Assembly (NCBI GenBank): GCA_027490195.1 | Contig: JAIXYN010000069.1 | Coordinates: 62,001-126,000 of the forward strand | Length of the DNA: 64,000 nucleotides | Reading direction: 5' to 3' | Source: Verrucomicrobiaceae bacterium | Lineage (GTDB): Bacteria; Verrucomicrobiota; Verrucomicrobiia; Verrucomicrobiales; Verrucomicrobiaceae | Part shown: one piece after another, positions 1 to 64,000 of the stretch | Position numbering within the stretch: the stretch's first letter is position 1 | How the letters are laid out: each line of letters begins with the position of its first letter | Made by a program: the position numbers and the translations under genes | Notes under the pieces: model-generated | Database searches by the model: none | Told to the model about the DNA's origin: nothing | What the model saw: the letters and a program-made list of their open reading frames with translations, nothing else

Positions 1-102
1 TCATGGTCTGGAAGCGGCGTAAAACGAAGGCGGCACGCCAATCTCGCGCAGAGTTTTGCAGAAGACTTTAAGGGCAGAGTTCAAGACGCTGCTCAGAGGC
101 AA
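1..102. other. window edge, no supported gene
   Basis: Nothing can be assigned with confidence. The minus strand is open for about 28 codons from around position 84 down to a TGA at 1-3 and would encode a short peptide, but it has no recognisable motif. It lies just downstream of the PIN gene. Confidence 0.3.
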
Positions 103-549
103 TCAGTCTGCCATCAGTCCGGGCTGCGAGTAAGCCGCCAAAAAAGCCTCTGGAGTCATGACTGGAAGACTGCTGCCTCCAAAATCAGAAATATTACGGG
201 TGATAAAAACATCCGCTGCCCCCGCGATGGCCGCCGCCATTTGAAGTGAATCCTCGAAATCAGAGATTCCATGGCTTCTCCACATCATTGCTTCACGGTG
301 ACCGACAGTTGGTACATCGACCATCTCTAACAACGTGTCCATCATCACGGCTGTATCTTCAGACGAGTGCTGTCTTTCGTGGTAGTAGGCCAGAATTGGG
401 AGGGTATGCCATGCCACCATACCTTGATGCACCCCAGAATCACAGAGCATGATCACTTGCTCGCTCGCTGCCTTGCCGGGGCGCGGCAGGCCGGATGATT
501 CCAAGACCAAGCTGTCCAGCAGCACATTGGCATCCAGCAGAAGTCTCAT
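103..549 (-). CDS. PIN-domain ribonuclease, VapC-like toxin
   Basis: A 148-residue single PIN domain, the expected size for a VapC toxin. PIN toxins are metal-dependent RNases. The acidic active site can be read as Asp6 in the N-terminal LLLDANVLLD strand, Asp97/Glu99/Asp100 in SDFED, and Asp122 in the TRNISDF motif near the C terminus. The ATG at 549 is preferred over in-frame upstream starts because it begins directly at the PIN strand and overlaps the stop of the upstream antitoxin-like gene by four bases (ATGA). That is the usual coupling of antitoxin followed by toxin. The family call is firm; the toxin role is inferred from the gene pair. Confidence 0.85.
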   Translation of the reverse strand: MRLLLDANVLLDSLVLESSGLPRPGKAASEQVIMLCDSGVHQGMVAWHTLPILAYYHERQHSSEDTAVMMDTLLEMVDVPTVGHREAMMWRSHGISDFEDSLQMAAAIAGAADVFITRNISDFGGSSLPVMTPEAFLAAYSQPGLMAD

Positions 550-800
550 GACTTGCGCAGGTGCTTGTGATTGATGTGAGTCAGCCAGGCATCGTTCGGG
601 TCGGTGATCCGACGCGCGGAGCCTCCCCATTTTTGAACAAATCCAGTGGGTTTTTTGGGCAGTGTTGCCGGCACCTGAGCAGGCATTGATGCAGCTACTT
701 CGAAGGAAATAGCATCGCCCTCGACATGAAACTTCACCCAATGATCCCCGCTGGACAGTCCAAGAGTCCCAAGAGGTGTGGATGTTGTCAGCGTGTTCAT
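546..800 (-). CDS. probable antitoxin of the PIN pair
   Basis: An 84-residue protein directly upstream of and overlapping the PIN gene. It begins MNTLTTSTPLG. The N-terminal half is predicted to be beta-rich, and the C-terminal part contains basic and aromatic residues. I do not see a clear AbrB, RHH or Phd signature, so the DNA-binding fold is not identified. The antitoxin call rests on size, order and the ATGA overlap. An in-frame start at 827 would add nine residues with no obvious benefit. Confidence 0.6.
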   Translation of the reverse strand: MNTLTTSTPLGTLGLSSGDHWVKFHVEGDAISFEVAASMPAQVPATLPKKPTGFVQKWGGSARRITDPNDAWLTHINHKHLRKS

Positions 801-1044
801 TGGGCGAGGGTAACCGCCTGCACTCAAATCGTCAAGCTGTGGGGGCTCTGCATGCTTCCGAGGTTCATTAGGCGAAGTCCTAGTTCGCCATCAGCACTCG
901 CAAAAAGCGTCCCTGCGAAGAGACTGATTCTCAAGAGGCTTTGGAAGCCTTTTTTGATTGTCCTTTGGCATGCGGTGCGCTTGATTTTTCCGGTTTTCCG
1001 TATTCTGGAAAATTCCGCACCTCTTATCTCATACACCACACCCC

Positions 1045-1395
1045 ATGAAGAAAATCGCACTCACCCTCCTGCTTGTCGTCGCCAGTCTTGGCTCTGCCTC
1101 TGCCGATGCAGTCATCAAGGATGTCATGAAGAAAGATTTCAAGCCCGAGGACGCCATCGCCAAAAAAGTGGGCAAAGGCGAAGCCACCGACGCTGAGCTG
1201 GACACTCTGATCAAAGATGTGGCGGCGATCAGCGCGGCCACGCCATCGAAGGGGGACAAGGGCGTCTGGGCCGAGAAGACCAAAGCCATGTCCGCAGCGC
1301 TGGCCAAGGTGAAAGCCAAGGACGCCAGTGGCATGAGCGAGTGGAAGAAGGCCGTCAATTGCAAGGCCTGCCACGACGTGTTCAAGGGTAAGTAA
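1045..1395 (+). CDS. secreted class II (c'-type) cytochrome c-like protein
   Basis: 116 residues with a clear signal peptide (MKKIALTLLLVVASLGSASA) and a lysine-rich, helical mature part. The heme motif C106-KA-C109-H110 lies almost at the C terminus, which is the layout of four-helix-bundle c' cytochromes rather than of class I cytochrome c, where the motif is N-terminal. It probably acts in the periplasm as an electron carrier or small-ligand-binding heme protein. It appears to be transcribed alone, with a hairpin terminator right after it. The partner is unknown. Confidence 0.8.
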   Translation: MKKIALTLLLVVASLGSASADAVIKDVMKKDFKPEDAIAKKVGKGEATDAELDTLIKDVAAISAATPSKGDKGVWAEKTKAMSAALAKVKAKDASGMSEWKKAVNCKACHDVFKGK

Positions 1396-1418
1396 GCTTT
1401 GGCACATCTGATTTTTCG

Positions 1419-1455
1419 GGGGCTCCGCTCGCAAGAGCGGAGCCTTCTTTATTTC
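1419..1455 (+). terminator. rho-independent terminator after the c'-type cytochrome
   Basis: A perfect 10-bp stem (GGCTCCGCTC at 1421-1430, GAGCGGAGCC at 1435-1444) with a GCAA tetraloop is followed by the T-rich run TTCTTTATTTCT. It lies 25 bases after the cytochrome stop codon. Confidence 0.85.
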
Positions 1456-1498
1456 TGCTTCTTGCGTGTCTGGGAGGATGCTCCAATATCCGCCAACC

Positions 1499-2623
1499 AT
1501 GTCCACCACCTACCACATCATTCCCACTGAAGCCCACAACGCACTCGTCCGCGCCGCCTACCAGCATCGTGGCTATACCCAGGTGGAAGCCAACGACGGC
1601 GCGCGGTTTTGTGAGATGGCCTCAGCGCACGGCATTCGCACTCACAACGTCATCAAGGCGCTGCATCTTGACCACCTTTTCGGCAGCGGCACAGGTGGCT
1701 GCAAACCGGGCGCGGAGATCGAAGTGATCAAAAAGCCCTTCGCGGCCAGCGAAGCCTGGGACGGCAAATTGAAACTCGGCCAGAGCGTGGCCTTCAGTGC
1801 CATGGAGCGCTGCATTGAGATGGCCGACAAATACGGCATCGGCCAGGTCAGTGTGGACAATGCCTTCCACTACCTCTGGGGTGGTGGCTACGTGATGGAC
1901 GCCGCCAAGAAAGGCTACATCGCCTACACGAACTGCACATCTACCCTCGGTGAAGTCGTCCCCTTTGGCGGCAAGTTCCCCGTGCTGGGCACCAATCCGC
2001 ACTCCTGGGGCCTGCCCACTCAGGACGCCTGCGGTTTCCCGATCGTGATCGACTGGGCCACTTCCACCGTGGCCATGGGCCGCGTGCAGCAGCTCAAGCG
2101 CGAAGGCAAGCCTCTCCCTCCCGGTGCCGCCGTGGACAAGGATGGCAAACCCACCACCGATGCGAATGAAGCCGCCTGGCTCATGCCCTTCGGTGCGCAC
2201 AAAGGCTACGGCCTCTCCCTCCTCATCGAAGTCATGGGTGGCATGATCGGCGGTGGCCTGCCCACCTTGCGCGGCGGCGGTGCGCACCCCGACATCAAAT
2301 CGAAGCCCTTCCCGGCCGGCGAGAAGCGCACCAGCAGCTTCTACTTTCAGGTCATCCACCCCGACGCCATCAGCACCGGCCTATTCTCCAATGGTCGCAA
2401 CTTCAACGATAACATCAAAGCGGTGATCGATGACATTCTCGGCCATGGCAACGAAGGCTGCATGCTCCCTGGACAGCCCGAAGCCCAAAACGCCGCCCAC
2501 ACCGCCAAAGCCGGCGGCCTCCTCTTCAGCACCGCCGAAGTCGAAGCCCTCAACGAGATCGCCGATGAAGCAGGCGTGGCCCGCTTTGATGTCGCGGCTC
2601 TGGGCACGTATGACGTGCCGTGA
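1499..2623 (+). CDS. Ldh2-family malate/L-lactate/ureidoglycolate-type dehydrogenase
   Basis: A 374-residue protein of the Ldh2/MDH2 oxidoreductase family, NAD(P)-dependent enzymes that interconvert 2-hydroxy and 2-oxo acids and are unrelated to classical Rossmann LDH. Visible family features are the SAHGIRTHN segment with the conserved His44 near the N terminus, the central PVLGTNPHSWGLPT stretch, and a glycine-rich HKGYGLSLLIEVMGG segment. The ATG at 1499 begins the conserved N terminus; a GTG 33 bases upstream would add residues that are not family-like. The substrate cannot be told from sequence. It is monocistronic, between a terminator and a convergent operon. Confidence 0.85.
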   Translation: MSTTYHIIPTEAHNALVRAAYQHRGYTQVEANDGARFCEMASAHGIRTHNVIKALHLDHLFGSGTGGCKPGAEIEVIKKPFAASEAWDGKLKLGQSVAFSAMERCIEMADKYGIGQVSVDNAFHYLWGGGYVMDAAKKGYIAYTNCTSTLGEVVPFGGKFPVLGTNPHSWGLPTQDACGFPIVIDWATSTVAMGRVQQLKREGKPLPPGAAVDKDGKPTTDANEAAWLMPFGAHKGYGLSLLIEVMGGMIGGGLPTLRGGGAHPDIKSKPFPAGEKRTSSFYFQVIHPDAISTGLFSNGRNFNDNIKAVIDDILGHGNEGCMLPGQPEAQNAAHTAKAGGLLFSTAEVEALNEIADEAGVARFDVAALGTYDVP

Positions 2624-2639
2624 GGTACGTGGAGGGATT

Positions 2640-2785
2640 TGGAGCACCTCGGGCGCGGCAGCGTACTGGAGTGCTCCAGTCCTCTGGAGCTTTGCAGAGG
2701 CCATAGAACGTTCGAAAGCGCCTGAGGAACGGCGCACTCCAAGACGCTTACGCGTGATGCGGAGTGCTCCAGCAAAGCTGCGGCC
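2640..2785. repeat. intergenic repeat-like segment (GGAGTGCTCCAG units)
   Basis: The 160-base gap between two convergent gene ends holds short palindromic words such as GGAGTGCTCCAG, present twice (near 2669 and 2760), and inverted words around GCTTTGC. It has the look of a folded intergenic REP-type sequence, possibly serving as a bidirectional transcription end. No second full copy was found in this window. Confidence 0.4.
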
Positions 2786-4129
2786 TCAGTAAATCATCGC
2801 ATTATCCGGCGCGGTAGTCTCTTCCACTTTTGTCGCTTCAATGATGGGGACTGTCTGAGTCCCTTCCTTTTTGTAGCTCATCTTGCCGACCACCTTCACC
2901 CAGGTCATATCCTTGAACTCGGGGGCCTTCTTGCCAAAGTCGAGCGGCACGGAATAGGGGCGGGCATCGGCAGCGCAGCATTGGACCAGCATGCGGAAGA
3001 TGCGCAGGCGGTGGCCGTCGGTATTGTTCACTTTCTCGGGCAAAATCTGCGCCACGGTTTCGACCATCTGACCGGTCAGCACCTTCTGCACTTCGACATC
3101 GCCACCCGTGTAGTAGAGTTCAGGCACTTCGAGGATGAAGTTGCCCTCTTTGCTCTGCGGCACCTGTTTCTTGAGATCTTCGAGGGTGAAGGTGCCGTAG
3201 CTCTTGGAGGCTTGGGCGGGAGGCGGGATGTTCTTCGGCGGTGTCTTGGTTTCTGCGGCGGCGGCAGAGGCAGCGGCGACTCCGGGCGGCGGTGTGGTCG
3301 CGGGCTTGGCGGCTTCTCCAGCAGGTCCAAGAGTCTGGGGACTCACCATGGCGGGGGGCAGATCAGCTGGCTTCTCCGGGGTGACTATCGCCACCGTGGT
3401 GGCGGCAACTGGCTGACCGGCGTTCTTGGTCTTCTTTTGCAGCGAGAACTGATCGGCTCGCGAGGTGTCCGTGTAGTTGGGATCGTACAGCCCCTTGTTC
3501 ACGATGGCGTTCGAACTGTAGCGGTCCGGCGTGGAAATCGCAGCCCATGACAGCGGTGCAGCAAGAATGAGCAATACCGCAATGCGGCCCGGCCAGGAAC
3601 TCTCGTCCAGGATGCCGTGCGCATGTCCTTCGTGGCTGTGGGCATGGGTGTGTCCGTGATCATGGCCGCAGCAGCTCTCTTTCTTCGCATGATCGTGCGA
3701 GTGGTCATGTCCGCAGTCTTTGTGGGCGTGATCGCAGGTTCCATGTTCATGGACGTGCTCGTGAGCATGGTCATGGCCGCAGGCACCGTGTTTGTGATCA
3801 TGGCTGTGATCATGGCTGTGATCATGGCCGCAGCTTTCGCCATGCTTGTGCGCGTGGTCGTGTCCACAATCCTTGTGATCGTGGTCATGGTCGTCATGCG
3901 AGTGGTCATGTCCTTCGCAGCCAGCATCCTCGGCTCCCATGGTCAGCAGGTTGAAGAGTCCCAGCACGGCAAGGCCGATGCCGGACACCAGCACCATCGG
4001 GCGGAAGATGCCATCTGGCGGCAGGTAGTTGATCAGACGACCGCTGATATAGAAATACAGCAGTACGCCGCCCCATAGAAAGAGCATGGCGACACTGAGA
4101 AGATGAACGAGGGTGCGGGTTCCACTCAT
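2786..4129 (-). CDS. TIGR03943-family permease partner with histidine-rich metal-binding region
   Basis: A 447-residue membrane protein. Two TM helices lie in the first 65 residues ([19 protein letters not shown] and an [18 protein letters not shown] segment), followed by about 110 residues dominated by His, Asp, Gly and Cys (GHDHSHDH-type units), a third TM near 185-200, a Pro/Ala-rich linker, and a C-terminal domain ending with the family motif [13 protein letters not shown]. Family members (YcgQ type) form a conserved pair with a DUF318 permease, which here is the gene immediately upstream, six bases away. The His-rich block suggests binding of Zn, Ni, Co or Cu. Proteins of this family are usually much shorter, so the block looks like an insertion. 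Metal identity and direction of transport are not known. Confidence 0.8.
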
Positions 4130-4135
4130 GGCAAT

Positions 4136-5125
4136 TTAGGGTTTGATGTGCAGATGTTGAATCAGGTTCATCCATGGCCCCGAAAGCAGACCGATGAGGA
4201 TGAAAAGACCGATCAGGAGAGATACGACCACCTTGCGCTGGAAGACGCTGGAGTACATGAACAGGAGCTTGATGTCCATCATCGGGCCGAAGACCAGGAA
4301 GGCCAGCTTGGCCGCCATTGAGAAGGCGGTCATCGGCGCGGCAATGAAGGCGTCCGAGGTGCTGCACAGCGAAAGCACGATGGCCAAGCCCATCAGGGAA
4401 GGGACCGCCAGCCAGTCATTGCCAGCAACGGTGTTTAGCAGACCTTGATTGATCTGCGTATTAAACACCGACGTGATGACCACGCCGATGGCGAAGTACA
4501 TCGCCGTGTCCAGGAAGTCACGCATGGAACTGCGCATGGCATGCACCAGTTTCCCATTGAAGTGCGCAGCAGGCGCGTGCACGTGGCCGTGATCGTCTTC
4601 AGCCTCTGCATTCGCAATCTTGTTGGCAATGCTCGCCCGCAGCACCTGACCCGGCTTGAATCGCAACACCACGAGACCCACGATTACCGCCACCAGGTAG
4701 CCCAGCGACAGACGCGCGATCGTCATTGTCGCATTGCCCGCCGTGGCCCAGCTCAGGCCCTGAAATTCCTTGAACGCCGTCAGTGTGCTGATCGCCACGA
4801 TGGGGTTCATGATCGGCGCGGAAAGCATGTAGGTCACCGCGCAGGACAGCGGCAGCCCCTTCTGCACCAGCCGCCGGATCACCGGCACGACCGCGCACTC
4901 GCAGACTGGAAACACTAGGCCGAGGAAGCCCGCGATCAGCGTCGCCAGAATCTTGCTCTTCGGCAGCACCCGGTCGAGCAGCTTGGCCGGCAGAAAGGCG
5001 TCGATAATCCCGGAAAACACCGTGCCGATGAGAATATAAGGAGCGCCTTCGAAGACAATGCTCAGGAAGGCCATGAGGATGTCCCCCATGCGGCTGGGTG
5101 CGGGCAGATCGGCGAGAAAAATCAT
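4136..5125 (-). CDS. DUF318/YcgR-type predicted permease
   Basis: A 329-residue polytopic membrane protein with about eight hydrophobic segments. Family traits include FPVCECAVVPVIRRL, containing the conserved C-E-C, and the repeated small-residue segment SAPIMNPIVAISTLTAF. A short His-containing loop (DDHGHVHAPAAHF) sits in the middle, matching the His-rich character of its partner. DUF318 permeases are thought to export or move small inorganic ions; some are linked to arsenic or zinc. The ATG at 5125 starts the operon. No recognisable metal-regulator box was found in the 335 bases upstream. Confidence 0.8.
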   Translation of the reverse strand: MIFLADLPAPSRMGDILMAFLSIVFEGAPYILIGTVFSGIIDAFLPAKLLDRVLPKSKILATLIAGFLGLVFPVCECAVVPVIRRLVQKGLPLSCAVTYMLSAPIMNPIVAISTLTAFKEFQGLSWATAGNATMTIARLSLGYLVAVIVGLVVLRFKPGQVLRASIANKIANAEAEDDHGHVHAPAAHFNGKLVHAMRSSMRDFLDTAMYFAIGVVITSVFNTQINQGLLNTVAGNDWLAVPSLMGLAIVLSLCSTSDAFIAAPMTAFSMAAKLAFLVFGPMMDIKLLFMYSSVFQRKVVVSLLIGLFILIGLLSGPWMNLIQHLHIKP

Positions 5126-5460
5126 GTGGTTGGGAGGAAGACTTCTAAACGCGCCGATAAGGCGTGTTCAAGCGAGAAAGAACGGGGGATTGGAGGAATG
5201 TCGAACGACGAATGCAAAATGCCTTAGGGTGCCAGAAGGTCAAACGTGCCACCGAATCACAATCGTCATCCTCCTTTTCGTCTTCGACTCCTGCGCATGG
5301 AATGAAGACCACGAAGCTCTCCTATTGGGACATCGAGGAAAAATAGCCGCGCATTGTGCCTGCCTTGCGCATCCGTGAGCAGGATTTGCGATGGCCTATG
5401 AGGACGGGGGATTGGTGCGTTGATGGGGTAACGCGCACCAACTCCAACTCGACTCCACCC
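5126..5460. other. intergenic region between divergent metal-related genes
   Basis: A 335-base non-coding stretch that should carry the divergent promoters of the permease operon and the small cysteine protein. It contains the word GAATGTCGAACGACGAATGC at 5196-5215, related to the ATTCGTCATT-type repeats at 6876 and 48225. Short open frames here have no coding character that I can support. Confidence 0.4.
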
Positions 5461-5688
5461 ATGAAATCGCTTCTCGCTCCTCTTCTTCTCAGTCTGGCCA
5501 TGACCGCCACCGTGTTCGCCGCCTGGCCCATCAATGATGAATGCCCTGTGGATCACAAAGCCTCGCGTCCGATCTATCGTGTGAAGACGGATGAAGGCTT
5601 TGTCTCCTTCTGCTGCGTGGACTGCATGCAAAAATTTGCCAAATCTCCCGGCGCCTATCCGGTGAAGAAGAAAGAAGTGGCGAAATAA
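5461..5688 (+). CDS. small secreted YHS-like cysteine protein
   Basis: 75 residues. The signal peptide MKSLLAPLLLSLAMTATVFA is followed by a mature part of about 55 residues with Cys in NDECPVDH and in the FCCVDCMQKF motif, and then SPGAYP. This order (a CPVD-type entry, then FCC..C..KF..P..Y) is that of YHS/TRASH-like metal-binding modules found next to metal transporters. The ATG at 5461 is chosen because it starts the signal peptide; upstream in-frame residues are not secretory. Its position next to the permease pair suggests a periplasmic metal-binding role. A hairpin follows the gene. Confidence 0.7.
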   Translation: MKSLLAPLLLSLAMTATVFAAWPINDECPVDHKASRPIYRVKTDEGFVSFCCVDCMQKFAKSPGAYPVKKKEVAK

Positions 5689-5720
5689 GCCTCGGCATCG
5701 GCACTGACACGATATAAAAA

Positions 5721-5746
5721 GCACGGGATCTACGATGATCCCGTGC
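5721..5746 (+). terminator. hairpin after the YHS-like gene
   Basis: A perfect 10-bp inverted repeat, GCACGGGATC (5721-5730) and GATCCCGTGC (5737-5746), with a 6-base loop. There is no strong T-run, only a pyrimidine-rich CCGCTTCCTTC. It is probably a transcription end. Confidence 0.6.
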
Positions 5747-5943
5747 ACCGCTTCCTTCGCCATACAGCCCTCTGGGACGTAGGTTGGGTGTGTTTGGCGG
5801 GCAGGACACCCTGCTTCACACAAACCCTCCTTCGCCAAACTGCCCGACTGCGAGGTCGCCCCTACGCCATAGCGCCTGCAGCACGCCAATGCACGGGCAG
5901 GCTGTCGCCACACCCACCCCAAAATAACCCAGGCACCGCTGAT

Positions 5944-5964
5944 CTGGCTCGGACAACAGACCAG
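5944..5964. promoter_or_regulatory. operator copy 1 of the GntR/LacI-type regulon
   Basis: A 21-bp site with arms CTGG(C) and ACCAG. It reads CTGGCTCG, then GACAAC, then AGACCAG. It differs from the copy at 8018 at only two positions. It ends 47 bases before the ATG of the SDR gene at 6012. Confidence 0.8.
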
Positions 5965-6011
5965 CGACATACCCTTGAGCCCGCCGAAATGCGCTGGCCT
6001 TATAGCGACCC

Positions 6012-6797
6012 ATGTCCTCTACTCATCCATTTGATCTCAAGGAACGCAGTATCTGGGTCTTTGGCGGCGCTGGTTATCTCGGCGCGCCTGTCGTGGCCCA
6101 ACTGGCAGAAATGCAGGCTCGTGTGCTCTGCGTGGATCTGGCAGATCGCGCTGCGGAGATGATCAAGACCGCAGGTCTGGAGGCGCAGGTAAGTGCGGCC
6201 TCACTCAATGCCGCAGACATCCCAGCCGTGGAAGCATTTGTTCAAGGGCAGATCGCCGCGCATGGCGTGCCGCATGGATTGGTGGTGATGACCTATGCCT
6301 CAACGGCCAAGCGCTTTGAGGATCTCAGCGCCGAAGATTTCGACATGGCCAATCACGGCAACCTCACCGCCACCTTCATCCTCGCGCGTGCCGTCGGCCA
6401 GCACATGGCGGAGCAGGGCAGGGGCAGCATGGTTCTCTTCTCCAGCATGTATGGCAGTGTTTCGCCGGATCCTGCCGTGTATGCCGCGCCGATGAATCCG
6501 AACCCCATCGAGTATGGCGTCGGCAAGGCGGGCATCCAGCAGATGGCGCGCTACTTGGCCGTGCACTGGGGCAGGAAGGGCGTGCGCTGTAACAGCATCT
6601 CGCCCGGTCCATTCCCCAATCCCACGATCCAGTTTCAGCAGCCCAAATTCGTCGAGCGCCTCGCAGAAAAAGTCCCGCTGGGCCGTGTCGGTCAGGCGCC
6701 GGAGATCGCCGGTGCAGTGACCTTCCTCCTCAGCGATGCATCCTCATTCATCACCGGCCAAAATCTCGCCGTAGATGGCGGCTGGACCGCTTGGTGA
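6012..6797 (+). CDS. SDR-family oxidoreductase
   Basis: A 261-residue short-chain dehydrogenase/reductase. The nucleotide-binding motif FGGAGYLG is at residues 18-24 and the catalytic Y168-x3-K172 is in YGVGK, with Ser in LFSSMYG upstream. The C-terminal ITGQNLAVDGG segment is standard for sugar and polyol SDRs. The head of the fold resembles the SDR at 27638-28414 (GGAGLYG, ITGVNLPVDGG), so the two may act in the same pathway. It is preceded by operator copy 1, so it is very likely under the regulator encoded next door on the opposite strand. It probably oxidises or reduces a sugar or sugar acid; the substrate is unknown. Confidence 0.85.
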   Translation: MSSTHPFDLKERSIWVFGGAGYLGAPVVAQLAEMQARVLCVDLADRAAEMIKTAGLEAQVSAASLNAADIPAVEAFVQGQIAAHGVPHGLVVMTYASTAKRFEDLSAEDFDMANHGNLTATFILARAVGQHMAEQGRGSMVLFSSMYGSVSPDPAVYAAPMNPNPIEYGVGKAGIQQMARYLAVHWGRKGVRCNSISPGPFPNPTIQFQQPKFVERLAEKVPLGRVGQAPEIAGAVTFLLSDASSFITGQNLAVDGGWTAW

Positions 6798-6809
6798 ACC
6801 GCTCCCCCC

Positions 6810-6848
6810 AAAGTACTCACGAGCTTCAACTCGTTCTGGAAGCGCCGC
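6810..6848 (+). repeat. partial copy of the AAAGTACTCACGAGC dispersed repeat
   Basis: Begins AAAGTACTCACGAGCTTC and continues with AACTCGTTCTGGAAGCG. It matches the left half of the longer element at 14596-14680 with a few changes. It lies between two convergent genes. Confidence 0.6.
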
Positions 6849-6875
6849 GTCATGCTGCGCATCCAAAATTAGAGG

Positions 6876-6931
6876 ATTCGATCATTCGTCCCTCATTCGT
6901 CATTCTTCATTCTGATTTCCTCATTCTTTCT
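6876..6931. repeat. ATTCGTCATTC-type short repeat tract
   Basis: A pyrimidine-rich tract built from repeated words ATTCGTC, ATTCGTCATTC, TTCATTCTG and CTCATTC, ending directly at the regulator stop codon. Related words occur at 5196-5215 and in the long hairpin at 48225-48334. Confidence 0.45.
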
Positions 6932-8017
6932 TCACAGCGTATCCCCCCGGATCATCCGGGGCATCAAACGAATCGCTTTCGGGGGCAGGGTGCCTGCCTC
7001 AGCGAGCTGGCGCGCGGATTTGCACACGCTGCGGGCAAACTGGCCGGTGTTTGCGGCATAGCGGGTGATGGCAGGCACCGTGTGCTGGAGAAAGGTTTCG
7101 TCATCCCGCGAGATCACTGCGATGTCTTGCGGGATGCGTTTGCCTCTCTGCGTGAGATACATCATCACGGTGAGCACATGGATGGCACGGGCGACCACGT
7201 AAGCCGTCGGTGGCCGGACCGAGCGCAGCGCCTTTTCCAGCAGCGCGCAAAGATTGGCTGCAGTGCCATCATGGACGATCACTTGCAAGGTGGGCGCGTG
7301 GGTGCCGCCGAGCGCCTCGCGCAGCCCATGTTCGCTTTGCAGGTCACCCCCGTAATCACCGGCTGGCCGGATGAAAGCGATATGACGGTGGCCTTTGCCA
7401 CTGAGCATGCCGCCTGCATGCCGGCATAGCGCCCGGTAGTCGGCATCGATGGAGGGCAGGCTTATGCCGGGTGCGCAGGAGCCCACCACGAGGCAGGGAA
7501 GCTGGCGCCGCAAGAACCAGCTCTGCACCGGCTCCAGTGAGCCAAACAGCAGCCAGGCCGCCGCAGGTGACCGGGAGGTCAGAGCTTCCAGCGCACGTGC
7601 TGGCGTGGAGGAAAAGCACGCGGTGCTCACATGGATCTCAAAGCTGAAGCCGACACGGGAAAGCTGATCGCGCAAATCATCCACCATCACCACCGTCGAA
7701 GGGGACATTTCCAGCAACGGACGAGGGGAGATGAGCGCGATCACCCGGTCATGCACCGCAGTCTGCTCTTTCACATCTGCTTTGATGCGCCGCCGCTGTC
7801 TGTCGGACACTTCCAAAAAACCATCGCGTTCCAGCTCATGCAGTGCGGCACGCAGCGTGTGGCGGCTCACCTGCAGGCGAGTGCATAGCTCCCTCTCCCC
7901 TGGCAGATGGCCGCGCCAGTGCCCGGCCTGCATGGACTCGCGCAGACTCTGCGCCGTCAGGCTGACCAGGGAAATGCGTTGCGGCAGTCTGGGACTTGAG
8001 GAGGGGGCCGGTTTCAT
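6932..8017 (-). CDS. GntR-type winged-helix / LacI-type sensor transcriptional regulator
   Basis: 361 residues. A GntR-like winged helix lies at about residues 17-80 (GERELCTRLQVSRHTLRAAL is the recognition helix region) and is followed by a type-1 periplasmic-binding-protein sensor fold from about 95 to the end (KGHRHIAFIRP, IAVISRDDETFL). This is the layout of AraR/XylR-like sugar regulators. The start at 8017 (MKPAPSSS) is preferred over upstream ATGs at 8044 and 8086, because the bases just upstream (8018-8038) are an operator that recurs at four other operon heads and so should be non-coding. The operator touching its own start codon indicates autoregulation. The effector is probably a sugar or sugar acid. 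Confidence 0.85.
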   Translation of the reverse strand: MKPAPSSSPRLPQRISLVSLTAQSLRESMQAGHWRGHLPGERELCTRLQVSRHTLRAALHELERDGFLEVSDRQRRRIKADVKEQTAVHDRVIALISPRPLLEMSPSTVVMVDDLRDQLSRVGFSFEIHVSTACFSSTPARALEALTSRSPAAAWLLFGSLEPVQSWFLRRQLPCLVVGSCAPGISLPSIDADYRALCRHAGGMLSGKGHRHIAFIRPAGDYGGDLQSEHGLREALGGTHAPTLQVIVHDGTAANLCALLEKALRSVRPPTAYVVARAIHVLTVMMYLTQRGKRIPQDIAVISRDDETFLQHTVPAITRYAANTGQFARSVCKSARQLAEAGTLPPKAIRLMPRMIRGDTL

Positions 8018-8038
8018 CTGGTTTGGACAACAGACCAG
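8018..8038. promoter_or_regulatory. operator copy 2, divergent and autoregulatory
   Basis: 21 bp: CTGGTTTG, then GACAAC, then AGACCAG. It abuts the regulator start codon (8017, minus strand) with no gap and lies 46 bases before the RraA-like gene at 8085. One site can therefore control both directions. Confidence 0.85.
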
Positions 8039-8084
8039 AATCATGACGTTGTGACAAATCGTTTCAGCAGCCTGTTTGCTTTCC

Positions 8085-8846
8085 ATGTCTCCAAACGCGC
8101 GCCCCCTCTCGCATAGCGACCTGCTTCAGCTCAAACGCTGGAATACTCCCACGATCTACAACGGCTGGGAGCAGATCACCCGGCACAATGCGGGCGCTGA
8201 CGCCTTCAACATCGAGGAAACTCGCGACTTCATGCCGCAGATGGGACCCATGGTTGGCTACGCCGTCACCCTGGTGATCGAGCCCTCAAACGCCGCGCAT
8301 CGCCAAATGAATCCCAACGCCGGGGCTGAGTTCCGTCGTTACATCGCCAGCATGCCGGGGCCGAAGATCATCGTCGTGCAGGATCTCGACAAACCCCGCG
8401 TGCTCGGCTCCGCCTGGGGTGAGGTCAGCGCCAACATGTTTCGCGCCCTCGGCTGCGTGGGCACCATCACGGATGGAGCCATTCGCGATCTCGATGAGAT
8501 GACCAACGCTGGCTTCAAGGCGCTCGCACGCCGTCTCTGCGTCGGTCACGCCTTCGTGCATCCTGTGCGCTGGGGCTGTGAGGTCGAAGTCTTTGGCCGT
8601 ACCGTCAAGCCGGATGATCTCATCCATGCCGACAAGCACGGCTTCATGGTCATTCCTCCCGAAGACCAGCCCAAACTGCTCGAAGCCGCCCGCTTCATGG
8701 ATGCCAACGAATGCGCCACAGTCATCCCCGCCGCCCGTGAGGGCGCAGGCCGCAGCAGCGACGAACTCCTCTCCAGTCTCGAAGACAGCATCACTCAGTT
8801 CAGTGCCAACGTGAAAAGTCAGTTCTCCCGCCAGGGCGAGTGGTAA
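8085..8846 (+). CDS. RraA-like protein (HMG aldolase / demethylmenaquinone methyltransferase-like fold)
   Basis: A 253-residue protein of the RraA superfamily. The signature segment GCVGTITDGAIRDLDEM contains the G-x3-D and R-D residues that bind Mg and the substrate carboxylate in HMG/CHA aldolases. Those enzymes cleave 4-hydroxy-4-methyl-2-oxoglutarate-type acids to pyruvate and a second keto acid; other members are not enzymes of that type. The ATG at 8085 starts MSPNARPLSH; a TTG nine bases upstream is less likely. It heads a plus-strand operon under operator copy 2. In this context an aldolase or decarboxylase acting on a sugar-derived keto acid is plausible but unproven. Confidence 0.75.
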   Translation: MSPNARPLSHSDLLQLKRWNTPTIYNGWEQITRHNAGADAFNIEETRDFMPQMGPMVGYAVTLVIEPSNAAHRQMNPNAGAEFRRYIASMPGPKIIVVQDLDKPRVLGSAWGEVSANMFRALGCVGTITDGAIRDLDEMTNAGFKALARRLCVGHAFVHPVRWGCEVEVFGRTVKPDDLIHADKHGFMVIPPEDQPKLLEAARFMDANECATVIPAAREGAGRSSDELLSSLEDSITQFSANVKSQFSRQGEW

Positions 8847-8861
8847 CCCCAGCCAGCCGAC

Positions 8862-8981
8862 ATGAAACTCATCGCCCTCTGTCTCGCTCTCGCCCACATG
8901 GCGCACGCCGAAAGCGTCACTACTTTCAATCTCGATGAATCAACCCGAATCCGCGCATGCGCACGTTCATTCTCCTCCTGA
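8862..8981 (+). pseudogene. remnant of a secreted-protein gene (signal peptide only)
   Basis: A 39-codon frame that begins with a good signal peptide (MKLIALCLALAHMAHA), continues for about 23 residues and stops inside the start region of the next gene. It overlaps the SGNH gene by 25 bases. It looks like the 5' end of a secreted enzyme gene whose body was deleted, leaving the leader between two operon members. Alternatively it may be a translated leader peptide. Confidence 0.4.
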
Positions 8982-10159
8982 GCACTTTCTGCGCGAACCT
9001 GCTGGCCGCTGCACCGCTCAAAACCGCCGCATTGCTCACCGCAGGCAAAGAGCCTGTCCGCATCGTCTGCATCGGTGACAGCATCACCGGCGTCTATTAT
9101 CACAGCGGCGGTCGCCGCGCATATCCAGAGATGCTTAAGCTCGCCCTGCAGCAGCTCCACCCGCAGGCGCAGGTCAGCGTGCACAATGCCGGCATCAGTG
9201 GAGACCCCACCACGGGTGGCCTCAAGCGCCTGGAGCGTGATGTGCTCGCTCACAAGCCCCATCTCGTGACGATCATGTTTGGCATGAATGATCTCGTGGG
9301 CACGCCCTTGGATGTCTTCAAAAAGAACCTCCGCGAAATAATCACCCGCTGCCGTAGCAGCGGTGCCGAGGTGGTGCTGTGCACGCAGAACTCCATCATC
9401 GAGACCCCGCAGCGCCCCTGTGCCCGTCTCGCCGAATTCTCCCAGGCCATTCGTGACGTGGCCAAAGAGGAGACTCTCGTCGTGGCCGATTGCTTCGCCG
9501 CATTCGAGGCTGTGCATGCCGCCGATGCTGCCGAATGGAATCTGCTCCTCAGCGATACCATTCATCCCAACATGGCCGGTCATAAACTCTTCGCCGAAAT
9601 GCTCGCCCACGCCATCACCGGCCAGACCGTTTCACTCCGCGAAGTCGGCCCAGCCACACCCGCACTGCCTCACACCTTCGCCAAGCTCAAAGCCGGCCAG
9701 CCCCTCCAGGTGCTCGCCATGCCTCCATACGACACACTTATCACGCCTGCCTTGCAGCGCCTCTATCCCGGTGCCGTCATCAAGGTCACGGCATGGCCCG
9801 TTGCAGGCCAGACGCTCGCGCAGCTTGATCTCGCCGCACGCAAGGTGCGCAGCATGAAGCAGGATCTCGTCCTCATTGCCGTGCCTGCTGAACTCCCGCT
9901 GCAGAATCCGCTCCAGTTTCATCACGACTACTCCTGGATCATGAACTGGTCCCTCAGCTTCGGCGTGCAGCAGTGGGATGTGGTGGTGGCCTTGCCTTCA
10001 GCAGCAAAGCCCGCACTCAACCAAGACGAGAGCCGCCATGATGCCCTTGCGCTGCGCCTGATCCAGGCTCAGGACCTTTCCATGATCACACGCCGCCCTG
10101 GCGACACCACCCCATTGCTCGAAGTACTCTCCACCTGGCTCGTAAAACATCAACACTGA
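8957..10159 (+). CDS. secreted SGNH/GDSL hydrolase
   Basis: 400 residues with a signal peptide (MRTFILLLSTFCANLLAAAP). Residues up to about 225 form an SGNH hydrolase. Block I is GDSIT with Ser42, block III is FGMNDLV, and block V is DTIHPNMAGH with the catalytic Asp and His. Such enzymes remove acetyl or other acyl groups from carbohydrates. The C-terminal part, about 175 residues, resembles a second degenerate SGNH-like fold (LVLIAVPAELP, DVVVALPSA) without a clear catalytic set. It lies in the operon after the RraA-like gene, with a leader remnant just upstream. It probably acts in the periplasm on the imported or extracellular glycan. Confidence 0.8.
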   Translation: MRTFILLLSTFCANLLAAAPLKTAALLTAGKEPVRIVCIGDSITGVYYHSGGRRAYPEMLKLALQQLHPQAQVSVHNAGISGDPTTGGLKRLERDVLAHKPHLVTIMFGMNDLVGTPLDVFKKNLREIITRCRSSGAEVVLCTQNSIIETPQRPCARLAEFSQAIRDVAKEETLVVADCFAAFEAVHAADAAEWNLLLSDTIHPNMAGHKLFAEMLAHAITGQTVSLREVGPATPALPHTFAKLKAGQPLQVLAMPPYDTLITPALQRLYPGAVIKVTAWPVAGQTLAQLDLAARKVRSMKQDLVLIAVPAELPLQNPLQFHHDYSWIMNWSLSFGVQQWDVVVALPSAAKPALNQDESRHDALALRLIQAQDLSMITRRPGDTTPLLEVLSTWLVKHQH

Positions 10160-10166
10160 CCCCTCT

Positions 10167-10982
10167 ATGAGACGCTCCAAAGTCCTCGCCAAAATTCGTG
10201 CTGGCCAAGTCGCCCGCATCTGCTGCACCGGTTCGCCCATAGCCTTCTTCCCGGCCATCGCCGCTCACTTCAAATACGACGGCATCTGGCTCGACGCAGA
10301 GCACCGCGTGTGGGACCCGCGTGAAGCCGAAACCATGCTGGGCCGTCATCATGCCGCAGATATTGACTGCATGTGGCGTCCGCCTACCAAGGAAAAGAAC
10401 AGCCTCTACCGCCTCCTCGAAGATGGCGCAGCCGGCTTGATGATCCCCCACGTCGGCAGTGCGGATGAAGCCCGCGCTTTGGTCAACGCCATCAAATTTC
10501 CACCCCTTGGAGATCGCGGCTTTTGCGGTGGTGGCCGCGATGCGGACTACTGGATCGGCAAGCCTGACGACTACACCGATCAAGCCAATCGTGAGACCTT
10601 CCTCACCGTGCAGATCGAGAATCCCGCAGCCCTCGCCAACGCCGAAGAGATCGCCGCCGTGCCCGGTGTGGACATTCTCTTTCTCGGTCCGGGCGACATG
10701 TCCCTGCGCCTCGGCTGCTCGCCTGCGGTGAATGATCCTGTCATGCTCGATGTGCAAAAGCAAATCGCTGCTGCCTGCCGCAAGCATGGCAAGACCTGGG
10801 GCCGCCCCGTTGGCTCCGCAGCAGATGCAAAAACGATCATCGAACTCGGCTCACAATTCGTGGTGCTCGGTAGCGAGTTCGGCGCGCTGCATGCGCACCT
10901 CAGTGCCTGCGCTGCCGACTTCGACAGCGTCCTGAGCGATGTCTCCAATGCGGGTGTGATCCCAGCCGGTAAAACCTACTGA
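10167..10982 (+). CDS. HpcH/HpaI-family class II aldolase
   Basis: A 271-residue TIM-barrel protein of the HpcH/HpaI aldolase family. Seen in order are DGIWLDAEHRVWD near residue 40, GLMIPHVGSADEARALV, the VQIENPAAL strand carrying the metal-ligand Glu, and LFLGPGDMSLRLG. Characterised members cleave 2-keto-3-deoxy acids to pyruvate and an aldehyde. A second family member is at 28420-29229 in the same regulon, with clearly different sequence, so the two may handle different intermediates. It starts seven bases after the SGNH gene. The reaction type is well supported; the substrate is unknown. Confidence 0.85.
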   Translation: MRRSKVLAKIRAGQVARICCTGSPIAFFPAIAAHFKYDGIWLDAEHRVWDPREAETMLGRHHAADIDCMWRPPTKEKNSLYRLLEDGAAGLMIPHVGSADEARALVNAIKFPPLGDRGFCGGGRDADYWIGKPDDYTDQANRETFLTVQIENPAALANAEEIAAVPGVDILFLGPGDMSLRLGCSPAVNDPVMLDVQKQIAAACRKHGKTWGRPVGSAADAKTIIELGSQFVVLGSEFGALHAHLSACAADFDSVLSDVSNAGVIPAGKTY

Positions 10983-10992
10983 TTCATCTGTC

Positions 10993-11727
10993 ATGAAAGC
11001 CAGCGCACAACTCCTCGCCGATTATGAACGCGACGGCGTCGTGCTCATCCGTCAATTCCTCAGCGCTGGCGAAGTGGCCGCTGTGCGCGCCGAACTGGAG
11101 CGCTACATTCGCGATGATCTCAGCGCGCAGCCCGTTGATGCCCGCACTTTTGAAAAGGATGACAAGACCGTGCGCAATCTCTGGCGCTTGGAGAAATACA
11201 ACGAGTGGTTCCGCCAACTTGGCGAACGGCAAGACATCCGCGCGCTCGTCGCTCCACTGGTGCATGGCGAACCGGTGCTGGTCGGTGTCGAGACCTTCAA
11301 CAAGCCCGCCCGCATCGGCTCCGGCGTGCCGTATCATCAGGACAACGCCTACTTCTGCCAGACTCCGCCGGACATGCTCACAGTCTGGATCGCCATTGAT
11401 GCAGTCACGGAGGCGAATGGTCCGGTGTTCTTCGTCAAAGGTTCTCACCGAGATGGAATGCAACCCACCAAGCCCAGTGGCGTGCGCGGCAACAGCATCG
11501 GCTTGGCCGCACCCTCCAGCGTGCCTCTCGCTGAGCAGTTCTGCGGTCTCCTTGCTCCGGGGGATGCGACGATTCATCAGTGCGAGACGATTCACCACTC
11601 TGCGCCCAACACGACGGACTTTGCCCGCCTTGGCCTGCTTCTTGTATATCGCGGCATCCACACACAGACCGATCCGGCTCTTAAAACCGCCTACGCTGCG
11701 GCTGTCGCCACCACACCGCCCGCATGA
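10993..11727 (+). CDS. phytanoyl-CoA dioxygenase (PhyH) family protein
   Basis: A 244-residue Fe(II)/2-oxoglutarate oxygenase of the PhyH family. The metal triad can be read as H115-x-D117 in VPYHQDNAYF and the distal His in ETIHHSAPN (201/202), followed by the 2-oxoglutarate-binding Arg in ARLGLLLVYRG. Bacterial members hydroxylate varied small molecules, including methylated or modified compounds. In this operon it may hydroxylate or demethylate the sugar or an acyl or amino substituent. It overlaps the start of the next gene by four bases (ATGA), so the two are translationally coupled. Confidence 0.85.
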   Translation: MKASAQLLADYERDGVVLIRQFLSAGEVAAVRAELERYIRDDLSAQPVDARTFEKDDKTVRNLWRLEKYNEWFRQLGERQDIRALVAPLVHGEPVLVGVETFNKPARIGSGVPYHQDNAYFCQTPPDMLTVWIAIDAVTEANGPVFFVKGSHRDGMQPTKPSGVRGNSIGLAAPSSVPLAEQFCGLLAPGDATIHQCETIHHSAPNTTDFARLGLLLVYRGIHTQTDPALKTAYAAAVATTPPA

Positions 11728-12914
11728 AACACCTTTTCATCCTGCTTTCCCTTTCTGCCCTCCCTGCCGTCGCGCGTGACATTCACGTCGGCCCGGACAA
11801 GGACGCGCCCACCATCGCTCATGCCATCAAAGCCGCGCTGCCGGGAGACGTCATCCATCTCGAACCCAAGGTGTATCGCGACTATGTCGGCTTCTACGGC
11901 AAGAAAGGCGAACCCGGTAAACCCATCACGCTCGATGGTCATGGCGCGACCTTGGAAGGCAGCGATCCTCTCGATCCAGCTCAGTGGACTGAAGTGTCGC
12001 CCGGACTTTTCGCCAATGACCACCTCATCGCACGCAATGACGACGCCATCATCGGTCGCTGGTTCTTTCTATGGAATGGGCAGATGCAGCACATGGGCCG
12101 CACGTCCAAAGGTCGCAGCGCACCGCTCAAAAAACCTGAAGAACTTCAGCCCAGTGAATGGACCTTCGTCAAAGACCCCTCACGCGAGAAGCCACCTTCA
12201 AAGCAGATCTACGGCACCTTTTACCTCAAACTCCCAGCCGGCCAGAAACTCGCCGACGCTCATATCTTTGCCCCCATGCGCAGCGCAGGCGTGCAGTTCG
12301 GCGGTGACAATGCGCACCTCGTCATCAAGAATCTTACCGCGACCCATCCTTACAATGACGGCTTCAACATCCATGGCGATTGCCGTGACGTGTTTTTTGA
12401 AAACATCGCTGCAATCGAGTGTGGAGACGATGGCATCAGCGCACATGAATCCGCGCAGTATCGCGTGGATGGCTTTGTGAGTATCGGCAACAGCACCGGT
12501 ATCACCGACACCGGCACGGCGCAGACGAGTTACAACAACGTCTTCCTGGCGAAGAACATCGGCTTTGATCTCTTCTTTCTCGATGAGGGCCGCTACTCCC
12601 TCACGAATGCTCTCGTGCTTTCGTCGGCTCAAAATCCCATGCTCATCACCGGCCGCTCTACGGGCGACTGCCAGATGAAAATGGATCATGTTCTTCTGCG
12701 GCGTCTAGTCGAGCCGCGTGTGGGTGGCGTCGCTCAGCGTGCGGTGCTAGAGGCAAAAAACTGTACGTTTGAAGGCATGGATGTTAAAGTCACAGGCACG
12801 GCCCGCTGGGAAAATTGCCTCATCAACGGCAAGTCCTTTCCGATGGGAAAATCCACCACAGGTGCGGATGTGCCCGCACTGCTGCAGCTCACCCCCAAAG
12901 ATTTCAAACCGTGA
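11724..12914 (+). CDS. secreted right-handed beta-helix protein
   Basis: 396 residues with a signal peptide (MKHLFILLSLSALPAVA). The mature N terminus, DIHVGPDKDAPTIAHAIKAALPGD, is the standard entry of pectate-lyase-like parallel beta-helix proteins, and repeated coils follow (NLTATHPYNDGFNIHGDC, IAAIECGDDGISAHES). The GDDGISAH stretch, with acidic residues and a His in consecutive coils, could form a polysaccharide-processing site of GH28 or lyase type. The exact enzyme class is not certain. It is coupled upstream to the PhyH gene (ATGA) and downstream to the esterase (GTGA). Confidence 0.75.
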   Translation: MKHLFILLSLSALPAVARDIHVGPDKDAPTIAHAIKAALPGDVIHLEPKVYRDYVGFYGKKGEPGKPITLDGHGATLEGSDPLDPAQWTEVSPGLFANDHLIARNDDAIIGRWFFLWNGQMQHMGRTSKGRSAPLKKPEELQPSEWTFVKDPSREKPPSKQIYGTFYLKLPAGQKLADAHIFAPMRSAGVQFGGDNAHLVIKNLTATHPYNDGFNIHGDCRDVFFENIAAIECGDDGISAHESAQYRVDGFVSIGNSTGITDTGTAQTSYNNVFLAKNIGFDLFFLDEGRYSLTNALVLSSAQNPMLITGRSTGDCQMKMDHVLLRRLVEPRVGGVAQRAVLEAKNCTFEGMDVKVTGTARWENCLINGKSFPMGKSTTGADVPALLQLTPKDFKP

Positions 12915-14578
12915 AAGCCATCCTCTTCCTCCTGCTCTCGGTCCAGGTGTTCGCGGAAGGTTCACGGCCGTCCATCTCCGGCATCTGGCTCATGGGCCAG
13001 TCCTTGTGCGATGGTTCGGAATCACTGCCCGTCGTCACAGCCTCAGACAGTGGCTGGGGAAATCTGGCCTTCGCACGCGGTGTGCGCACATGGTTGCCCA
13101 ATGACCATCCCTCCGAGCCAGTGCTGCGGGCGTCCGAATTGTTCAAGCTAGTGCCACTGCTGGCTCAGACAAACGGCGGCCTCGGCGAGACGGTGGCAAA
13201 TGGACTTGCCGACCACTGGCAAGCGGCACGAGTGGGAAATGACAAGGCGCTGATATCGCAAGCAACCTCACGCTTTCTCGTGGCCTGTGCAGGGCAGGGT
13301 GGTCGCCAGATTCAGGAACTCTCCATCGCCGATCTCTCAACGGATGCACGCACTCCCGAGTCACGCAGGCACGGCGGCGGTTACTACAGGACGAGCTTGG
13401 ATGATGCGCGGCGCGCTATGACGCAGGCCAAGGCAATGGGCGCGGATTTTCGAATCTCTGCACTCTACTGGATGCAAGGAGAAGGCAATGGAGGACCCAC
13501 CGGCGGCATCATGCCCACCCGCTGGGATGCCGAACTGCCACCTGTCCAAGGACTGGCGTGGTATCGCGATCAACTCATCGCCTATCGCAAGAAGTGGTCC
13601 GCAGATTTGTGCGCCATCACGGGGCAGAGCGCTGAACTGCCGCTCTTCACCTATCAGACGCTCGGCCCCGCAGGAGAGGCTCAGTTGATGGCGGCGGATG
13701 CAGATAAGCATATTTGGCTCGTGGGGCCTCACTACGCGGTGCCCAGCGCGATCAACAGCCGCACGAAACCCGGTCGTCATGGCGATCCCATTCATCTCTC
13801 GGCTGATGGCGAACGCTGGTGGGGCGAACAGGTTGGCAAGGTCATGCACCGCGTGCTGGACCGTGGCGAGGACTGGCAGCCCCTTCGTCCTCGCTCTGCA
13901 AAACTCGCCGCTAGCCGCGACAGCATCCTCATAGATTTCATCGTGCCGCGTCCGCCCCTTGTGCTCGACACTGCATTTCTCGCACGGCAGGAAATCGCCG
14001 TGAAAGGCGGCTTCACCTCCCTCGCAGGCTTTCGCATCCGTGACACCACCGGGCAGTTGCTCACGCTCACGGCAGTTGAAGTTTCCGCACCCACCCAGGT
14101 GCGCCTTCGATTGGCCCAACCACTGCCAGCGGGCCAGACCTGCCGCATCAGCTACGGTCATCCGTATGCACAGGCGCTCGGCACCATCGCCGCAGTGCGC
14201 AGCGGGCCTGAGCAGACGGAAGAGCTTATCCTCATGAGCAGTTATGCCGAACTCCTCCAGCCCCTGCTTGCAGAAGGCGCCTTTTTCGTCACCAGCATTT
14301 CAGGGCAGATCACCCGCGTCCCTATTCGTGCAACCTGTGAACACAAAGGCGTCACCGTCCTGCGCTACGATCCCAGCGAACTGCGCAATGGCGTCCCTTT
14401 CGTGGCAGGACAGGAAATCGTCGCACAGCGCTCATTCAGCTATGGCAACCTGCGCGACTCCGACCCCGAGCGCTCGACTCACACCTTCGCCGATGCCACC
14501 TACGGATCTCGCGCAGGCCAGTCCTACCCATTGTGGAACTGGTGCGTGCTGTTCGGGGATATGATCGCGGATGAGTAA
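12911..14578 (+). CDS. secreted SASA-domain (sialate O-acetylesterase-like) carbohydrate esterase
   Basis: 555 residues starting at a GTG that overlaps the previous stop (GTGA). The signal peptide is VKAILFLLLSVQVFAEG. The SASA/CE6-like esterase domain spans about residues 20-330: GIWLMGQSLCDG holds the nucleophile Ser, SALYWMQGEGN is the oxyanion block, and GDPIHLSADGERWWG carries the catalytic His. About 220 residues with two beta-sandwich-like segments follow, perhaps for substrate binding. SASA domains act on acetylated xylans and many other glycans, so the name does not imply sialic acid. It is the last gene of the operon starting at 8085. Confidence 0.8.
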   Translation: MKAILFLLLSVQVFAEGSRPSISGIWLMGQSLCDGSESLPVVTASDSGWGNLAFARGVRTWLPNDHPSEPVLRASELFKLVPLLAQTNGGLGETVANGLADHWQAARVGNDKALISQATSRFLVACAGQGGRQIQELSIADLSTDARTPESRRHGGGYYRTSLDDARRAMTQAKAMGADFRISALYWMQGEGNGGPTGGIMPTRWDAELPPVQGLAWYRDQLIAYRKKWSADLCAITGQSAELPLFTYQTLGPAGEAQLMAADADKHIWLVGPHYAVPSAINSRTKPGRHGDPIHLSADGERWWGEQVGKVMHRVLDRGEDWQPLRPRSAKLAASRDSILIDFIVPRPPLVLDTAFLARQEIAVKGGFTSLAGFRIRDTTGQLLTLTAVEVSAPTQVRLRLAQPLPAGQTCRISYGHPYAQALGTIAAVRSGPEQTEELILMSSYAELLQPLLAEGAFFVTSISGQITRVPIRATCEHKGVTVLRYDPSELRNGVPFVAGQEIVAQRSFSYGNLRDSDPERSTHTFADATYGSRAGQSYPLWNWCVLFGDMIADE

Positions 14579-14595
14579 GTCCGTGCAAGCGAATC

Positions 14596-14680
14596 AAAGT
14601 ACTCACGAGCTTTAGCTCGTTCTGGAGCGTGTGCTCCACTCCCAACGCTCCCAAAGTGAGCTAAAGATGACATGTACTTT
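14596..14680 (+). repeat. dispersed hairpin repeat, full copy
   Basis: An 85-base element with imperfect terminal inverted repeats: it begins AAAGTACTCACGAGCTTTAG and ends GAGCTAAAGATGACATGTAC plus TTT. Internal palindromes are ACGAGC-TTTA-GCTCGT and GGAGCGTGTGCTCC. Partial copies occur at 6810-6848 and, inverted, at 60415-60445. It resembles a small non-coding MITE- or REP-like element. Confidence 0.65.
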
Positions 14681-14723
14681 GGTCAGACACGCCTCATAGC
14701 CTTGGGCAACGAACTCGACGTCG

Positions 14724-14744
14724 CTGGTTCGTGCAGCGGACCAG
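14724..14744. promoter_or_regulatory. operator copy 3
   Basis: 21 bp: CTGGTTCG, then TGCAGC, then GGACCAG. Arm positions and length are the same as in copies 1 and 2. It ends 44 bases before the ATG at 14789. Confidence 0.75.
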
Positions 14745-14788
14745 CGGTCTGCGCTCGCAATGCCATGACTGGGAATCATTATTAAATC

Positions 14789-16300
14789 ATGAAGCTCACC
14801 CTATGCATCCTCAGCGCTCTGGTGCTCCCGCTCCATGCAACTGAGCAGGTATTCTTTGCCTTTGATGATCACAACATCGCCTGGCAGCATAATTTGAAGC
14901 TGACGTTGGAGACGGCGCAGAAGCATCCGGGGAATCCCGTGCTGCGCAGCGGGCCTCCAGGATCACCTGATCATGGTCATGCCGTTTTGTATGGCACCGT
15001 GCTCAAGCAGGGCGACACCTTTCGCATGTGGTATCTCGGCATGCATGAACCGAAGATCGAAAAAGGCCAGGCACCCGGCTGGTGGCGGCCCATGTGCTAC
15101 GCCGAAAGCAAGGACGGCGTGACGTGGACCAAGCCCGATCTCGGCCTTGTGGAGTTCAATGGCAGCACCAAGAACAACATCTGCCGAATCGAGGGCGATC
15201 CCTATTCAATGACGCGCGTGAATGATTTCCTCTCGGTGCTTTACGAGCCCGAGGAACCGGACGCCGCGAAGCGCTACAAGTGTGCTTTTATTGCGCACAT
15301 GCCATTTGATGAGGTCAAAGGCGGCCGCAGCAAGGTCGGGCCTAACGAGAAACGCTGGGCCTCTTTTGTCACTGCCACGAGCGCCGATGGTTTGCAATGG
15401 AACTGCGTCGGCGACCGTCCCGCCAATGCGGGAGGCGAGCGCTTTGAAGTGAGCGGCCTCTATCGCTTCGGTGACTTCTATTATGCCACCGGCCAGTTGC
15501 TCAGTCCCTGGTCATGGCGGCCTGATGGCAGCGACATCGGTCGCGACATGCTCGCCTATCGTTCCCCCGACTTCGTGTCGTGGTCAAAGGCGAAGGCCTT
15601 CTGCTATGCGCGTCCCGGCCAGATGTCCAATCCCTCGGTCAAAGGCCAGCAGATGCACATGGGCGCAGGCTTGTGGAATCGCGGCAACGTCATGGTCGGT
15701 CTGCACGGCATGTGGCAGGATGCAGAGCAGCCACCACCCAAGGGTCAGAGCTGGAACTACGGCGTGCACGTTGATCTCGGCCTGCTCATCAGCAACGACG
15801 GTGTCCATTTTCGCGAACCAGTGCCCGGTTTCACCATCATTCCACGTGGCAAAGACGGCGAGTGGGACAACGTCGCCATTCTGCAAGGCCACGCCTTTGT
15901 GAATGAAGGAGACAAGACCATGATCTGGTATTCCCACTGGGACACCAGCGGCGTTCTTGAGCACATGGATATCGGCCTCGCCACACTCCGGCGCGATGGT
16001 TTTGGCTCGCTCTCCCGCAAGGTCCCAGAGGAAGAAGGCCACTTCATCACCAGTCCTTTAAATGCCAAAGAGATCGCCTTGAACGTGGATGGCAATGTGC
16101 CCGAGACTCCGCTCACCGTACAACTCCTGGACAATCTGGATCATCCGCTTGATGGCTATGAGGCGAAAGTCCGCACCAACGGCGTGCATGAGTCCATCAC
16201 GTGGCCCAAGCCTCTGCCCTCAGGCAAAAAAATCGCCCTGCGCGTGAACTTTCCAGCGGGCAGTGCCGCCAAGGTCTATGGCATCTACCTCAACCACTGA
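14789..16300 (+). CDS. secreted five-bladed beta-propeller glycosidase-like protein (GH32/43/130-type)
   Basis: 503 residues with a signal peptide (MKLTLCILSALVLPLHA). The body shows repeated propeller-blade features of GH43/GH32-like folds: GTVLKQGDTFRMWYLG, CYAESKDGVTWTKPDLGL, ATSADGLQWNCVG and LISNDGVHFREPVPG. The short sequence D-G-V/L-x-W/F at the end of blades is typical for this fold, as in Asp-box-like hydrolases. I cannot assign the three acidic catalytic residues with certainty. It heads the operon under operator copy 3, and an amidohydrolase-aminotransferase fusion follows six bases later. Confidence 0.7.
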   Translation: MKLTLCILSALVLPLHATEQVFFAFDDHNIAWQHNLKLTLETAQKHPGNPVLRSGPPGSPDHGHAVLYGTVLKQGDTFRMWYLGMHEPKIEKGQAPGWWRPMCYAESKDGVTWTKPDLGLVEFNGSTKNNICRIEGDPYSMTRVNDFLSVLYEPEEPDAAKRYKCAFIAHMPFDEVKGGRSKVGPNEKRWASFVTATSADGLQWNCVGDRPANAGGERFEVSGLYRFGDFYYATGQLLSPWSWRPDGSDIGRDMLAYRSPDFVSWSKAKAFCYARPGQMSNPSVKGQQMHMGAGLWNRGNVMVGLHGMWQDAEQPPPKGQSWNYGVHVDLGLLISNDGVHFREPVPGFTIIPRGKDGEWDNVAILQGHAFVNEGDKTMIWYSHWDTSGVLEHMDIGLATLRRDGFGSLSRKVPEEEGHFITSPLNAKEIALNVDGNVPETPLTVQLLDNLDHPLDGYEAKVRTNGVHESITWPKPLPSGKKIALRVNFPAGSAAKVYGIYLNH

Positions 16301-16305
16301 CACCA

Positions 16306-18588
16306 ATGTCTCTCAAGCTCGTCACCGAACTCAACGACACCGACCGCAAGCTGTTGCATCGTGCGATAGACGGCTTTGTGCCTGAACAAGTCTTTGATGT
16401 TCACACGCACCTGTTTCACTCGCGCCATTTTGCAGCGGGAAAACGCCCGGTGTTTCTCGATGAAGACCGTGGCTACGGCATGACTGATTTTCAAGCGGCC
16501 ATGCAGCTCTGGCTGCCGGGTCGGCAGGTAGAGGGACTGTTCTTCGGTTATCCCAGCGCTGGCAATGACCGCGCTGGAGAAAATGCCTGGCTACAGTCGC
16601 AGGTGGATGCGAGCGCGAACTCCCGCGCTCTCGTCCTCGCCGCACCAACGGATGATCCGGCGGAGGTGCGGCGGCTCTTGAGCACTGGCACGTTTGTCGG
16701 CATCAAGCCCTACCGCCTGTACGCTGATGTTCCTGATACCAAAGAAGCAGAGATCGAATCCTTCGCCCCGGAGTGGATGTGGGAGCTGTGCCATGAACAC
16801 GATGGCATCATGATGCTGCACATCATGCTCGCAGACGGCATCACAGACCCGCGCAATGTATCTGCCATCCGGCGCCTATGCCGCCGCTACCCGCGTTGCA
16901 AGCTCGTGCTGGCCCATGTCGCGAGGTCATTTAACTACCGACACGCCCGCGAAGGCCTTCATCACCTCGTTGATCTGGACAATGTCGTTGTGGACACCTC
17001 CGCCGTCACACAAGCCGGAGCCTTCCGCGCCGCGCTGGAGATCCTCGGCCCGCGCCGCGTTCTCTGGGGCAGCGATTACATGGTCAGCGAGTTGCGCGGC
17101 TCCTGCATCACGCAGGGCGATGGCTTCACCTGGATTCATCCCGAGATCACTGGGGACAAACTGACCATTTTTGGCCAGTACACCACCGTGGGCATCGAGT
17201 CCCTCCTCTGTCTCCGGGAGGCCTGTGAAGACACCGGCATGACGCAGAGCGATCTGGAAGACATCTTCCGCGAGAATGCACTGCGCCTTCTCAAACCCGC
17301 CCCGGCGATTCCCTCCGGCCCCCAGCTCTGGGAAAAGGCCAAGACCAAAATTTCCTGCGGCACCGGCCTCCTTTCCAAGCGCGCGCATCTCTTCGATCCC
17401 CAATCCTGGCCCTCCTATTTCTCTCGTGCCAAAGGCGCTCACATCTGGGATCTCAATGACAAACGCTACACTGACTTCACCGGTGGCGTCGGGGCCATCC
17501 TGCTCGGTCATGCCGATGATGAAGTGAATGCCGCCGTGAAGCGCCGCGTCAATCTCGGCAGCTACGCCACTCTGGCATCACCGGATGAGGTGAAACTGGC
17601 GGACGTGCTGCTCGACCTCCATCCATGGGCCGGCAAGGTTCGCTACGCACGCGGCGGTGGCGAGGCCCTCGGTCTCGCAGTGCGCATCGCCCGCGCGGCT
17701 ACCGGCAAAAGCGGCATCGCCTTCTGCGGCTACCACGGCTGGAGCGACTGGTATCTCGCGGCAAACCTTAGCGATGACGCCGCTCTCGACGGCCATCTGC
17801 TTCCCGGCCTGCAACCCCTCGGAGTACCGCGCGAGCTCGCAGGAACCGCCGTGCCCTTTCGCTACAATGATCCCGCTTCCTTTCAGGCGGCCATGCACAA
17901 GCTAGACGGAAATCTCGCGGCTGTCGTCATGGAGCCCATGCGCTCCGAACTCCCGCGCGATGGCTTCCTGCAGCACGTCATTGAGGCCTGCCACTCCGCC
18001 GGAGCCGTTTTTGTGTTGGATGAAGTCACTAGCGGCTGGCGCTTCGGCTTTCCTGGTGCCGCTCCTGGGTTGGGGATTGAGCCCGACATCTCCGTGTATG
18101 CCAAGGCGATGAGCAACGGCTACCCCGCCGGTGCCATCATCGGCAAAAACGCGGTCATGGATGCCGCAAACAGCAGCTTCATCTCCAGCAGCTACTGGAC
18201 CGATGGAGTCGGCACCGCCGCCTCTTTGGCCTGCATCCGTAAAATGCAGCGCGAGGGTGTGCAGCAGCACGTTTGGCATCTGGGCGAGCGCCTACAGTCA
18301 GGCTTGCGTGATGTCGCAGCAAGGCATCCCGACTTGCAATGCAAAGTGGGCGGCATGCCCTGCGCTCCATCGCTCGCTTTTGCCATTCCAGCGGCGAAGC
18401 AGCACATGATTCGCCACATGCTCCAGCGCGGCTTTTTGATGTCCAGCCAGCTCTATGTCACCTGGTCCCACACCGAAACCATGCTGGACGAAATGCTGGC
18501 GGCTCTGGATGAATCACTTCACATTGTCGTCGAGACTCCGCTGGACACCGCACATGCACCGCCACAAGGCTTTGCACGGCTGGTATGA
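16306..18588 (+). CDS. fusion protein: amidohydrolase (TIM barrel) + class III aminotransferase
   Basis: A 760-residue cytoplasmic protein of two complete enzyme domains. Residues about 10-350 are an amidohydrolase-2-like barrel with the metal motif H33-T-H35 in FDVHTHLFH, a His in LVLAHVARSF, and D257 in LWGSDYM. Residues about 370-750 are a PLP class III aminotransferase closest in look to glutamate-1-semialdehyde aminomutase: GYHGWSDWY, VLDEVTSGWRFG, and the Schiff-base Lys600 in YAKAMSNGYPAGA. The ATG at 16306 is used because upstream in-frame sequence overlaps the previous gene. The fusion suggests that the product of a hydrolysis step (for example a keto or semialdehyde acid) passes to a transamination or aminomutase step. 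A sequencing error joining two genes is unlikely, because the frame is continuous through the linker. Confidence 0.85.
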   Translation: MSLKLVTELNDTDRKLLHRAIDGFVPEQVFDVHTHLFHSRHFAAGKRPVFLDEDRGYGMTDFQAAMQLWLPGRQVEGLFFGYPSAGNDRAGENAWLQSQVDASANSRALVLAAPTDDPAEVRRLLSTGTFVGIKPYRLYADVPDTKEAEIESFAPEWMWELCHEHDGIMMLHIMLADGITDPRNVSAIRRLCRRYPRCKLVLAHVARSFNYRHAREGLHHLVDLDNVVVDTSAVTQAGAFRAALEILGPRRVLWGSDYMVSELRGSCITQGDGFTWIHPEITGDKLTIFGQYTTVGIESLLCLREACEDTGMTQSDLEDIFRENALRLLKPAPAIPSGPQLWEKAKTKISCGTGLLSKRAHLFDPQSWPSYFSRAKGAHIWDLNDKRYTDFTGGVGAILLGHADDEVNAAVKRRVNLGSYATLASPDEVKLADVLLDLHPWAGKVRYARGGGEALGLAVRIARAATGKSGIAFCGYHGWSDWYLAANLSDDAALDGHLLPGLQPLGVPRELAGTAVPFRYNDPASFQAAMHKLDGNLAAVVMEPMRSELPRDGFLQHVIEACHSAGAVFVLDEVTSGWRFGFPGAAPGLGIEPDISVYAKAMSNGYPAGAIIGKNAVMDAANSSFISSSYWTDGVGTAASLACIRKMQREGVQQHVWHLGERLQSGLRDVAARHPDLQCKVGGMPCAPSLAFAIPAAKQHMIRHMLQRGFLMSSQLYVTWSHTETMLDEMLAALDESLHIVVETPLDTAHAPPQGFARLV

Positions 18589-18652
18589 CTTACCAACGGA
18601 GATTTTGCTGGCAAATGAGTGGCTGCACCGGAGAGTCAATTCGACTTTAATC

Positions 18653-20041
18653 ATGCGTCCTTTGAATTGCACCTCCCACCTTCTTCGGTTCATCGCTTTT
18701 TCAGGAGGTTTGTTGTCGGCAAATGTTTTGGAAGCGGCGGTCTATGAAGTAGGTCCCAATCAAGCATGCGCCGACATCGGATCTGTACGTTGGGAGGCGT
18801 TGGCACCCGGGGATGAGGTGCGTATTCACTGGCGTTCGCAGCCGTACAAAGAGAAGTGGGTGTTGAGCTGTCGTGGTACCGAGACGAAGCCGATCACCGT
18901 CAGCGGTGTACCCGGACCGGAGGGGCAGTTGCCGGTGATTGACGGCCAGGATGCAACAACTCGTCCACAGTTGAATTATTGGGGCCAGGAACGTGGGGTT
19001 GTAAAGATCGGAGGATCCAACACCTCGGCTCGATCCGTTCCCGGGTACATTGTCCTGGAGAATCTGGAGATCCGGGGCGGCAGGGCTCCCTTCTCCTTCA
19101 AAGGCCGGCGCGGCGTCACTGACTACAGCAAAGATGCGGCAAGTGTGAATGTTGAAATCGTTGAGCACCTGGTTCTACGAAACCTCGTTCTTCATGACAG
19201 CAGCAATGGCCTCATGATCAGCCCACAATCCAAAGATGTGCGGGTAGAACGCTGTCACATTTACGACAACGGCAATCCCGGCAGCATTACCGAGCACAAC
19301 GCCTACACAGAGTGCGATGGGATTGTCTTCGAGGGCAATCACTTTGGGCCGCTGCGGGAAGGCTGTGCCGGCAACAATCTCAAGGACCGCTCCGCTGGCC
19401 TGGTTGTGTCGTATAACTGGATTGAGGGTGGCAATCGGCAGCTTGATCTGGTGGACGCCACAGGAAACGCCGCGCTCAACGCCTCACCAGCCTATCGCCA
19501 TACTCACGTCTATGGGAATGTGATCATCGAGCGTGAGGGGGATGGAAACAACCAGGTCGTTCATTACGGTGGCGATAGCGGCAAGACAGCAGGCTATCGC
19601 AAAGGGGTGCTGTATTTCTACCACAACACGGTCATATCCACCCGTTTGCAGCCAGTCGCCCTGTTCCGCTTGTCATCAGAAGAGGAGACGGTGGAGTGCT
19701 TTGGAAACATCTTGCATGTGACCTCAAAAGGAAAAAACCTGTCGCTTATGTGCAAGCTGGGCGTGCTAAAGCTTGGCAAAAACTGGCTCACGGAGGGCTG
19801 GGTGCCAAGTGTGGACGAGTTCACGGGGAAAATCGATACGCTGGCGGCCTCGGAACAAGGAGCTGACCCAGGATTTGTGTCATTGCAGGATCAGGATTTC
19901 ACCCTTGCATCGGCTTCGCCTTGCATTGGCTCAGCACCAGATCTGCCCGCCGGACGGCCTCCCTTCCTGCATCATTACATTCGCCATCAGCAGGTGGAGG
20001 ATCTTCCTGAAAATGGACGACGCAATCTGGGAGCCCAGTGA
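18653..20041 (+). CDS. secreted parallel beta-helix protein, polysaccharide-lyase-like
   Basis: 462 residues. The signal-like N terminus is MRPLNCTSHLLRFIAFSGGLLSANVLEA. A beta-helix of many short coils follows (YIVLENLEIRGG, HLVLRNLVLHDSSNGLMIS, VRVERCHIYDNG, IVFEGNHFG, HVYGNVIIEREG), then a C-terminal SPCIGSAPD segment that is common at the ends of such proteins. The fold is that of pectate-lyase and chondroitinase B relatives; catalytic residues are not clear. Base composition is visibly less GC-rich than in the preceding gene. It starts 64 bases after the fusion gene with no operator copy of its own, so it is probably in the same operon. Confidence 0.7.
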   Translation: MRPLNCTSHLLRFIAFSGGLLSANVLEAAVYEVGPNQACADIGSVRWEALAPGDEVRIHWRSQPYKEKWVLSCRGTETKPITVSGVPGPEGQLPVIDGQDATTRPQLNYWGQERGVVKIGGSNTSARSVPGYIVLENLEIRGGRAPFSFKGRRGVTDYSKDAASVNVEIVEHLVLRNLVLHDSSNGLMISPQSKDVRVERCHIYDNGNPGSITEHNAYTECDGIVFEGNHFGPLREGCAGNNLKDRSAGLVVSYNWIEGGNRQLDLVDATGNAALNASPAYRHTHVYGNVIIEREGDGNNQVVHYGGDSGKTAGYRKGVLYFYHNTVISTRLQPVALFRLSSEEETVECFGNILHVTSKGKNLSLMCKLGVLKLGKNWLTEGWVPSVDEFTGKIDTLAASEQGADPGFVSLQDQDFTLASASPCIGSAPDLPAGRPPFLHHYIRHQQVEDLPENGRRNLGAQ

Positions 20042-23000
20042 CAGCCTTGCCCACCTTGAGTCGCATGAGTTTCCGCCTTGCCATACTCTATCATCTGGTC
20101 CTCAGCGGGATCTGTCTCATTGCACAGGGGGCTCCGCCACTGCAAGACCCCTGGGAAGAGAGTTATGCCAATCTGGATGCCACCGGACCACACGTCTTGG
20201 GCTGTTGGAAATTTGACGAACTGCCTCTGGCAGACGTCTCCGGGCATGGAGTACAATTGGTGTCGGACAGAGCGAACCTAGTGCCAGATGGGCGTTTCGG
20301 TGGCGGCCTCAAGTGCTCCACTGCCACCAAATCCGCAGTGGCTCTGCCAAGGCATTCACCGCAGGGGGCATTCTCCGCTGAAATGTGGGTGAAGGTTACG
20401 ACCGAAACATCGCCGTCACAAACAGCCTGTCTGTTAGACAAACAAGGAGCACGCATGGACGACTTTTGCTGGAACTTGCTGCCAGCGAATGAGCGCGGCC
20501 TGAGGCAGATGGTTGTAAAGCTTGGATTTGGTACGTTTGTGAAAGAGTTTGTTTCAGAACCGGTCTTCCTGCCCATCAACGATTGGCGGCATCTGGCCTT
20601 CACGTATGATGGAGCTGGCAGGGTTGCCTTCTTTGCCGATTCACAACCTTCAGGTGAAGCTTTTGAAGAACGCTGCGGTGCATTGCAGCCTGGCGCACAG
20701 TCGCTCTGTCTGGGCAGCAGCTTAGCCGGGGCTGCAGCTTTTCCGGGGGTCATCGACGAGGTGCGCTTGTGTTCCGGCGTTCGTGGGTTCGCGGCTTTTT
20801 TACTGGAGATCAACAGCGTCTCTCATGTTTGGGAGAGAATGGAGCGCTCTTTGCCAGTGAAGATCACCTGCACCAACTTGCGCACCCAGCCATTAAATGG
20901 AGCTGACATGACGTTTATTGTCGATGGCGTTGAGCAGTCTTTCATTTTTCCCGATCTGGCTCCTGGCGCTTCCAACGTGAATGAGTTTGGACCAGACACC
21001 GCGCTCAAGCCGGGAGCCTACACTTTGGAGGTGGTCATGGGCAAGGGAACCCGCCGGGTCAGTCATTCGCACGAGTTTCAAATCGTCGGCAGACGCACTC
21101 AGATGCTGCCGGTGATCATGGAAGGCATGATGCAGTCTGACCTTCCTCAGTTGAAGCCGCTGGCCTGCACCCATTGGACCGGCATCAGCAATGATGACGC
21201 ACCCTATGCAGGCACGGCCAATAAATCCCGCCCTCTTGCCGTGCGGCCAAAAATTGAGGCGGGTCTTCAATCGGGACTTCGCACTGTTGCTTCACTTGAT
21301 TATGACCAGCTCATGTTGAGTCGGGGATTTCACAAGGCAGGCCGTGATGGCAAAGAGTATTCTCCACTTGAGATCAATGCAGCTCATCCTGATGCAGCCA
21401 ATTTGATGGCTGCCTGTGGCAACATGTTCACGCTTTACTATCGGAACTTCAACGCTTGGTCAGGCGTTTTATTGGGATCTTCCTTATTGGGCAAAACCCA
21501 TCCTGGTTTTGGTGCATTGGATGTTGAGGCCTACCGCAAATTCAGTGGTCAGGAAATTCCCGCCGAAATCCAGGCCGATGACGTTGACTGGCAAAAGCTG
21601 CCAGGCTTTCCAACCAACCGCATGATTCCGGACGATCATCCGGCACTGAAATACTATCGCTGGCTTTGGTCTGAGGGGAATGGCCGGAAAGCAGTGAATG
21701 AAGCTTGGCAGCGGGCCTACGAAAGGCGCAAGCAGGACCGTGGGGACACCTGGATCATGCACCATCCATCGGTACGTCAGCCATCGAAGGCAGGCAGCTT
21801 CGCTTCCGTGATGTGCATCGGTGATCAGAGCATGGATTCGCGCGATCCGCTCATGGCTGGATTATGCGCGGATCAACAATTAGCCATGAGCGCCGCAAAT
21901 GAGCATGAATTGGATGTTTTTGGCATCCTGCCATTGAGTTGGGATCGCGCCTCGGTTTCTCCTGTGGGCGCTGAGAGGACTGCGGAATCAATCATGCAGT
22001 GGGATCGTATCTCGCCCCTGAAGCGGATCAGCGTCGCTCCTGCCATTCTCAAAGAGAATCTTTGGATGATGCTTTCAAGACCAGTAAAGGGGCTTGTGCT
22101 TACTGAAGGGTTCGCCTTGCGCAGTGGCAACAATCAGCTTCAAAGCATTCTTGGCGCAACACACCCGCAGAGTTACGCGGCATTTTCAGACATTGCGAAG
22201 CGGTTGTTGTTTCCGCTGGGGCCAATGCTTGCCAGACGCCAGCCTTGGCGTTCGCCCGTGGCCATGCTGGAGAGCTTTACATCTCAAATGATGGCGGGTC
22301 GCGGACTTTATCGTGGTGCATCACCCCGTACACTGGAGGTGTGGCATGCGCTGCAGCATGCTCATGTTCAGACGGACATTGTCTATGAAGAAACCCTTGC
22401 GAAGGGCGATTTGGATGGTCGTCAGATTTTGATCATGACCGATTGCGACATTCTGCCCGTCGGCATTGTAGAAAAAATCAGGAATTGGCAGAAAATGGGC
22501 GGCAGGATCATTGCTGACGAGCACCTCTGCCCCGCACTCAAGGCTGATGCATTATTGGCAGAACCGGTTGAGACGAATGTTCAGGCGAGCCCACCAGCAG
22601 ACACTTCGAATGTCGCACCGCAGCCTTTGCCGGAACGACTCACCCAGTTGTGCAAAGAATTTGGCTGGCAGCCGCTTGTTAGATGTGACAGTGGCGATGT
22701 CATTCTTCACGCCAGCCTGAGTGGCGAGGCGACCTGTCTGTTTGTCATCAATGATCGCCGCGAGGCTGGCTCTTATGTTGGCCAGCATGGCCTTGTGAGG
22801 GAGGCGGGACTTCCTGTGACAGCCAGTCTGAATCTTGGTGAGGGCAAGTTGAATGTCTATGATCTCTCGCATGCCGCCTTCTTGCTGCCGAAACGAACAG
22901 ATAGTGGACTCAGCATTCCTTTGAAACTAGGGCCTGCAGAGGGACGTGTGCTGCTGCTGTCACCCTCCCCATTGCTCGACATGGAGTTCGAGCTACCAGA

Positions 23001-23271
23001 GACGGCTACTTGTGGGAATATCGCGGAGGCACGTATCAAACTCATGACCTCAGGTGGCAAGCCTATGCCTGCGGCTATTCCGGTGGCTGTCACGATTCGT
23101 GACGCAAACGGAGCGCCTGCCGAATTCGACGGTTACCACGTCGTAGAAAATGGCGAGCTGATTCTGCGACTGGATCTTGCCAAAAACGAAACCCCTGGAA
23201 CTTGGGAGGTGTATGTGCGCGAGCTTGCCTCGGGCATGGAGTCTGTGAAGTGGATGCAGGTGAATCCGTGA
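20038..23271 (+). CDS. large secreted LamG-domain protein with a beta-galactosidase-trimerisation-like region
   Basis: 1077 residues if started at the GTG at 20038, which overlaps the previous stop (GTGA) and has a GGGAG ribosome site five bases upstream. An ATG at 20065 (MSFRLAILYH) is the alternative; both give a signal peptide ending near AQGAPP. A LamG/concanavalin-like jelly roll covers about residues 50-255 (VLGCWKFDE, FSAEMWVKV, WRHLAFTYDG, GVIDEVRL). The middle has no domain that I can name but shows glycoside-hydrolase-like segments. Residues about 760-860 (HVQTDIVYEETL, RQILIMTDCDIL, WQKMGGRIIAD) look like the GATase-like trimerisation domain of GH42-type enzymes. It is probably an extracellular glycoside hydrolase. 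Confidence 0.65.
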   Translation: MTALPTLSRMSFRLAILYHLVLSGICLIAQGAPPLQDPWEESYANLDATGPHVLGCWKFDELPLADVSGHGVQLVSDRANLVPDGRFGGGLKCSTATKSAVALPRHSPQGAFSAEMWVKVTTETSPSQTACLLDKQGARMDDFCWNLLPANERGLRQMVVKLGFGTFVKEFVSEPVFLPINDWRHLAFTYDGAGRVAFFADSQPSGEAFEERCGALQPGAQSLCLGSSLAGAAAFPGVIDEVRLCSGVRGFAAFLLEINSVSHVWERMERSLPVKITCTNLRTQPLNGADMTFIVDGVEQSFIFPDLAPGASNVNEFGPDTALKPGAYTLEVVMGKGTRRVSHSHEFQIVGRRTQMLPVIMEGMMQSDLPQLKPLACTHWTGISNDDAPYAGTANKSRPLAVRPKIEAGLQSGLRTVASLDYDQLMLSRGFHKAGRDGKEYSPLEINAAHPDAANLMAACGNMFTLYYRNFNAWSGVLLGSSLLGKTHPGFGALDVEAYRKFSGQEIPAEIQADDVDWQKLPGFPTNRMIPDDHPALKYYRWLWSEGNGRKAVNEAWQRAYERRKQDRGDTWIMHHPSVRQPSKAGSFASVMCIGDQSMDSRDPLMAGLCADQQLAMSAANEHELDVFGILPLSWDRASVSPVGAERTAESIMQWDRISPLKRISVAPAILKENLWMMLSRPVKGLVLTEGFALRSGNNQLQSILGATHPQSYAAFSDIAKRLLFPLGPMLARRQPWRSPVAMLESFTSQMMAGRGLYRGASPRTLEVWHALQHAHVQTDIVYEETLAKGDLDGRQILIMTDCDILPVGIVEKIRNWQKMGGRIIADEHLCPALKADALLAEPVETNVQASPPADTSNVAPQPLPERLTQLCKEFGWQPLVRCDSGDVILHASLSGEATCLFVINDRREAGSYVGQHGLVREAGLPVTASLNLGEGKLNVYDLSHAAFLLPKRTDSGLSIPLKLGPAEGRVLLLSPSPLLDMEFELPETATCGNIAEARIKLMTSGGKPMPAAIPVAVTIRDANGAPAEFDGYHVVENGELILRLDLAKNETPGTWEVYVRELASGMESVKWMQVNP

Positions 23272-23317
23272 AATAGCATGCTCCGCGTGCGTATTAACAA
23301 CTCAAAGAATAACAACC

Positions 23318-24292
23318 ATGATCATTGACTGTCACAACCACGTTGGCTCTGACCTGCTCTTTTACCTCCACGGCGATTTCCCCTATGCCCAGCACCTCGT
23401 GAGCATGCACGATGAAGGCCGCGCCCTCGGGGTGGACCGCTGGATCGTCTTCCCCTTTGTCAGTCATCTTGCGCTGGACGTCACCGTCTTCATGCAAAAC
23501 GAGATCAAGGATGAAAAGGGCCGCTTGCACGACATCCCGTATGCCTTTGAAAACAGACGTCTGATGAAGGAATGTTATGAGCTGTTTCCTGAGGAAGGGA
23601 AGCGCATGCTGCCGTTTGTGATGGCAGATCCCATGCGCAACACCGCCGCTCAGGAGAAAGAACTGCGCAAACTGCGTGGCGAATACCGCTTTTATGGCAT
23701 CAAGATGCAAACGACCATCCTCCAGGCGGACATCAAACATCTGCGGGACAGTGGCAAGGTCTTCGTGGAATTGGCCGCAGAATGGGACGTGCCGTTCTTG
23801 ATTCACTCCAGCGTTGCCAAGAGTGACTTGTGGGCTCAGGCGCATGACATCCTCGACATTGCGGAGGAAAATCCGCAGGTCCGTTTTTGCCTCGCACACT
23901 CATGCCGCTACGACAAAGAATGCCTCGACCGCGTGCAGGCGCTGCCAAACACCTGGTTCGACAACTCTGCGCACTGCATCCACTGCGAAGGCGTGGTCAA
24001 GGAATTGCCCTATGTCGCGCCGAAAGAGCGGCGCTTTGACTCGGATTACACCAATCCCGGCCGCGTCATCGCCGATCTGGCGGCGGCCTACCCTAAAAAG
24101 TTCATGTGGGGCAGTGACTCCCCGTTTTACAGTTACGCGGGGGAGATCAACGGGGAAGTCGTCCGCCTTATCAGCACCTATAAGGCCGAGGTTGATGCGT
24201 TGAAGGCTGGCGGAAGAGAAATGGTGGATCGCATTGCGAACGCAAACATCCGTGATTATTTGAAGTTGCATGATGAAAGCATTCTCTCTTGA
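23318..24292 (+). CDS. amidohydrolase (TIM-barrel, ACMSD/lactonase-like)
   Basis: A 324-residue protein of the amidohydrolase-2 family. The metal motif is H-x-H in IIDCHNHVG at residue 6-8; later come the strand FLIHSSV with a His, FCLAHSCRYDKE, and the Asp in FMWGSDSPF. Relatives include decarboxylases, lactonases acting on sugar acids, and hydratases. No signal peptide is present, so it acts in the cytoplasm. It is related in fold to the N-terminal half of the fusion protein at 16306 but differs in sequence. The next gene begins within its last 23 bases, so the two are coupled. Confidence 0.8.
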   Translation: MIIDCHNHVGSDLLFYLHGDFPYAQHLVSMHDEGRALGVDRWIVFPFVSHLALDVTVFMQNEIKDEKGRLHDIPYAFENRRLMKECYELFPEEGKRMLPFVMADPMRNTAAQEKELRKLRGEYRFYGIKMQTTILQADIKHLRDSGKVFVELAAEWDVPFLIHSSVAKSDLWAQAHDILDIAEENPQVRFCLAHSCRYDKECLDRVQALPNTWFDNSAHCIHCEGVVKELPYVAPKERRFDSDYTNPGRVIADLAAAYPKKFMWGSDSPFYSYAGEINGEVVRLISTYKAEVDALKAGGREMVDRIANANIRDYLKLHDESILS

Positions 24293-25031
24293 AGGTCGGG
24301 CCGCATTGGTGACAGGATCATCCCAAGGCATTGGATACGCGATGGCCAACGGCCTCCATGAGGCTGGAGCACGCTTGGTGTGCCATGGGCTCAACGAACG
24401 TCCCGTGGATTTTCCGGCGTGGGCCTCCTATCTCTCATGCGATTTATCCGCCCCGGACGCTCCTGAGCAGTTGGTGAAGCATGCCTTTGAAGCCGAGCCT
24501 GGCCTGGACACCCTCATCTGCAATGCCGGCAGTTTTTTTGATGTGCCATTCCTTGAGATGACGCGCGAGCGCTGGGACAAGACCGTGAATCTCAACATGG
24601 CTTCGGCTTTTTTCGCCGCACAGGCTTTTGCCCGGCGCCTCGTCGCAGAGAAACGGGGTGGCTGCATCGTCATCACTTCCTCCACCAACGGCTTTCAGGC
24701 AGAGTTGGATTCTACTGCGTATGATGCCAGCAAAGGCGCGCTCGTGATGCTGACGAAGTCGCTGGCCGTTTCTCTGGCAGATCATGGCATTCGTGTGAAC
24801 GGCGTGGCACCGGGACTGATCAGAACACCGCTCACGGCCGGACTTCATCATTCCAGCGACAGCGGCATGGTTGAGCACTATGAGAAGAAGATACTCCTTC
24901 AGCGGCTGGGTACACCGGAGGATGTGGCGGGTGCGGCGGTGTTTCTTTGCTCAGACGCAGCCAGTTACATTACTGGAGAGACCATTATCATTGATGGCGG
25001 TCTGACGACGGGACAGATCGGCCGGAGGTGA
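24270..25031 (+). CDS. SDR-family oxidoreductase (FabG-like)
   Basis: A 253-residue short-chain dehydrogenase. The cofactor motif is TGSSQGIG near residue 15, then CNAG, the Ser in VITSSTNGF, and the catalytic YDASK. It ends with ITGETIIIDGG. It overlaps the upstream amidohydrolase gene by 23 bases, and its 3' end overlaps the convergent symporter gene by 44 bases. A start one codon later (24273) is equally possible. It closes the operon that starts at 14789 and probably performs a redox step on the same substrate family. Confidence 0.85.
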   Translation: MMKAFSLEGRAALVTGSSQGIGYAMANGLHEAGARLVCHGLNERPVDFPAWASYLSCDLSAPDAPEQLVKHAFEAEPGLDTLICNAGSFFDVPFLEMTRERWDKTVNLNMASAFFAAQAFARRLVAEKRGGCIVITSSTNGFQAELDSTAYDASKGALVMLTKSLAVSLADHGIRVNGVAPGLIRTPLTAGLHHSSDSGMVEHYEKKILLQRLGTPEDVAGAAVFLCSDAASYITGETIIIDGGLTTGQIGRR

Positions 25032-26484
25032 GCAAGCCCACGGCCATGGTTATCAGCGTGCCCAGCAGGCTGAACCAGATGAAGGAGACAACCATCGGCG
25101 GCTTCAGGGCCGTGAAGGCACCGTTCTGATACATGAAGATGCCCAGCAGCGTGACAAAGCCTGCCAGACAGCCGAGCAGAGCGCCGCGCGTGGTGGCCCT
25201 GCGCGTGAACATGCCGAGAAAGAACAGCCCCAGCAGCGGTCCGCCAATAAGTCCGATGACGGTGTTCACGGACTCGACCAGATTTCCCGGCATAAATGAC
25301 ACCGCAAAGGCGAGTGCCACGACGATGACTCCGTAAATCACCGTGATCCAGCGTGCGCTGCCGACTTGCTGAGCCTGTGTCCCCTCCGGTGAGCTTGAGA
25401 GGCGTTGCTTGAAATCGACCACCGTGGCGGACGCCAAAGAATTCAGCCCGGCGGAAATCGTGGACATGCTGGCCGCGTAGATTGCCGCGATGAGCAGTCC
25501 CGGCAGCCCTGCTGGAAGCTGCGTCACGACGAAGTAGGGTAGGATTTGGTCTTCCTTGGCAATCAGTCCCGCCGCCATGGGATCGCCATGCGTTTTATAG
25601 AATGCGTAGAGCACCAGGCCGGTGCCATAAAACAGCACGAGGACCGGCAGGATGAACCAGAGCTTGAGCCACAGGGAGCGCTTTGCCTCCTGCAAGCTGC
25701 CCGCGCTGAGATAGCGCTGCACTGAAACTTGGTCGGTGGCCATCTGCACCAGATGCAGAAAGGCACCTGCCAGCACCACGCTCCAGATATTGACGCGCTC
25801 AGACAGACTGAAGGAAAGACTCAGGTTCATGCGGCCATCCGCCATGGCCGTGTCCCAGACTCCGCCCAGGCCGCCAGGGATCTTTCCGACCGCCACGAAC
25901 ACAATGATCAACTGACCACCGAAAAGCACGATCAACTGCATCACATCTGTCCAGATGACGGCGCGCATGCCGCCAAGCGCGGTGTAGAGTGTCGTCAGGA
26001 CACCCGTGGCGAGAATGGTGATCCACAACGGCATGCCGGTGACTTTTTCCAGTGCCAATGCAGGGGCGTAGGTGGCAGCGGCGAGCCACAGTGCGACACG
26101 AAAGATGAACAATCCAGAGGCAAGCAGGCGCACGGAGAGGGAAAACCGCTCCTCAAGAAACTGATAGGCGGTGAAGAAGCGCGACTGGTAAAACTTCGGC
26201 AGCATGTAAATCGCTGTGAACGGGGTCGCGATGAAGAACGCCAGAACGATGTAGGCAAAGCCAAAGCCGTTCTTGTACACATCCGCCGGACCGGCAAGGT
26301 AGCTGATGCCAGAAAACAATGCCGCCAGAATGGACATGGCGACCAGAACGCTGCTCATGCCACGACCCGCAAGAAAGTAGTCGCCAAGTGATTTGGACCC
26401 GCGTGCCGAAAATAAACCAATGCCGACCGATGCCGTGAGGTAGCTGCCGAAGATGGTGTAATCGAGCCAGGAGAAGTGCGTCAT
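24988..26484 (-). CDS. sodium:solute symporter (SSS family)
   Basis: 498 residues with about 13 hydrophobic helices. SSS features include the SLGDYFLAGRGMSSVLVAMSILAALFS region near the N terminus, TALGGMRAVIWTDVMQL, the conserved AAIYAASMSTISAGLNSLASATVVD, and GLIGGPLLGLFFLGMF. SSS members take up sugars, sugar acids, sialic acid or amino acids with Na+. It is placed under operator copy 4, 47 bases before its ATG, so it is the likely uptake system of this pathway. No TRAP or ABC system is seen in the cluster. The last 44 bases overlap the convergent SDR gene. Confidence 0.9.
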   Translation of the reverse strand: MTHFSWLDYTIFGSYLTASVGIGLFSARGSKSLGDYFLAGRGMSSVLVAMSILAALFSGISYLAGPADVYKNGFGFAYIVLAFFIATPFTAIYMLPKFYQSRFFTAYQFLEERFSLSVRLLASGLFIFRVALWLAAATYAPALALEKVTGMPLWITILATGVLTTLYTALGGMRAVIWTDVMQLIVLFGGQLIIVFVAVGKIPGGLGGVWDTAMADGRMNLSLSFSLSERVNIWSVVLAGAFLHLVQMATDQVSVQRYLSAGSLQEAKRSLWLKLWFILPVLVLFYGTGLVLYAFYKTHGDPMAAGLIAKEDQILPYFVVTQLPAGLPGLLIAAIYAASMSTISAGLNSLASATVVDFKQRLSSSPEGTQAQQVGSARWITVIYGVIVVALAFAVSFMPGNLVESVNTVIGLIGGPLLGLFFLGMFTRRATTRGALLGCLAGFVTLLGIFMYQNGAFTALKPPMVVSFIWFSLLGTLITMAVGLLTSGRSVPSSDRHQ

Positions 26485-26531
26485 AAATGGGCAGGGGATT
26501 GAAAATAAACGCAGTCTGGCGAAAGTGTTTG

Positions 26532-26552
26532 CTGGTTTGTTTTTAAGACCAG
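26532..26552. promoter_or_regulatory. operator copy 4, between the symporter and Kelch genes
   Basis: 21 bp: CTGGTTTG, then TTTTTA, then AGACCAG. Both arms are identical to those of copy 2. It lies 47 bases upstream of the symporter ATG (minus strand) and 59 bases upstream of the Kelch gene start (plus strand). Confidence 0.85.
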
Positions 26553-26611
26553 GTAAATGGGCGGGAAATCGGAAAGTTCAGCACGATGAACTGCGAACTG
26601 TAGAGCACACT

Positions 26612-27637
26612 ATGAATGCACGATTGATCCCGATGATGAAACGAGTTTTGAACACTTGGCTTGTGCTGTTTTCGTCACTCACCTGCGCTGTAAATGCCGC
26701 TGACTGGGAACCGCTGCCCCCGCTCCCGGAGCCGAACGGTGGCTTTGTGTGCGGAGTGCAAGGCGACTCCATTGTGGTTATTGGCGGAACGAACTGGGAA
26801 GGTGGCAAAAAAAACTGGCTAAAATTCATCCGGTACTTCGACTCACGCACTTTGAAATGGAGGTCTGAATTTGACGCGAAAATGCCCGGCGGGCCCCTGG
26901 CCTATGGAGTGTTGTGTCAGGGCAGCGATGTCGCCGTCACTGTGCTTGGAGGCACCGATGGAGAAAAGTCGCATCCAGAGTCGCTGTTGATTGATTCCAT
27001 CAAAACCTCGCAAGGATCGAAAATTCGAGGACTCACCGATACGGTCGTGCTTGCTGCGGGCGGACAAGTTTCGGGAAGACGATTGATCGTTGGAGGAATG
27101 AAGGATGCTGCCAATGTGTCAGAGATGGGAAAATCAGTGCATGAAATTGTATTCATCGACAAACCCTGGAAGGACCGGCACCTGCAAGCCATTCCTCTCG
27201 CCGACTACCCCGGCAAGCCCTTCGCCGTGGCTGCATCGGCGGTGGTGGGGGCCGAACTCTTTGTGTTCGGCGGGATGAATTATAATGCAACGACAAGCAC
27301 CCCGGTGAACTCCGTGGAATCCTATGCCTTTTCGCCAGCAAAAAATGCCTGGCGTGTGCTGAAGTCGCTCACGGTGGCAAATCGCGGCATGACCGCCGTC
27401 AGGCTTGATGATCAGCACATTTACCTTGCCGGTGGTTATACAGATGACTTCACGGCGAATGCCCTGATCTACGATGTGAAGGCGGACAGCTATCGAAAGG
27501 CGAAATCGCTGCCATATGCCGCGATGGTGGGTTTGGTGAAGCTTGACGGCTTTGTCTATTGCCTCGGTGGCGAAGACAAGAAGCAGTCACGCACCGACAA
27601 GGTCTTCCGCATTCCGGTGGCGGAACTGCTGAAGTGA
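26612..27637 (+). CDS. secreted Kelch-repeat beta-propeller protein (NanM-like mutarotase candidate)
   Basis: 341 residues with a signal peptide (MKRVLNTWLVLFSSLTCAVNA preceded by eight residues). A start at 26633 or 26636 is also possible. The mature part shows Kelch blades: DSIVVIGGTNW, VAVTVLGGTDG, RLIVGGMKD, ELFVFGGMNY, HIYLAGGYTD and FVYCLGGED. The repeated GG after a hydrophobic strand is the Kelch signature. Secreted Kelch proteins next to SSS or TRAP transporters include sialic-acid mutarotases (NanM). Here it shares operator copy 4 with a symporter, which supports a periplasmic role on the transported sugar, such as anomer or lactone conversion. The exact activity is unproven. Confidence 0.75.
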   Translation: MNARLIPMMKRVLNTWLVLFSSLTCAVNAADWEPLPPLPEPNGGFVCGVQGDSIVVIGGTNWEGGKKNWLKFIRYFDSRTLKWRSEFDAKMPGGPLAYGVLCQGSDVAVTVLGGTDGEKSHPESLLIDSIKTSQGSKIRGLTDTVVLAAGGQVSGRRLIVGGMKDAANVSEMGKSVHEIVFIDKPWKDRHLQAIPLADYPGKPFAVAASAVVGAELFVFGGMNYNATTSTPVNSVESYAFSPAKNAWRVLKSLTVANRGMTAVRLDDQHIYLAGGYTDDFTANALIYDVKADSYRKAKSLPYAAMVGLVKLDGFVYCLGGEDKKQSRTDKVFRIPVAELLK

Positions 27638-28414
27638 CTACTTCGCGGTGTAGCCGCCATCGACGGGGAGATTGACGCCGGTGATGTATTGGGACGCATC
27701 GCTGAGCAAGAAAATGACGGCACCGCCGAGATCACTCTCGCTGGCCATGCGTCCGAGCATGGTGTGCTCATTGTAGCGCTGCAAAAAGGGTTCGGGCTGG
27801 TGATTGAAAAAGCCACCGGCAGCTAGGTTGTTGACGCGGACTCCCTGCGGGCCGTAGAGGGCGGCGTAGAAGCGGGTGAGGTTTTCGATGCCGCCTTTGT
27901 GGAAGAAGTAATCGGGCGGCATGTCGCCCATGTTGGTGCCGGTGTAGAGTTCGTAGCTGGGACCGATCATGCCCTGAATGCTGCCGATGTTCACAATGCT
28001 GCCACGTCCTGCTGCGGCCATCGTCTGTCCAAAGTGACGGTGCATGAGCATGACGCCGGTGGCATTGACGCGCATGGATTCAGCAAATTGCTCCACCGTG
28101 CCATTCGCGCCTTTCATCGGACGCAGCACGGCGTTGTTCACCAAGCCATGCAATGCACCATGCTGCGCGGTGATGCGCTCATGTAGGGCCACCACGGAGG
28201 CTTCATCTCCCTGATCCAGCGTCTCGGCAAACACATGGTGTCCTTTCGCCGTTTCTTCCTCGGCGACGACCTGCAACTTGGCAACGTCACGCGAGGCGAG
28301 GATCAGCGTGGCACCTGTGTGCGCCAGCATGGCGGCCAACCCACGACCATAGAGGCCGGCACCGCCGGTGAGGAGGATGGTTTTGCCGTGGAGGGAGAAG
28401 AGGTCGGCGGACAT
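27638..28414 (-). CDS. SDR-family oxidoreductase
   Basis: 258 residues. The cofactor motif LTGGAGLYGRG is near residue 16-25, then NNAV, the Ser in IVNIGSIQG, and catalytic Tyr and Lys in DYFFHKGG. The C-terminal ITGVNLPVDGGYTAK is close to the end of the SDR at 6012 (ITGQNLAVDGGWTAW), so these two may be paralogues for the same or consecutive steps. It is the last gene of the minus-strand operon starting at 31174, five bases after the aldolase stop. Its end abuts the convergent Kelch gene. Confidence 0.85.
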   Translation of the reverse strand: MSADLFSLHGKTILLTGGAGLYGRGLAAMLAHTGATLILASRDVAKLQVVAEEETAKGHHVFAETLDQGDEASVVALHERITAQHGALHGLVNNAVLRPMKGANGTVEQFAESMRVNATGVMLMHRHFGQTMAAAGRGSIVNIGSIQGMIGPSYELYTGTNMGDMPPDYFFHKGGIENLTRFYAALYGPQGVRVNNLAAGGFFNHQPEPFLQRYNEHTMLGRMASESDLGGAVIFLLSDASQYITGVNLPVDGGYTAK

Positions 28415-28419
28415 GGCAG

Positions 28420-29229
28420 TTACTTGGATTTGTAAATGGAATCGCTGGCAGTCGCGGAGTCAGAGCCACCAAAATCACCGACTAGTTTTTTGAAGGCGTT
28501 ACCGAGTTCAATCACATCGGCGCCGAGGGTGAAGACGCGGGTGCCTTCGGCGATGACTTCTTCCTTCTGCCCGAAGAGCGAGGCAACGGCGGGAAATTTG
28601 CCGTACTTGAGTGCAGCGGCGGCGACTCGTTTGCGAGCGGCGACGACTTCGGGATGGGTGGCCTGGCCGAGCTTGCCGATGCGGTGGCTGAAGTCACCTG
28701 CACCAAAGAGCAGCATGTCGAATCCAGGCACAGCGGCGATCTCTTCGACGACTTCGAGCGCCTCGGGACTTTCGATCTGGAGGATGACGAATTTCTCGGT
28801 GTTGCAGTGATGTGCGTAATCCGCGAGGGGAACCTGGCAGAACAGGCCGTCCATGTTGCCTGCGTCCAGTGCCTTGCTTCCGAGCGGGCGGCAGCGAACC
28901 ATGTCCACCACATTGCGGGCTTCGTCGGCGCTGGTCACGTGGGGGACCATGATGCCGGTGGCATCGCATTCAAAAGGTTTCACATATTCGCTATAACCGC
29001 CTTTGTTGACGCGGACGATGGTGTCCAAGTCGTGGAGCTTGGCGGCGCGGACTTGGTGTTCCAGATTGAGCCAGGAGTTGGGGACGTGCTCGTTGCACAG
29101 CCAGACGGCGCTGGCGCCGGAGAGTCCGGCGAGCTCGACGATGCGGGGATCTCCTAAGTTGAGCTTGATGACGGTGCTGTTTTGGCCGGCGCGGAGTTCG
29201 CGGAGGATGCGGGAGGGGCGGAGTTTCAT
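28420..29229 (-). CDS. HpcH/HpaI-family aldolase (second copy)
   Basis: A 269-residue TIM-barrel aldolase. Family segments are SGASAVWLCNEHVPN (the position of the catalytic base region), GIMVPHVTSADEARNVV, the ILQIESPEALEVVEEI strand with the metal-ligand Glu, and LLFGAGDFSHRIG. It is clearly diverged from the copy at 10167, although AAVPG and PHVxSADEAR are shared. It probably cleaves a 2-keto-3-deoxy acid to pyruvate plus an aldehyde. It overlaps the upstream Gfo gene by four bases (ATGA), so translation is coupled to the dehydrogenases of this operon. Confidence 0.85.
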   Translation of the reverse strand: MKLRPSRILRELRAGQNSTVIKLNLGDPRIVELAGLSGASAVWLCNEHVPNSWLNLEHQVRAAKLHDLDTIVRVNKGGYSEYVKPFECDATGIMVPHVTSADEARNVVDMVRCRPLGSKALDAGNMDGLFCQVPLADYAHHCNTEKFVILQIESPEALEVVEEIAAVPGFDMLLFGAGDFSHRIGKLGQATHPEVVAARKRVAAAALKYGKFPAVASLFGQKEEVIAEGTRVFTLGADVIELGNAFKKLVGDFGGSDSATASDSIYKSK

Positions 29230-30188
29230 GTGTCGGATTCGGCAATAATGTCTGAGATTTGCATTAGCGCGCCACTTTGTTCGCGGCTGCGGCGACCGGC
29301 GATGATGACGGCCATGAGTTCGACGGTTTCGGCAAAGGGCAGGGGACGTGTGCCGGTTTGCAGCATGTCGATGAAGGCGACCAACTGGCCGCGGAAGGCG
29401 TGGTAGGTGTCGGTGAGGCGGAGGGGGAGCTGACCTTTTGTGCCGTAGAGATGGACGGCACCGAAGCTTCCATAGGCATCGTGAATGGCTCCGATGGTGA
29501 CGCGGACGCCGCTGCGATGGGTGAGGTGCATGACGTCGCCGCCGGAATCGCTGAGCGCCTGCACGGTGATGAAGCCGGGGCCGAGGAGGGGCTCGATGGC
29601 TTCGAGGGCGTGGATGCCATAGCGCTCCCAGGATTTGCAGGTGAAGCTGGTGATCCAGCGAAGGTCGCCGAGATGGGCGTGCTGTTCAGCGGTCAAGCGC
29701 ATCTCCGGCGCATAGCGCATGCCGCTGGTGGAGAGGATGCTGGCTCCGGCCTGATGCCACTGCACAAACTGGCGCAGGTCGGCGATGTTGGTAGCCATGG
29801 GCTTGTCCACGAAAACGGGCAGTCCGGCTTCAATAAAGGGGCGCACGCGGCGAATGTGATCGTCGCCATCGTCGGTGGAGATGATCACAGCATCGACCTG
29901 ACCGATGACGTCTTCGGGTTGAGAGACGATGGTGGGGATTAGGCTGGCGGCGGCGACTTTGGGGGCGTCGGTGGGATCATCGGTCCAGAGGTGGGTGACG
30001 CGAGCACCGGGGATCTGCATGGTGGCCAAGGGCTGCTGGCCGAGATAGGCGATGATGCCTGCGTAAGGACAGGCGGCCATGGCGATGGGGTCGTAGCCAT
30101 TGATGATGGCGCTCCATGAATAGGGGTGGCCATTGCCTTCGATCATGCCCAGCATGGCCAGGCGTAGTTGTTTGGGGCTGCTGCTCAT
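29226..30188 (-). CDS. Gfo/Idh/MocA-family oxidoreductase
   Basis: A 320-residue NAD(P)-dependent sugar oxidoreductase-like protein. The N-terminal Rossmann strand is degenerate (LRLAMLGMIEGNGHPYSW replaces GxGxxG). The family lysine is in VFVDKPMATN, a variant of the EKP motif, and the substrate-binding helix contains WERYGIHALE with the His. The altered cofactor loop and Asp-Lys-Pro motif separate it from the neighbour at 30185. It may have a changed cofactor mode or act as a lyase or isomerase. It overlaps both neighbours by four bases (ATGA) in the operon controlled from 31221. Confidence 0.8.
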   Translation of the reverse strand: MSSSPKQLRLAMLGMIEGNGHPYSWSAIINGYDPIAMAACPYAGIIAYLGQQPLATMQIPGARVTHLWTDDPTDAPKVAAASLIPTIVSQPEDVIGQVDAVIISTDDGDDHIRRVRPFIEAGLPVFVDKPMATNIADLRQFVQWHQAGASILSTSGMRYAPEMRLTAEQHAHLGDLRWITSFTCKSWERYGIHALEAIEPLLGPGFITVQALSDSGGDVMHLTHRSGVRVTIGAIHDAYGSFGAVHLYGTKGQLPLRLTDTYHAFRGQLVAFIDMLQTGTRPLPFAETVELMAVIIAGRRSREQSGALMQISDIIAESDT

Positions 30189-31174
30189 GAAAGGGTGATG
30201 GGCAGGCCAGTGACGGCAGAGTCGAGGGCGGCACGATTGAAGTGCAGAGTTTGCACGGCTTCGTCAAAGGTGCATAGAGCGCAGGGCTTGCCCTCCATGC
30301 CATCTAGGAAGGCGTTGGCCTGGGCGATGAAGAGGTCATCGCGTTCCAGTGGTGCGGTGGTGTTCCAGGTCCAGGCGGTCTCGCCGCGTTTCATGCTGGC
30401 CCAGCGCTGGGCGTGGGATTCGATCTTGAGGCTGCCGTGTTCGCAGTGGATTTCGATGATGGCTTCGTTGGCGGCTTGAAACTGGTTCATCGCGTAGCTG
30501 GCAAGCACGGTGCCGTGACGAGCGGTGACGTTGACGGTGTCTTCGACGGTCACGCCTTCGAGTTGCTGATGTGAGGCATCGCAGAAGACGCGGGTGATGG
30601 GGCCGATCATCCACTCCATGGCGTTCACGATGTGAGTGAGCGCGTCCTGGATGGCACCGCCGCCGGTTTCATGACGTGCGTAGTAGATGTCGCGATAGGC
30701 GGGTCGGTAGGTGGGGAAGTGCTGGCCGGCCGCAATGCTGGCGTGAAGTGGTTTGCCCAAGGCACCGCTTTGTAAAAACTCACGCGCTGCGATAATCCAC
30801 GGGAAGCAGTGGTAAACGTAGGCGATGGCTACGAAACGGCCGCTTGTGGTGATGGCGGTGCGCGTTTGTTCCAGGCCGTCCAAGGTAACTGAAAGAGGCT
30901 TTTCGATCAGCAGAGCCGCGCCGTGGGCAGCGCCTTCGCGGGCGATGCTGAGATGGGTGTGGGCAGGGGTGCAGATGACCCAGGCATCGAAGTTCTGTGA
31001 GTGGGCCGCTTCTGCGAGGGTGCTGAACGAAGGGACATTGTAGCGTTGGCTGACTTCGCTCAGCAGTTTTGCATTGGCATCACAGACGCTGACGTGGCAG
31101 CGGCCAGTCTGCTGAAAGCAGCGCAGATGGCGCTCGCCGATGCTGCCGCAGCCAATGATGAGGATGGAATGCAT
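30185..31174 (-). CDS. Gfo/Idh/MocA-family dehydrogenase
   Basis: 329 residues. The classical Rossmann entry is LIIGCGSIGERHL at residues 4-16, the catalytic EKP motif is in LIEKPLSV, and the substrate helix GGGAIQDALTHIVNAMEW carries the conserved His. Enzymes of this family oxidise or reduce a sugar ring hydroxyl with NAD(P). It is the first gene of a four-gene minus-strand operon (Gfo, Gfo, aldolase, SDR). Operator copy 5 is 46 bases upstream of its ATG. It probably catalyses an early oxidation of the imported sugar; the substrate is unknown. Confidence 0.9.
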   Translation of the reverse strand: MHSILIIGCGSIGERHLRCFQQTGRCHVSVCDANAKLLSEVSQRYNVPSFSTLAEAAHSQNFDAWVICTPAHTHLSIAREGAAHGAALLIEKPLSVTLDGLEQTRTAITTSGRFVAIAYVYHCFPWIIAAREFLQSGALGKPLHASIAAGQHFPTYRPAYRDIYYARHETGGGAIQDALTHIVNAMEWMIGPITRVFCDASHQQLEGVTVEDTVNVTARHGTVLASYAMNQFQAANEAIIEIHCEHGSLKIESHAQRWASMKRGETAWTWNTTAPLERDDLFIAQANAFLDGMEGKPCALCTFDEAVQTLHFNRAALDSAVTGLPITLS

Positions 31175-31220
31175 TCTGGCGGAGTAAACGCCGCGCTTGG
31201 TCTGATCAAAGGAAAATGAG

Positions 31221-31241
31221 CTGGTCCGGTCAGGGAACCAG
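31221..31241. promoter_or_regulatory. operator copy 5
   Basis: 21 bp: CTGGTCCG, then GTCAGG, then GAACCAG. The outer arms CTGGT and ACCAG and their spacing match the other copies. It lies 46 bases upstream of the ATG at 31174 (minus strand). It is the most diverged copy in the middle. Confidence 0.7.
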
Positions 31242-31252
31242 CGTGTGTCGTT

Positions 31253-31906
31253 TTATTTCACCAGACCTGACCGTTTCGCGCTGCGGTACTCTTCGATGCA
31301 CTGTTTTGATTCGGCGGTCAACTGGTCTAGAGGCAGATCAAATGTCTGGCCATCCTCACGACGAATCAAGACTGTCGTTTTGGTGAGTGCGAGAATCTTG
31401 GCCTGAAGCGTTCGGCCGTCCGTGCTCTGCAACGAAATGATGGCACTGACCGGCTTGCGTTCGGGTGCCTGCGGAGTCGTGTCGTTTTTGACAGCGACAG
31501 TGGGCGTGGCAGCGGCTGGTTCATTGACGGAAGGCGGGCTGATTGCCTGCTCATGGGTGACTGAATACTCCTGATACCTGTCCATGGCATAAAAGATGAC
31601 TGCCAGCGCAAGTACGGCTTTGAGCAGATAGCCAAACAAGGTTGGAGGTTTGGGAACCGGAAGTTCTTTTTTGGGTTTGGGCGGAAACAGGTCTGGATGC
31701 AGTTCGTACTTGGCGACCTCCCACAAGTTCTGATAGGCATTGCCTGCGGGACCTTCGAAGACCGCCTTGATCAGGTTGCTAGCGCCACCACGGGTCGGGG
31801 GCACTGGCATCTTGAGAAATTCAAGCACGGCCTTCTGCTTGGGCTGAATGGGCTCATTGCGCCAGCTTTCGCCGGAAGAGTTTTTGGCAGCATTGGACTG
31901 GTCCAT
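31253..31906 (-). CDS. single-pass membrane protein with SHD1-like C-terminal domain
   Basis: 217 residues, function not recognised. A hydrophilic N-terminal part of about 90 residues is followed by one TM helix (LFGYLLKAVLALAVIFYAM, near residues 89-107), a Pro/Ala/Thr linker, and a C-terminal domain of about 55 residues (ISLQSTDGRTLQAKILALT, then LIRREDGQTFDLPLDQLTAE). This pattern of a DGR strand, a charged strand and DGxxFxLPLxxL matches the SHD1-like domain often found in Verrucomicrobia and Planctomycetes. The C-terminal domain probably lies outside the inner membrane. It sits alone between two minus-strand genes. Confidence 0.65.
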   Translation of the reverse strand: MDQSNAAKNSSGESWRNEPIQPKQKAVLEFLKMPVPPTRGGASNLIKAVFEGPAGNAYQNLWEVAKYELHPDLFPPKPKKELPVPKPPTLFGYLLKAVLALAVIFYAMDRYQEYSVTHEQAISPPSVNEPAAATPTVAVKNDTTPQAPERKPVSAIISLQSTDGRTLQAKILALTKTTVLIRREDGQTFDLPLDQLTAESKQCIEEYRSAKRSGLVK

Positions 31907-31964
31907 GAAGTGACGGCAGGTGGTTCCTGATACTGCCTTCGCTTAGCACGAAATGAAACCAGCT

Positions 31965-34667
31965 TTATTGAGCTATCCGCATCTTTTGAAAGGGCACACT
32001 TTCAATGACGGCCATGATGATGTCCTGCATGCGGTTGCCGGAAGCTTTGGCTTTGCGCAGGATTTCCTCAGTCGTCGGTTTGTCGGAGTATTCGAGGCCG
32101 CGACCGAGGGCGAAAGTGAGGAGATTGTCGGCGAGGTTTTTGACGAACTGGTCACTCATGTCACGCACGAGAATGGTGCGAAGTTCGGCGAGGTTGGCAA
32201 AGGTCTGACCGCGAATGAGGGCACCGGAGGCATCGATGGGCTGCTTCTTTTCCTCATCACGCCAGCGGCCGATGGCGTCGTAGTTTTCAAAGGCGAAGCC
32301 CATGGGGTCCAGGAAGGCGTGGCAGCCAGCGCAGGAGGCATTGCTGCGATGCTCAGCGAACTGTTGGCGCAGGGTGAGCTTGCCAAACTGCTGCTTCCTC
32401 TCATCCAAGGGAGGCACACCACCAGGGGCGGGTGGTGGCGGTGTGCCAAGAATGTTTTCGAGCAGGTATTTGCCGCGCTTCACCGGAGAGGTACGTGTCG
32501 GGGTCGAGGTCAGGGTGAGGATGCTGCCCTGAGTCAGGATGCCACCGCGCGGCGTGCCTTGCAGGGACACCTTTTGGTATTTGTCTCCTTTGACGCCTTG
32601 GATGCCGTAGTAGCGGGCAAGCTTCTCATTGAGGAAAGAGTAGTCGGCGTTGAGGAATTCGATGACGTTGAGGTTGTTGCGCAGGATGTTGTCAAAGAAG
32701 GTTTGGGACTCTTTCTTCAATGCGTAACCCATTCCGCCCTTCCATTCAGGAAAGCGATTCGTGTCCACATCGACAATGTCCATGTCCCGGAGTTGCAGCC
32801 ACTGACCGGCGAAGTCTTCGGTGAGGCTCCAGGCGCGGTAGTCGCCAATCATGCGTTTGACCTCTGCCGCGAGGTTCCTGCGCAGTTCGCCTTTGGCGGC
32901 GAGTTGCAGGAGATTGTCGTCCGGCGGAGCTGACCAGAGGAAATAGGAGAGGCGCGAAGCGAGGCTGTACTCATCGATCAAGGCGACGCCGTTTTGGACC
33001 GGGCCGACGGGGGTGGCGGAGGCATGGTAGAGAAAGCCGGGGGACATGAGCATGCCACGAAGGACGTAGCCGATGGCCTCCAGCGGCGGGAGGTTTTCTT
33101 TGAGGCCGAGATCGGCGATGCCGTGCCATTTGGCTTTTTCAGCATCGCGCAAGGGCCGACGGAACAGGCGCTGGCCAAGCTTGTCCACCAAACCATGCAC
33201 GTCCGAAGCAGCGATGCCGCCGGGCTGACCGATAGGGCCTTCCACGGTGAGCTGATGCAGCCAGAAGTTGCGGTCTTGATGAGTTTTTTCGTCGTAGAAA
33301 TCGTTCAGGAACCAGACTTGGATTTCATGCTTGCCGGCCGGGAGTTCGACTTCCGTCTGAAACATCTGCGGTGTCTGGTCTTTGGCTGTGATGGAGAATG
33401 AGCCCGCATTTTTACCGCCGATGCGTATGTCGAATTTCGCAGGTTCGCCGCCGGCCTGCTGGGCACCTGCTTTGCAACTGATGCGGTATTTGCCGGGGAT
33501 GGCGAGATCGAGGTGATGCTTCACGTAGCCATTGGATGGGAGCTGGATGGTGCCGGTGTCGCGGCTCGCATTGCCCTGGCCGTTTTCAAAATCTTCACCG
33601 CTGAGATTGATGGCGGGCAGACCTGCGGGCTTGCCATCGAGAAGCCACTTGACCAGCCGCGTGCCGCGTGGCGGCAGCAGGCCATCAGGCCCTTCGACTT
33701 CAATTTTGTCGAGCGCGAGGTTGCGGTCGCGCTTATTGGGATCGGGATTCTGCGGGTCCGCAAAATCATTGAGAAAGCGCACGACGATTTTGTGATCGCC
33801 GCCTTTGAGTGGGACAAGCTGCTGAATGATCTGCCAGGGACCTTTGTCGCCATGATAGGGGGCGGTCACGTCGAAGGTGCCGACTTCCTTGTCGTCCACG
33901 CGGAGCGCCACCTTGGCCGCATCCGGGCCGGCCTGAGTGGCGGAGAGGTGGAATTTCAGAAGGTAGTTGCCGCTGGCGGGTGCGGTGAACTTGGTGGCCG
34001 CATCAGCGTTGCTGTGGAACCAGCGGACGCCCTCCCATTCTTTGGTTTCACCTTTTTGATTCCAGAACTTTTTGGCACCCAGTTCCATATCAAGACGTTC
34101 GACATCGGAAGTGTCCAGCGCCTTTTCCGCCACGGCATTGGCGGCACGGATGTACTTCTCCATCAGCAGCGGCGAGATGCTGAGCACGTCACCAATGTTG
34201 TCGAAACCGTAGCCGGTGTCGTCGGGGGGGAAGTCGTTCGCGGGCTTCATGTCCACCAGCACGAGATCGCGGATGGTGTTGTTGTATTCGGTGCGGTTGA
34301 GACGGCGATAGGTGATGTGGCCGGGGTCAATTTTCTGCGGATCAAAATAGAACACCGTGCTGTCGATCCAGGCGACGATTTCGTCGCGCTCCTGCAGGGA
34401 GGGCTTGTCCTTTTTGTCAGGCGGCATCACATGGGTGACGAGCTGCTGGCGCGCATGATCCCACAGCACCTTGTCCCCAATGAGCTTGGAAAACTCGGGG
34501 TATTCATCGAGCGCGAAGTCGCCTTTGTCGGAGCCGTCGCCATGGCAGTCGTAGCAGAATTTTTGCAGCAGGGGCAGGATGCGCTGATTGTAGGCATCCT
34601 GGCCGCGTTCGGCGGCGGACAGTAGGCTGGGAAGTGCGAGGGATGCGAAGATGAGGCGGCGAAGCAT
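31965..34667 (-). CDS. DUF1592-type multi-domain cytochrome protein (planctomycete/verrucomicrobial)
   Basis: A 900-residue secreted protein with a signal peptide (MLRRLIFASLALPSLLSA). Domain order is characteristic: a PSCyt-type heme site CYDCH near residue 40, DUF1587 (RRLNRTEYNNTIRDL), two carbohydrate-binding-like beta-sandwich modules (ANYLLKFHL-type and PGKYRISCKAG), DUF1595, DUF1592 (LASRLSYFLWSAPPDD), DUF1588 (GILTQGSILTLTSTPTRTSP) with a second CAGCH site, and DUF1585 at the end (LADNLLTFALGRGLEYSD). The family is found almost only in Planctomycetes and Verrucomicrobia, usually beside DUF1552 proteins, but no DUF1552 gene is present here. A role in periplasmic electron transfer linked to glycan oxidation is often suggested. 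The start at 34667 begins the signal peptide. Confidence 0.9.
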   Translation of the reverse strand: MLRRLIFASLALPSLLSAAERGQDAYNQRILPLLQKFCYDCHGDGSDKGDFALDEYPEFSKLIGDKVLWDHARQQLVTHVMPPDKKDKPSLQERDEIVAWIDSTVFYFDPQKIDPGHITYRRLNRTEYNNTIRDLVLVDMKPANDFPPDDTGYGFDNIGDVLSISPLLMEKYIRAANAVAEKALDTSDVERLDMELGAKKFWNQKGETKEWEGVRWFHSNADAATKFTAPASGNYLLKFHLSATQAGPDAAKVALRVDDKEVGTFDVTAPYHGDKGPWQIIQQLVPLKGGDHKIVVRFLNDFADPQNPDPNKRDRNLALDKIEVEGPDGLLPPRGTRLVKWLLDGKPAGLPAINLSGEDFENGQGNASRDTGTIQLPSNGYVKHHLDLAIPGKYRISCKAGAQQAGGEPAKFDIRIGGKNAGSFSITAKDQTPQMFQTEVELPAGKHEIQVWFLNDFYDEKTHQDRNFWLHQLTVEGPIGQPGGIAASDVHGLVDKLGQRLFRRPLRDAEKAKWHGIADLGLKENLPPLEAIGYVLRGMLMSPGFLYHASATPVGPVQNGVALIDEYSLASRLSYFLWSAPPDDNLLQLAAKGELRRNLAAEVKRMIGDYRAWSLTEDFAGQWLQLRDMDIVDVDTNRFPEWKGGMGYALKKESQTFFDNILRNNLNVIEFLNADYSFLNEKLARYYGIQGVKGDKYQKVSLQGTPRGGILTQGSILTLTSTPTRTSPVKRGKYLLENILGTPPPPAPGGVPPLDERKQQFGKLTLRQQFAEHRSNASCAGCHAFLDPMGFAFENYDAIGRWRDEEKKQPIDASGALIRGQTFANLAELRTILVRDMSDQFVKNLADNLLTFALGRGLEYSDKPTTEEILRKAKASGNRMQDIIMAVIESVPFQKMRIAQ

Positions 34668-34810
34668 GAAAAAGGGAAAAATGGGGGTATCTAGGATACG
34701 AGCGAAACGTGGCAGGGATTTCGACGAAACCAACGTCGCATTGTGTGTGATTTGCGGTTGCGTGCGCCAAAGCTTGCGGTGATGGAGCGCGCCCGTTTAC
34801 CCCTTTTCCC

Positions 34811-35215
34811 ATGTCCCAATCAGTTCTCGAAACCGGCAAAGCCTTCCTCGCTGAAAACGCCACCAAGGAAGGTGTCACCACCACAGCCAGCGGTCTGCAG
34901 TATGAGGTGATCACTCCCGGCGCGGGCAAAAGCCCGAAGGCGAAGGACACGGTGGTGGTGAACTACCGGGGCACGCTGCTGAGTGGGGTGGAATTTGACA
35001 GCTCCTACCTGGCTGGACGCGAACCGGCGGAGTTTCCGCTGAAGCGGGTGATCAAAGGCTGGAAGGAAGGTCTGCAACTCATGCAGGAGGGGGCGAAGTT
35101 CCGCTTCTTCATTCCGCCGGAGCTGGCCTACGGCAAGCGTGGGGCGGGAATCGACATCGGGCCGAATGAAACGCTGATCTTTGAAGTGGAACTGCTGAAA
35201 GTCTGGGAGGACTAG
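34811..35215 (+). CDS. FKBP-type peptidyl-prolyl cis-trans isomerase
   Basis: A 134-residue protein without a signal peptide. A short helical N terminus (VLETGKAFLAENATKEGV) is followed by a complete FKBP domain: VVVNYRGTLLSGVEFDSSY, FPLKRVIKGWKEGLQLMQEGAK, and FFIPPELAYGKRGAG ending IFEVELLKV. The aromatic residues of the active pocket (Tyr, Phe, Trp, Tyr) are all present. It assists proline-limited folding, probably in the cytoplasm. An SDR gene follows 17 bases later and is probably co-transcribed. Confidence 0.92.
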   Translation: MSQSVLETGKAFLAENATKEGVTTTASGLQYEVITPGAGKSPKAKDTVVVNYRGTLLSGVEFDSSYLAGREPAEFPLKRVIKGWKEGLQLMQEGAKFRFFIPPELAYGKRGAGIDIGPNETLIFEVELLKVWED

Positions 35216-35232
35216 GAGCGATTGCTCTGCCC

Positions 35233-35985
35233 ATGAATCAAATCGACCTCAAGGACAGAGTTGCCATCGTCACCGGTGGTGCGCGCGGAATCGGCTACGC
35301 CATCGCAGAACGCATGCTGCGCTCAGGTGCGGGTGTTTGTCTCTGGGATATCGATGCGGCTGCGCTTGAAACTGCGAAAACTGAGCTTTCGGCTCTGGGC
35401 AAAGTGCACACCGCCACGGTTGATCTCACCAGCATCGCCTCCGTGGAGGCTGCTGCGACCTCCACCATCGGTGCCTTTGCCAAGATCGACATCCTGGTGA
35501 ACAACGCGGGCATCGCCGGTAAAAACGCGAAGACCTGGGAAACGGACCCTGCCGAATGGCAGCGTGTGATGGCGATCAATTTGAACGGTCCTTTTTACTG
35601 CTGCCATGCTGTCGTGCCGCACATGCTCCAAAATGGGTATGGACGGATCGTGAACATCGCCTCGATTGCAGGCAAGGAGGGGAATCCGAACGCGGCCCAT
35701 TACAGCGCCTCCAAGGCGGGGGTGGTCGCTTTGACCAAATCACTCGGCAAGGAACTGGCCACCAGCAACATCATCGTCAATGCGGTGACGCCTGCGGTGA
35801 TCGAGACGGACATCCTGAAGCAGCTCACGCAGCAGCATATTGATTATATGCTCTCGAAGATTCCGATGAACCGCTTTGGGCAAAAGGAGGAGGCGGCTGC
35901 GATGGTGGCGTGGCTGAGTTCGGAGGATTGCTCCTTTACGACGGGCGCTGTGTTCGATTTGTCGGGTGGCAGGGCGACGTATTGA
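35233..35985 (+). CDS. SDR-family oxidoreductase (FabG/sugar dehydrogenase-like)
   Basis: 250 residues. The cofactor motif is TGGARGIG near residue 15, then NNAGIAG, the Ser in VNIASIAGKEG, the catalytic YSASK, and a C-terminal TGAVFDLSGGRATY. The overall match to 3-oxoacyl-ACP reductase-like SDRs is strong, but many family members of this type oxidise sugars, such as 2-keto-3-deoxygluconate or fucose-type dehydrogenases. No operator of the 21-bp type is found upstream. It follows the FKBP gene at 17 bases. Confidence 0.88.
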   Translation: MNQIDLKDRVAIVTGGARGIGYAIAERMLRSGAGVCLWDIDAAALETAKTELSALGKVHTATVDLTSIASVEAAATSTIGAFAKIDILVNNAGIAGKNAKTWETDPAEWQRVMAINLNGPFYCCHAVVPHMLQNGYGRIVNIASIAGKEGNPNAAHYSASKAGVVALTKSLGKELATSNIIVNAVTPAVIETDILKQLTQQHIDYMLSKIPMNRFGQKEEAAAMVAWLSSEDCSFTTGAVFDLSGGRATY

Positions 35986-36294
35986 TCGCCGTCCACTAGG
36001 CAAACGCGATGACTTCCTCACGAGTAAGGTTGCTCTTGGCTGGGCCCACGTCCCGCGCCTAGCGCAGTGTGATTTTGAAGTTATCGATTATGAAGACTTC
36101 GTCGCCGCTGGAGACTTTGGAGCGGATGATGTGATTTCGCCGATGAGCTTTTCGGCTCCTCCGTCAACGATTTGGCAGAGTTTGACATAGTCGCCTTTGT
36201 CCATGCAAGCCACTCCCGATGGCGGGAGTGGTGATACGGTCCATACCGCGTTCCAGTTTCTCAGCAGCTCTGTCTGAAGTTGTTATGCGTGATG
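35986..36294. other. intergenic region with a probable gene remnant
   Basis: A 309-base gap between convergent genes. The minus strand carries the short coding-like remnant annotated at 36059-36204. GCCACTCCCGATGGCGGGAGTGG near 36210 forms a small hairpin (CCACTCCC / GGGAGTGG). No complete gene was found. Confidence 0.4.
36059..36204 (-). pseudogene. 3' gene fragment, frameshifted
   Basis: On the minus strand two reading frames look coding in succession. From an ATG at 36204 the frame reads MDKGDYVKLCQIVDGGAEKL. About 60 bases later another frame continues with RSKVSSGDEVFIIDNFKITL and ends at a TAG at 36059-36061. The second part resembles the last beta strands of a jelly-roll protein. A single frameshift would join them. 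It is therefore probably the decayed 3' end of a lost gene. Evidence is weak because the fragment is short. Confidence 0.3.
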
Positions 36295-38700
36295 CTACTT
36301 CTCCAGACTCAGCAAAGTGGGTGTCTCCGTGCTCGCCTCAATGGCGCGGATGGTATCGCGAACGGAGTTGGCTTTTTGGATCATGAGTTTCGGCGGGAAG
36401 TCAGGCTCCTCCTTCTCGAAGTAGTCGGCGAGTTTCGTCAGTTCAGGGATCACTGCCTTGGCGTGGGTGCCGTAAGTGAGGAGGATCTTCATGATTTCAG
36501 GCGTCCGGTTTTGGCTAGACCAGGGATTCTGCGCACGGGTGTATTTCACGACGGCGCTCATCCCTTCCTGGATGTGATGCTGGGCCAGCAGACGCAGACC
36601 CTCGACGCGGATGTTGTCGGCAAACATCTCGCCGCTGGGGGCAGGCTGGACGATCGCCTCGTGGATGGCGGGAAGCAGAGGCTTGATCTCTTCGAGTGAG
36701 AGCTGGCGGTAGACGGAGCCAATGCTTCCACGGGCACGACCGTCCTGATTTTTCAGTCCGGCCTGCACGGCCTTGTAGAGCGCGGGACGATCCACCCCCT
36801 CCAGTGAGCGACCGAGCAGCCCTGCACGTTCAAACAGCGCGAAGGACAGGTAGCGCTGCTGCATGCCACGCGGGTCATTTTCTAAATCCACCTGGGCCAG
36901 CAGTTCGAGCATTTCAGGCACAGCCTTCATGGCTGGCGCACCGATGGCGGCAAGGGCTTCGGCGGCCTTGATGCGCAGCCAGAGGTCTTGATGCGCTAAA
37001 GTCTTTTGCAGGGCATCCACGGCAGGTGCGCCGCGCCCGCGAAGGAAGATCAAACCCTGGCAGGCACCGTAGCGTGAATCGAGACTCGGAGAGGTGAGCA
37101 TTTCGATCAGAGTCGCAACAGGAGCGGATTTGCGGCGGCCCAGGGCCATGGCGGCTCGCTCGCGCACGATGGGCGACCAATTGCGGAGGCGATCGAGCAG
37201 TTGTTCCTCGCTCAAAGCGTCATAGAAGCTGTTGCGGTTTTTGTTGTTCCACCCGCGTCCATCGAGGACGATGGACTTGGCGGCGGCGGCATCGAGTTGC
37301 GGCACTGCGCCTGCGCTTTTTCCAGTGAGATAAATCTTCTTCAGAGGCATGGCATAAGCCAGCAGATAGCCCCCAGTGCAGTCCCAGCCCGCATAGCTGT
37401 CGTTACCCGGCTCAGGTGGTCCTTGATGAAGGAAACTGCCGTCCGAACGACGGGCGAGGTCGAAATACCAAGCTCCGAACTCCTGGAACCAAGCTCCCGT
37501 GGCATGAGGGCCAGAGTGTGCCACGCCGGGCATGGCCCACAGCATGTTGAAGAAATTGCCCGTGTGTCCGGTGTCGCGCTCCGGGCCGTGGGATGCGAGG
37601 CTCATGCGGGAAAAGAACTCGGTGCCCTTTGGTTCGCCAAGCAGGCTGAACAAGACCGAGACCATGCCGCATTTGCCATTGTCCTCGTGGTTCTCGATCC
37701 ACGGATGATGATCGCCATACGGGATGCATCCCTTGCCGATGTAAAAGCGCAGCAACCGGGCGCTGCGTTCGATGGCAAGGTCAATCGCGGAATCTTTGAT
37801 GCCTGCGGAACGAGCCATCACGAGGCCGATCGTCAGCGGGATGCCAGGTGAGTTCATCATCCCGTAGCCGTAGAGACGGCCATCCGGTTTCGCAAATTTA
37901 TGGCCCCATGAGCCGACAGCGCTCTGACCTTTGGCGGTCTCCATCGCAAGCCGCCGCAGGCCCGGCACGACCGATTGATCTCCCGTCGCAATCACATACT
38001 CGGCCAGCAACATCATCACATAGCCGTAACGCCATGACTGCATGTTATCGGCTGAATAGTCGGCCGCCCAAAGGGCTTCTTTTTTCACCAGCGGCAGATA
38101 GGTGGCATCACCGCTCGACAAAAGCGCCAGTGCATTGAGTGACCGCGTGATGGGTTCACCTCCGGTCCCCTTGAGGTAGGCTGCATCAGTCATGCGTGCC
38201 GCGAGAGATTTGCATCCCTGCTCAAAAATTCGTTTCGACTTCGGACAATCAAACGGAGCCGTGGGCGAATAGCTGCCGAACACCGGAAGCCTCACCACGA
38301 CATCCTCCGTCTTGCCTGACCGCCAACGCATGAGCGCCAACTTGCCGCCGCCAGCGTCCGTCTCCGCAGCCGTGAGCGCCGTGCCCAATTCCACTCGAGG
38401 ATCGAACGAAAAAAGCTTGCCACTGACCCCGAGGATCACATCGCCGACCACGAACACGCCATCCGCAGGCGAGTTTGCTTCGACCTTCGTGATCGCGATC
38501 TGCCGCGCATCACTCGTCGTCAGCCTGTCGGAATGGATCCAACCCCGCAGCCCTGTGGCACCGAGGTTCCAGTCGTGCCGGGCGTTCTTGGGAATGACAC
38601 CACCTTGGGTGAAGTCGGGAGGCGGGGATGGATCGTTTTTACCTGCGGAGCAGGCGAGAGCCGGGATGAGAAGGGCGATGCAGGTGCAGAGGAGCTTCAT
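36295..38700 (-). CDS. DUF6288-type secreted protein: PDZ + alpha/alpha domain + HEAT repeats
   Basis: 801 residues with a signal peptide with a lipoprotein-like cysteine (MKLLCTCIALLIPALACSAG). A PDZ-like domain covers about residues 45-145 (DWNLGATGLRGWI, ITKVEANSPADGVFVVGDVILGV). A large helical middle region (TDAAYLKGTGGEPITRSLNALALLS, GSWGHKFAKPDGRLYGYGMMN, GHTGNFFNMLWA) has the look of an alpha6/alpha6-type barrel. The last 280 residues contain HEAT-type repeats (LIEMLTSPSLDSRYGACQGL, LWLRIKAAEALAAIGAPAMKAVPEML). This architecture is known from Verrucomicrobia and Planctomycetes as DUF6288. The function is unknown. Confidence 0.8.
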   Translation of the reverse strand: MKLLCTCIALLIPALACSAGKNDPSPPPDFTQGGVIPKNARHDWNLGATGLRGWIHSDRLTTSDARQIAITKVEANSPADGVFVVGDVILGVSGKLFSFDPRVELGTALTAAETDAGGGKLALMRWRSGKTEDVVVRLPVFGSYSPTAPFDCPKSKRIFEQGCKSLAARMTDAAYLKGTGGEPITRSLNALALLSSGDATYLPLVKKEALWAADYSADNMQSWRYGYVMMLLAEYVIATGDQSVVPGLRRLAMETAKGQSAVGSWGHKFAKPDGRLYGYGMMNSPGIPLTIGLVMARSAGIKDSAIDLAIERSARLLRFYIGKGCIPYGDHHPWIENHEDNGKCGMVSVLFSLLGEPKGTEFFSRMSLASHGPERDTGHTGNFFNMLWAMPGVAHSGPHATGAWFQEFGAWYFDLARRSDGSFLHQGPPEPGNDSYAGWDCTGGYLLAYAMPLKKIYLTGKSAGAVPQLDAAAAKSIVLDGRGWNNKNRNSFYDALSEEQLLDRLRNWSPIVRERAAMALGRRKSAPVATLIEMLTSPSLDSRYGACQGLIFLRGRGAPAVDALQKTLAHQDLWLRIKAAEALAAIGAPAMKAVPEMLELLAQVDLENDPRGMQQRYLSFALFERAGLLGRSLEGVDRPALYKAVQAGLKNQDGRARGSIGSVYRQLSLEEIKPLLPAIHEAIVQPAPSGEMFADNIRVEGLRLLAQHHIQEGMSAVVKYTRAQNPWSSQNRTPEIMKILLTYGTHAKAVIPELTKLADYFEKEEPDFPPKLMIQKANSVRDTIRAIEASTETPTLLSLEK

Positions 38701-38860
38701 GAGGTTGGAAGTAAAATGGATTTGGGGGCCAGTTCTTGCCTGCTTTGAGCAGAACTAAAGCAGCGTATTTGAGGCGCGAAGCGGCTGCCATGGCTTTAGT
38801 AGCTCTGTATTTGGTGATTTTGTGGCAGGAAATCGTGAAGGGTATCGTTTGAATGATCTC

Positions 38861-40459
38861 ATGACGCGCTTGTCTCTTTTGCTTCTACTGCTTTCATTTG
38901 TTTCGCTTCACTACGCGTCTGCAAGGCCGAATTTCCTCATCATTCTGGCTGATGATCTCGGCTATTCCGATCTCGGTTGTTACGGCAGTGAGATTGCGAC
39001 GCCGAATCTGGACAAGCTGGCAGCGGGAGGTCTGCGCTTCACGCAGTTTTACAACACCGCACGCTGCTGGCCCACGCGCAGTGTGCTCATGACAGGCCAC
39101 TATGCGCAGCAGATCGGCATGGACCCGCAGTATGGCAAATTCCCGACCTGGGTGCGCACGCTGCCACAGCGGCTCGCGCCGCTGGGATATCGCAGCTACC
39201 ACTCCGGAAAGTGGCATGTGGGGAATGCGCCGCGTGTCGTGGCGGATGCGGGGTTCAATCACTCCTACCATGTGGTGAAGCAGGATAATCATTTTCATCC
39301 GCAGAAGCATGAACTGGATGACAAGCCGCTGCCGGAGTCGGAAGGCACGTGGTATTCGAGCATCGCGATTGCGGATCATGCGATCAACTTCCTCAAGGAG
39401 CACGCGCAGCAGCATGCGGACACGCCGTTCTTCAGCTACATGGCTTTCACGGCACCACACTTTCCGATTCAAGCGCTGCCGGAAGACATCGCAAAATACA
39501 AGGACACCTACACGCAAGGCTGGCCAAAGACACGTGCGGCACGATTCGAACGGCAGAAGCAGCTTGGGCTGGTTTCAACGAGCTTGTCGGATCCCGAGCC
39601 GCAGATCACCGCGCCAAGCGGCAAGGAAAGTGATTTGGAAATCCTTGGTCCCGGTGAGACGCGACATGCGGTGCCGTGGGAGAGCCTGACACCGGAGCAA
39701 AAGCAGTTTCAGGCCACAAAGGAGGCGATCCATGCGGCGATGATTGATCGGTTGGATCAAGAAGTGGGAAGGGTGCTGGCGCAGTTGAAGGCCATGAATG
39801 TCTATGAAGACACGCTCATTCTTTTTCTCTCTGACAATGGAGCGAGTGCGGAGATCATGGTGCGCGGACTTGGACATGATAAAGCTGCGCTCATGGGTGC
39901 GGCGGCGTCCTATCTGTGCCTTGGGCCGGGAGGATCAACCGTGTCCAACACGCCGTTTCGTCGTCACAAGATTTGGGTGCATGAAGGCGGGATCAGCACG
40001 CCCTTGATCGCTCACTGGCCTCAGGGAATCAGCGCGAAGGGTGAACTGCGCCACACTCCGGGACATGTCATCGATATCGCTCCCACGCTCCTGGCGCTCG
40101 CCGGTGGCGACGTCACCGCTAAGCCAGATAACGCGCCGCCATTTCCTGGGCGCAATCTGGTGCCAGCCTTTGCGAAAGACGAGACAATCAGCCGCGACTT
40201 TTTGTTTTGGCACCACTCTGGCAATCGCGCACTGCGGGAAGGGAACTGGAAGATCGTGAGCGCAGGCGACAATGGCAATGAGTGGGAGCTCTACCATCTG
40301 ACAACGGATCGCGCAGAGTCGAACAACCTCGCGACCAAGGAGCCTGAGCGTGTGAAGGCTATGGTAGCCCAATGGGAAAAGCTTGATTCGGAGTATGTTG
40401 CACAAGCAGGACCAAAACCGAAAGGCAAGGCCAAGAAGGGGAAGGGTGGTCAGGATTAG
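38861..40459 (+). CDS. secreted sulfatase (arylsulfatase family)
   Basis: 532 residues with a signal peptide (MTRLSLLLLLLSFVSLHYASA). The sulfatase signature C69-W-P71-T-R73 in ARCWPTRSVLMTG carries the Cys that is converted to formylglycine. The metal-site residues are in LADDLGYSDLGCYG and FLSDNGAS. GKWHVG holds the conserved Lys and His. A lysine- and glycine-rich tail (GKAKKGKGG) ends the protein. It hydrolyses sulfate esters, probably on marine- or mucin-type polysaccharides. The ATG at 38861 starts the signal peptide; a GTG 39 bases upstream is less suitable. It is convergent with the ligase gene, 16 bases away. Confidence 0.92.
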   Translation: MTRLSLLLLLLSFVSLHYASARPNFLIILADDLGYSDLGCYGSEIATPNLDKLAAGGLRFTQFYNTARCWPTRSVLMTGHYAQQIGMDPQYGKFPTWVRTLPQRLAPLGYRSYHSGKWHVGNAPRVVADAGFNHSYHVVKQDNHFHPQKHELDDKPLPESEGTWYSSIAIADHAINFLKEHAQQHADTPFFSYMAFTAPHFPIQALPEDIAKYKDTYTQGWPKTRAARFERQKQLGLVSTSLSDPEPQITAPSGKESDLEILGPGETRHAVPWESLTPEQKQFQATKEAIHAAMIDRLDQEVGRVLAQLKAMNVYEDTLILFLSDNGASAEIMVRGLGHDKAALMGAAASYLCLGPGGSTVSNTPFRRHKIWVHEGGISTPLIAHWPQGISAKGELRHTPGHVIDIAPTLLALAGGDVTAKPDNAPPFPGRNLVPAFAKDETISRDFLFWHHSGNRALREGNWKIVSAGDNGNEWELYHLTTDRAESNNLATKEPERVKAMVAQWEKLDSEYVAQAGPKPKGKAKKGKGGQD

Positions 40460-40475
40460 AAAAGCCAAGGGCCGA

Positions 40476-41870
40476 CTATTCTCTGAATGGAACGTTTTGT
40501 TCCACCTTGCCCGTGCGTGGATCGGGGTCCAGATGATGAACTGGGATCGCGCTGGATCTGACATTGGCGCAGCCGCCTTCAATCAGACATTGGCGGATGG
40601 AAGTTTCCAGTCGAGAATGAATTGCGTTCTTATCAGAGCCTGGCTGGACGACGAAGCGGCACTCAATGGCGTCCGCGCTGGTTTGACGAAACTGATAGGA
40701 GGCCACTTCGGGCTGATGCTCTAGAACGGTTAGAAATTTGGTTCCGACAAAAATCAATTTTTCGGGGGCCCGGAAGGTGTAAGTCATGGCGCTGCGCCCG
40801 CTCAGTTCATGAATGACTTTGAATGGCCAGCCTGCAGGTTCTGGGCCAAACCGAACTCTGTCATCAATGCGGTAACGCAGCAGCGGTAGCGCTGTGTTAA
40901 ACAGCGGGGTGACGAGGGCGTGATCTGAAAGCACTCCTTGCGGGGACTCCTGCTCGTTTTGATCGACCGCTTCAAAGACTGCAAGGTCTTCAAAAACGAC
41001 CATAGAATCCATGCCTGCCCACTGGCGGGCAATGCCTAGAGACTCACCACACCCGTAGCCATCTAGGGGTTCAATGCCCCAGGCCTGTCTGCACAGTGCA
41101 CGTATGCCAGGAGTCAAGCAATCGCCTCCGGTGGAGATGGCACCGCCAGGAACGGGCAGTTCCAGTTTAAGCGTGCCATCCAGTTTGGCCTGCGCGAGAC
41201 GCCCTATCAGAGATGCATAGCCGATGAGGATGGTTGGCTTTATCCTGTGAAGTTCATCAATGATCTCCTGCCATGGGGCGGTGACACTGATGGGCTGGTA
41301 GTCACAGAACAAGGAACCAATCCATGGACGTGTCTGTAAAAGACTCGCTGAAATGGACGGTGCCGAAGAACAGATGAATGATGCGGCTACCGGGCGCTTG
41401 CCAAACAAGGACGGCCTCGGCGTCGATGATTTCTTGGTCGTGGGAGCATTGCGGATGGCGTGGGCTGCGTGATTCCAGTCCACCGAAGTAATCTCATGTG
41501 GAATGGCGATGGCAGCCCCTGAGGTGCCTGAGGTCATGCTTACCATCCAGCGGCCATTCAGCAGCTTGCCCCAGTTCTCCTTGCTCTTCAAGTGCTGCTC
41601 CAGTGCAGCCCACCGCAAACGTGGATCTGGAACGATCTCGTCCCAGTTCTTGACCAAAGTGGCCTTGGTAAGCACTGGGATGTCAGAAAAAGAGCAACGG
41701 TCAAGATCCAAGCTTGCCAACTGACGGCGATAAAAGGGGCTGGTAGCAAAGGCCCGCTTGGCCAACGCGCGCCAGCGCTTCTCCTGAAGTGCCAGCATGT
41801 CAGCGCGGCTCAGACTCTGAGCATGGCGAATAGACTTGGACGCACGATAAAGATTCAACAGTCTGAACAT
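40476..41870 (-). CDS. phenylacetate-CoA ligase-like (PaaK-like) adenylate-forming enzyme
   Basis: A 464-residue protein of the ANL superfamily, PaaK-like branch. The P-loop is MVSMTSGTSGAAIA near residue 110-125, then IGYASLIGRLAQ, GYGCGESLGIARQWAG (the adenylate-binding region), RYRIDDRVRFG, and a C-terminal domain. These enzymes activate an acyl or aryl acid as adenylate, often to CoA. The ATG at 41870 starts MFRLLNLYRASKS; upstream in-frame sequence does not look coding. It is transcribed divergently from a LuxI/FeeM-like acyltransferase, with 195 bases between. Together they could make a small acylated product, with the ligase supplying the acyl donor. Confidence 0.78.
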   Translation of the reverse strand: MFRLLNLYRASKSIRHAQSLSRADMLALQEKRWRALAKRAFATSPFYRRQLASLDLDRCSFSDIPVLTKATLVKNWDEIVPDPRLRWAALEQHLKSKENWGKLLNGRWMVSMTSGTSGAAIAIPHEITSVDWNHAAHAIRNAPTTKKSSTPRPSLFGKRPVAASFICSSAPSISASLLQTRPWIGSLFCDYQPISVTAPWQEIIDELHRIKPTILIGYASLIGRLAQAKLDGTLKLELPVPGGAISTGGDCLTPGIRALCRQAWGIEPLDGYGCGESLGIARQWAGMDSMVVFEDLAVFEAVDQNEQESPQGVLSDHALVTPLFNTALPLLRYRIDDRVRFGPEPAGWPFKVIHELSGRSAMTYTFRAPEKLIFVGTKFLTVLEHQPEVASYQFRQTSADAIECRFVVQPGSDKNAIHSRLETSIRQCLIEGGCANVRSSAIPVHHLDPDPRTGKVEQNVPFRE

Positions 41871-42065
41871 GGCTCTTGATGTGCACCAACTCTTGCTGGT
41901 CGCAACAGCGAAACTTGAAGCTTTTCGATCAGCTGCTGCGCGCTCAGTTGACGCATGAGTTGGATCATGCCATCCTAACAACAATCCTGTCTGTTTTAGG
42001 TTTTCGAAAAGGTGGCCAACCAAAGTGCCCTTTGCTTATCCCTTTTATACAGCTGTTCAACCACC

Positions 42066-42596
42066 ATGGTCAGAGAAATTGAGTTCAAGTCCCATCGAGA
42101 GATTATTGAGTCCTTCCGACGCGCATCCTATGGATCATCCATCACCCATGTGCTGGATGAGTTTGACGAGCAGGCGCATCATTTCGCTTTGTTTGACAAA
42201 AAGGACAAAGTCCTGGGTGTCACGCGGATACTGCGCAGTGATGAGGTGAAGCAGTTCGAAATGATGCGTGAATCTCAGTTGAAGGATCTGGTGCTGCCAC
42301 CTGCCAAGCTGAGTCTGGAGCTCTCACGTGCATGCACTATTAAAGGAAGCGCAGGCATCCACCTGCTGAGTTTGTGCATGGGGATCAACGAGTATGCGGT
42401 CAAAAATGAGGCCGAGTATTTGATCACCAAAACGGGCAAACATCTGCTTTCGTTGTACCAGCATTTCGGCTTCACCACATTTGGCCCGCCGTTTGTCTCC
42501 GACTTCTTTGAGGATAAACGCCCGATTTATCCGATCATGTACCGCTGGACTGTCGTCAAAAGGGAGGTGCCTGAGGAAGAGGTGTTTGTGTGGTAA
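42066..42596 (+). CDS. LuxI/FeeM-like GNAT-fold N-acyltransferase
   Basis: A 176-residue protein in the autoinducer-synthase / N-acyl amino acid synthase superfamily. Matching positions are LDEFDEQAHHFALFD (the acidic E and D seen in LuxI at 43-48), LGVTRILRSDE (the central Arg), LSLELSRACTIKGS (the E-x2-R signature), and HFGFTTFGPPF in the C-terminal part. LuxI members make acyl-homoserine lactones; FeeM-like members make N-acyl amino acids. No luxR gene is adjacent. The ATG at 42066 is the first that preserves the family N terminus. Specificity cannot be told. Confidence 0.7.
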   Translation: MVREIEFKSHREIIESFRRASYGSSITHVLDEFDEQAHHFALFDKKDKVLGVTRILRSDEVKQFEMMRESQLKDLVLPPAKLSLELSRACTIKGSAGIHLLSLCMGINEYAVKNEAEYLITKTGKHLLSLYQHFGFTTFGPPFVSDFFEDKRPIYPIMYRWTVVKREVPEEEVFVW

Positions 42597-42652
42597 ATTT
42601 GAGGATGGCATCGAGCGCATCCTAGGGGCGGGGCTTGCCAAACGCTTCTCAC

Positions 42653-43198
42653 TCACTTCATGCCGCCCATCTTGCAACCCTGAGCCTCATGCTGGGGAGA
42701 AGCAACGGGCTTTCCTGAGAGAATGGCATCGAGCGCATCGCGGAGATCCTTCGTCGTGGCAGCACGCTGGCGCTTGGTAGGGCCGAGGTAGAGGTCGTTG
42801 ATGCGGCCTTTGTAAAGTGTCTCGGCCTTGGGAGACAGGACGACGACCTCAGGCGTGATCTTGGCTTGCACCTGCTTCGCCAACGCCTGCGCTTTGTCGA
42901 GTAGCACCGTAGCCTTGACCTCGGAGAGGATGGCATGCTCCATCGCCACTTCATTCGTGATCTCCGGATCGGAGTGCACGAGGTAAACGACGACGCGGAC
43001 GCTGTAATCGGCGGTGATCTGGTTGATCTCCTTCATGAACGACTTGGTCGTCGAGCAGAATGGCGAGACGAAGAAGAGCACGACGGCTTTCTTATCACCC
43101 ACAGCGGCAGGATCGTAGCTCTTGCCGTCAGTGGCCGGCAGTTCGAGGGCGGCGGCGATGCTGGTGAAAAGCAGCATCGCGCAAAGCAGGAGCTTCAT
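42653..43198 (-). CDS. secreted thioredoxin-fold protein (redoxin-like)
   Basis: 181 residues with a signal peptide (MKLLLCAMLLFTSIAAALE). The thioredoxin-like core shows KAVVLFFVSPFCSTTKSFMKEIN. Only one Cys is present at the place where a thioredoxin has CxxC, so it resembles peroxiredoxin-like or SCO-like proteins seen in Verrucomicrobia and Planctomycetes (TSPFCPTT-type). The tail ITPEVVVLSPKAETLYKGRIND is the conserved cis-Pro region of the fold. A final GCKMGG adds another Cys. It is the last gene of an operon with fabD, four bases after it. Activity is uncertain. Confidence 0.75.
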   Translation of the reverse strand: MKLLLCAMLLFTSIAAALELPATDGKSYDPAAVGDKKAVVLFFVSPFCSTTKSFMKEINQITADYSVRVVVYLVHSDPEITNEVAMEHAILSEVKATVLLDKAQALAKQVQAKITPEVVVLSPKAETLYKGRINDLYLGPTKRQRAATTKDLRDALDAILSGKPVASPQHEAQGCKMGGMK

Positions 43199-43202
43199 GG
43201 CC

Positions 43203-44126
43203 TTATTGCAGTTGGGCCACCGCCGCATCCAGCGAGGCCGCATCTTTGATGCTGATGACCTTTACCGATTTGTCGATCTTGCCCATGAGTCCGGCGAGGG
43301 TGGCGTCAGGGCCGAGTTCGATGAAGGTGGTGTGACCTGCTGCGATGAGGTGCTGCATGCTTTCCACCCAGCGGACGCTGCCGGTGACCTGGCTGGTGAG
43401 CGTGGAGCGGATTTCCTCGGGGGTGGCAACGGGGCGCGCCTCGAAGTTGCAGACGACAGGAACCTTGGGGCTCTGAATCTCTGCAGCGGCAAGAGCCACG
43501 GCGAGTTTGTCCTGCGCGGACTTCATCAGGCGGCTGTGGTAGGCACCGGCGACAGGCAGGGGAATGGCGCGTTTGATGCCTTTGTCCTTGGATTTAGCCG
43601 CTGCATCGGAAATGCCTTCGGTGCTGCCACTGAGAACGATCTGGCCGGGGGCGTTGAGATTGGCGACATCGACATCGCATTCTTTGGCGAGTTCGCGGAT
43701 GGCGGATTCCTCACCGCCGAGAAGGGCGAGCATGGCCCCCTTGGTGTTTTCGCAGGCTTCTTCCATGAAGCTGCCGCGCTGGAAGACGAGGTTGAGGCCG
43801 GTGGCGAAGTCGAAGGTGCCTGCCGCCGCATGCGCAGTGAATTCACCGAGGGAAAGACCGGCGGTGGCGGTGATGTTAAGCGCGGGTACTTTGCTCTTCA
43901 GCACTTCGAGGATGGCCAGACCGTGGGCGTAAAGCGCAGGCTGGCAGCGGGATGTCTTGGTCAGCTCCTCCATCGGGCCCTCAAACATGATGTTCGAAAG
44001 CGAGTAGCCGAGGGTGGCATCGGCCTGGTCAAAGAGGGCGCGGACGGTGGGATAGCTTTCGGCAAGATCTTTGCCCATGCCGACTTTTTGGGCGCCTTGA
44101 CCGGCGAAGAGGAGGACTGCGTTCAT
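43203..44126 (-). CDS. fabD: malonyl-CoA:ACP S-malonyltransferase
   Basis: 307 residues, the usual FabD length. The nucleophile Ser92 is in GLSLGEFT, the CoA-carboxylate-binding Arg118 in FQRGSFM, and His198 in GAYHSRLM. The N-terminal LLFAGQGAQKVGMGKDL is the family entry. It moves malonyl groups from CoA to ACP at the start of fatty acid synthesis. The ATG at 44126 is chosen because the residues before it are not family-like. No other fab gene is adjacent: it lies between glycerate kinase and a thioredoxin-fold protein. It could also load malonyl units for another synthase, but the sequence looks like a normal housekeeping FabD. Confidence 0.93.
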   Translation of the reverse strand: MNAVLLFAGQGAQKVGMGKDLAESYPTVRALFDQADATLGYSLSNIMFEGPMEELTKTSRCQPALYAHGLAILEVLKSKVPALNITATAGLSLGEFTAHAAAGTFDFATGLNLVFQRGSFMEEACENTKGAMLALLGGEESAIRELAKECDVDVANLNAPGQIVLSGSTEGISDAAAKSKDKGIKRAIPLPVAGAYHSRLMKSAQDKLAVALAAAEIQSPKVPVVCNFEARPVATPEEIRSTLTSQVTGSVRWVESMQHLIAAGHTTFIELGPDATLAGLMGKIDKSVKVISIKDAASLDAAVAQLQ

Positions 44127-44175
44127 TCGGGGATGCTGGATACGGGCGATTGGTTGTTTATTGAAGTGGAAGGGA

Positions 44176-45315
44176 TCACTGAGCACGGTCAGTGGGGCCG
44201 GTCAAGAGGTCGCGAATGGCTGGACTTTGGGCGATGACCGCTGCCACCAGGAGTTCGGGGCCGCGCTGCATGGCTTCGGCCAGGGGCATTTCCTTGGGTT
44301 TGATGGCGCAGAGGAGATCTATGCGGGTGCGGAGCTGGTCCTCAGCCTCAATGGCTCCGGCAAAGGCGGCGATGGGTTTGCCGAGTTCGCGGGCCATGTC
44401 GGCCACTCCCATGGGACCTTTGCCATGGAGCGTTTGGGCGTCCATCCGGCCTTCACCGGTGATGACGAGGTCGGCAACGGCGATGCGCTCACGCAGATGG
44501 ACGAGATCGGCGATCAGATCGAAGCCGCTGGTGAGTTTGGCTCCGCAGAAGGTCATGAGGCCAAAACCAAGACCACCGGCGGCCCCTGAGCCGGGAACGT
44601 CGCGATGATCGACTCCGAGATCACGTTTCGCGATGTCGGCGAGATGCCGCAGACGATTCTCGCAGAACGCGAAGTCCGTCACACCTTTCTGTTTACCATA
44701 GATCTGCGTGCACCCATGGGGTCCGAGCAGAGGATTGTTCACGTCACAGGCGACGAGAATTTCAGGGAAGGCCCGGTCAGGCGGCTCGATCTTGGCCAGC
44801 CGGTCCATGTTGGAAATGATGGACTCCAGCGGTGCGTCGTTGGCATCCAGGAAGCGAAAACCCAGTGCCGCCGCCATGCCGATGCCGGCGTCATTCGTGG
44901 CGCTGCCGCCGATGCCGATGACGATGCGCTGGGCCCCGCGTTTGATCGCATCCAGCACCATTAAACCCGTGCCGTAGGTTGTGGCCGTGGCGGGATTCAG
45001 AGGAAGATCGCTAACCATGGCGAGGCCCGAGGCAGCGCTCATTTCCATGATGGCTTCCAGGCCTCCTTCTGTGCGGACGAAGCCATAACGGGCGGTAACC
45101 GGTCGGTTTTGGGCGTCAAAAGTAGTGGTCTCACACCACTCCCCATTCATGGCTGTGACGACCGCTTCAGCGGTGCCCTCACCCCCATCAGCGATGGGGC
45201 AGAGATCGCATTCAGCCTCCGGCAGGGTCTGCTTCAGGGCCGAAGCGATGGCTTGAGCGGCGACCGTGGCCGGGATGGAGCCTTTGAACTTGTCGATGGC
45301 GATGAGAATGCGCAT
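44176..45315 (-). CDS. glycerate kinase (GarK/GlxK type)
   Basis: 379 residues. The class I glycerate kinase signature is complete: RILIAIDKFKGSIPA at the N terminus, CPIADGGEGTAEA, the IGGSATNDAGIGMAAALGF phosphate-binding loop, GAAGGLGFGL, and LVITGEGRMDAQTLHGKGP. It phosphorylates D-glycerate to 2-phosphoglycerate (or 3-phosphoglycerate) and is the last step in breakdown of glucarate, galactarate and other sugar acids. It lies outside the 6-31 kb cluster and carries no copy of its operator. It could still serve the same carbon flow, since tartronate-semialdehyde routes end in glycerate. The start at 45315 matches the family N terminus. Confidence 0.92.
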   Translation of the reverse strand: MRILIAIDKFKGSIPATVAAQAIASALKQTLPEAECDLCPIADGGEGTAEAVVTAMNGEWCETTTFDAQNRPVTARYGFVRTEGGLEAIMEMSAASGLAMVSDLPLNPATATTYGTGLMVLDAIKRGAQRIVIGIGGSATNDAGIGMAAALGFRFLDANDAPLESIISNMDRLAKIEPPDRAFPEILVACDVNNPLLGPHGCTQIYGKQKGVTDFAFCENRLRHLADIAKRDLGVDHRDVPGSGAAGGLGFGLMTFCGAKLTSGFDLIADLVHLRERIAVADLVITGEGRMDAQTLHGKGPMGVADMARELGKPIAAFAGAIEAEDQLRTRIDLLCAIKPKEMPLAEAMQRGPELLVAAVIAQSPAIRDLLTGPTDRAQ

Positions 45316-45418
45316 GGGCCTTGCATGATGTCGAGACGTGGCGAACTGCCAAGCGGGTGTGTGTTTCGTTTCGACAGAGTGCTCCACGAGGTGTCAGGGA
45401 TTTGTAAAAAACCTTGAA

Positions 45419-45448
45419 TTGACCTTGCATTATCGACGTAATTATTAT
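45419..45448 (+). promoter_or_regulatory. candidate sigma-70-like promoter for the histidine kinase gene
   Basis: A locally AT-rich segment in otherwise GC-rich DNA. TTGACC at 45419-45424 and TATTAT at 45443-45448 are 18 bases apart. It lies just upstream of the ATG at 45465, which would leave a very short leader; with the alternative start at 45585 the leader would be about 130 bases. Confidence 0.45.
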
Positions 45449-45464
45449 TAATTTTATAGAAATT

Positions 45465-46907
45465 ATGTCATTCGCCGCCCTGGCAGAGATCAGCCCCCCC
45501 CTGATCGCAACCAGCCAAGACCGCCCTGCCAAGAGTGGTCCTGATGGAATTGTGCCTGCGCCCAACCGTTTCGAGCAGGAGCAGATGGAACTCAACCTGC
45601 GCAATGCACGGATGGGAGCCTGGTTTGTGATGGTGCTCGTACCGCTGTGCAGCTTTCTCGACTGGATGGCTTATCCAGCCAGCTACTGGCAGTTTTTGGT
45701 ACTGCGTCTGGCCTGCGCAGCGAGTTGCGTGCCCTTGCTGCTGGCGCTGAACGGCTCACTTGGGCGGAAATACTGTCGTGCCTACCCGATCATCCTGCCG
45801 CTGCTGCCGGCGCTGATGATCTGCTTCATGATCTACCTCAGTGGCGATCCCGGCTCCGGCTATTACGCAGGCCTGACGCTGTGCATCGTGGCCACAGCCT
45901 TTGTGTTTCATTGGACGTTCCGCGAGATCGGCATCACGCTCGGCCTCGTGGTGCTGGCTTACTTCGCCGCCACACTGCCCAATCTGCATCTGAATGACGC
46001 ACGGGCGCTGGGCATTTTCGTGAACAATACCGGCTTTATCCTGCTGAACTGTGTGGTGCTTTATGTCGGCAGCCGCCAGCATCATGCAATCCGCCTGCGG
46101 GAATTCACCAACCGCTGCAAAGTGGAGGACCAGCGTGAAGAACTTGCCGCACGCAATGAAGAGCTTACCGCCACGTTGAAGCGCCTGCGCGAAACCGAAG
46201 CGCAGCTTGATCAAAGTGAAAAGCTCGCATCCATCGGTCGGCTAAGCGCCGGGATCGTGCATGAGATCAACAATCCGCTGAACTACGTGAAGTCGGCGAT
46301 CTATCTGCTGAAGAAGAAGGGCAAGGCCCTGCCGCCTGAAATCGCGGAGACCTTCACCAGCATTGCCGAAGACATTGGCGAGGGCATTGACCGTGTGGCC
46401 GCCATCGTGTCGGATCTGCGCACTTTTGCGCACCCGGAAAACCGTGGTTCCAGACCGGTGGATTTGCAGGAGACCGCGCGCAAGTCCTTGCGCCTGCTTG
46501 CAAAAGAGATCGGAGACCGCGGAGTGCAACTGGTTGATGAAATCCCGGCGGGCATCATCGCGCAGGGAGACGAAAACTACCTCATTCAGATTTTGCTCAA
46601 TTTGGTGCAGAACAGTTTGGACGCTCTAGTAGGTCGTTCATCGCCCACCATCTGGCTCAAAGCGTGCGTAACCGCTAACGGTGTTGATCTGATCGTCCGG
46701 GACAACGGCACAGGCATTCCCAAGGAGAATCTCTCGAAGATCTTTGATCCGTTCTTCACCACCAAGCAGGTGGGGCAGGGCATGGGCCTGGGCCTGAGCA
46801 TCTGCTTCCGCATGATCCAGCAAATGGAAGGCGAAGTGAAGATCGACACTGCTGCGGACAGCCATACGCAGTTCACCCTGAGCTTGAAGAAACCTGCTAA
46901 CACCTGA
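45465..46907 (+). CDS. membrane sensor histidine kinase
   Basis: 480 residues. After a polar N-terminal tail come about six TM helices (residues 52-200). A coiled-coil-like stretch rich in Glu and Arg (212-255) leads into the DHp domain with H266 in GRLSAGIVHEINNPLNY, and then the HATPase domain with the N box (ILLNLVQNSLDAL), the G1 box VRDNGTGIP and the G2 box GQGMGLGLSI. This is an active-looking HisKA kinase of the NtrB-like class. The ATG at 45465 lacks a clear ribosome site; an in-frame ATG at 45585 has AGGAG three bases before it and may be the true start. The response regulator gene follows five bases later. Confidence 0.88.
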   Translation: MSFAALAEISPPLIATSQDRPAKSGPDGIVPAPNRFEQEQMELNLRNARMGAWFVMVLVPLCSFLDWMAYPASYWQFLVLRLACAASCVPLLLALNGSLGRKYCRAYPIILPLLPALMICFMIYLSGDPGSGYYAGLTLCIVATAFVFHWTFREIGITLGLVVLAYFAATLPNLHLNDARALGIFVNNTGFILLNCVVLYVGSRQHHAIRLREFTNRCKVEDQREELAARNEELTATLKRLRETEAQLDQSEKLASIGRLSAGIVHEINNPLNYVKSAIYLLKKKGKALPPEIAETFTSIAEDIGEGIDRVAAIVSDLRTFAHPENRGSRPVDLQETARKSLRLLAKEIGDRGVQLVDEIPAGIIAQGDENYLIQILLNLVQNSLDALVGRSSPTIWLKACVTANGVDLIVRDNGTGIPKENLSKIFDPFFTTKQVGQGMGLGLSICFRMIQQMEGEVKIDTAADSHTQFTLSLKKPANT

Positions 46908-46912
46908 ATCTG

Positions 46913-48169
46913 ATGCCGAGTCCGCTGCTGTCGCCTTACCACATCCTCTATGTCGATGACGAAGAGAAGGCTTTGCACTACTTCAAGGAGATCTTCGGGG
47001 ACGAGTACACGATTCACGTCGCCAACAATGCGATGGATGGCTATCGCATTCTCCAAAATTACGGCCCGCAGATCGGCCTGCTGCTCACGGACCAACGCAT
47101 GCCGGGACCAAGCGGAATTGAGTTGATGGAGCATGCCCGCAAGCTCAATCCCAATCTGGTGCGCATTCTCGTCACGGCCTACACGGATTATCAGGCGGCG
47201 GTGGATGCGGTGAATTCTGGGCGCTGCTTCCGCTACCTGCATAAGCCCTGGGATCCGGATGAGCTCAGCGTCGTGCTCAAGCACGCACTGGATTACTACC
47301 ATGCACTCATCGAGCGTGAGCGTCTGCTGGTGGAAAAGGCGGAATCCGTGCGTAACATGCTCTCTGCCGACAAAGTTTCCGGTCTCGGCATTTTGGCGGA
47401 GGGGTTGAACCACCATTTGCGCAACGCACTCACGGTCGTGCGTGCATTCATTGATCTGGCACCGATGAAGTTGATGGAGGAGATCGGCGGAGCCCATCCG
47501 CGTGATCCCTCTTTCTGGATTGATGTGCAGAATCAGGCGCAGTCGCAGCTCGAACGCATTCAGTCCATGCTGGCCCGTCTGGCCGAGGCCTCGCACTCCA
47601 AGCGTCTGGAACGCAACGACCAATGCCATCTTGGCAATGTGATCAATGAAATGATCGAAATGTTTGCCGAGCAGATGAAGGAAAAAAATCTGAAAATTGA
47701 GGTCTCGATCGATCCGAGCCTGCCGCCGGTCATGGTGCATGCCGTGCGCTTTCGTCTGATGTGGCGTTTGATCTTCATGGAGGAGCTGACGCACCTCAGC
47801 CCCGGCGACAGCATTCACATCAGCGCGAAGCTCACGCAGGATGCAAAAGATCAGAAGCATCTGGTGATGTATGTGCGAGACACCGGTGTCTGGGAGGGGG
47901 CGGACAAGCCGGTGAATCTGTTTGACCCCTTCTACACCCGCAGCCGCAAGCCGGACGATTTCGGTGTGAATATGATGGCCTGCTACGTCACGATGCACCT
48001 GCACGGCGGTACCGCCGAGGCACGTCATCTGGAGCCACGCGGGCTGGAGCTCGAATTCAGCCTGCCGGTCGAAACCAACCTGGAGCCCAAAAAGGAGGAG
48101 GATTTCTTCCGCAGCCTGCTCTCCCACGAAAAGCGCTGGAAACTGCGTGATGAGATGGTGGCGGCGTAA
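46913..48169 (+). CDS. response regulator with a degenerate histidine-kinase-like output domain
   Basis: 418 residues. The receiver domain (1-125) has acidic D15/D16, phospho-acceptor D60 in LLLTDQRMPGPSG, Thr in ILVTAYTDY and Lys111 in YLHKPWDPDEL. Next come a helix (VLKHALDYYHALIERERLL) and a DHp-like segment LGILAEGLNHHLRNALTVV with His167/168, and a HATPase-like region from about 250 (VEVSIDPSLPPVMV-type, MYVRDTGVW, LFDPFYTRSRKPDDFG). The G2 glycine box is replaced by FGVNMMACYVT, so ATP binding may be lost. It is the likely partner of the upstream kinase. Output may be through dimerisation or phosphotransfer rather than DNA binding. Confidence 0.82.
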   Translation: MPSPLLSPYHILYVDDEEKALHYFKEIFGDEYTIHVANNAMDGYRILQNYGPQIGLLLTDQRMPGPSGIELMEHARKLNPNLVRILVTAYTDYQAAVDAVNSGRCFRYLHKPWDPDELSVVLKHALDYYHALIERERLLVEKAESVRNMLSADKVSGLGILAEGLNHHLRNALTVVRAFIDLAPMKLMEEIGGAHPRDPSFWIDVQNQAQSQLERIQSMLARLAEASHSKRLERNDQCHLGNVINEMIEMFAEQMKEKNLKIEVSIDPSLPPVMVHAVRFRLMWRLIFMEELTHLSPGDSIHISAKLTQDAKDQKHLVMYVRDTGVWEGADKPVNLFDPFYTRSRKPDDFGVNMMACYVTMHLHGGTAEARHLEPRGLELEFSLPVETNLEPKKEEDFFRSLLSHEKRWKLRDEMVAA

Positions 48170-48224
48170 GGGCGTGGAGATGACATCAAGGATGGTTCGG
48201 AAGCACTGCGTCTATACTCGTTTG

Positions 48225-48334
48225 AAATGACGAAACCAGAATGACGAATGTCGAATGAAGCCCGAATGGGCCAAAAATTTGGTCATTCGTCCTTGGTCAT
48301 TGATTCGTCATTACGCATTCTGGTTTCGTCATTT
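48225..48334. terminator. long hairpin repeat between convergent genes
   Basis: A perfect 19-base inverted repeat (AAATGACGAAACCAGAATG at 48225-48243 and its complement at 48316-48334) extends inward with ATGACGAAT (48241-48249) and ATTCGTCAT (48303-48311) after a four-base bulge. The inner part CCAAAAATTTGG adds a further small stem. It lies between the response regulator end and the oxidoreductase end, so it could stop transcription in both directions. It shares words with the tracts at 5196 and 6876. Confidence 0.55.
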
Positions 48335-48339
48335 TTCCG

Positions 48340-49770
48340 TCATAACTTCCATCCATCCCGCGGCACACGACTCAGGAAACGATTCGCGCTCTCATTGTTC
48401 GTGATGCGCATCGCCTTGGCATCCCAGAGGATTTTGCCGCCGGCGCGGTGCGCGACGTTGCCAAGGTGATTGGCCTCTGTTAGCGGACCTGCATAGCTGA
48501 AGGGGCTGCCGGTAGGCGTGCCGTTGCGAATGGCGGCGAGGAATTCGGCGTGCTGGCCAGGTGAGTCGGCGATGAAAGGTTTCGGAGCCTGGAAGTCTTT
48601 GAACGTGGCTTCGGGCAGCAGGACATGCTTGCCGTAGTCTGAGAGCAGCATGCCTTTGTCGCCAATGAATAGGACACCGCTGTTCCACTTGCTGATGAGG
48701 GGATCATTCTTCCACACATCGGGTTTGTCCGCGCCCTGATGCCAGTGGAGTTTGCAGGCGGGCATGTCGCCACGTGGACCATACTCATACACCGCGTGCA
48801 TCGAAGCCGGGGCGATTTCAGGATGTGGTGGCGGGCCAAAGGCTTCGATGCTGAGAGGTGCATCGAGCTTCAGAGCCCAGAAAGGGAGGTCGTTCCAATG
48901 ACTGCCGAGGTCGGACATGGTGCCATTGCCGAAGTCCCACCAGCGATACCATTTAGGGCCCGGAAAATAGACACTGTTGTAGGGGCGCATCGGCGCAGGG
49001 CCGATCCACAGATCCCAGTCAAGATACGGCGGTGGTGTTTCAGCGACGGTGGGGCGCTCCGTGACGTAAACGATGTCTCCGTTCTTCTTCGAGTCTTCTT
49101 CGCTCTGCAAACCCCATGCGCGGGAGACGCACACATGCGCCTCGGTCACTTTGCCGATGGCGCCGCTTTGAATCAGTTCGACGACGCGACGGTAGTTCGG
49201 CATGCCGTGAATCTGCGTGCCCATCTGCGTGACGACACCGGCCTTGGCCGCGGCCTCGGTAATGAGGCGTGCTTCTGCGACGTTGTGGGAGAGCGGCTTC
49301 TCACAATACACATGCTTCTTCATCAGCAGCGCAGGCAGGGTGGCATAGGCATGCGTGTGCTCGGTGGTGCTGATGACGACAGCGTCGATCTCGCCAGCGC
49401 TGACTTGATCGTAGAGCTTGCGGAAGTCGCGGAACTTCTGCGCTTTGGGAAACGCGGCACCTGCGCGGTCGAGGTTCTCGCCATTCACATCGCAGAGGGC
49501 AACGACGTTTTCTCGCGGTTCGGTGGGTGGTGGTGGCTGTGCGCCAGCATCGGGCTTGGCGTTCTTGCCGCGTGGCGGCGTGTAGAGTGCGACGCCGGTA
49601 AGTTCCTTGATGTTTGAAGCACCGCGTCCGCCGACACCGATGAAGACAAGGTTCATTTTGTCGTTCGGCGAACGTGAACTGACAATGGCTGGAAATCCCA
49701 AGGCCGCAGCCGCGCTGGCGCTGTGAGCAAGGAATTGACGACGGGACGAAACGGGTTGGCTGGCACTCAT
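48340..49770 (-). CDS. Tat-exported Gfo/Idh/MocA-family oxidoreductase
   Basis: 476 residues. The twin-arginine-type leader is [25 protein letters not shown], followed by the Rossmann entry [15 protein letters not shown] near residue 40. A Pro-rich insertion ([21 protein letters not shown]) sits between the first strand and LCDVNGEN. The catalytic motif is YCEKPLSHN, and the C-terminal domain has [16 protein letters not shown] with the family His. Exported members of this family are typical of Planctomycetes and Verrucomicrobia and probably act on sugars in the periplasm. It lies next to a sulfatase gene on the same strand (65-base gap), which fits a shared polysaccharide role. The substrate is unknown. 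Confidence 0.88.
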
Positions 49771-49835
49771 GGTTGTCCCTTTACAACGTTCGTTGCAGCC
49801 GGAGTTTCCGTGGAATCTTCAAGTCGTCGCTTCAA

Positions 49836-51467
49836 TTACTCTGCCTTTTTTTTACCTGCGCCAGGCTTCTTCGGCCCATTCAGCGGCTTGTCGGGATCAT
49901 ACTTCGGATTGCGTTCGGGAATCTGGGCACCGGTGTCTTTGAGCCAGGTATTGAGTTTGTCGCGCAATTGCATGGCGCGCACGGAGTCAAAGGGGGCGCG
50001 GTTGTCCGCTTCACCTGCGTCGAGTTTCAAATTGTAGAGTTCCACGTGGTTGTCCTCATGGAATTGGATGAGCTTCCAGTCGCCTTCGCGGATGGCACTG
50101 TAAGGCGTGGCGCTGCCCGGATGGTAATGCGGGTAGTGCCAGTAGATGGCATCACGCACGAGGGTGTCTGTGGCTGCAAGTAGCGGCAAAAGAGACTCGC
50201 CATCGACGATCTGATCTTTCTTGAGGGGCGTTTGCGTGGCGGCAAGCAGCGTAGGAACGTGATCGTAGGTGATCACGGGCACATCGCAGGTGCTACCGGG
50301 TTTTACCACGCTAGGCCAGGAAACGATGAGAGGAATGTGGACGCCGCCTTCATACGCACTGCCTTTGCCAAGACGTGCCGGGCTGTTGTCGGTGGGGCCG
50401 CGTGACCAGCCTTTCGGATTGACCATGCCGCTGAGGCCGCCGTTGTCGCTGGTGAAAATGAAGATCGTGTTTTCGGCCAGCTTCAGTTCGTTGAGCTTGG
50501 CGCGCAGCTTGCCCACGCTGTCGTCCACGCTCTCCACCAGCGCGGCATACACAGGGTTGCTGTGGCCGCCGACGGCTTTCTTGGCCTGATACTTGGCGAT
50601 GACTTCCGGTTTGCCCATGATGGGCGTGTGGACGCCATAGTGCGGGAGATAGATGTAGAAAGGTTTCTCCTTGTTCTTGTCGATGAATTTGACCGCTTCA
50701 TCAGCGAGGCGGTCGCTCAGGAATTCATCCTTGGGGCCATCGGGCAGGGTGGCGATCTTGTAAGGCGAGAAGTAGCTCGGTGGCGAGCCTCCGCTTGTGC
50801 CGCCGATGTTCACATCAAAGCCATGTTTGGTGGGATAAAACTCCTCGTCACCGAGATGCCATTTGCCGATGCTGGCCGTGGCATAGCCGCGAGTTTTGAG
50901 CCGTTCGGCGAGTGTTTCCTCCTCTAGCGGCAGTTGCATCGTCCAATTCGGGATGAGCAGACGTCCATTGCTCGGCACATGCCCTGCGATCCAGTCCGTG
51001 ATGTGCAAACGGGCAGGCGCTTTGCCCGTCATCATGGCCGCACGGGTGGGAGAACACACGGTGCATGCTGAGTAGGCCTGCGTGAAGCGCATGCCATCCT
51101 GTGCGAGTTTATCGATGTTTGGTGTTTCGTAGTATTTGGAGCCGTAGCAGCCAAGATCCGTCCATCCCATGTCATCAATGAGCATGACGATGATGTTTGG
51201 TGGTGGTCCCGCTGGCAGTTGCGGAACCACGGGCACCTTGACCGGCGGCGGCTGGATGGCTGGTAATTGGGCGGGCGGTGTTGGTTCAGCAGCTGGGGTG
51301 GATGCAGCTGCTGCTCCCGGCACGGTGGGTTGTGTAACCTGGGGAGTCGGGTTCGGGGAAGCGGGTGAGGTCGGAGTTTCTGGCACCGCTGGCGCTGGAT
51401 TGACCGCTGGAGTTTGGGCGGTCAAAAGACCTGCTATGCAAAGGAAAGGAGCGAGAAAACGGTGCAT
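49836..51467 (-). CDS. secreted sulfatase with Pro/Ala-rich N-terminal linker
   Basis: 543 residues. A signal peptide (MHRFLAPFLCIAGLLTAQ) is followed by about 70 residues dominated by Pro, Ala, Thr and Val, then the sulfatase domain from residue about 90: NIIVMLIDDMGWTDLGCYG, C138-S-P140-T-R142 (the formylglycine site), GKWHLGDEEFYPTKHGFD, and FIFTSDNGG. The C-terminal subdomain includes AIREGDWKLIQF and a Lys/Pro-rich tail. The linker suggests a protein held at a distance from the membrane or cell wall. It belongs to the arylsulfatase A-like group, and the activity should be exo-sulfatase. A Gfo/Idh/MocA gene lies downstream. Confidence 0.92.
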   Translation of the reverse strand: MHRFLAPFLCIAGLLTAQTPAVNPAPAVPETPTSPASPNPTPQVTQPTVPGAAAASTPAAEPTPPAQLPAIQPPPVKVPVVPQLPAGPPPNIIVMLIDDMGWTDLGCYGSKYYETPNIDKLAQDGMRFTQAYSACTVCSPTRAAMMTGKAPARLHITDWIAGHVPSNGRLLIPNWTMQLPLEEETLAERLKTRGYATASIGKWHLGDEEFYPTKHGFDVNIGGTSGGSPPSYFSPYKIATLPDGPKDEFLSDRLADEAVKFIDKNKEKPFYIYLPHYGVHTPIMGKPEVIAKYQAKKAVGGHSNPVYAALVESVDDSVGKLRAKLNELKLAENTIFIFTSDNGGLSGMVNPKGWSRGPTDNSPARLGKGSAYEGGVHIPLIVSWPSVVKPGSTCDVPVITYDHVPTLLAATQTPLKKDQIVDGESLLPLLAATDTLVRDAIYWHYPHYHPGSATPYSAIREGDWKLIQFHEDNHVELYNLKLDAGEADNRAPFDSVRAMQLRDKLNTWLKDTGAQIPERNPKYDPDKPLNGPKKPGAGKKKAE

Positions 51468-51633
51468 AAAAAGACGGCGGGGAATGAAATGAGACGCTGT
51501 CTCATCTTGTGTGGGATTACAAGAGTTTATGTGGATTCAAAGAGAGATTTCGCGGCGAAGAGGTCAAGGAGTGACTCCTGTCCGACTCCCATGCACTGCG
51601 CTCTTAATGCAGAGTTAAAAGGCAAAAGTAGAC

Positions 51634-51960
51634 CTATCTTACTTCGACAATTCTTTGATCCGTCAATGCGGTTTCGATGGAAGGCCAGATTTGTTCGAGC
51701 TTGGTCAGCAAGTGTTGAGTTCGGCAGTTGCCAAGACGGAGCCACAGCAGCTTGCCCTGTTCGTCAGGTCGTGTCGCCAGAATGAAAAAATCTTCGTCTT
51801 TGGAAACGACGACTCGACTTTCAGCGAGAGCCTCAGCCCAGATCTGGCGATCATCGGTCTGTCCTTGCCCGCGATCCAAGACATGCACGGCATCATGCCC
51901 TCTGGCACTCAGCCAGCGTGCGAGGGCTGCGGGCAGCTGATTGTCCACCAGGAATTTCAC
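51634..51960 (-). CDS. DUF5615 PIN-like toxin candidate
   Basis: A 108-residue protein with the DUF5615 pattern: MKFLVDNQLPAALARWL, HDAVHVLDRG, DDRQIWAEAL and VVVSKDEDFFIL, with acidic residues in the order seen in PIN-like nucleases (Asp6, Asp near 30, and the two Asp of DEDF). The start is GTG at 51960, overlapping the stop of the DUF433 gene (GTGA). DUF433-DUF5615 pairs are a common toxin-antitoxin type in Cyanobacteria and others. The nuclease activity of this member is inferred. Confidence 0.82.
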   Translation of the reverse strand: MKFLVDNQLPAALARWLSARGHDAVHVLDRGQGQTDDRQIWAEALAESRVVVSKDEDFFILATRPDEQGKLLWLRLGNCRTQHLLTKLEQIWPSIETALTDQRIVEVR

Positions 51961-52184
51961 GCGGCGATGGCCAGAACCGTATGATCCGTCTGTCTTGCCG
52001 CATAGGTGAGAGCGGCTTTGATATCGTCAGCTTCCAAAAAGTCGTAGTCCTGCAGAATCTCTTCGTGACTGGCGCCCGCAGCGATCAGTTCGAGAATGTC
52101 ACTGACTCGGATGCGATAGCCGCGGATGCAAGGACGTCCGCCACATTTTCCGGCTTCAATGGTGATGCGATCCAGCAGGTTCAT
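51957..52184 (-). CDS. DUF433 antitoxin-like protein
   Basis: 75 residues. The family pattern is complete: LLDRITIEAGKCGGRPCIRG, then YRIRVSDILELIAAGASHEEILQDYDFLEADDIKAALTYAA in the helical part. DUF433 proteins are small wHTH-like DNA binders that usually accompany DUF5615 PIN-like toxins; here the toxin gene follows with a four-base overlap. It probably binds and represses its own promoter, which should lie in the 69-base gap after the sulfatase gene. Confidence 0.88.
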   Translation of the reverse strand: MNLLDRITIEAGKCGGRPCIRGYRIRVSDILELIAAGASHEEILQDYDFLEADDIKAALTYAARQTDHTVLAIAA

Positions 52185-52253
52185 GACGGAAGATTGTCCA
52201 TGGAGCCACGAGAGTCAAGACAGCGAAGCCTCCTTGACCACGTATCTAGCGCT

Positions 52254-53729
52254 TCACCGGATCTTCGCATCCGGTAGCGCGCTCTTCACGCCTTCATCCA
52301 GCGGCATCTTGTCAGTCTCCGCATCGAGGCCAGTGGCGAGCATGAGCTTGGCGAGTTCGGCTTGAAGTTTAAGGATGAACTGGGCGTGCTCAGGTTTGTT
52401 GATGAGGTTGGTGGTTTCACCCGGATCGTTTTTCAAATCGTAGAGCTCGGCCATGTGCTTGTCGGGGCTGCCATCACCATGAGGGTAGTGGATGTACTTC
52501 CAGTCGTTGGTACGCACGGCGCGGACATTCGGCGTGTAGGGGAACTGCTTCTCGTAGTTGTAGTGGTAGAACCAGCTTTGACGCCAGTCAGGATCGCCGG
52601 TTTGCACGAGCTTCACGAATGATTTGCCGTGAATGTTTTCCAAGGGCGGCGCTCCGCAGAGCGCGAGGAGGCTGGGAGCCACATCGATGGTCAGCACCTG
52701 CTGAGAGATGATCTTGCTCTCTTTGGTGAGCTGCGGGGCCCGCACGATGAGCGGGATGCGCAGGCTCGGCTCATGCGCGGTGCGTTTGTCCACCATGCCG
52801 TCTTCACCTTCGAGCAGGCCGTTGTCGCCCATGAAGACGATGATGGTGTTGTCGAGTTGCTTCGTTTCCTCCAGCCAGGCGCGCACGCGGGCCACGCTGT
52901 CATCCACGCTCAGGATGGTGCCCCAGTAGCCGTGCACCATGTTTTCGAAATCTTTGACGGCGGCGGGGCTGTCATCGGGGAATTTTTTGCGCCACTCAAA
53001 CAGCGGGCCGTAAATGCCATGCCAGGTGTAGAGGCGCTGTTTGATCCACGCGGGCTTGTCATCCAGCATGAAGGCCGTGGCCGGGTAGGGGACACGCACA
53101 TCATCAAAGCTATGCTCATACTTTGGCTCGGGTGTGTAGAAGCTGTGCGGGGCCTTGTGGCCAATGCAGGCGCACCATGGTTTGTCGCCGCTCTGCTGCT
53201 TGAGCCAGGCCATGGCGAGATCCGTGACGACGTTGGTGTAGTAGCCTTTGATGACCTCGCCCTTTTTGCCGTTGAGGTTCCACTCGGTGTCGAAGTATTT
53301 GCCCTGGCCCTTGTGCGTCACGAAGGTGTCGTAGCCGGGGCGGGGATCGTCATTCTCTTCGCCCATGTGGTATTTGCCAAAGTAGGCGGTGGCGTAGCCG
53401 GCATCATGCAGCACGGAGGGAAAACTGCGCAGCGTGGCCGGGTATTCGGTGAAGTTGTTGGTGACGCCGTGTGCATGGGCATACAGACCGCTGAGGATGG
53501 AGCCGCGGCTAGGCGAGCACAGCGAGGTGGTGCAGAACGTATTGGCAAAGCGCACGCCCTCCTGCGCGAGGCGGTCGATGTTCGGCGTCTTCACGTGCTT
53601 TGAACCGTAACATCCGAGGGCATCCGGGCGCAGGTCATCGCAGAGGATGAAAAGGACGTTGGGCTGCGCCGCGAATGATGACTGCAGCAGGATGAATGAA
53701 GATAACAGGAGGGCGAAGAGGCGGATCAT
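52254..53729 (-). CDS. secreted sulfatase, iduronate-2-sulfatase-like
   Basis: 491 residues with a signal peptide ([20 protein letters not shown]). The sulfatase core starts at [19 protein letters not shown], with C71-S-P73-S-R75 as the formylglycine site, [24 protein letters not shown] and [13 protein letters not shown]. The CDDLRPDLG-type entry, the GKYH/H-K-PH motifs and the size match the iduronate-2-sulfatase group (S1_7-like). It would remove sulfate from glycosaminoglycan- or fucan-like polymers. It is divergent from the Tat-type oxidoreductase gene at 53814, with 84 bases between. Confidence 0.92.
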
Positions 53730-53813
53730 GGTCGGGAGTCTGCCAACGATGGAATACTGTTGTCTCTGTCAAAAAGGAAAGGCTGCGTCGTGGGTGACGT
53801 TCTCCTTTACGCC

Positions 53814-55328
53814 ATGATCCAACGCCGATCCTTCCTCAAACAGTCCGCCGCCGCTTCTGCTGGCGTGTTCTACATCGCCAAAACCTCCTGGGCCCAGAAA
53901 AGTCCGGGAGATACCATCAACGTGGCCGTCATCGGCTTCGGCGGGCGTGGCGGCTCGCACATCAGCGGCTACAACAAGCTGAACAAAGACGGTGCCGGCG
54001 TGCGGGTTGCGGCACTTTGTGACGTTGACAGCAAGACGCTCGCCAAGGGACTGAAGTCCTACGACCAAGAAAAAATCAAAGTCACCGGTTATTCCGATCT
54101 GCGGAAGCTTCTGGATAACAAGGATATCGACGCGGTGAGCATCGCCACGCCGAACCACTGGCATGCACTGTCCACGATCTGGGCCGTGCAGGCCGGCAAG
54201 GATGTGTATGTCGAGAAGCCCGTGTCCCACTGCGTGTGGGAAGGCCGGCAGATGGTCAAGGCTGCGCGCAAGTATGGCAAGATCGTGCAGACTGGCACGC
54301 AGTCGCGATCGAGCCGCAAGGGCATCGGCGATGCCGTGAAGTACGTGCAGGAGGGAAACCTTGGGAAAATCCTGCTCTCACGCGGCTTGTGCTACAAGCG
54401 CCGCCCCAGCATTGGCAAGGCCGAGGGTGAGCAGCCGATTCCTGATTCCATCGAATACGATCTCTGGTGCGGTCCCGGCCCGAAAGGCCCGCTCACGCGC
54501 AAGAGACTGCACTATGACTGGCACTGGACCTGGGCCTACGGCAACGGCGATCTCGGCAACCAAGGCATCCACCAGATGGACATTGCCCGCTGGTTCCTTG
54601 GCGAGATGGAATTGTCACCCAGCGTGTGGAGTGTGGGCGGTCGTCTTGGGTATGAAGATGATGGCGAAACTGCCAACACCCAGATCATTTATCACGGCTA
54701 CGAAAAGGCACCCCTCATCTTTGAAGTGCGCGGCCTGCCTGACGCGAAGGACGGCAAAAACATGGACAAGCTCATGCAGACCAGCAAGGGCGTGAAGTTT
54801 CAGCCTCTTCCCGGCAAGGATGGCAAAGAAGGTGTGACCGGTGCAGGCGTCGGCGTCATCGTTGAATGCGAAGGTGGCACCGTCGTTGTGTCGAGCTACT
54901 CGAACAGCACCGTCTTCGACAAGGAAGGCAAGGAGGTGAAGAAGTTCGAAGGCAGTGAAGACCACTTCAAAAACTTCATCAACGCCTGTCGCAGCCGCCG
55001 GGTGGATGATTTAAATGCCGACATCCTCGAAGGCCACCTCTCCAGCGCACTCTGTCACACCGGCAACATCAGCTACCGTCTTGGCAAAAAGCAAAAGCCC
55101 GAGGAGATTCTCGAACAGATCAAAGGCAGCAACCTGGGCACCGAAAGCTTCGAGCGCATGAAGGAGCACCTCGGCAAAAACGAAGTCGATCTCATCAAAG
55201 ACCAGCTCACCCTCGGCCCCGTCCTCAAAATGGATGGTAAAACCGAGCGCTTCATCGATCAAGACGCCGCCAACGCCATGCTCAAGGACAAGTATCGTCC
55301 TCCATTCGTTGTGCCTGATGAAGTTTGA
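53814..55328 (+). CDS. Tat-exported Gfo/Idh/MocA-family oxidoreductase
   Basis: 504 residues. The leader is IQRRSFLKQSAAASAGVFYI with the RR motif, and the Rossmann entry is NVAVIGFGGRGGSHI. EKP appears in DVYVEKPVSHCVWEG, and the substrate helix is NGDLGNQGIHQMDIARWFLG, with the conserved His. A C-terminal region of about 90 residues beyond the usual fold contains helical segments (EEILEQIKGSNLG, FERMKEHLG). The ATG at 53814 gives the shortest leader with intact RR; upstream in-frame residues would bury it. It probably acts in the periplasm on a sugar that is desulfated by the neighbouring sulfatases. Confidence 0.9.
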   Translation: MIQRRSFLKQSAAASAGVFYIAKTSWAQKSPGDTINVAVIGFGGRGGSHISGYNKLNKDGAGVRVAALCDVDSKTLAKGLKSYDQEKIKVTGYSDLRKLLDNKDIDAVSIATPNHWHALSTIWAVQAGKDVYVEKPVSHCVWEGRQMVKAARKYGKIVQTGTQSRSSRKGIGDAVKYVQEGNLGKILLSRGLCYKRRPSIGKAEGEQPIPDSIEYDLWCGPGPKGPLTRKRLHYDWHWTWAYGNGDLGNQGIHQMDIARWFLGEMELSPSVWSVGGRLGYEDDGETANTQIIYHGYEKAPLIFEVRGLPDAKDGKNMDKLMQTSKGVKFQPLPGKDGKEGVTGAGVGVIVECEGGTVVVSSYSNSTVFDKEGKEVKKFEGSEDHFKNFINACRSRRVDDLNADILEGHLSSALCHTGNISYRLGKKQKPEEILEQIKGSNLGTESFERMKEHLGKNEVDLIKDQLTLGPVLKMDGKTERFIDQDAANAMLKDKYRPPFVVPDEV

Positions 55329-55359
55329 TCTGGCAGGGTGCAAGAAAACCGCCATTCCA

Positions 55360-57297
55360 TCAGCCAGCGCTACTTGGAGGCAGCTTAATAGGCGCATGGA
55401 ATGGCGGAGCACCTGACACGTGCATCTTGCGTTGATACAGCTTGCCGCGACTGATGACATACAAGGTGTCGAAATTCTCGCCGCCAAAGCAGACGTTACT
55501 GACGGCTTGGTTGCCTGGAATCGGTAGAATGGCGCGCACGCGGCCGTTGCGATCCAGTACCTGAATTCCCATGTTTGTGGCGACATAGAGCCTCCCATCA
55601 CGATCAAAGCAGATGTTGCCAGTGTCAGGGGTTCCGGAGTCGACCGGGACGTGCAGCCAGTAGAAACGTTGAGGATTCTCCACGGTGCCGTCAGCTTTGA
55701 TTTTGCAGATGTATCCCCAGTGTGAATCGCGGAACATCACGGCAAGCCAAAGTCCATCGGGGGAGAGCGCAATGCCGCTTGCGCCATTGGGGATAGAACC
55801 GATCTCGATCTTGTCCCCGTGGGGTCGGATGAGCCAGAGGCGGCTTCCTGATCGGGAGTCTCCATGCGAATCAACCCCATAGATGGCTCCGGTGTTCGTT
55901 ATCGCAAAGCTGCTGGGGGAAGGACCCAGTTCGACAAACGACAAAGGCGCTGCCTTGGAGGCATCAGGCAGCTCACGGCTGCGTTTCGACGCGTTAAGCA
56001 ATCGATCAATGCTATAATTGGCAATGGCAGATACCCGCTGGATGAAACACGTTCCATCCGCCCCGAAAGCCATTTTTGTGAGCAAGGTTAAGTGATGGGT
56101 CTTTTCTGTGCCCTTGGACTCATCTGTGGCGATGCGTTTTCCATGGGAGTCAAATTCCATCCGGGTCACTTTGCCTTCCCTGGCAGTGGCGGCATAAACT
56201 TTGCCGTCGAGGCCGATTTTGAACAACTCGCTTGCCTCGCCGCCATTGAAGAAGATCTCGCCTTGTGGATTCGCGGCAAGTGTATCCCATAGAGAACCCT
56301 GCTCGACCTTCGCAAGTTTCCATCCTTCCCCTGGCTCAAGGATTGCCTTGAGAAACGTGTTCTGGCTCTCTCCGGCTTTCAGCGGCTTGGGCCAGTCTTT
56401 CCATAGAAAGCGCATCGCGTCTGGAAAGATTGCGGTCGCATGTCTTCCACTGTGCGTTCCGGTGCCCCAGATGTGCTGGTGCTCATATCCGGCAAACTCC
56501 AGCGCACGTTCGAGAGTTTGATTGCTCATCCACCAGTCGCCTACCTCCGGGCCTCCGCCCCATTGGTCATTCTCACCATCCTGTTGGAAGATGCGCAGCG
56601 GTTTCGGCTCGGTCTTGCGCACAAGCACCGGATAGGCGTCGCCACCGCGCATTCCGACAAATGTGCCGATGGCGGAGAACACGCGCCGGAAAAGATCAGG
56701 CCGTTCCCAGGCGAGCGTGAACGCCGCGATCCCACCCGTGCTGCCACCACCGGCGCAGCGGTCGTTAGGATCAGTGGAGAGCCTGATTGGCAGGCCATCA
56801 GGGGTCTTTAACTTTTCGATCTCGGGAAAGATTTCCTCGGTAATGCAGCGTGCAAGCGAGTCATTAAGACTGTCAAATTCGAGGCTGCGATTGAAGCGTG
56901 GGTTTTCCTTCTCATTCATCGACGCGACTGTGCCCGGCGAAACGCCGATGGCGATGGTCACGGGCATCTCTCCCTTGTGTATCAAGTTATCGAATACAAC
57001 CGGCACACCAAAGCCGAGTGCATCAAGGCCCACATACACGCAGGCAGGCTTGTCACCCTTGTACTGTGCCGGGACATAGACTGTGATGGTGCGGCTGGTG
57101 CCTGGAAACACTTTTGAAGTTTCAAACTTGAAGGAGAATGTTTTTCCCTCCGGCACGCCCGGCTGTGGCTTTGAGTCAGGACCGGGTTCGTAATTGTCGA
57201 TTTCGGCGAGTGATTGTCGTGGCGATTGGGCGTTCACGACCAACGTGCCAAATACGGCGAAAACGAAAACGGCGATATGCAAAGAGTGATAATGCAT
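55360..57297 (-). CDS. secreted fusion: CE1-type esterase + SMP-30/gluconolactonase-like propeller
   Basis: 645 residues with a signal peptide (MHYHSLHIAVFVFAVFGTLVVNA). Residues about 40-320 are an alpha/beta-hydrolase of the esterase D / feruloyl esterase type: KTFSFKFETSKVFPGTSRTITVYVPAQY, nucleophile Ser in CAGGGSTGGIAAF, an Asp region in DGENDQWGGG, and His in GTGTHSGRHA. Residues about 330-640 are a six-bladed SMP-30-like propeller (GEIFFNGGEASELFKI, GTCFIQRVSAI, GIALSPDGLWLAVM, GNICFDRDGRLYVATNMG). The pairing suggests cleavage of an ester followed by lactone hydrolysis or binding. A 12-bp inverted repeat with a 35-base loop (55349-55360 / 55396-55407) spans the 3' end. Confidence 0.85.
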   Translation of the reverse strand: MHYHSLHIAVFVFAVFGTLVVNAQSPRQSLAEIDNYEPGPDSKPQPGVPEGKTFSFKFETSKVFPGTSRTITVYVPAQYKGDKPACVYVGLDALGFGVPVVFDNLIHKGEMPVTIAIGVSPGTVASMNEKENPRFNRSLEFDSLNDSLARCITEEIFPEIEKLKTPDGLPIRLSTDPNDRCAGGGSTGGIAAFTLAWERPDLFRRVFSAIGTFVGMRGGDAYPVLVRKTEPKPLRIFQQDGENDQWGGGPEVGDWWMSNQTLERALEFAGYEHQHIWGTGTHSGRHATAIFPDAMRFLWKDWPKPLKAGESQNTFLKAILEPGEGWKLAKVEQGSLWDTLAANPQGEIFFNGGEASELFKIGLDGKVYAATAREGKVTRMEFDSHGKRIATDESKGTEKTHHLTLLTKMAFGADGTCFIQRVSAIANYSIDRLLNASKRSRELPDASKAAPLSFVELGPSPSSFAITNTGAIYGVDSHGDSRSGSRLWLIRPHGDKIEIGSIPNGASGIALSPDGLWLAVMFRDSHWGYICKIKADGTVENPQRFYWLHVPVDSGTPDTGNICFDRDGRLYVATNMGIQVLDRNGRVRAILPIPGNQAVSNVCFGGENFDTLYVISRGKLYQRKMHVSGAPPFHAPIKLPPSSAG

Positions 57298-57399
57298 GGG
57301 ATGAGGCTAGCCGCCAGCCAGCTTTGCACAAGTCCACTGATGCAAGGCCTGGTGTTGCCCTTCGCCGTGCCGGATTAGGTGTGATGCAAGCCGCCTGCT

Positions 57400-57609
57400 T
57401 CACGCCGCGCCCAGCATCTCACCATACGAGAAGTCGCAGACGTGCATGCGCACGCGCACGGCTGCGCCTTCTTGAAGGGGAAAATCTGGCAGGTGCTTCT
57501 GAATGGTGCCGAAGATTTCCTTCCCATTCGGCAGCACGGCGTGGCAGGTGCGTGGGCTGAGCACACGACGAATCGTGGCCACGGTTTCAACTCGGTGGGC
57601 GATTTCCAT
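57400..57609 (-). CDS. divergent translation initiation factor IF-1-like protein
   Basis: 69 residues with an OB fold like IF-1: VETVATIRRVLSPRTCHAVL aligns with the first strands, PNGKEIFGTIQKHLPDF with the GHEVLAHISGK region, and EGAAVRVRMHVCDFSYGEML with the PGDRVTVEMSPYDLTRGRI end. Similarity to canonical IF-1 is partial and the usual N-terminal KED/IEV segment is replaced, so it is a diverged paralogue. The ATG at 57609 overlaps the stop of the upstream gene (TGATG). It is the last gene of an operon with ThiD and an S41-like protein. Confidence 0.75.
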   Translation of the reverse strand: MEIAHRVETVATIRRVLSPRTCHAVLPNGKEIFGTIQKHLPDFPLQEGAAVRVRMHVCDFSYGEMLGAA

Positions 57610-58706
57610 CACTTCGTCACGGGAATGGCACGGCGTGCCGGGGGTTCATTGCTGACTGGAGCCTTCTGCTTCCAGTCGATCTTGGCGGATTGAAACAAGG
57701 TGCGCGCCGTGATGAGATCCACCGCGCGCTGAAGAATGGTATCCGAGGGCTTCGGCTCATCCTCCGGCAGGGCCTGACCCGCGGAACGCTTGAGATAGGA
57801 ATCGAGTTCGGGATTGGTGTTGGCCACGAGTGCGGCTTCGTTGAAGCGCGGGCGTGGCTTGTCGATGATGGAGCTTTTGACGTCTGCGGCATCAGTGGCG
57901 TGATACACCTGGCGCTTGAGAGAGGTCGGCATGGAGATCGGAAAATCAGGCTGCAGGCCCTTTTGGAACACGGAGCTGTCGTCCTCCAGCAGCACCTCGG
58001 CGCGGGCAAAGCGGAGGGACCATTCGGCATCCACTGGCACCGTTTCATAGCGCACGGCTCCGCCGCGTGTGGGTGTACCAATCAAGAGGGCCTGCTTCCG
58101 CTGGCGCAGCACGGCGGCCATAGTTTCACCGAGGTTGTTGGCCTCATCATCGACGAGAACGAGCAGTTGCTGAGTCCACACCGGCTCTCGTGAATTCGTT
58201 TCGACTTCGGAGGTCGTCTGCCCCATCTGCTTCATTTTAAAGAGCACATCGCCTTTGGGGACGAAGAGGCTCAGCATGTCCGCCGCGTCATCAAAGTCTC
58301 CTGGCGGAGCCGGACTGCGCAGGTCGAGAATGAGGTGTCCGACCTTCTTGCTCACAAAATCACGCAGATGCTGCTCCAACTCCTTCGTTTCGCGCTGCGT
58401 GAATTCACGCGGACGCAGGTAGCCGATTTGCGGCGTCAGCAGTTCGGCCTGCACACCAGAGAGCGCGCCGGATTTGGCTTCGCTCGTGCGCGGCACCAGT
58501 TCGGCACCGAAATCAAGGCGCTGGAGCAGACCTGAGAGTGCGGCACGGTTCAGCACATCAAAGGTCAGGTCGCTGCTGCGGATGTATTCCTTTTGCAGGA
58601 TGCGAAACGCCGTCTGAATGCCTGCCTGGCTGACATCCTTCGGCTCCGGGCCGCTGGCGGCGAACACGGAGGAGGTGAAGGTCAAAAGAATGGCGAGTCG
58701 TCTCAT
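57609..58706 (-). CDS. secreted peptidase S41-like protein, catalytic serine apparently absent
   Basis: 365 residues with a signal peptide (MRRLAILLTFTSSVFAASG). The core resembles C-terminal processing peptidases (S41): IGYLRPREFTQRETKELEQHL, VGHLILDLRSP, LLVLVDDEANNLGETMAAVLRQRKQALLIGTPTRGGAV. In active enzymes the segment after VDxxT is SASASE with the nucleophile Ser; here it reads EANNLGETM, with no Ser. The Lys of the catalytic pair is also not evident (RGG instead of GK). It may thus be a non-catalytic binding protein. It overlaps thiD by four bases upstream. Confidence 0.72.
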   Translation of the reverse strand: MRRLAILLTFTSSVFAASGPEPKDVSQAGIQTAFRILQKEYIRSSDLTFDVLNRAALSGLLQRLDFGAELVPRTSEAKSGALSGVQAELLTPQIGYLRPREFTQRETKELEQHLRDFVSKKVGHLILDLRSPAPPGDFDDAADMLSLFVPKGDVLFKMKQMGQTTSEVETNSREPVWTQQLLVLVDDEANNLGETMAAVLRQRKQALLIGTPTRGGAVRYETVPVDAEWSLRFARAEVLLEDDSSVFQKGLQPDFPISMPTSLKRQVYHATDAADVKSSIIDKPRPRFNEAALVANTNPELDSYLKRSAGQALPEDEPKPSDTILQRAVDLITARTLFQSAKIDWKQKAPVSNEPPARRAIPVTK

Positions 58707-59515
58707 GCGTCGGTCTGCTGGAGATGATTGAGAGCATGTACGGGGCCTGCGCCAGCACTTTGCCACAGGAAATGCTGGGCGATGGCCCGGCTGACAAACT
58801 CCTTGGCTCTCGCGACGGCCTCATTCAAGCCCATTTCCTGCGCCAGACCGGTGGCGATGGCGGAGGAAAGCGTGCAGCCCGTACCATGCGTGCGCACTCC
58901 CGGCGTGCGTGGCGCGGTGTGCCAGAAAAGCTCGCCATTCAGGCAGAGGACATCGGCGGCGTCTCCCTTCAGATGCCCTCCTTTCACCAGCACGGCGGCA
59001 TCAAAACGCTCGCTCAGTTCAAGGGCGCAGGCCTCCATGGCTTCGGCATCAAGGACCTCGCGATCCCACAGCACGCGGGCCTCGTCCAGATTCGGCGTGA
59101 TCAGCGTGGCAAGCGGAAGCAGTTCGTCGATCAAGGTCCGCACGGCGGCGTCTTCAAGGAGCTTGCCTCCGCTGGTGGCGATCATGACCGGGTCCACCAC
59201 GAGGGGGATGCGCCCATGGCCAAACTGCTTCCAGGTTTCGGCCACTGCATGCACTTGATCCCGCCCACCCAGCATGCCGGTTTTCGCGGCGGCAATGGGA
59301 AAACCGCCAAATAGCACACGCACCTGATCGGCAATGAAGTCCGCATCCAGCAGGCGCACCTGGGAGACGAGTCCGGGCGTCTCTGACACCACGCTGGTCA
59401 GTGCATTCAGGCCGTAGCCGCCCAGGGCTGAAATGGCCTTTAAATCCGCCTGAATCCCCGCTCCGCATGAAGAATCGGAGCCTGCAATGGTGAGAACGAC
59501 GTGTGGGGAAGACAT
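58703..59515 (-). CDS. thiD: hydroxymethylpyrimidine/phosphomethylpyrimidine kinase
   Basis: 270 residues, the normal ThiD length. The N-terminal LTIAGSDSSCGAGIQADLK binds the pyrimidine, and KTGMLGG, VVDPVMIATSG, ITPNLDEARVL, AAVLVKGGH and HGTGCTLSSAIA (the anion hole and catalytic Asp/Cys loop) are all present. It makes HMP-PP for thiamine synthesis. The ATG at 59515 is used because upstream in-frame sequence runs antisense to the neighbouring gene. It is the first gene of the minus-strand operon thiD, S41-like, IF-1-like. No thi-box riboswitch was seen in the 84 bases before it. Confidence 0.93.
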   Translation of the reverse strand: MSSPHVVLTIAGSDSSCGAGIQADLKAISALGGYGLNALTSVVSETPGLVSQVRLLDADFIADQVRVLFGGFPIAAAKTGMLGGRDQVHAVAETWKQFGHGRIPLVVDPVMIATSGGKLLEDAAVRTLIDELLPLATLITPNLDEARVLWDREVLDAEAMEACALELSERFDAAVLVKGGHLKGDAADVLCLNGELFWHTAPRTPGVRTHGTGCTLSSAIATGLAQEMGLNEAVARAKEFVSRAIAQHFLWQSAGAGPVHALNHLQQTDA

Positions 59516-59599
59516 GGTGGCGTCCCGTGATGGTACGAGCCCGGCTGCTTTTTGCAAACCCCGGCTTGTGGCATTCGGTGTATGAATTAGACTGTCTCC

Positions 59600-59980
59600 A
59601 TGAATTTCGATCCGTTGCCAGGACTCACGGTCACGGTGGACAGCATCGCCTACGATCCCACGCGGCCTGCTCCGCCGGACCGCCCCCACCCGTTTGTTTA
59701 CCATCTGTCGATCCACAACGACTCGGAGGACATTGTGCGCATTTTTGGCCGCAAATGGATCGTGCGCGACACCGATGGTGATACCATGGTTGTTGAAGGC
59801 GACGGCGTCGTCGGCCAGTTCCCCAATCTCTCCCCTGGGGAAACCTTCAGCTACAATTCGTACCACGTCATTAAGTCGGAAAGCACCGCCACGGGTTCCT
59901 TCTTCGGCACCACGCCGGATGGTCGGCGGGTTTGTACGAAGATTCCGCCGATTGAAATGCATCCGCCGCTGCTGGGGTAG
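59600..59980 (+). CDS. apaG: ApaG/DUF525 domain protein
   Basis: 126 residues of a single ApaG fold: GLTVTVDSIAYDP, the conserved YHLSIHNDSEDIVRIFGRKWIV, then EGDGVVGQFPNLSPGETFSYNSYHVIKS and GSFFGT. The GDGVVGxxPxLxPGExF motif identifies the family. ApaG proteins have an immunoglobulin-like fold and bind phosphates or proteins; the exact role in bacteria is not settled. It diverges from thiD with 84 bases between. A small hypothetical gene follows 53 bases later. Confidence 0.92.
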   Translation: MNFDPLPGLTVTVDSIAYDPTRPAPPDRPHPFVYHLSIHNDSEDIVRIFGRKWIVRDTDGDTMVVEGDGVVGQFPNLSPGETFSYNSYHVIKSESTATGSFFGTTPDGRRVCTKIPPIEMHPPLLG

Positions 59981-60033
59981 GTGTGGCAAGGTTGGGGTAA
60001 CCATTGGACACAGGCGATGAGAGAATTTCCCGC

Positions 60034-60429
60034 ATGACACAGGAGTTCTCATATTATGGCCAGTTGATCGCGGATGATGGACTCGGGCCGGTCATGAGCG
60101 CGCTCAGGGAATGTTCGTGGCGCATTGAACTGAGGCAGTCCGGCTATGACGGCACCCATTATCTCACGACTCCACGCGATCAAGAAATTGACCTCGAAAT
60201 GGACTCCGGTCAGTCACGGTGTTTTCTTTTTGGAGGTGGATTCGATGGCTCGGCACCACGCATGCTGGAGTTGATGGGAGAATTTTCTCAATGTCTAAGT
60301 GCAAGAGGTTTCGTCCACAGTGTCGAGGTGTATGATGAAAAGAAAAACCAGATCGGATACTTTCATCATCAGTGGCCTGCGGGCTTGACAGAGGTGGAGA
60401 TCATGAAAATGCCCTCCAGAGCGAGCTAA
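60034..60429 (+). CDS. hypothetical protein, small alpha/beta
   Basis: 131 residues that I do not recognise. No signal peptide or TM segment is seen. The sequence begins MTQEFSYYGQLIADDGLGPV and contains LRECSWRIELRQSGYDG, RCFLFGGGFDG, MLELMGEFSQCLSARGF and a C-terminal HHQWPAGLTEVEI segment, suggesting a compact alpha/beta fold. The ATG at 60034 is chosen; an in-frame ATG at 60004 is possible. The last few codons (PSRAS) and the stop lie inside a copy of the dispersed repeat, so the original C terminus may have been altered by that sequence. Confidence 0.6.
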   Translation: MTQEFSYYGQLIADDGLGPVMSALRECSWRIELRQSGYDGTHYLTTPRDQEIDLEMDSGQSRCFLFGGGFDGSAPRMLELMGEFSQCLSARGFVHSVEVYDEKKNQIGYFHHQWPAGLTEVEIMKMPSRAS

Positions 60430-60445
60430 AGCTCTCGACTACTTT
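60415..60445 (-). repeat. inverted partial copy of the AAAGTACTCACGAGC dispersed repeat
   Basis: Read on the minus strand it is AAAAGTAGTCGAGAGCTTTA followed by GCTCGCTCTGGA, close to the left half of the element at 14596. It overlaps the end of the hypothetical gene at 60034 and the stop codon region of the SUMF1 gene (60439). Confidence 0.6.
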
Positions 60446-61197
60446 TCACACACAATCCGAAACCCGACGCTGTCGAGGTGAACGTTGTAGGGGTCCGGGC
60501 CGCGGAATGACGCCAACAGGCGCTTCTCGCTGCCTGCTCTGAAGGCGCCGCCACGCACGATGCGCAGGGTATTCTTCGGCGGGTCATACCAGCCATCGAC
60601 CCACTCCCAGACGTTGCCGGCGAAGTCGAAGAGGCCGTTGGCATCGGCGGGGTAGCTGCCCACGGGCGCGGTATCAGGGTAACCATCATCCATCTCCAGC
60701 CACTTGGCGTCGTAGCTGTTGCGATACTTTTTGCCAAAAGCCTCATCGCAAAAATTGCCAACGGTTTTGGACAGGGGAGCCTTGCCCCAATGATGAATGC
60801 CCATGCTGGGCGGTTGCTGATTCGGGGCGATTTCCGGCTTTTCCTGCAAGCCTGCCAGTACACTCCATTCCTGATCGGTGAGCAGGCGATACTTGCGGTC
60901 TTCCTTTTTGCCCAGCCATTCGCAGAAGGCCTGTGCTTCCGCAAAGCTGACATTGATCGCGGGATCATCGGGCGTTTGCGGAAAGTCAGGCTTCCTCCAT
61001 TCGAGGATCGTGGCCGTTGCAAACGACTGATAATCCTTCACCCGCGTCTCATAGCGGCAAACCAGCGCGCCAATGCTCGCCACCTTCACAAACGGCATCT
61101 CCAAACTGTTGGAAAATGCCGTCTCGATCTTGGCCGTCTGACCGCTGGCGCAGTGCGCCAGCATCAGCAGGACGAGGGCTGTGAGCTTGCCTTGCAT
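60439..61197 (-). CDS. secreted SUMF1/FGE-fold protein without the FGE cysteines
   Basis: 252 residues with a signal peptide (MQGKLTALVLLMLAHCASG). The FGE-sulfatase (SUMF1) fold is recognisable from MPFVKVASIGALVCRYETRV, EAQAFCEWLGKKEDRKYRLLTDQEW, LFDFAGNVWEWVDGWYD, LRIVRGGAFRAGSEKRLL and VGFRIVCEK. In copper-dependent FGE the RGGSW segment is followed by Cys residues that bind substrate and copper; here this segment has none. It therefore probably does not mature the nearby sulfatases and may bind ligands or proteins in the periplasm. It is followed by an alpha/beta hydrolase gene upstream on the same strand (three-base gap). Confidence 0.82.
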   Translation of the reverse strand: MQGKLTALVLLMLAHCASGQTAKIETAFSNSLEMPFVKVASIGALVCRYETRVKDYQSFATATILEWRKPDFPQTPDDPAINVSFAEAQAFCEWLGKKEDRKYRLLTDQEWSVLAGLQEKPEIAPNQQPPSMGIHHWGKAPLSKTVGNFCDEAFGKKYRNSYDAKWLEMDDGYPDTAPVGSYPADANGLFDFAGNVWEWVDGWYDPPKNTLRIVRGGAFRAGSEKRLLASFRGPDPYNVHLDSVGFRIVCEK

Positions 61198-61200
61198 GGC

Positions 61201-63219
61201 TTACTTCTTCACAGGGGCGGCTTTCCACTCCCAGCTCTCGCCGAAGAATCCTGCATCGCTGATGCCACCGGGGGCCTGGCTGGTTGCAGGCTTGGTGAGG
61301 TCGATCACGGCCCAGTCCGGCAGCTTGGCCACTTGCCGGGCGTTGTTGAGGTAATCGTATTCACGGTAGGTGAAGCTGCTGTTGATCACGACATACTTCG
61401 TGGGATTGAGCGGGTTCGGGTAGATGAGCACCGGCGCGTTCGTGGCGGCATCGTAGGTCTTGCCATTGGCGACGAGTTTGTCCTTGGACCACTGGATCGG
61501 CAGCTTGTCGGCGATCTTGGCCAGAACGGCATTGCTCTGCGGATCGCCCCACAGCACGAGGTTGTTGGCGGCGATGTCGGCATCGCTGATGGCGGTGTCG
61601 TCCTTTGTGGGAGCATCGCCACGGAACTGACGGCGCCATTCAAACTGAGCGCGTTCGAGTTCCGCCTTGGCCCAGGCGTCCACCTTCTCGCTGGATCCAG
61701 CCTTGGTGGGTTTGACAAAGAGGAACTTGTCCATGAAGGCGTCATCGATCGGACCTTCGAGGCCGTGCTTTTTGATCAGTTTGCCATCGCCTTCGTTGTC
61801 CAGCGTCTGTGTCCACTTGCCGTTCTTCATCTGGAAATGCACCAGCCATGAGCGGTCCAGTTTCGGGCGGGTGACTTCAAGAAGCTGGCCATCAATGCTG
61901 ACGACCGGCTTGAAGAGCAGCGGCATCGGGCAGGTGCCTGATGGCATGTCGAGCGTGAAGGCGCTGATGTTCTGCAGCTTGATCGTGATCTCGGACGGGC
62001 CGGTGATTCGCGCATGAATGCGGCCGCGTACCCAATGCTCATTCAGTGCATCCACGGTGACCCAGAACATGTGGTTGTAGCGCAGGAACCAGGTGGAGAG
62101 ATGAATTTCCTTCGGCGCGCGATTGCGTCCCATGGCCGCAATGCTGGCAAGTCGCTTCTCGATTTCGATGAGCGAGTCGGGGTGGATCTTGTGACCGGTT
62201 TGCGGGCCAATGATGTGCAGGAGATCGACGTTCTCGCCACGCAGCGCCTTCTCCATCATGTCGGCAGCCTGCTTCTGTTTGTCGATCTCGCCGCTGTAAG
62301 CCACGGTGGGGCAGTTCTCTAGGTTCAGCGCATTGTCGGTGGCATTGTACCAGTGCCAGAGCTTTTGCTGATACCATGGGGCACCGCTCACATCTTCGTT
62401 CTGAAAGCCGCCGAGGAATTCGGGTGTCTCGGCAAAGCCAGCACCCGGATTGGCTCCGCACCACTTGTCTGCGTAATTCACCGCAAACTGCCATGCAGCA
62501 GCACCGCCCATGCTGAAGCCGCGCACGATGATGCGGTCTTCGTCCACGGCGTAAAACTTGGACGTGTGATCAATCGCTTCGATCAAATCAATCTCACCCG
62601 CGAACTTATTGGCACAGCAGTAGCGTCCATAAGGATGTAGCACGAGCGCACCTTTGGGCGCGATCTGGCCGACTTGTTTGCGCCGTTGGTCAACGAAAGC
62701 GAGTTCGCTGAGAGTCTCACCACGGCCATGGCACCAGGCGTCAAGACGCGTCGGTGCACCTGCGTAGCTTTCAGGAATAAACATTCCATAGGGCTGCACC
62801 GAGCCATCGATCTTCGAGCGATAAGCGCGCACCACCAAGCCCTTCTGCTTGGTCCACGGTGCTTGGCCTCCTTTGAACTGATCGGCGCGCTGCAGGCCTT
62901 CAGCGATGATTTCGTCCGCGCTTTTGAGCTCACCCAGCTTATGCACCTCATTGTAACGCAGCGCCCAGTCGACCGCCTTGTGGTAGATCTCAATGTCGGG
63001 CAGCAAATCCGCGAGTTGCGGATTCTTCGCCTGCGCCTTGGCGGCGTCATCGATGGCCGTGCGGAGTTTTTTCAAACCTTCTGTAAGACGCGCACGATCC
63101 GCATCAGGCACGGCCACGCCAGGAGGCGGCACTGGGCGGACGTCGGCGGCTTGATTGTCCTTGGGGCCATCTGCAAAGGCGGCGCTGAGGGCGAGGAAGG
63201 GAAGGAGGAGACGCTTCAT
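61201..63219 (-). CDS. secreted alpha/beta-hydrolase (prolyl-oligopeptidase/esterase-like)
   Basis: 672 residues with a signal peptide (MKRLLLPFLALSAAFA). A helical N-terminal region (residues 40-110) precedes a hydrolase core: QPYGMFIPESYAG, LDAWCHGRGETLSEL, DEDRIIVRGFSMGGAAAW with the nucleophile Ser, CPTVAYSGEIDKQK, and His in GPQTGHKIHPDS. About 300 further residues contain beta-rich segments (HLSTWFLRYNHMFWV, RIHARITGPSEITIKLQNISA). It could be a carbohydrate esterase or peptidase. It forms an operon with the SUMF1 gene downstream. Confidence 0.8.
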   Translation of the reverse strand: MKRLLLPFLALSAAFADGPKDNQAADVRPVPPPGVAVPDADRARLTEGLKKLRTAIDDAAKAQAKNPQLADLLPDIEIYHKAVDWALRYNEVHKLGELKSADEIIAEGLQRADQFKGGQAPWTKQKGLVVRAYRSKIDGSVQPYGMFIPESYAGAPTRLDAWCHGRGETLSELAFVDQRRKQVGQIAPKGALVLHPYGRYCCANKFAGEIDLIEAIDHTSKFYAVDEDRIIVRGFSMGGAAAWQFAVNYADKWCGANPGAGFAETPEFLGGFQNEDVSGAPWYQQKLWHWYNATDNALNLENCPTVAYSGEIDKQKQAADMMEKALRGENVDLLHIIGPQTGHKIHPDSLIEIEKRLASIAAMGRNRAPKEIHLSTWFLRYNHMFWVTVDALNEHWVRGRIHARITGPSEITIKLQNISAFTLDMPSGTCPMPLLFKPVVSIDGQLLEVTRPKLDRSWLVHFQMKNGKWTQTLDNEGDGKLIKKHGLEGPIDDAFMDKFLFVKPTKAGSSEKVDAWAKAELERAQFEWRRQFRGDAPTKDDTAISDADIAANNLVLWGDPQSNAVLAKIADKLPIQWSKDKLVANGKTYDAATNAPVLIYPNPLNPTKYVVINSSFTYREYDYLNNARQVAKLPDWAVIDLTKPATSQAPGGISDAGFFGESWEWKAAPVKK

Positions 63220-63249
63220 GGTTGGGGATAAGTGAAAAGAAGAAGGGGG

Positions 63250-63852
63250 CTATTTCTTGCGCGTGCGTTTCGGTTTATCGGAGGCGAGCAGCGGCACGTT
63301 GTGAATTTCAAAGGGCGCGCTGCTGGCGCTGTCAAACTCAGCCGCAGCTTCAAGTCCTGCTCGGGCGACTTCCTCAGCAGTCTTGCACTTGTCATACGCA
63401 GCCTGCATGGCACCCAACGCGTAGTCGCGACCCGAGCCTGCAGCCCAGAATTTGTGAAACTGCTGCGCGGAGCGGTACGAATAGATGGCAAAGATGCCAT
63501 GCGGGTTTGCCAGCAGGCCGTAAAACTGCGTGGTCTCGTACTCCTCGCCTTTGTCCGGCATGGCGGCCATGAAATACTCTGCCTTTAGCCAAGCGTGCGA
63601 GTGACGAAAGGTTTCAAAGATGGCCTCGCAGGAGGAGAAATCGCGCGGACGGTCCGGGTTGGAGAAGTAGCTGTTCATCACCACCAGACTCGCCGAGGTG
63701 CCGGTCAGGCCGATGTAGGTGTCCGCAATCTTGGTGATCTTGGTCTTGTTGACAACGTGCTGCGCCTTCTGCCGCAGTGAGCCGAGACAGCTGAGCGTGT
63801 CGGCGCCGATGCAGGCGACGCCGTTCTTCTGAGTAACTACGATGGTGGACAT
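63250..63852 (-). CDS. proteasome/HslV-like Ntn hydrolase
   Basis: 200 residues with the beta-subunit fold of HslV/20S type: MSTIVVTQKNGVACIGADTL, KITKIADTYIGLTG, FYGLLANPHGIFAIYSY, and the C-terminal FWAAGSGRDYALGAMQAAYD followed by TAEEVARAGLEAAAEFD. The mature N terminus would be Ser2 or Thr3 after Met removal; HslV uses Thr after Met. The G-A-D Asp and the lysine near 33 (HVVNKTKITKI) match the catalytic Lys region only approximately. No HslU or ATPase gene is next to it. The role is unknown: protease or other Ntn amidohydrolase. Confidence 0.75.
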   Translation of the reverse strand: MSTIVVTQKNGVACIGADTLSCLGSLRQKAQHVVNKTKITKIADTYIGLTGTSASLVVMNSYFSNPDRPRDFSSCEAIFETFRHSHAWLKAEYFMAAMPDKGEEYETTQFYGLLANPHGIFAIYSYRSAQQFHKFWAAGSGRDYALGAMQAAYDKCKTAEEVARAGLEAAAEFDSASSAPFEIHNVPLLASDKPKRTRKK

Positions 63853-63907
63853 GAGGCGTGATGTGTAGAGGGAGCACGGGGATACCGCAACCCTCAAACA
63901 GCACGCT

Positions 63908-64000
63908 TTAAGGCAGGAACTGACCGCGGCGAATCTCGGAACCCTTGAAGATGATGCGGAAGCGGAAGACCTTCTTCTTCCGGCACTGAATCTGCCCGGT
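63908..64000 (-). CDS. 3' end of a gene running out of the window
   Basis: The minus strand is open from the window edge to a TAA at 63908-63910. The 30 visible residues are very basic and aromatic (CRKKKVFRFRIIFKGSEIRR, then GQFLP). The family cannot be named from this part. It may be a small DNA- or RNA-binding protein. Confidence 0.45.
   Translation of the reverse strand, partial: TGQIQCRKKKVFRFRIIFKGSEIRRGQFLP

Follow-up and report, generated by a model that had tools for sequence, protein, structure and literature searches.

Class III aminotransferases occur in gene islands for nonulosonic (sialic-acid-like) sugars, and we know of no assay of the reaction that they catalyze there. These PRK06209-like enzymes share 41–47% identity with the aminotransferase half of the fused protein described here, across the 14 unfused loci listed (blastp, split pairs included). 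They differ from it in lacking an amidohydrolase (0/20 loci), in being fused to a CMP-transferase in some cases (8 loci), and in their position beside NeuB, PseC, and PseG. On plasmid pSMR1-1 of Pseudosulfitobacter pseudonitzschiae, the gene order is pseB-pseC-AKR-GNAT-hypothetical-[677-aa class III aminotransferase protein]-pseG-pseI, and this aminotransferase is 43.4% identical to the aminotransferase half of the fusion. By description, Aeromonas flagellar islands hold such aminotransferases as well. The amidohydrolase half falls in Amidohydro_2, whose characterized enzymes are mostly lactonases, decarboxylases, hydratases, and C–C hydrolases rather than N-deacylases; the cog3618 group includes L-fucono-lactonase. 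The cog3618, LigI, and decarboxylase members have the barrel in common with the fusion at 13–18% identity in the rows listed. A further point of comparison is the EpaA–EpaB pair, which epimerizes pseudaminic acid at C8 to 8-epipseudaminic acid (PMC12053666). EpaA is a CTP_transf_3 domain fused to an aldo/keto reductase and EpaB is an SDR, so the partner kinds are shared with the loci below, whereas the pair is biosynthetic and comes without an aminotransferase or amidohydrolase. This chemistry makes it plausible that a C8 ketone is produced or consumed by AKR and SDR partners. The O-polysaccharide of Flexibacter maritimus contains an 8-amino-nonulosonic acid (PMC3210612).

The locus investigated here lies in a 64-kb stretch of Verrucomicrobiaceae DNA (64,000 nucleotides, hereafter the window). 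The mechanical ORF start of the fused gene is a GTG at 16201. The ATG at 16306 lies 5 nt past the stop of the upstream gene, and residue 1 counted from it is where same-genus orthologues begin to align. The central features are as follows:

14789..16300, + strand, 503-aa gene with its stop 5 nt before the fusion
16306..18588, + strand, fused amidohydrolase–class III aminotransferase, 760 aa (Pfam, alignment, model)
16384..17304, + strand, Amidohydro_2 TIM-barrel domain, approximately residues 27–333 (Pfam, alignment, domain model)
17314..18540, + strand, class III PLP aminotransferase domain, approximately residues 337–745 (Pfam, alignment, fold search)

The 760-residue two-domain fusion is real. 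As the earlier note had stated, it forms one continuous frame, which translates with zero internal stops, and both domains exceed their Pfam cut-offs: Amidohydro_2 (PF04909) matched residues 31–329 with 79.2 bits (cut-off 26.4), and Aminotran_3 (PF00202) matched residues 371–681 with 140.7 bits (cut-off 30.5). The two intact active sites reported in the same note were also borne out, with H33, H35, D257, and K600 at the residue positions given. Together with H172 and H204, these residues were invariant wherever covered in 79 aligned orthologues, none of which had lost either active site, a loss that the note had named as evidence against the fusion. The HxH..H..H..D metal ligand set of the amidohydrolase superfamily is represented in the barrel by H33, H35, H172, H204, and D257 in the rows covering them, and K134 is a further invariant residue of this domain. 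In the aminotransferase domain, Y476, H477, E543, D572, K600, W631, and T632 were invariant, and the PLP lysine (K600) and aspartate (D572), together with the Pfam score, place it in class III. The full fusion was predicted with a pLDDT of 85.4 and a pTM of 0.82. A search of the window with Rfam at gathering thresholds gave zero matches.

The distribution of the fused form was investigated in 56 genomes (the own genome, 34 of the same genus, and 21 of the same order) at E ≤ 1e-50. Matches were obtained in 25/56 genomes and none in the other 31. In 23 of the 25, a single match spanned both domains; in another (G004), two matches fell inside one 803-aa open frame, and in the last (G020) the fused gene was cut by contig ends. 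Among the best 80 of 205 relatives, 78 distinct loci were placed on named contigs, from Verrucomicrobia, Planctomycetes, Lentisphaerae, and Arenibacter, and every one of the 78 carried the two domains within a single frame; contig ends truncate three (L047, L052, L053). In the family of the Arenibacter genome G336, 8/299 genomes carried a fused or single form, one of them fused (E ≤ 1e-110). The domains were separate, adjacent, same-strand genes in four genomes. The amidohydrolase gene comes first in L134 and L135 (2-nt gap) and in L136 (8-nt overlap), and the split amidohydrolases of these three retain the metal-site residues; in L190 the aminotransferase gene comes first, with a 6-nt gap by mechanical starts. 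The earlier note had also anticipated, as a joint doubt, separate genes in relatives and an assembly error; the separate genes were found, in four genomes amid many intact fusions, and an assembly error here was not. Those separate genes are what would favor an erroneous joining of two unrelated genes, in assembly or frame, but with one open two-domain frame in 78/78 named-contig loci and 24/56 genomes (the 25th being cut by contig ends) the chance of such an artefact is vanishingly small, and we reject it. Adjacency in these genomes instead supports linked reactions, so that the proposal of two successive reactions gains support from gene arrangement, whether as fusion or as neighboring genes. 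The claim that no enzyme with this domain order had been described also held among the records seen: no PDB chain covered both domains among the matches listed (60 of 154; 50 of 1,760), and no description of the fusion appeared among the titles and abstract openings listed, searches aimed at it included.

The closest solved fold to the PLP half was FumI (PDB 6hbs, 6hbv; Z 42.1, rmsd 2.0 over 397 residues, 29% identity), titled an aminopentol aminotransferase. FumI acts on hydrolyzed fumonisin and, in contrast to the fusion, is single-domain. Glutamate-1-semialdehyde (GSA) aminomutases were also among the fold relatives of the predicted model, with Z up to 40.0, and decarboxylases occur within Amidohydro_2. 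These likenesses are compatible with the sequence of steps suggested earlier for the protein, formation of a semialdehyde by decarboxylation or ring opening, followed by amino transfer or 1,2-amino migration. However, the GSA-aminomutase models shown scored far under their cut-offs (PRK06209 213/486, PRK00062 191/398, and hemL 184/527 bits), FumI was the nearest solved fold, relatives lie in nonulosonic-acid clusters, and the gene context resembles that of amino sugars, the neighbors scanned giving no hint of tetrapyrrole or aromatic genes. Consequently, the GSA aminomutase identity is not supported, and we consider the semialdehyde route as a whole very unlikely.

The most telling context comes from beyond the window. 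Unfused aminotransferase relatives often lie within pseudaminic-type clusters, in the order PseC, aldo/keto reductase, CMP-transferase, aminotransferase, PseG. One such locus (L140) had PseC and PseG above NCBIfam cut-offs. One-frame CMP-transferase–aminotransferase fusions were labelled in 8 loci by our own one-seed profiles at E < 1e-8 rather than curated models; in L151, the one of the 8 that was scanned, Pfam recovered both domains. Eleven aminotransferase loci had neither an adjoining amidohydrolase nor a CMP-transferase, and six of these (L145–L148, L150, L188) had a barrel match elsewhere in the genome (245–408 bits). The L147 aminotransferase shares its 761-aa frame with an N-terminal part to which no identity was assigned.

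A tree was built from a selection of these proteins. Of 39 fused proteins entered (the window, 34 of the 78 loci, L152, L153, L191, and L202), 38 were kept, and the structure alignment A1 covered 55 of 79 proteins. A first tree contained a bad row (L044) and long outgroup branches; six rows are out of the final tree, namely L044 (12% filled), L147 (too short), L150, and three distant own-genome aminotransferases. L190 fell near the outgroup via a long branch, which makes its placement unsure. The fused label changes at least three times on the tree, a pattern in which a single origin and re-splitting are not distinguishable. In the biosynthetic block, 3/25 rows (L144, L148, L188) were without biosynthetic neighbors, so context can change within the clade. 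The 42 amidohydrolase-linked rows and the 22 biosynthetic ones had 21 clade-specific aminotransferase columns in common, and at the thresholds used no column set one group apart from the other, which suggests, from alignment columns, that both act on one substrate class.

The barrel was folded alone because the fold search with the whole model told little about it, and gave a predicted model with a pLDDT of 93.3. Its best fold match was 4do7 (cog3618, Z 21.7), tied with several others, including the IDCase decarboxylase 4lak (21.1), 4mup (Atu3138, 20.9), and 4di9 (the pyrone hydrolase LigI, 20.6). Among these leading matches, lactonases, decarboxylases, and uncharacterised amidohydrolases differ by only about 1 Z unit, and this tie leaves the barrel reaction undecided by fold. 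The titles of the matches agree with the mostly lactonase, decarboxylase, hydratase, and C–C hydrolase membership of the family. A profile search of PDB sequences with the barrel returned five matches, all weak.

The genes around the fusion in the window were also investigated:

6932..8086, − strand, divergent regulator resembling GntR-type and LacI-type proteins (weak matches, all shown under cut-off)
8076..8846, + strand, RraA-like protein (Pfam)
10167..10982, + strand, HpcH/HpaI-family aldolase (Pfam, 90.3 bits)
10993..11727, + strand, PhyH-family dioxygenase (Pfam)
23318..24292, + strand, second, separate Amidohydro_2 protein (Pfam; relatives in 17/78 fused loci)
24270..25031, + strand, SDR dehydrogenase (profile match)
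24988..26484, − strand, SSS-family sodium/solute symporter (261 bits, cut-off 184; relatives in 30/78 fused loci)
26525..27637, + strand, Kelch protein (N-acetylneuraminate epimerase model NANM, 57.4 bits, cut-off 45)
27638..28414, − strand, SDR dehydrogenase (profile match)
28420..29229, − strand, second HpcH/HpaI aldolase (profile match)
29226..30188, − strand, Gfo/Idh/MocA oxidoreductase (profile match)
30185..31174, − strand, Gfo/Idh/MocA oxidoreductase (profile match)

The window contains the pair that we take as the mark of sialic-acid-type catabolism, a NanM-like mutarotase and an SSF-type transporter, the NANM match covering part of the profile, with its best stretch limited to positions 42–141 of 350. 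The aldolases found at this locus are of the HpcH/HpaI type, and two of the four HpcH/HpaI matches in the own genome are inside the window. For the upstream 503-aa protein, neither Pfam (E ≤ 0.001) nor the PDB sequences (E ≤ 1) yielded a match; its relatives occurred in 29/78 fused loci and directly upstream in 16/79 (the window counted). The adjoining Gfo/Idh and SDR dehydrogenases and HpaI aldolase, together with the modelled fold matches to cog3618 (4do7), Atu3138 (4mup), and LigI (4di9), would also fit a barrel that acts as a sugar-lactonase. Here a Gfo/Idh or SDR enzyme would oxidize a (diamino)deoxy sugar to a lactone, the barrel would open it, the PLP domain would deaminate the amino-aldonate, and HpaI would cleave the product. 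The decarboxylase 4lak ties in the same fold list, however, and the scan of the neighbors identified none as a sugar-acid dehydratase; we judge this course fairly improbable.

Across loci, the gene neighbors fit sugar uptake and breakdown rather than nonulosonate biosynthesis. The fetched stretches of fused loci had SSF transporters in 30/78, SDRs in 32/78, HpaI in 21/78, Kelch proteins in 14/78, and sialidase-like BNR proteins in 9/78, all counts being lower bounds since many loci are on truncated contigs; Gfo/Idh dehydrogenases are also among the neighbors. NeuB, CMP-transferase, and PseG were each found in 0/78, PseC in 1/78, and the fusion was in no case beside either NeuB or a CMP-transferase, the company that we take as biosynthetic. 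The 20 CMP-transferase loci, for which the CMP-transferase contrast itself is circular as they were picked by its presence, had NeuB in 17, PseC in 14, and PseG in 9, with SSF transporters and amidohydrolases in 0/20. Aldo/keto reductase was present in 16/20 of them vs. 5/78 fused loci. Fisher values for these comparisons are indicative only, as the groups differ in phylum. BNR (2/20), SDR (4/20), and Gfo/Idh type B (2/20) also occur in the CMP-transferase loci and are therefore poor discriminators. In Arenibacter, a conserved 318-aa protein (L072:7173-8129) had no Pfam match (E ≤ 0.001) and no PDB sequence match (E ≤ 1).

These contrasts bear on whether the fusion could instead serve biosynthesis by adding an amine to a cell-surface sugar. 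Transamination is reversible, unfused relatives are in biosynthetic clusters, and NeuB occurs in 17/32 fusion-bearing genomes, on other contigs or more than 1 Mb away, so these organisms are not all non-makers. The own genome, however, had no NeuB match, and the absence of NeuB and PseG and the presence of SSF and amidohydrolase distinguish the fused loci as above, which makes a biosynthetic role highly improbable.

The fusion is very probably a catabolic bifunctional enzyme, judging from gene context and domain content. Because its unfused relatives sit among the biosynthesis genes of sialic-acid-like sugars, it probably functions in the breakdown of such sugars, with about an even chance that the substrate is of the nonulosonic type. 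Our preferred reading, a bifunctional catabolic enzyme acting on an amino sugar acid of nonulosonic (sialic-acid-like, pseudaminic-type) kind, is tentative, its chances a little below even. The barrel would first hydrolyze the bond, most likely an N-acyl amide, by which the amine is masked; the PLP domain would then form an aldimine via Lys600 and convert the freed amine to a ketone by transamination, the reverse of the presumed biosynthetic step of the relatives. Neighboring SDR and aldo/keto or Gfo/Idh reductases could then reduce the ketone, and an HpaI-type aldolase could release pyruvate and an amino-deoxy sugar by cleaving the 2-keto-3-deoxy acid. N-deacylation followed by deamination is possible but on the unlikely side, and the rarity of N-deacylases among Amidohydro_2 enzymes counts against it. 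The minority presence of BNR and Kelch, the AKR in 5/78 loci, NeuB in the 17/32 genomes, and a 212-bit barrel match elsewhere in a genome with a biosynthetic-type locus (G066) count against the catabolic nonulosonate reading. Doubtful, too, is the broader proposal of an undescribed catabolic pathway by which Verrucomicrobia, Planctomycetes, and Arenibacter would degrade amino-nonulosonic acids (8-amino-pseudaminic/legionaminic type), running the last biosynthetic steps backwards, by N-deacylation, deamination, and ketone reduction, with HpaI-type aldol cleavage replacing the classical lyase. No title or abstract opening among the literature matches listed described an amino-nonulosonate catabolic pathway.

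One aminotransferase lineage carries a CMP-sugar synthetase-type fusion in the makers of sialic-acid-like sugars and a hydrolase fusion in their likely eaters. This offers a concrete substrate class for an unassigned enzyme that several phyla possess, and a way into the possible recycling of bacterial-surface nonulosonic acids by environmental bacteria. With it, what the class III aminotransferase does in pseudaminic islands also becomes testable. A plasmid search with the whole fusion matched 24 records, 0 of which covered 80% of it, and in the 10 of 24 listed the matches were limited to the aminotransferase half. Two phage records also carried aminotransferase relatives, at 28–29% identity.

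Each domain of the fused gene belongs to a known family, and the frame was examined together with two other genes of its cluster:

14789-16300, plus strand: gene for a 503-aa protein, upstream of the fusion
16306-18588, plus strand: fused amidohydrolase barrel and class III PLP aminotransferase
23318-24292: second, stand-alone Amidohydro_2 gene of the cluster

Translation of the fused gene gave 760 residues with no internal stop, and Pfam placed Amidohydro_2 at residues 31-329 and Aminotran_3 at residues 371-681, each far above its cut-off. An earlier start is possible at GTG 16201; ATG 16306 sits 5 nt past the stop of the upstream gene, and alignments with same-genus orthologues begin there. 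The AlphaFold2 model of the whole fusion comprised two domains (pLDDT 85.4, pTM 0.82), with low pLDDT in the inter-domain stretch (~331-360) and values <50 at residues 494-501 and 749-760; the barrel modelled separately reached a pLDDT of 93.3. No PDB chain spanned both domains among the best 60 of 154 and the best 50 of 1,760 matches, nor did any NCBIfam model among the best 25 of 72. Literature searches listed no description of the fusion, as judged from titles and the beginnings of abstracts. Both the pairing of these domains and the pathway that it probably serves look new.

Conservation was assessed in 56 genomes (the source genome, 34 of the same genus and 21 of the same order) at E <= 1e-50. 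The fusion was matched in 25 of these and in none of the other 31. A single match crossed both domains in 23 of the 25; one genome gave two matches inside one frame, and one was interrupted by contig ends. Named genome contigs were also scanned, and 78 loci were retained from the best 80 of 205 relatives, all with both domains in one frame. They came from Prosthecobacter and other Verrucomicrobia, Brevifollis, Arenibacter (Bacteroidota), many Planctomycetes and one member of the Lentisphaerae. Across 79 aligned proteins, barrel residues H33, H35, K134, H172, H204 and D257 and aminotransferase residues Y476, H477, E543, D572, K600, W631 and T632 were invariant in all covering rows, so both active sites are kept together across orthologues. 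One fusion copy (L112, G222:C24:379-2760) had three in-frame stops within the match and is perhaps decayed. Five contigs labelled Bosea or Akkermansia muciniphila (L047, L033, L046, L056, L077) carried copies 64-87% identical to that of the window, and are probably misbinned or mislabelled MAGs.

Split and single forms were also present. A sample of 288 genomes from the phylum yielded 70 with a match to the fusion alignment at E <= 1e-60, many of them by one half alone. In three loci the domains are encoded by separate same-strand neighbour genes, amidohydrolase first, with a 2-nt gap (L134, L135) or an 8-nt overlap (L136); their barrels are 28-29% identical to that of the window and retain the metal-site residues. 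A planctomycete-centred search added L190, where the aminotransferase gene comes first, with a 6-nt gap (gene starts mechanical). Fusion in some genomes and adjacency elsewhere is the usual sign of two proteins that share a pathway. Six genomes (G107, G143, G193, G280, G300, G476), which account for 6 of the 11 loci with neither an adjacent barrel nor a CMP-transferase, carried a single aminotransferase and a barrel match of 245-408 bits elsewhere. In G476, the amidohydrolase (L189:4671-5789) and the aminotransferase (L188:9911-11227) lie on separate contigs, the former ~3 kb from a PseC-like gene.

Aminotransferases of the same lineage that lack the fused barrel shared 41-47% identity with the fused half in at least 14 loci, three of which are the split pairs L134-L136. 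Many of these aminotransferases belong to nonulosonic-acid gene clusters. Of 31 loci with the aminotransferase and no adjacent barrel, 20 contained a CMP-transferase. These 20 encoded NeuB (17), aldo/keto reductase (16), PseC (14), PseG (9), SDR (4), B-type Gfo/Idh (2) and BNR proteins (2), and none encoded an amidohydrolase, SSF transporter or HpaI aldolase. The 11 loci without a CMP-transferase contained SDR (4), NeuB (2), SSF transporter (2) and HpaI (2). A recurrent order, with exceptions, was PseC, reductase, CMP-transferase, aminotransferase and sometimes PseG. In L140, PseC (448 bits, cut-off 423.5) and PseG (228 bits, cut-off 153.6) accompany a CTP_transf_3 gene and an aldo/keto reductase. 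CMP-transferase and aminotransferase share one frame in eight loci (L151:8677-10704, L185, L192-L196, L198), seven of them with PseC, PseG or NeuB labels in the fetched stretch; Pfam confirmed both domains in L151, the one checked. An annotated example is plasmid pSMR1-1 of Pseudosulfitobacter pseudonitzschiae, where consecutive genes encode pseB, pseC, an aldo/keto reductase, GNAT, a hypothetical protein, a class III aminotransferase protein of 677 aa, pseG and pseI. On a haloarchaeal plasmid (L214, Halorussus aquaticus), DegT, GNAT and Gfo/Idh genes surround a relative with 49% identity to the biosynthetic aminotransferase.

In a tree built from 73 aminotransferase-domain rows, 20 fusions from Verrucomicrobia, Arenibacter and G750 formed one clade (support 100/100). 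The planctomycete fusions grouped with those of Lentisphaerae and Opitutaceae, with three split pairs and with four single forms in a block of 25 rows (98/91), and the biosynthetic forms fell in another block of 25 rows (93/95), 22 of them biosynthetic by gene context. The joining of these blocks was weakly supported (82/33). The fused label needs at least three changes on this tree, whose root is insecure, and therefore implies repeated fusion or splitting. The 42 amidohydrolase-linked and 22 biosynthetic rows had 21 columns in common (>=93% in each set; shared by no more than one of the five outgroup rows), including R359, W441, W479, N487, R546, W631 and T632, and no column divided the two sets at the thresholds applied. 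We read this as suggesting a common substrate class.

Neighbours of the fused gene were of a catabolic type. NeuB, CMP-transferase and PseG were each found in 0/78 fused loci and PseC in 1/78. The genes that recurred were SDR (32/78), SSF transporter (30/78), the upstream 503-aa family (29/78), HpaI aldolase (21/78), a second Amidohydro_2 (17/78), B-type Gfo/Idh (16/78), PhyH and Kelch (14/78 each), BNR sialidase-like (9/78), A-type Gfo/Idh (7/78) and aldo/keto reductase (5/78), all lower bounds since many loci are truncated. NeuB was encoded in 17 of 32 fusion-bearing genomes, on another contig or >1 Mb from the fusion, and gave no match at E <= 1e-20 in the other 15, the window's genome included; of two further such genomes, one lacked it and one had a weak match. 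All eight genomes searched with biosynthetic-type aminotransferases had NeuB. The window cluster includes two Gfo/Idh genes, two of only four HpcH/HpaI matches in its genome, and a Kelch protein that scores above the NANM cut-off with a match to part of the profile. In Arenibacter (L072), an SSF symporter, SDRs, an aldo/keto reductase, a BNR protein and a Gfo/Idh gene precede the fusion; L071 has sulfatases in addition.

Epimerisation of pseudaminic acid at C8 is carried out by EpaA (CMP-transferase and aldo/keto reductase) and EpaB (SDR) (PMC12053666), so such partners could make and reduce a C8 ketone, the intermediate that we infer. A class III aminotransferase joined to a CMP-transferase and reductase partners would aminate this ketone to 8-amino-nonulosonic acids, one of which is reported in the O-polysaccharide of Flexibacter maritimus (PMC3210612); the CMP-transferase-aminotransferase fusions are possibly makers of such acids. 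In organisms that eat such sugars, the amine would first be freed, a step that a barrel preceding the transaminase fits; the transaminase domain would then transaminate it, in reverse of biosynthesis, and reduction of the ketone and aldolase cleavage would follow. The predicted freeing of the amine by the barrel is the weakest step, because fold search does not separate amidases from lactonases or decarboxylases. In 16 of 79 loci the gene directly 5' of the fusion belongs to the 503-aa family, which has no Pfam or PDB sequence match and could be a new glycan hydrolase.
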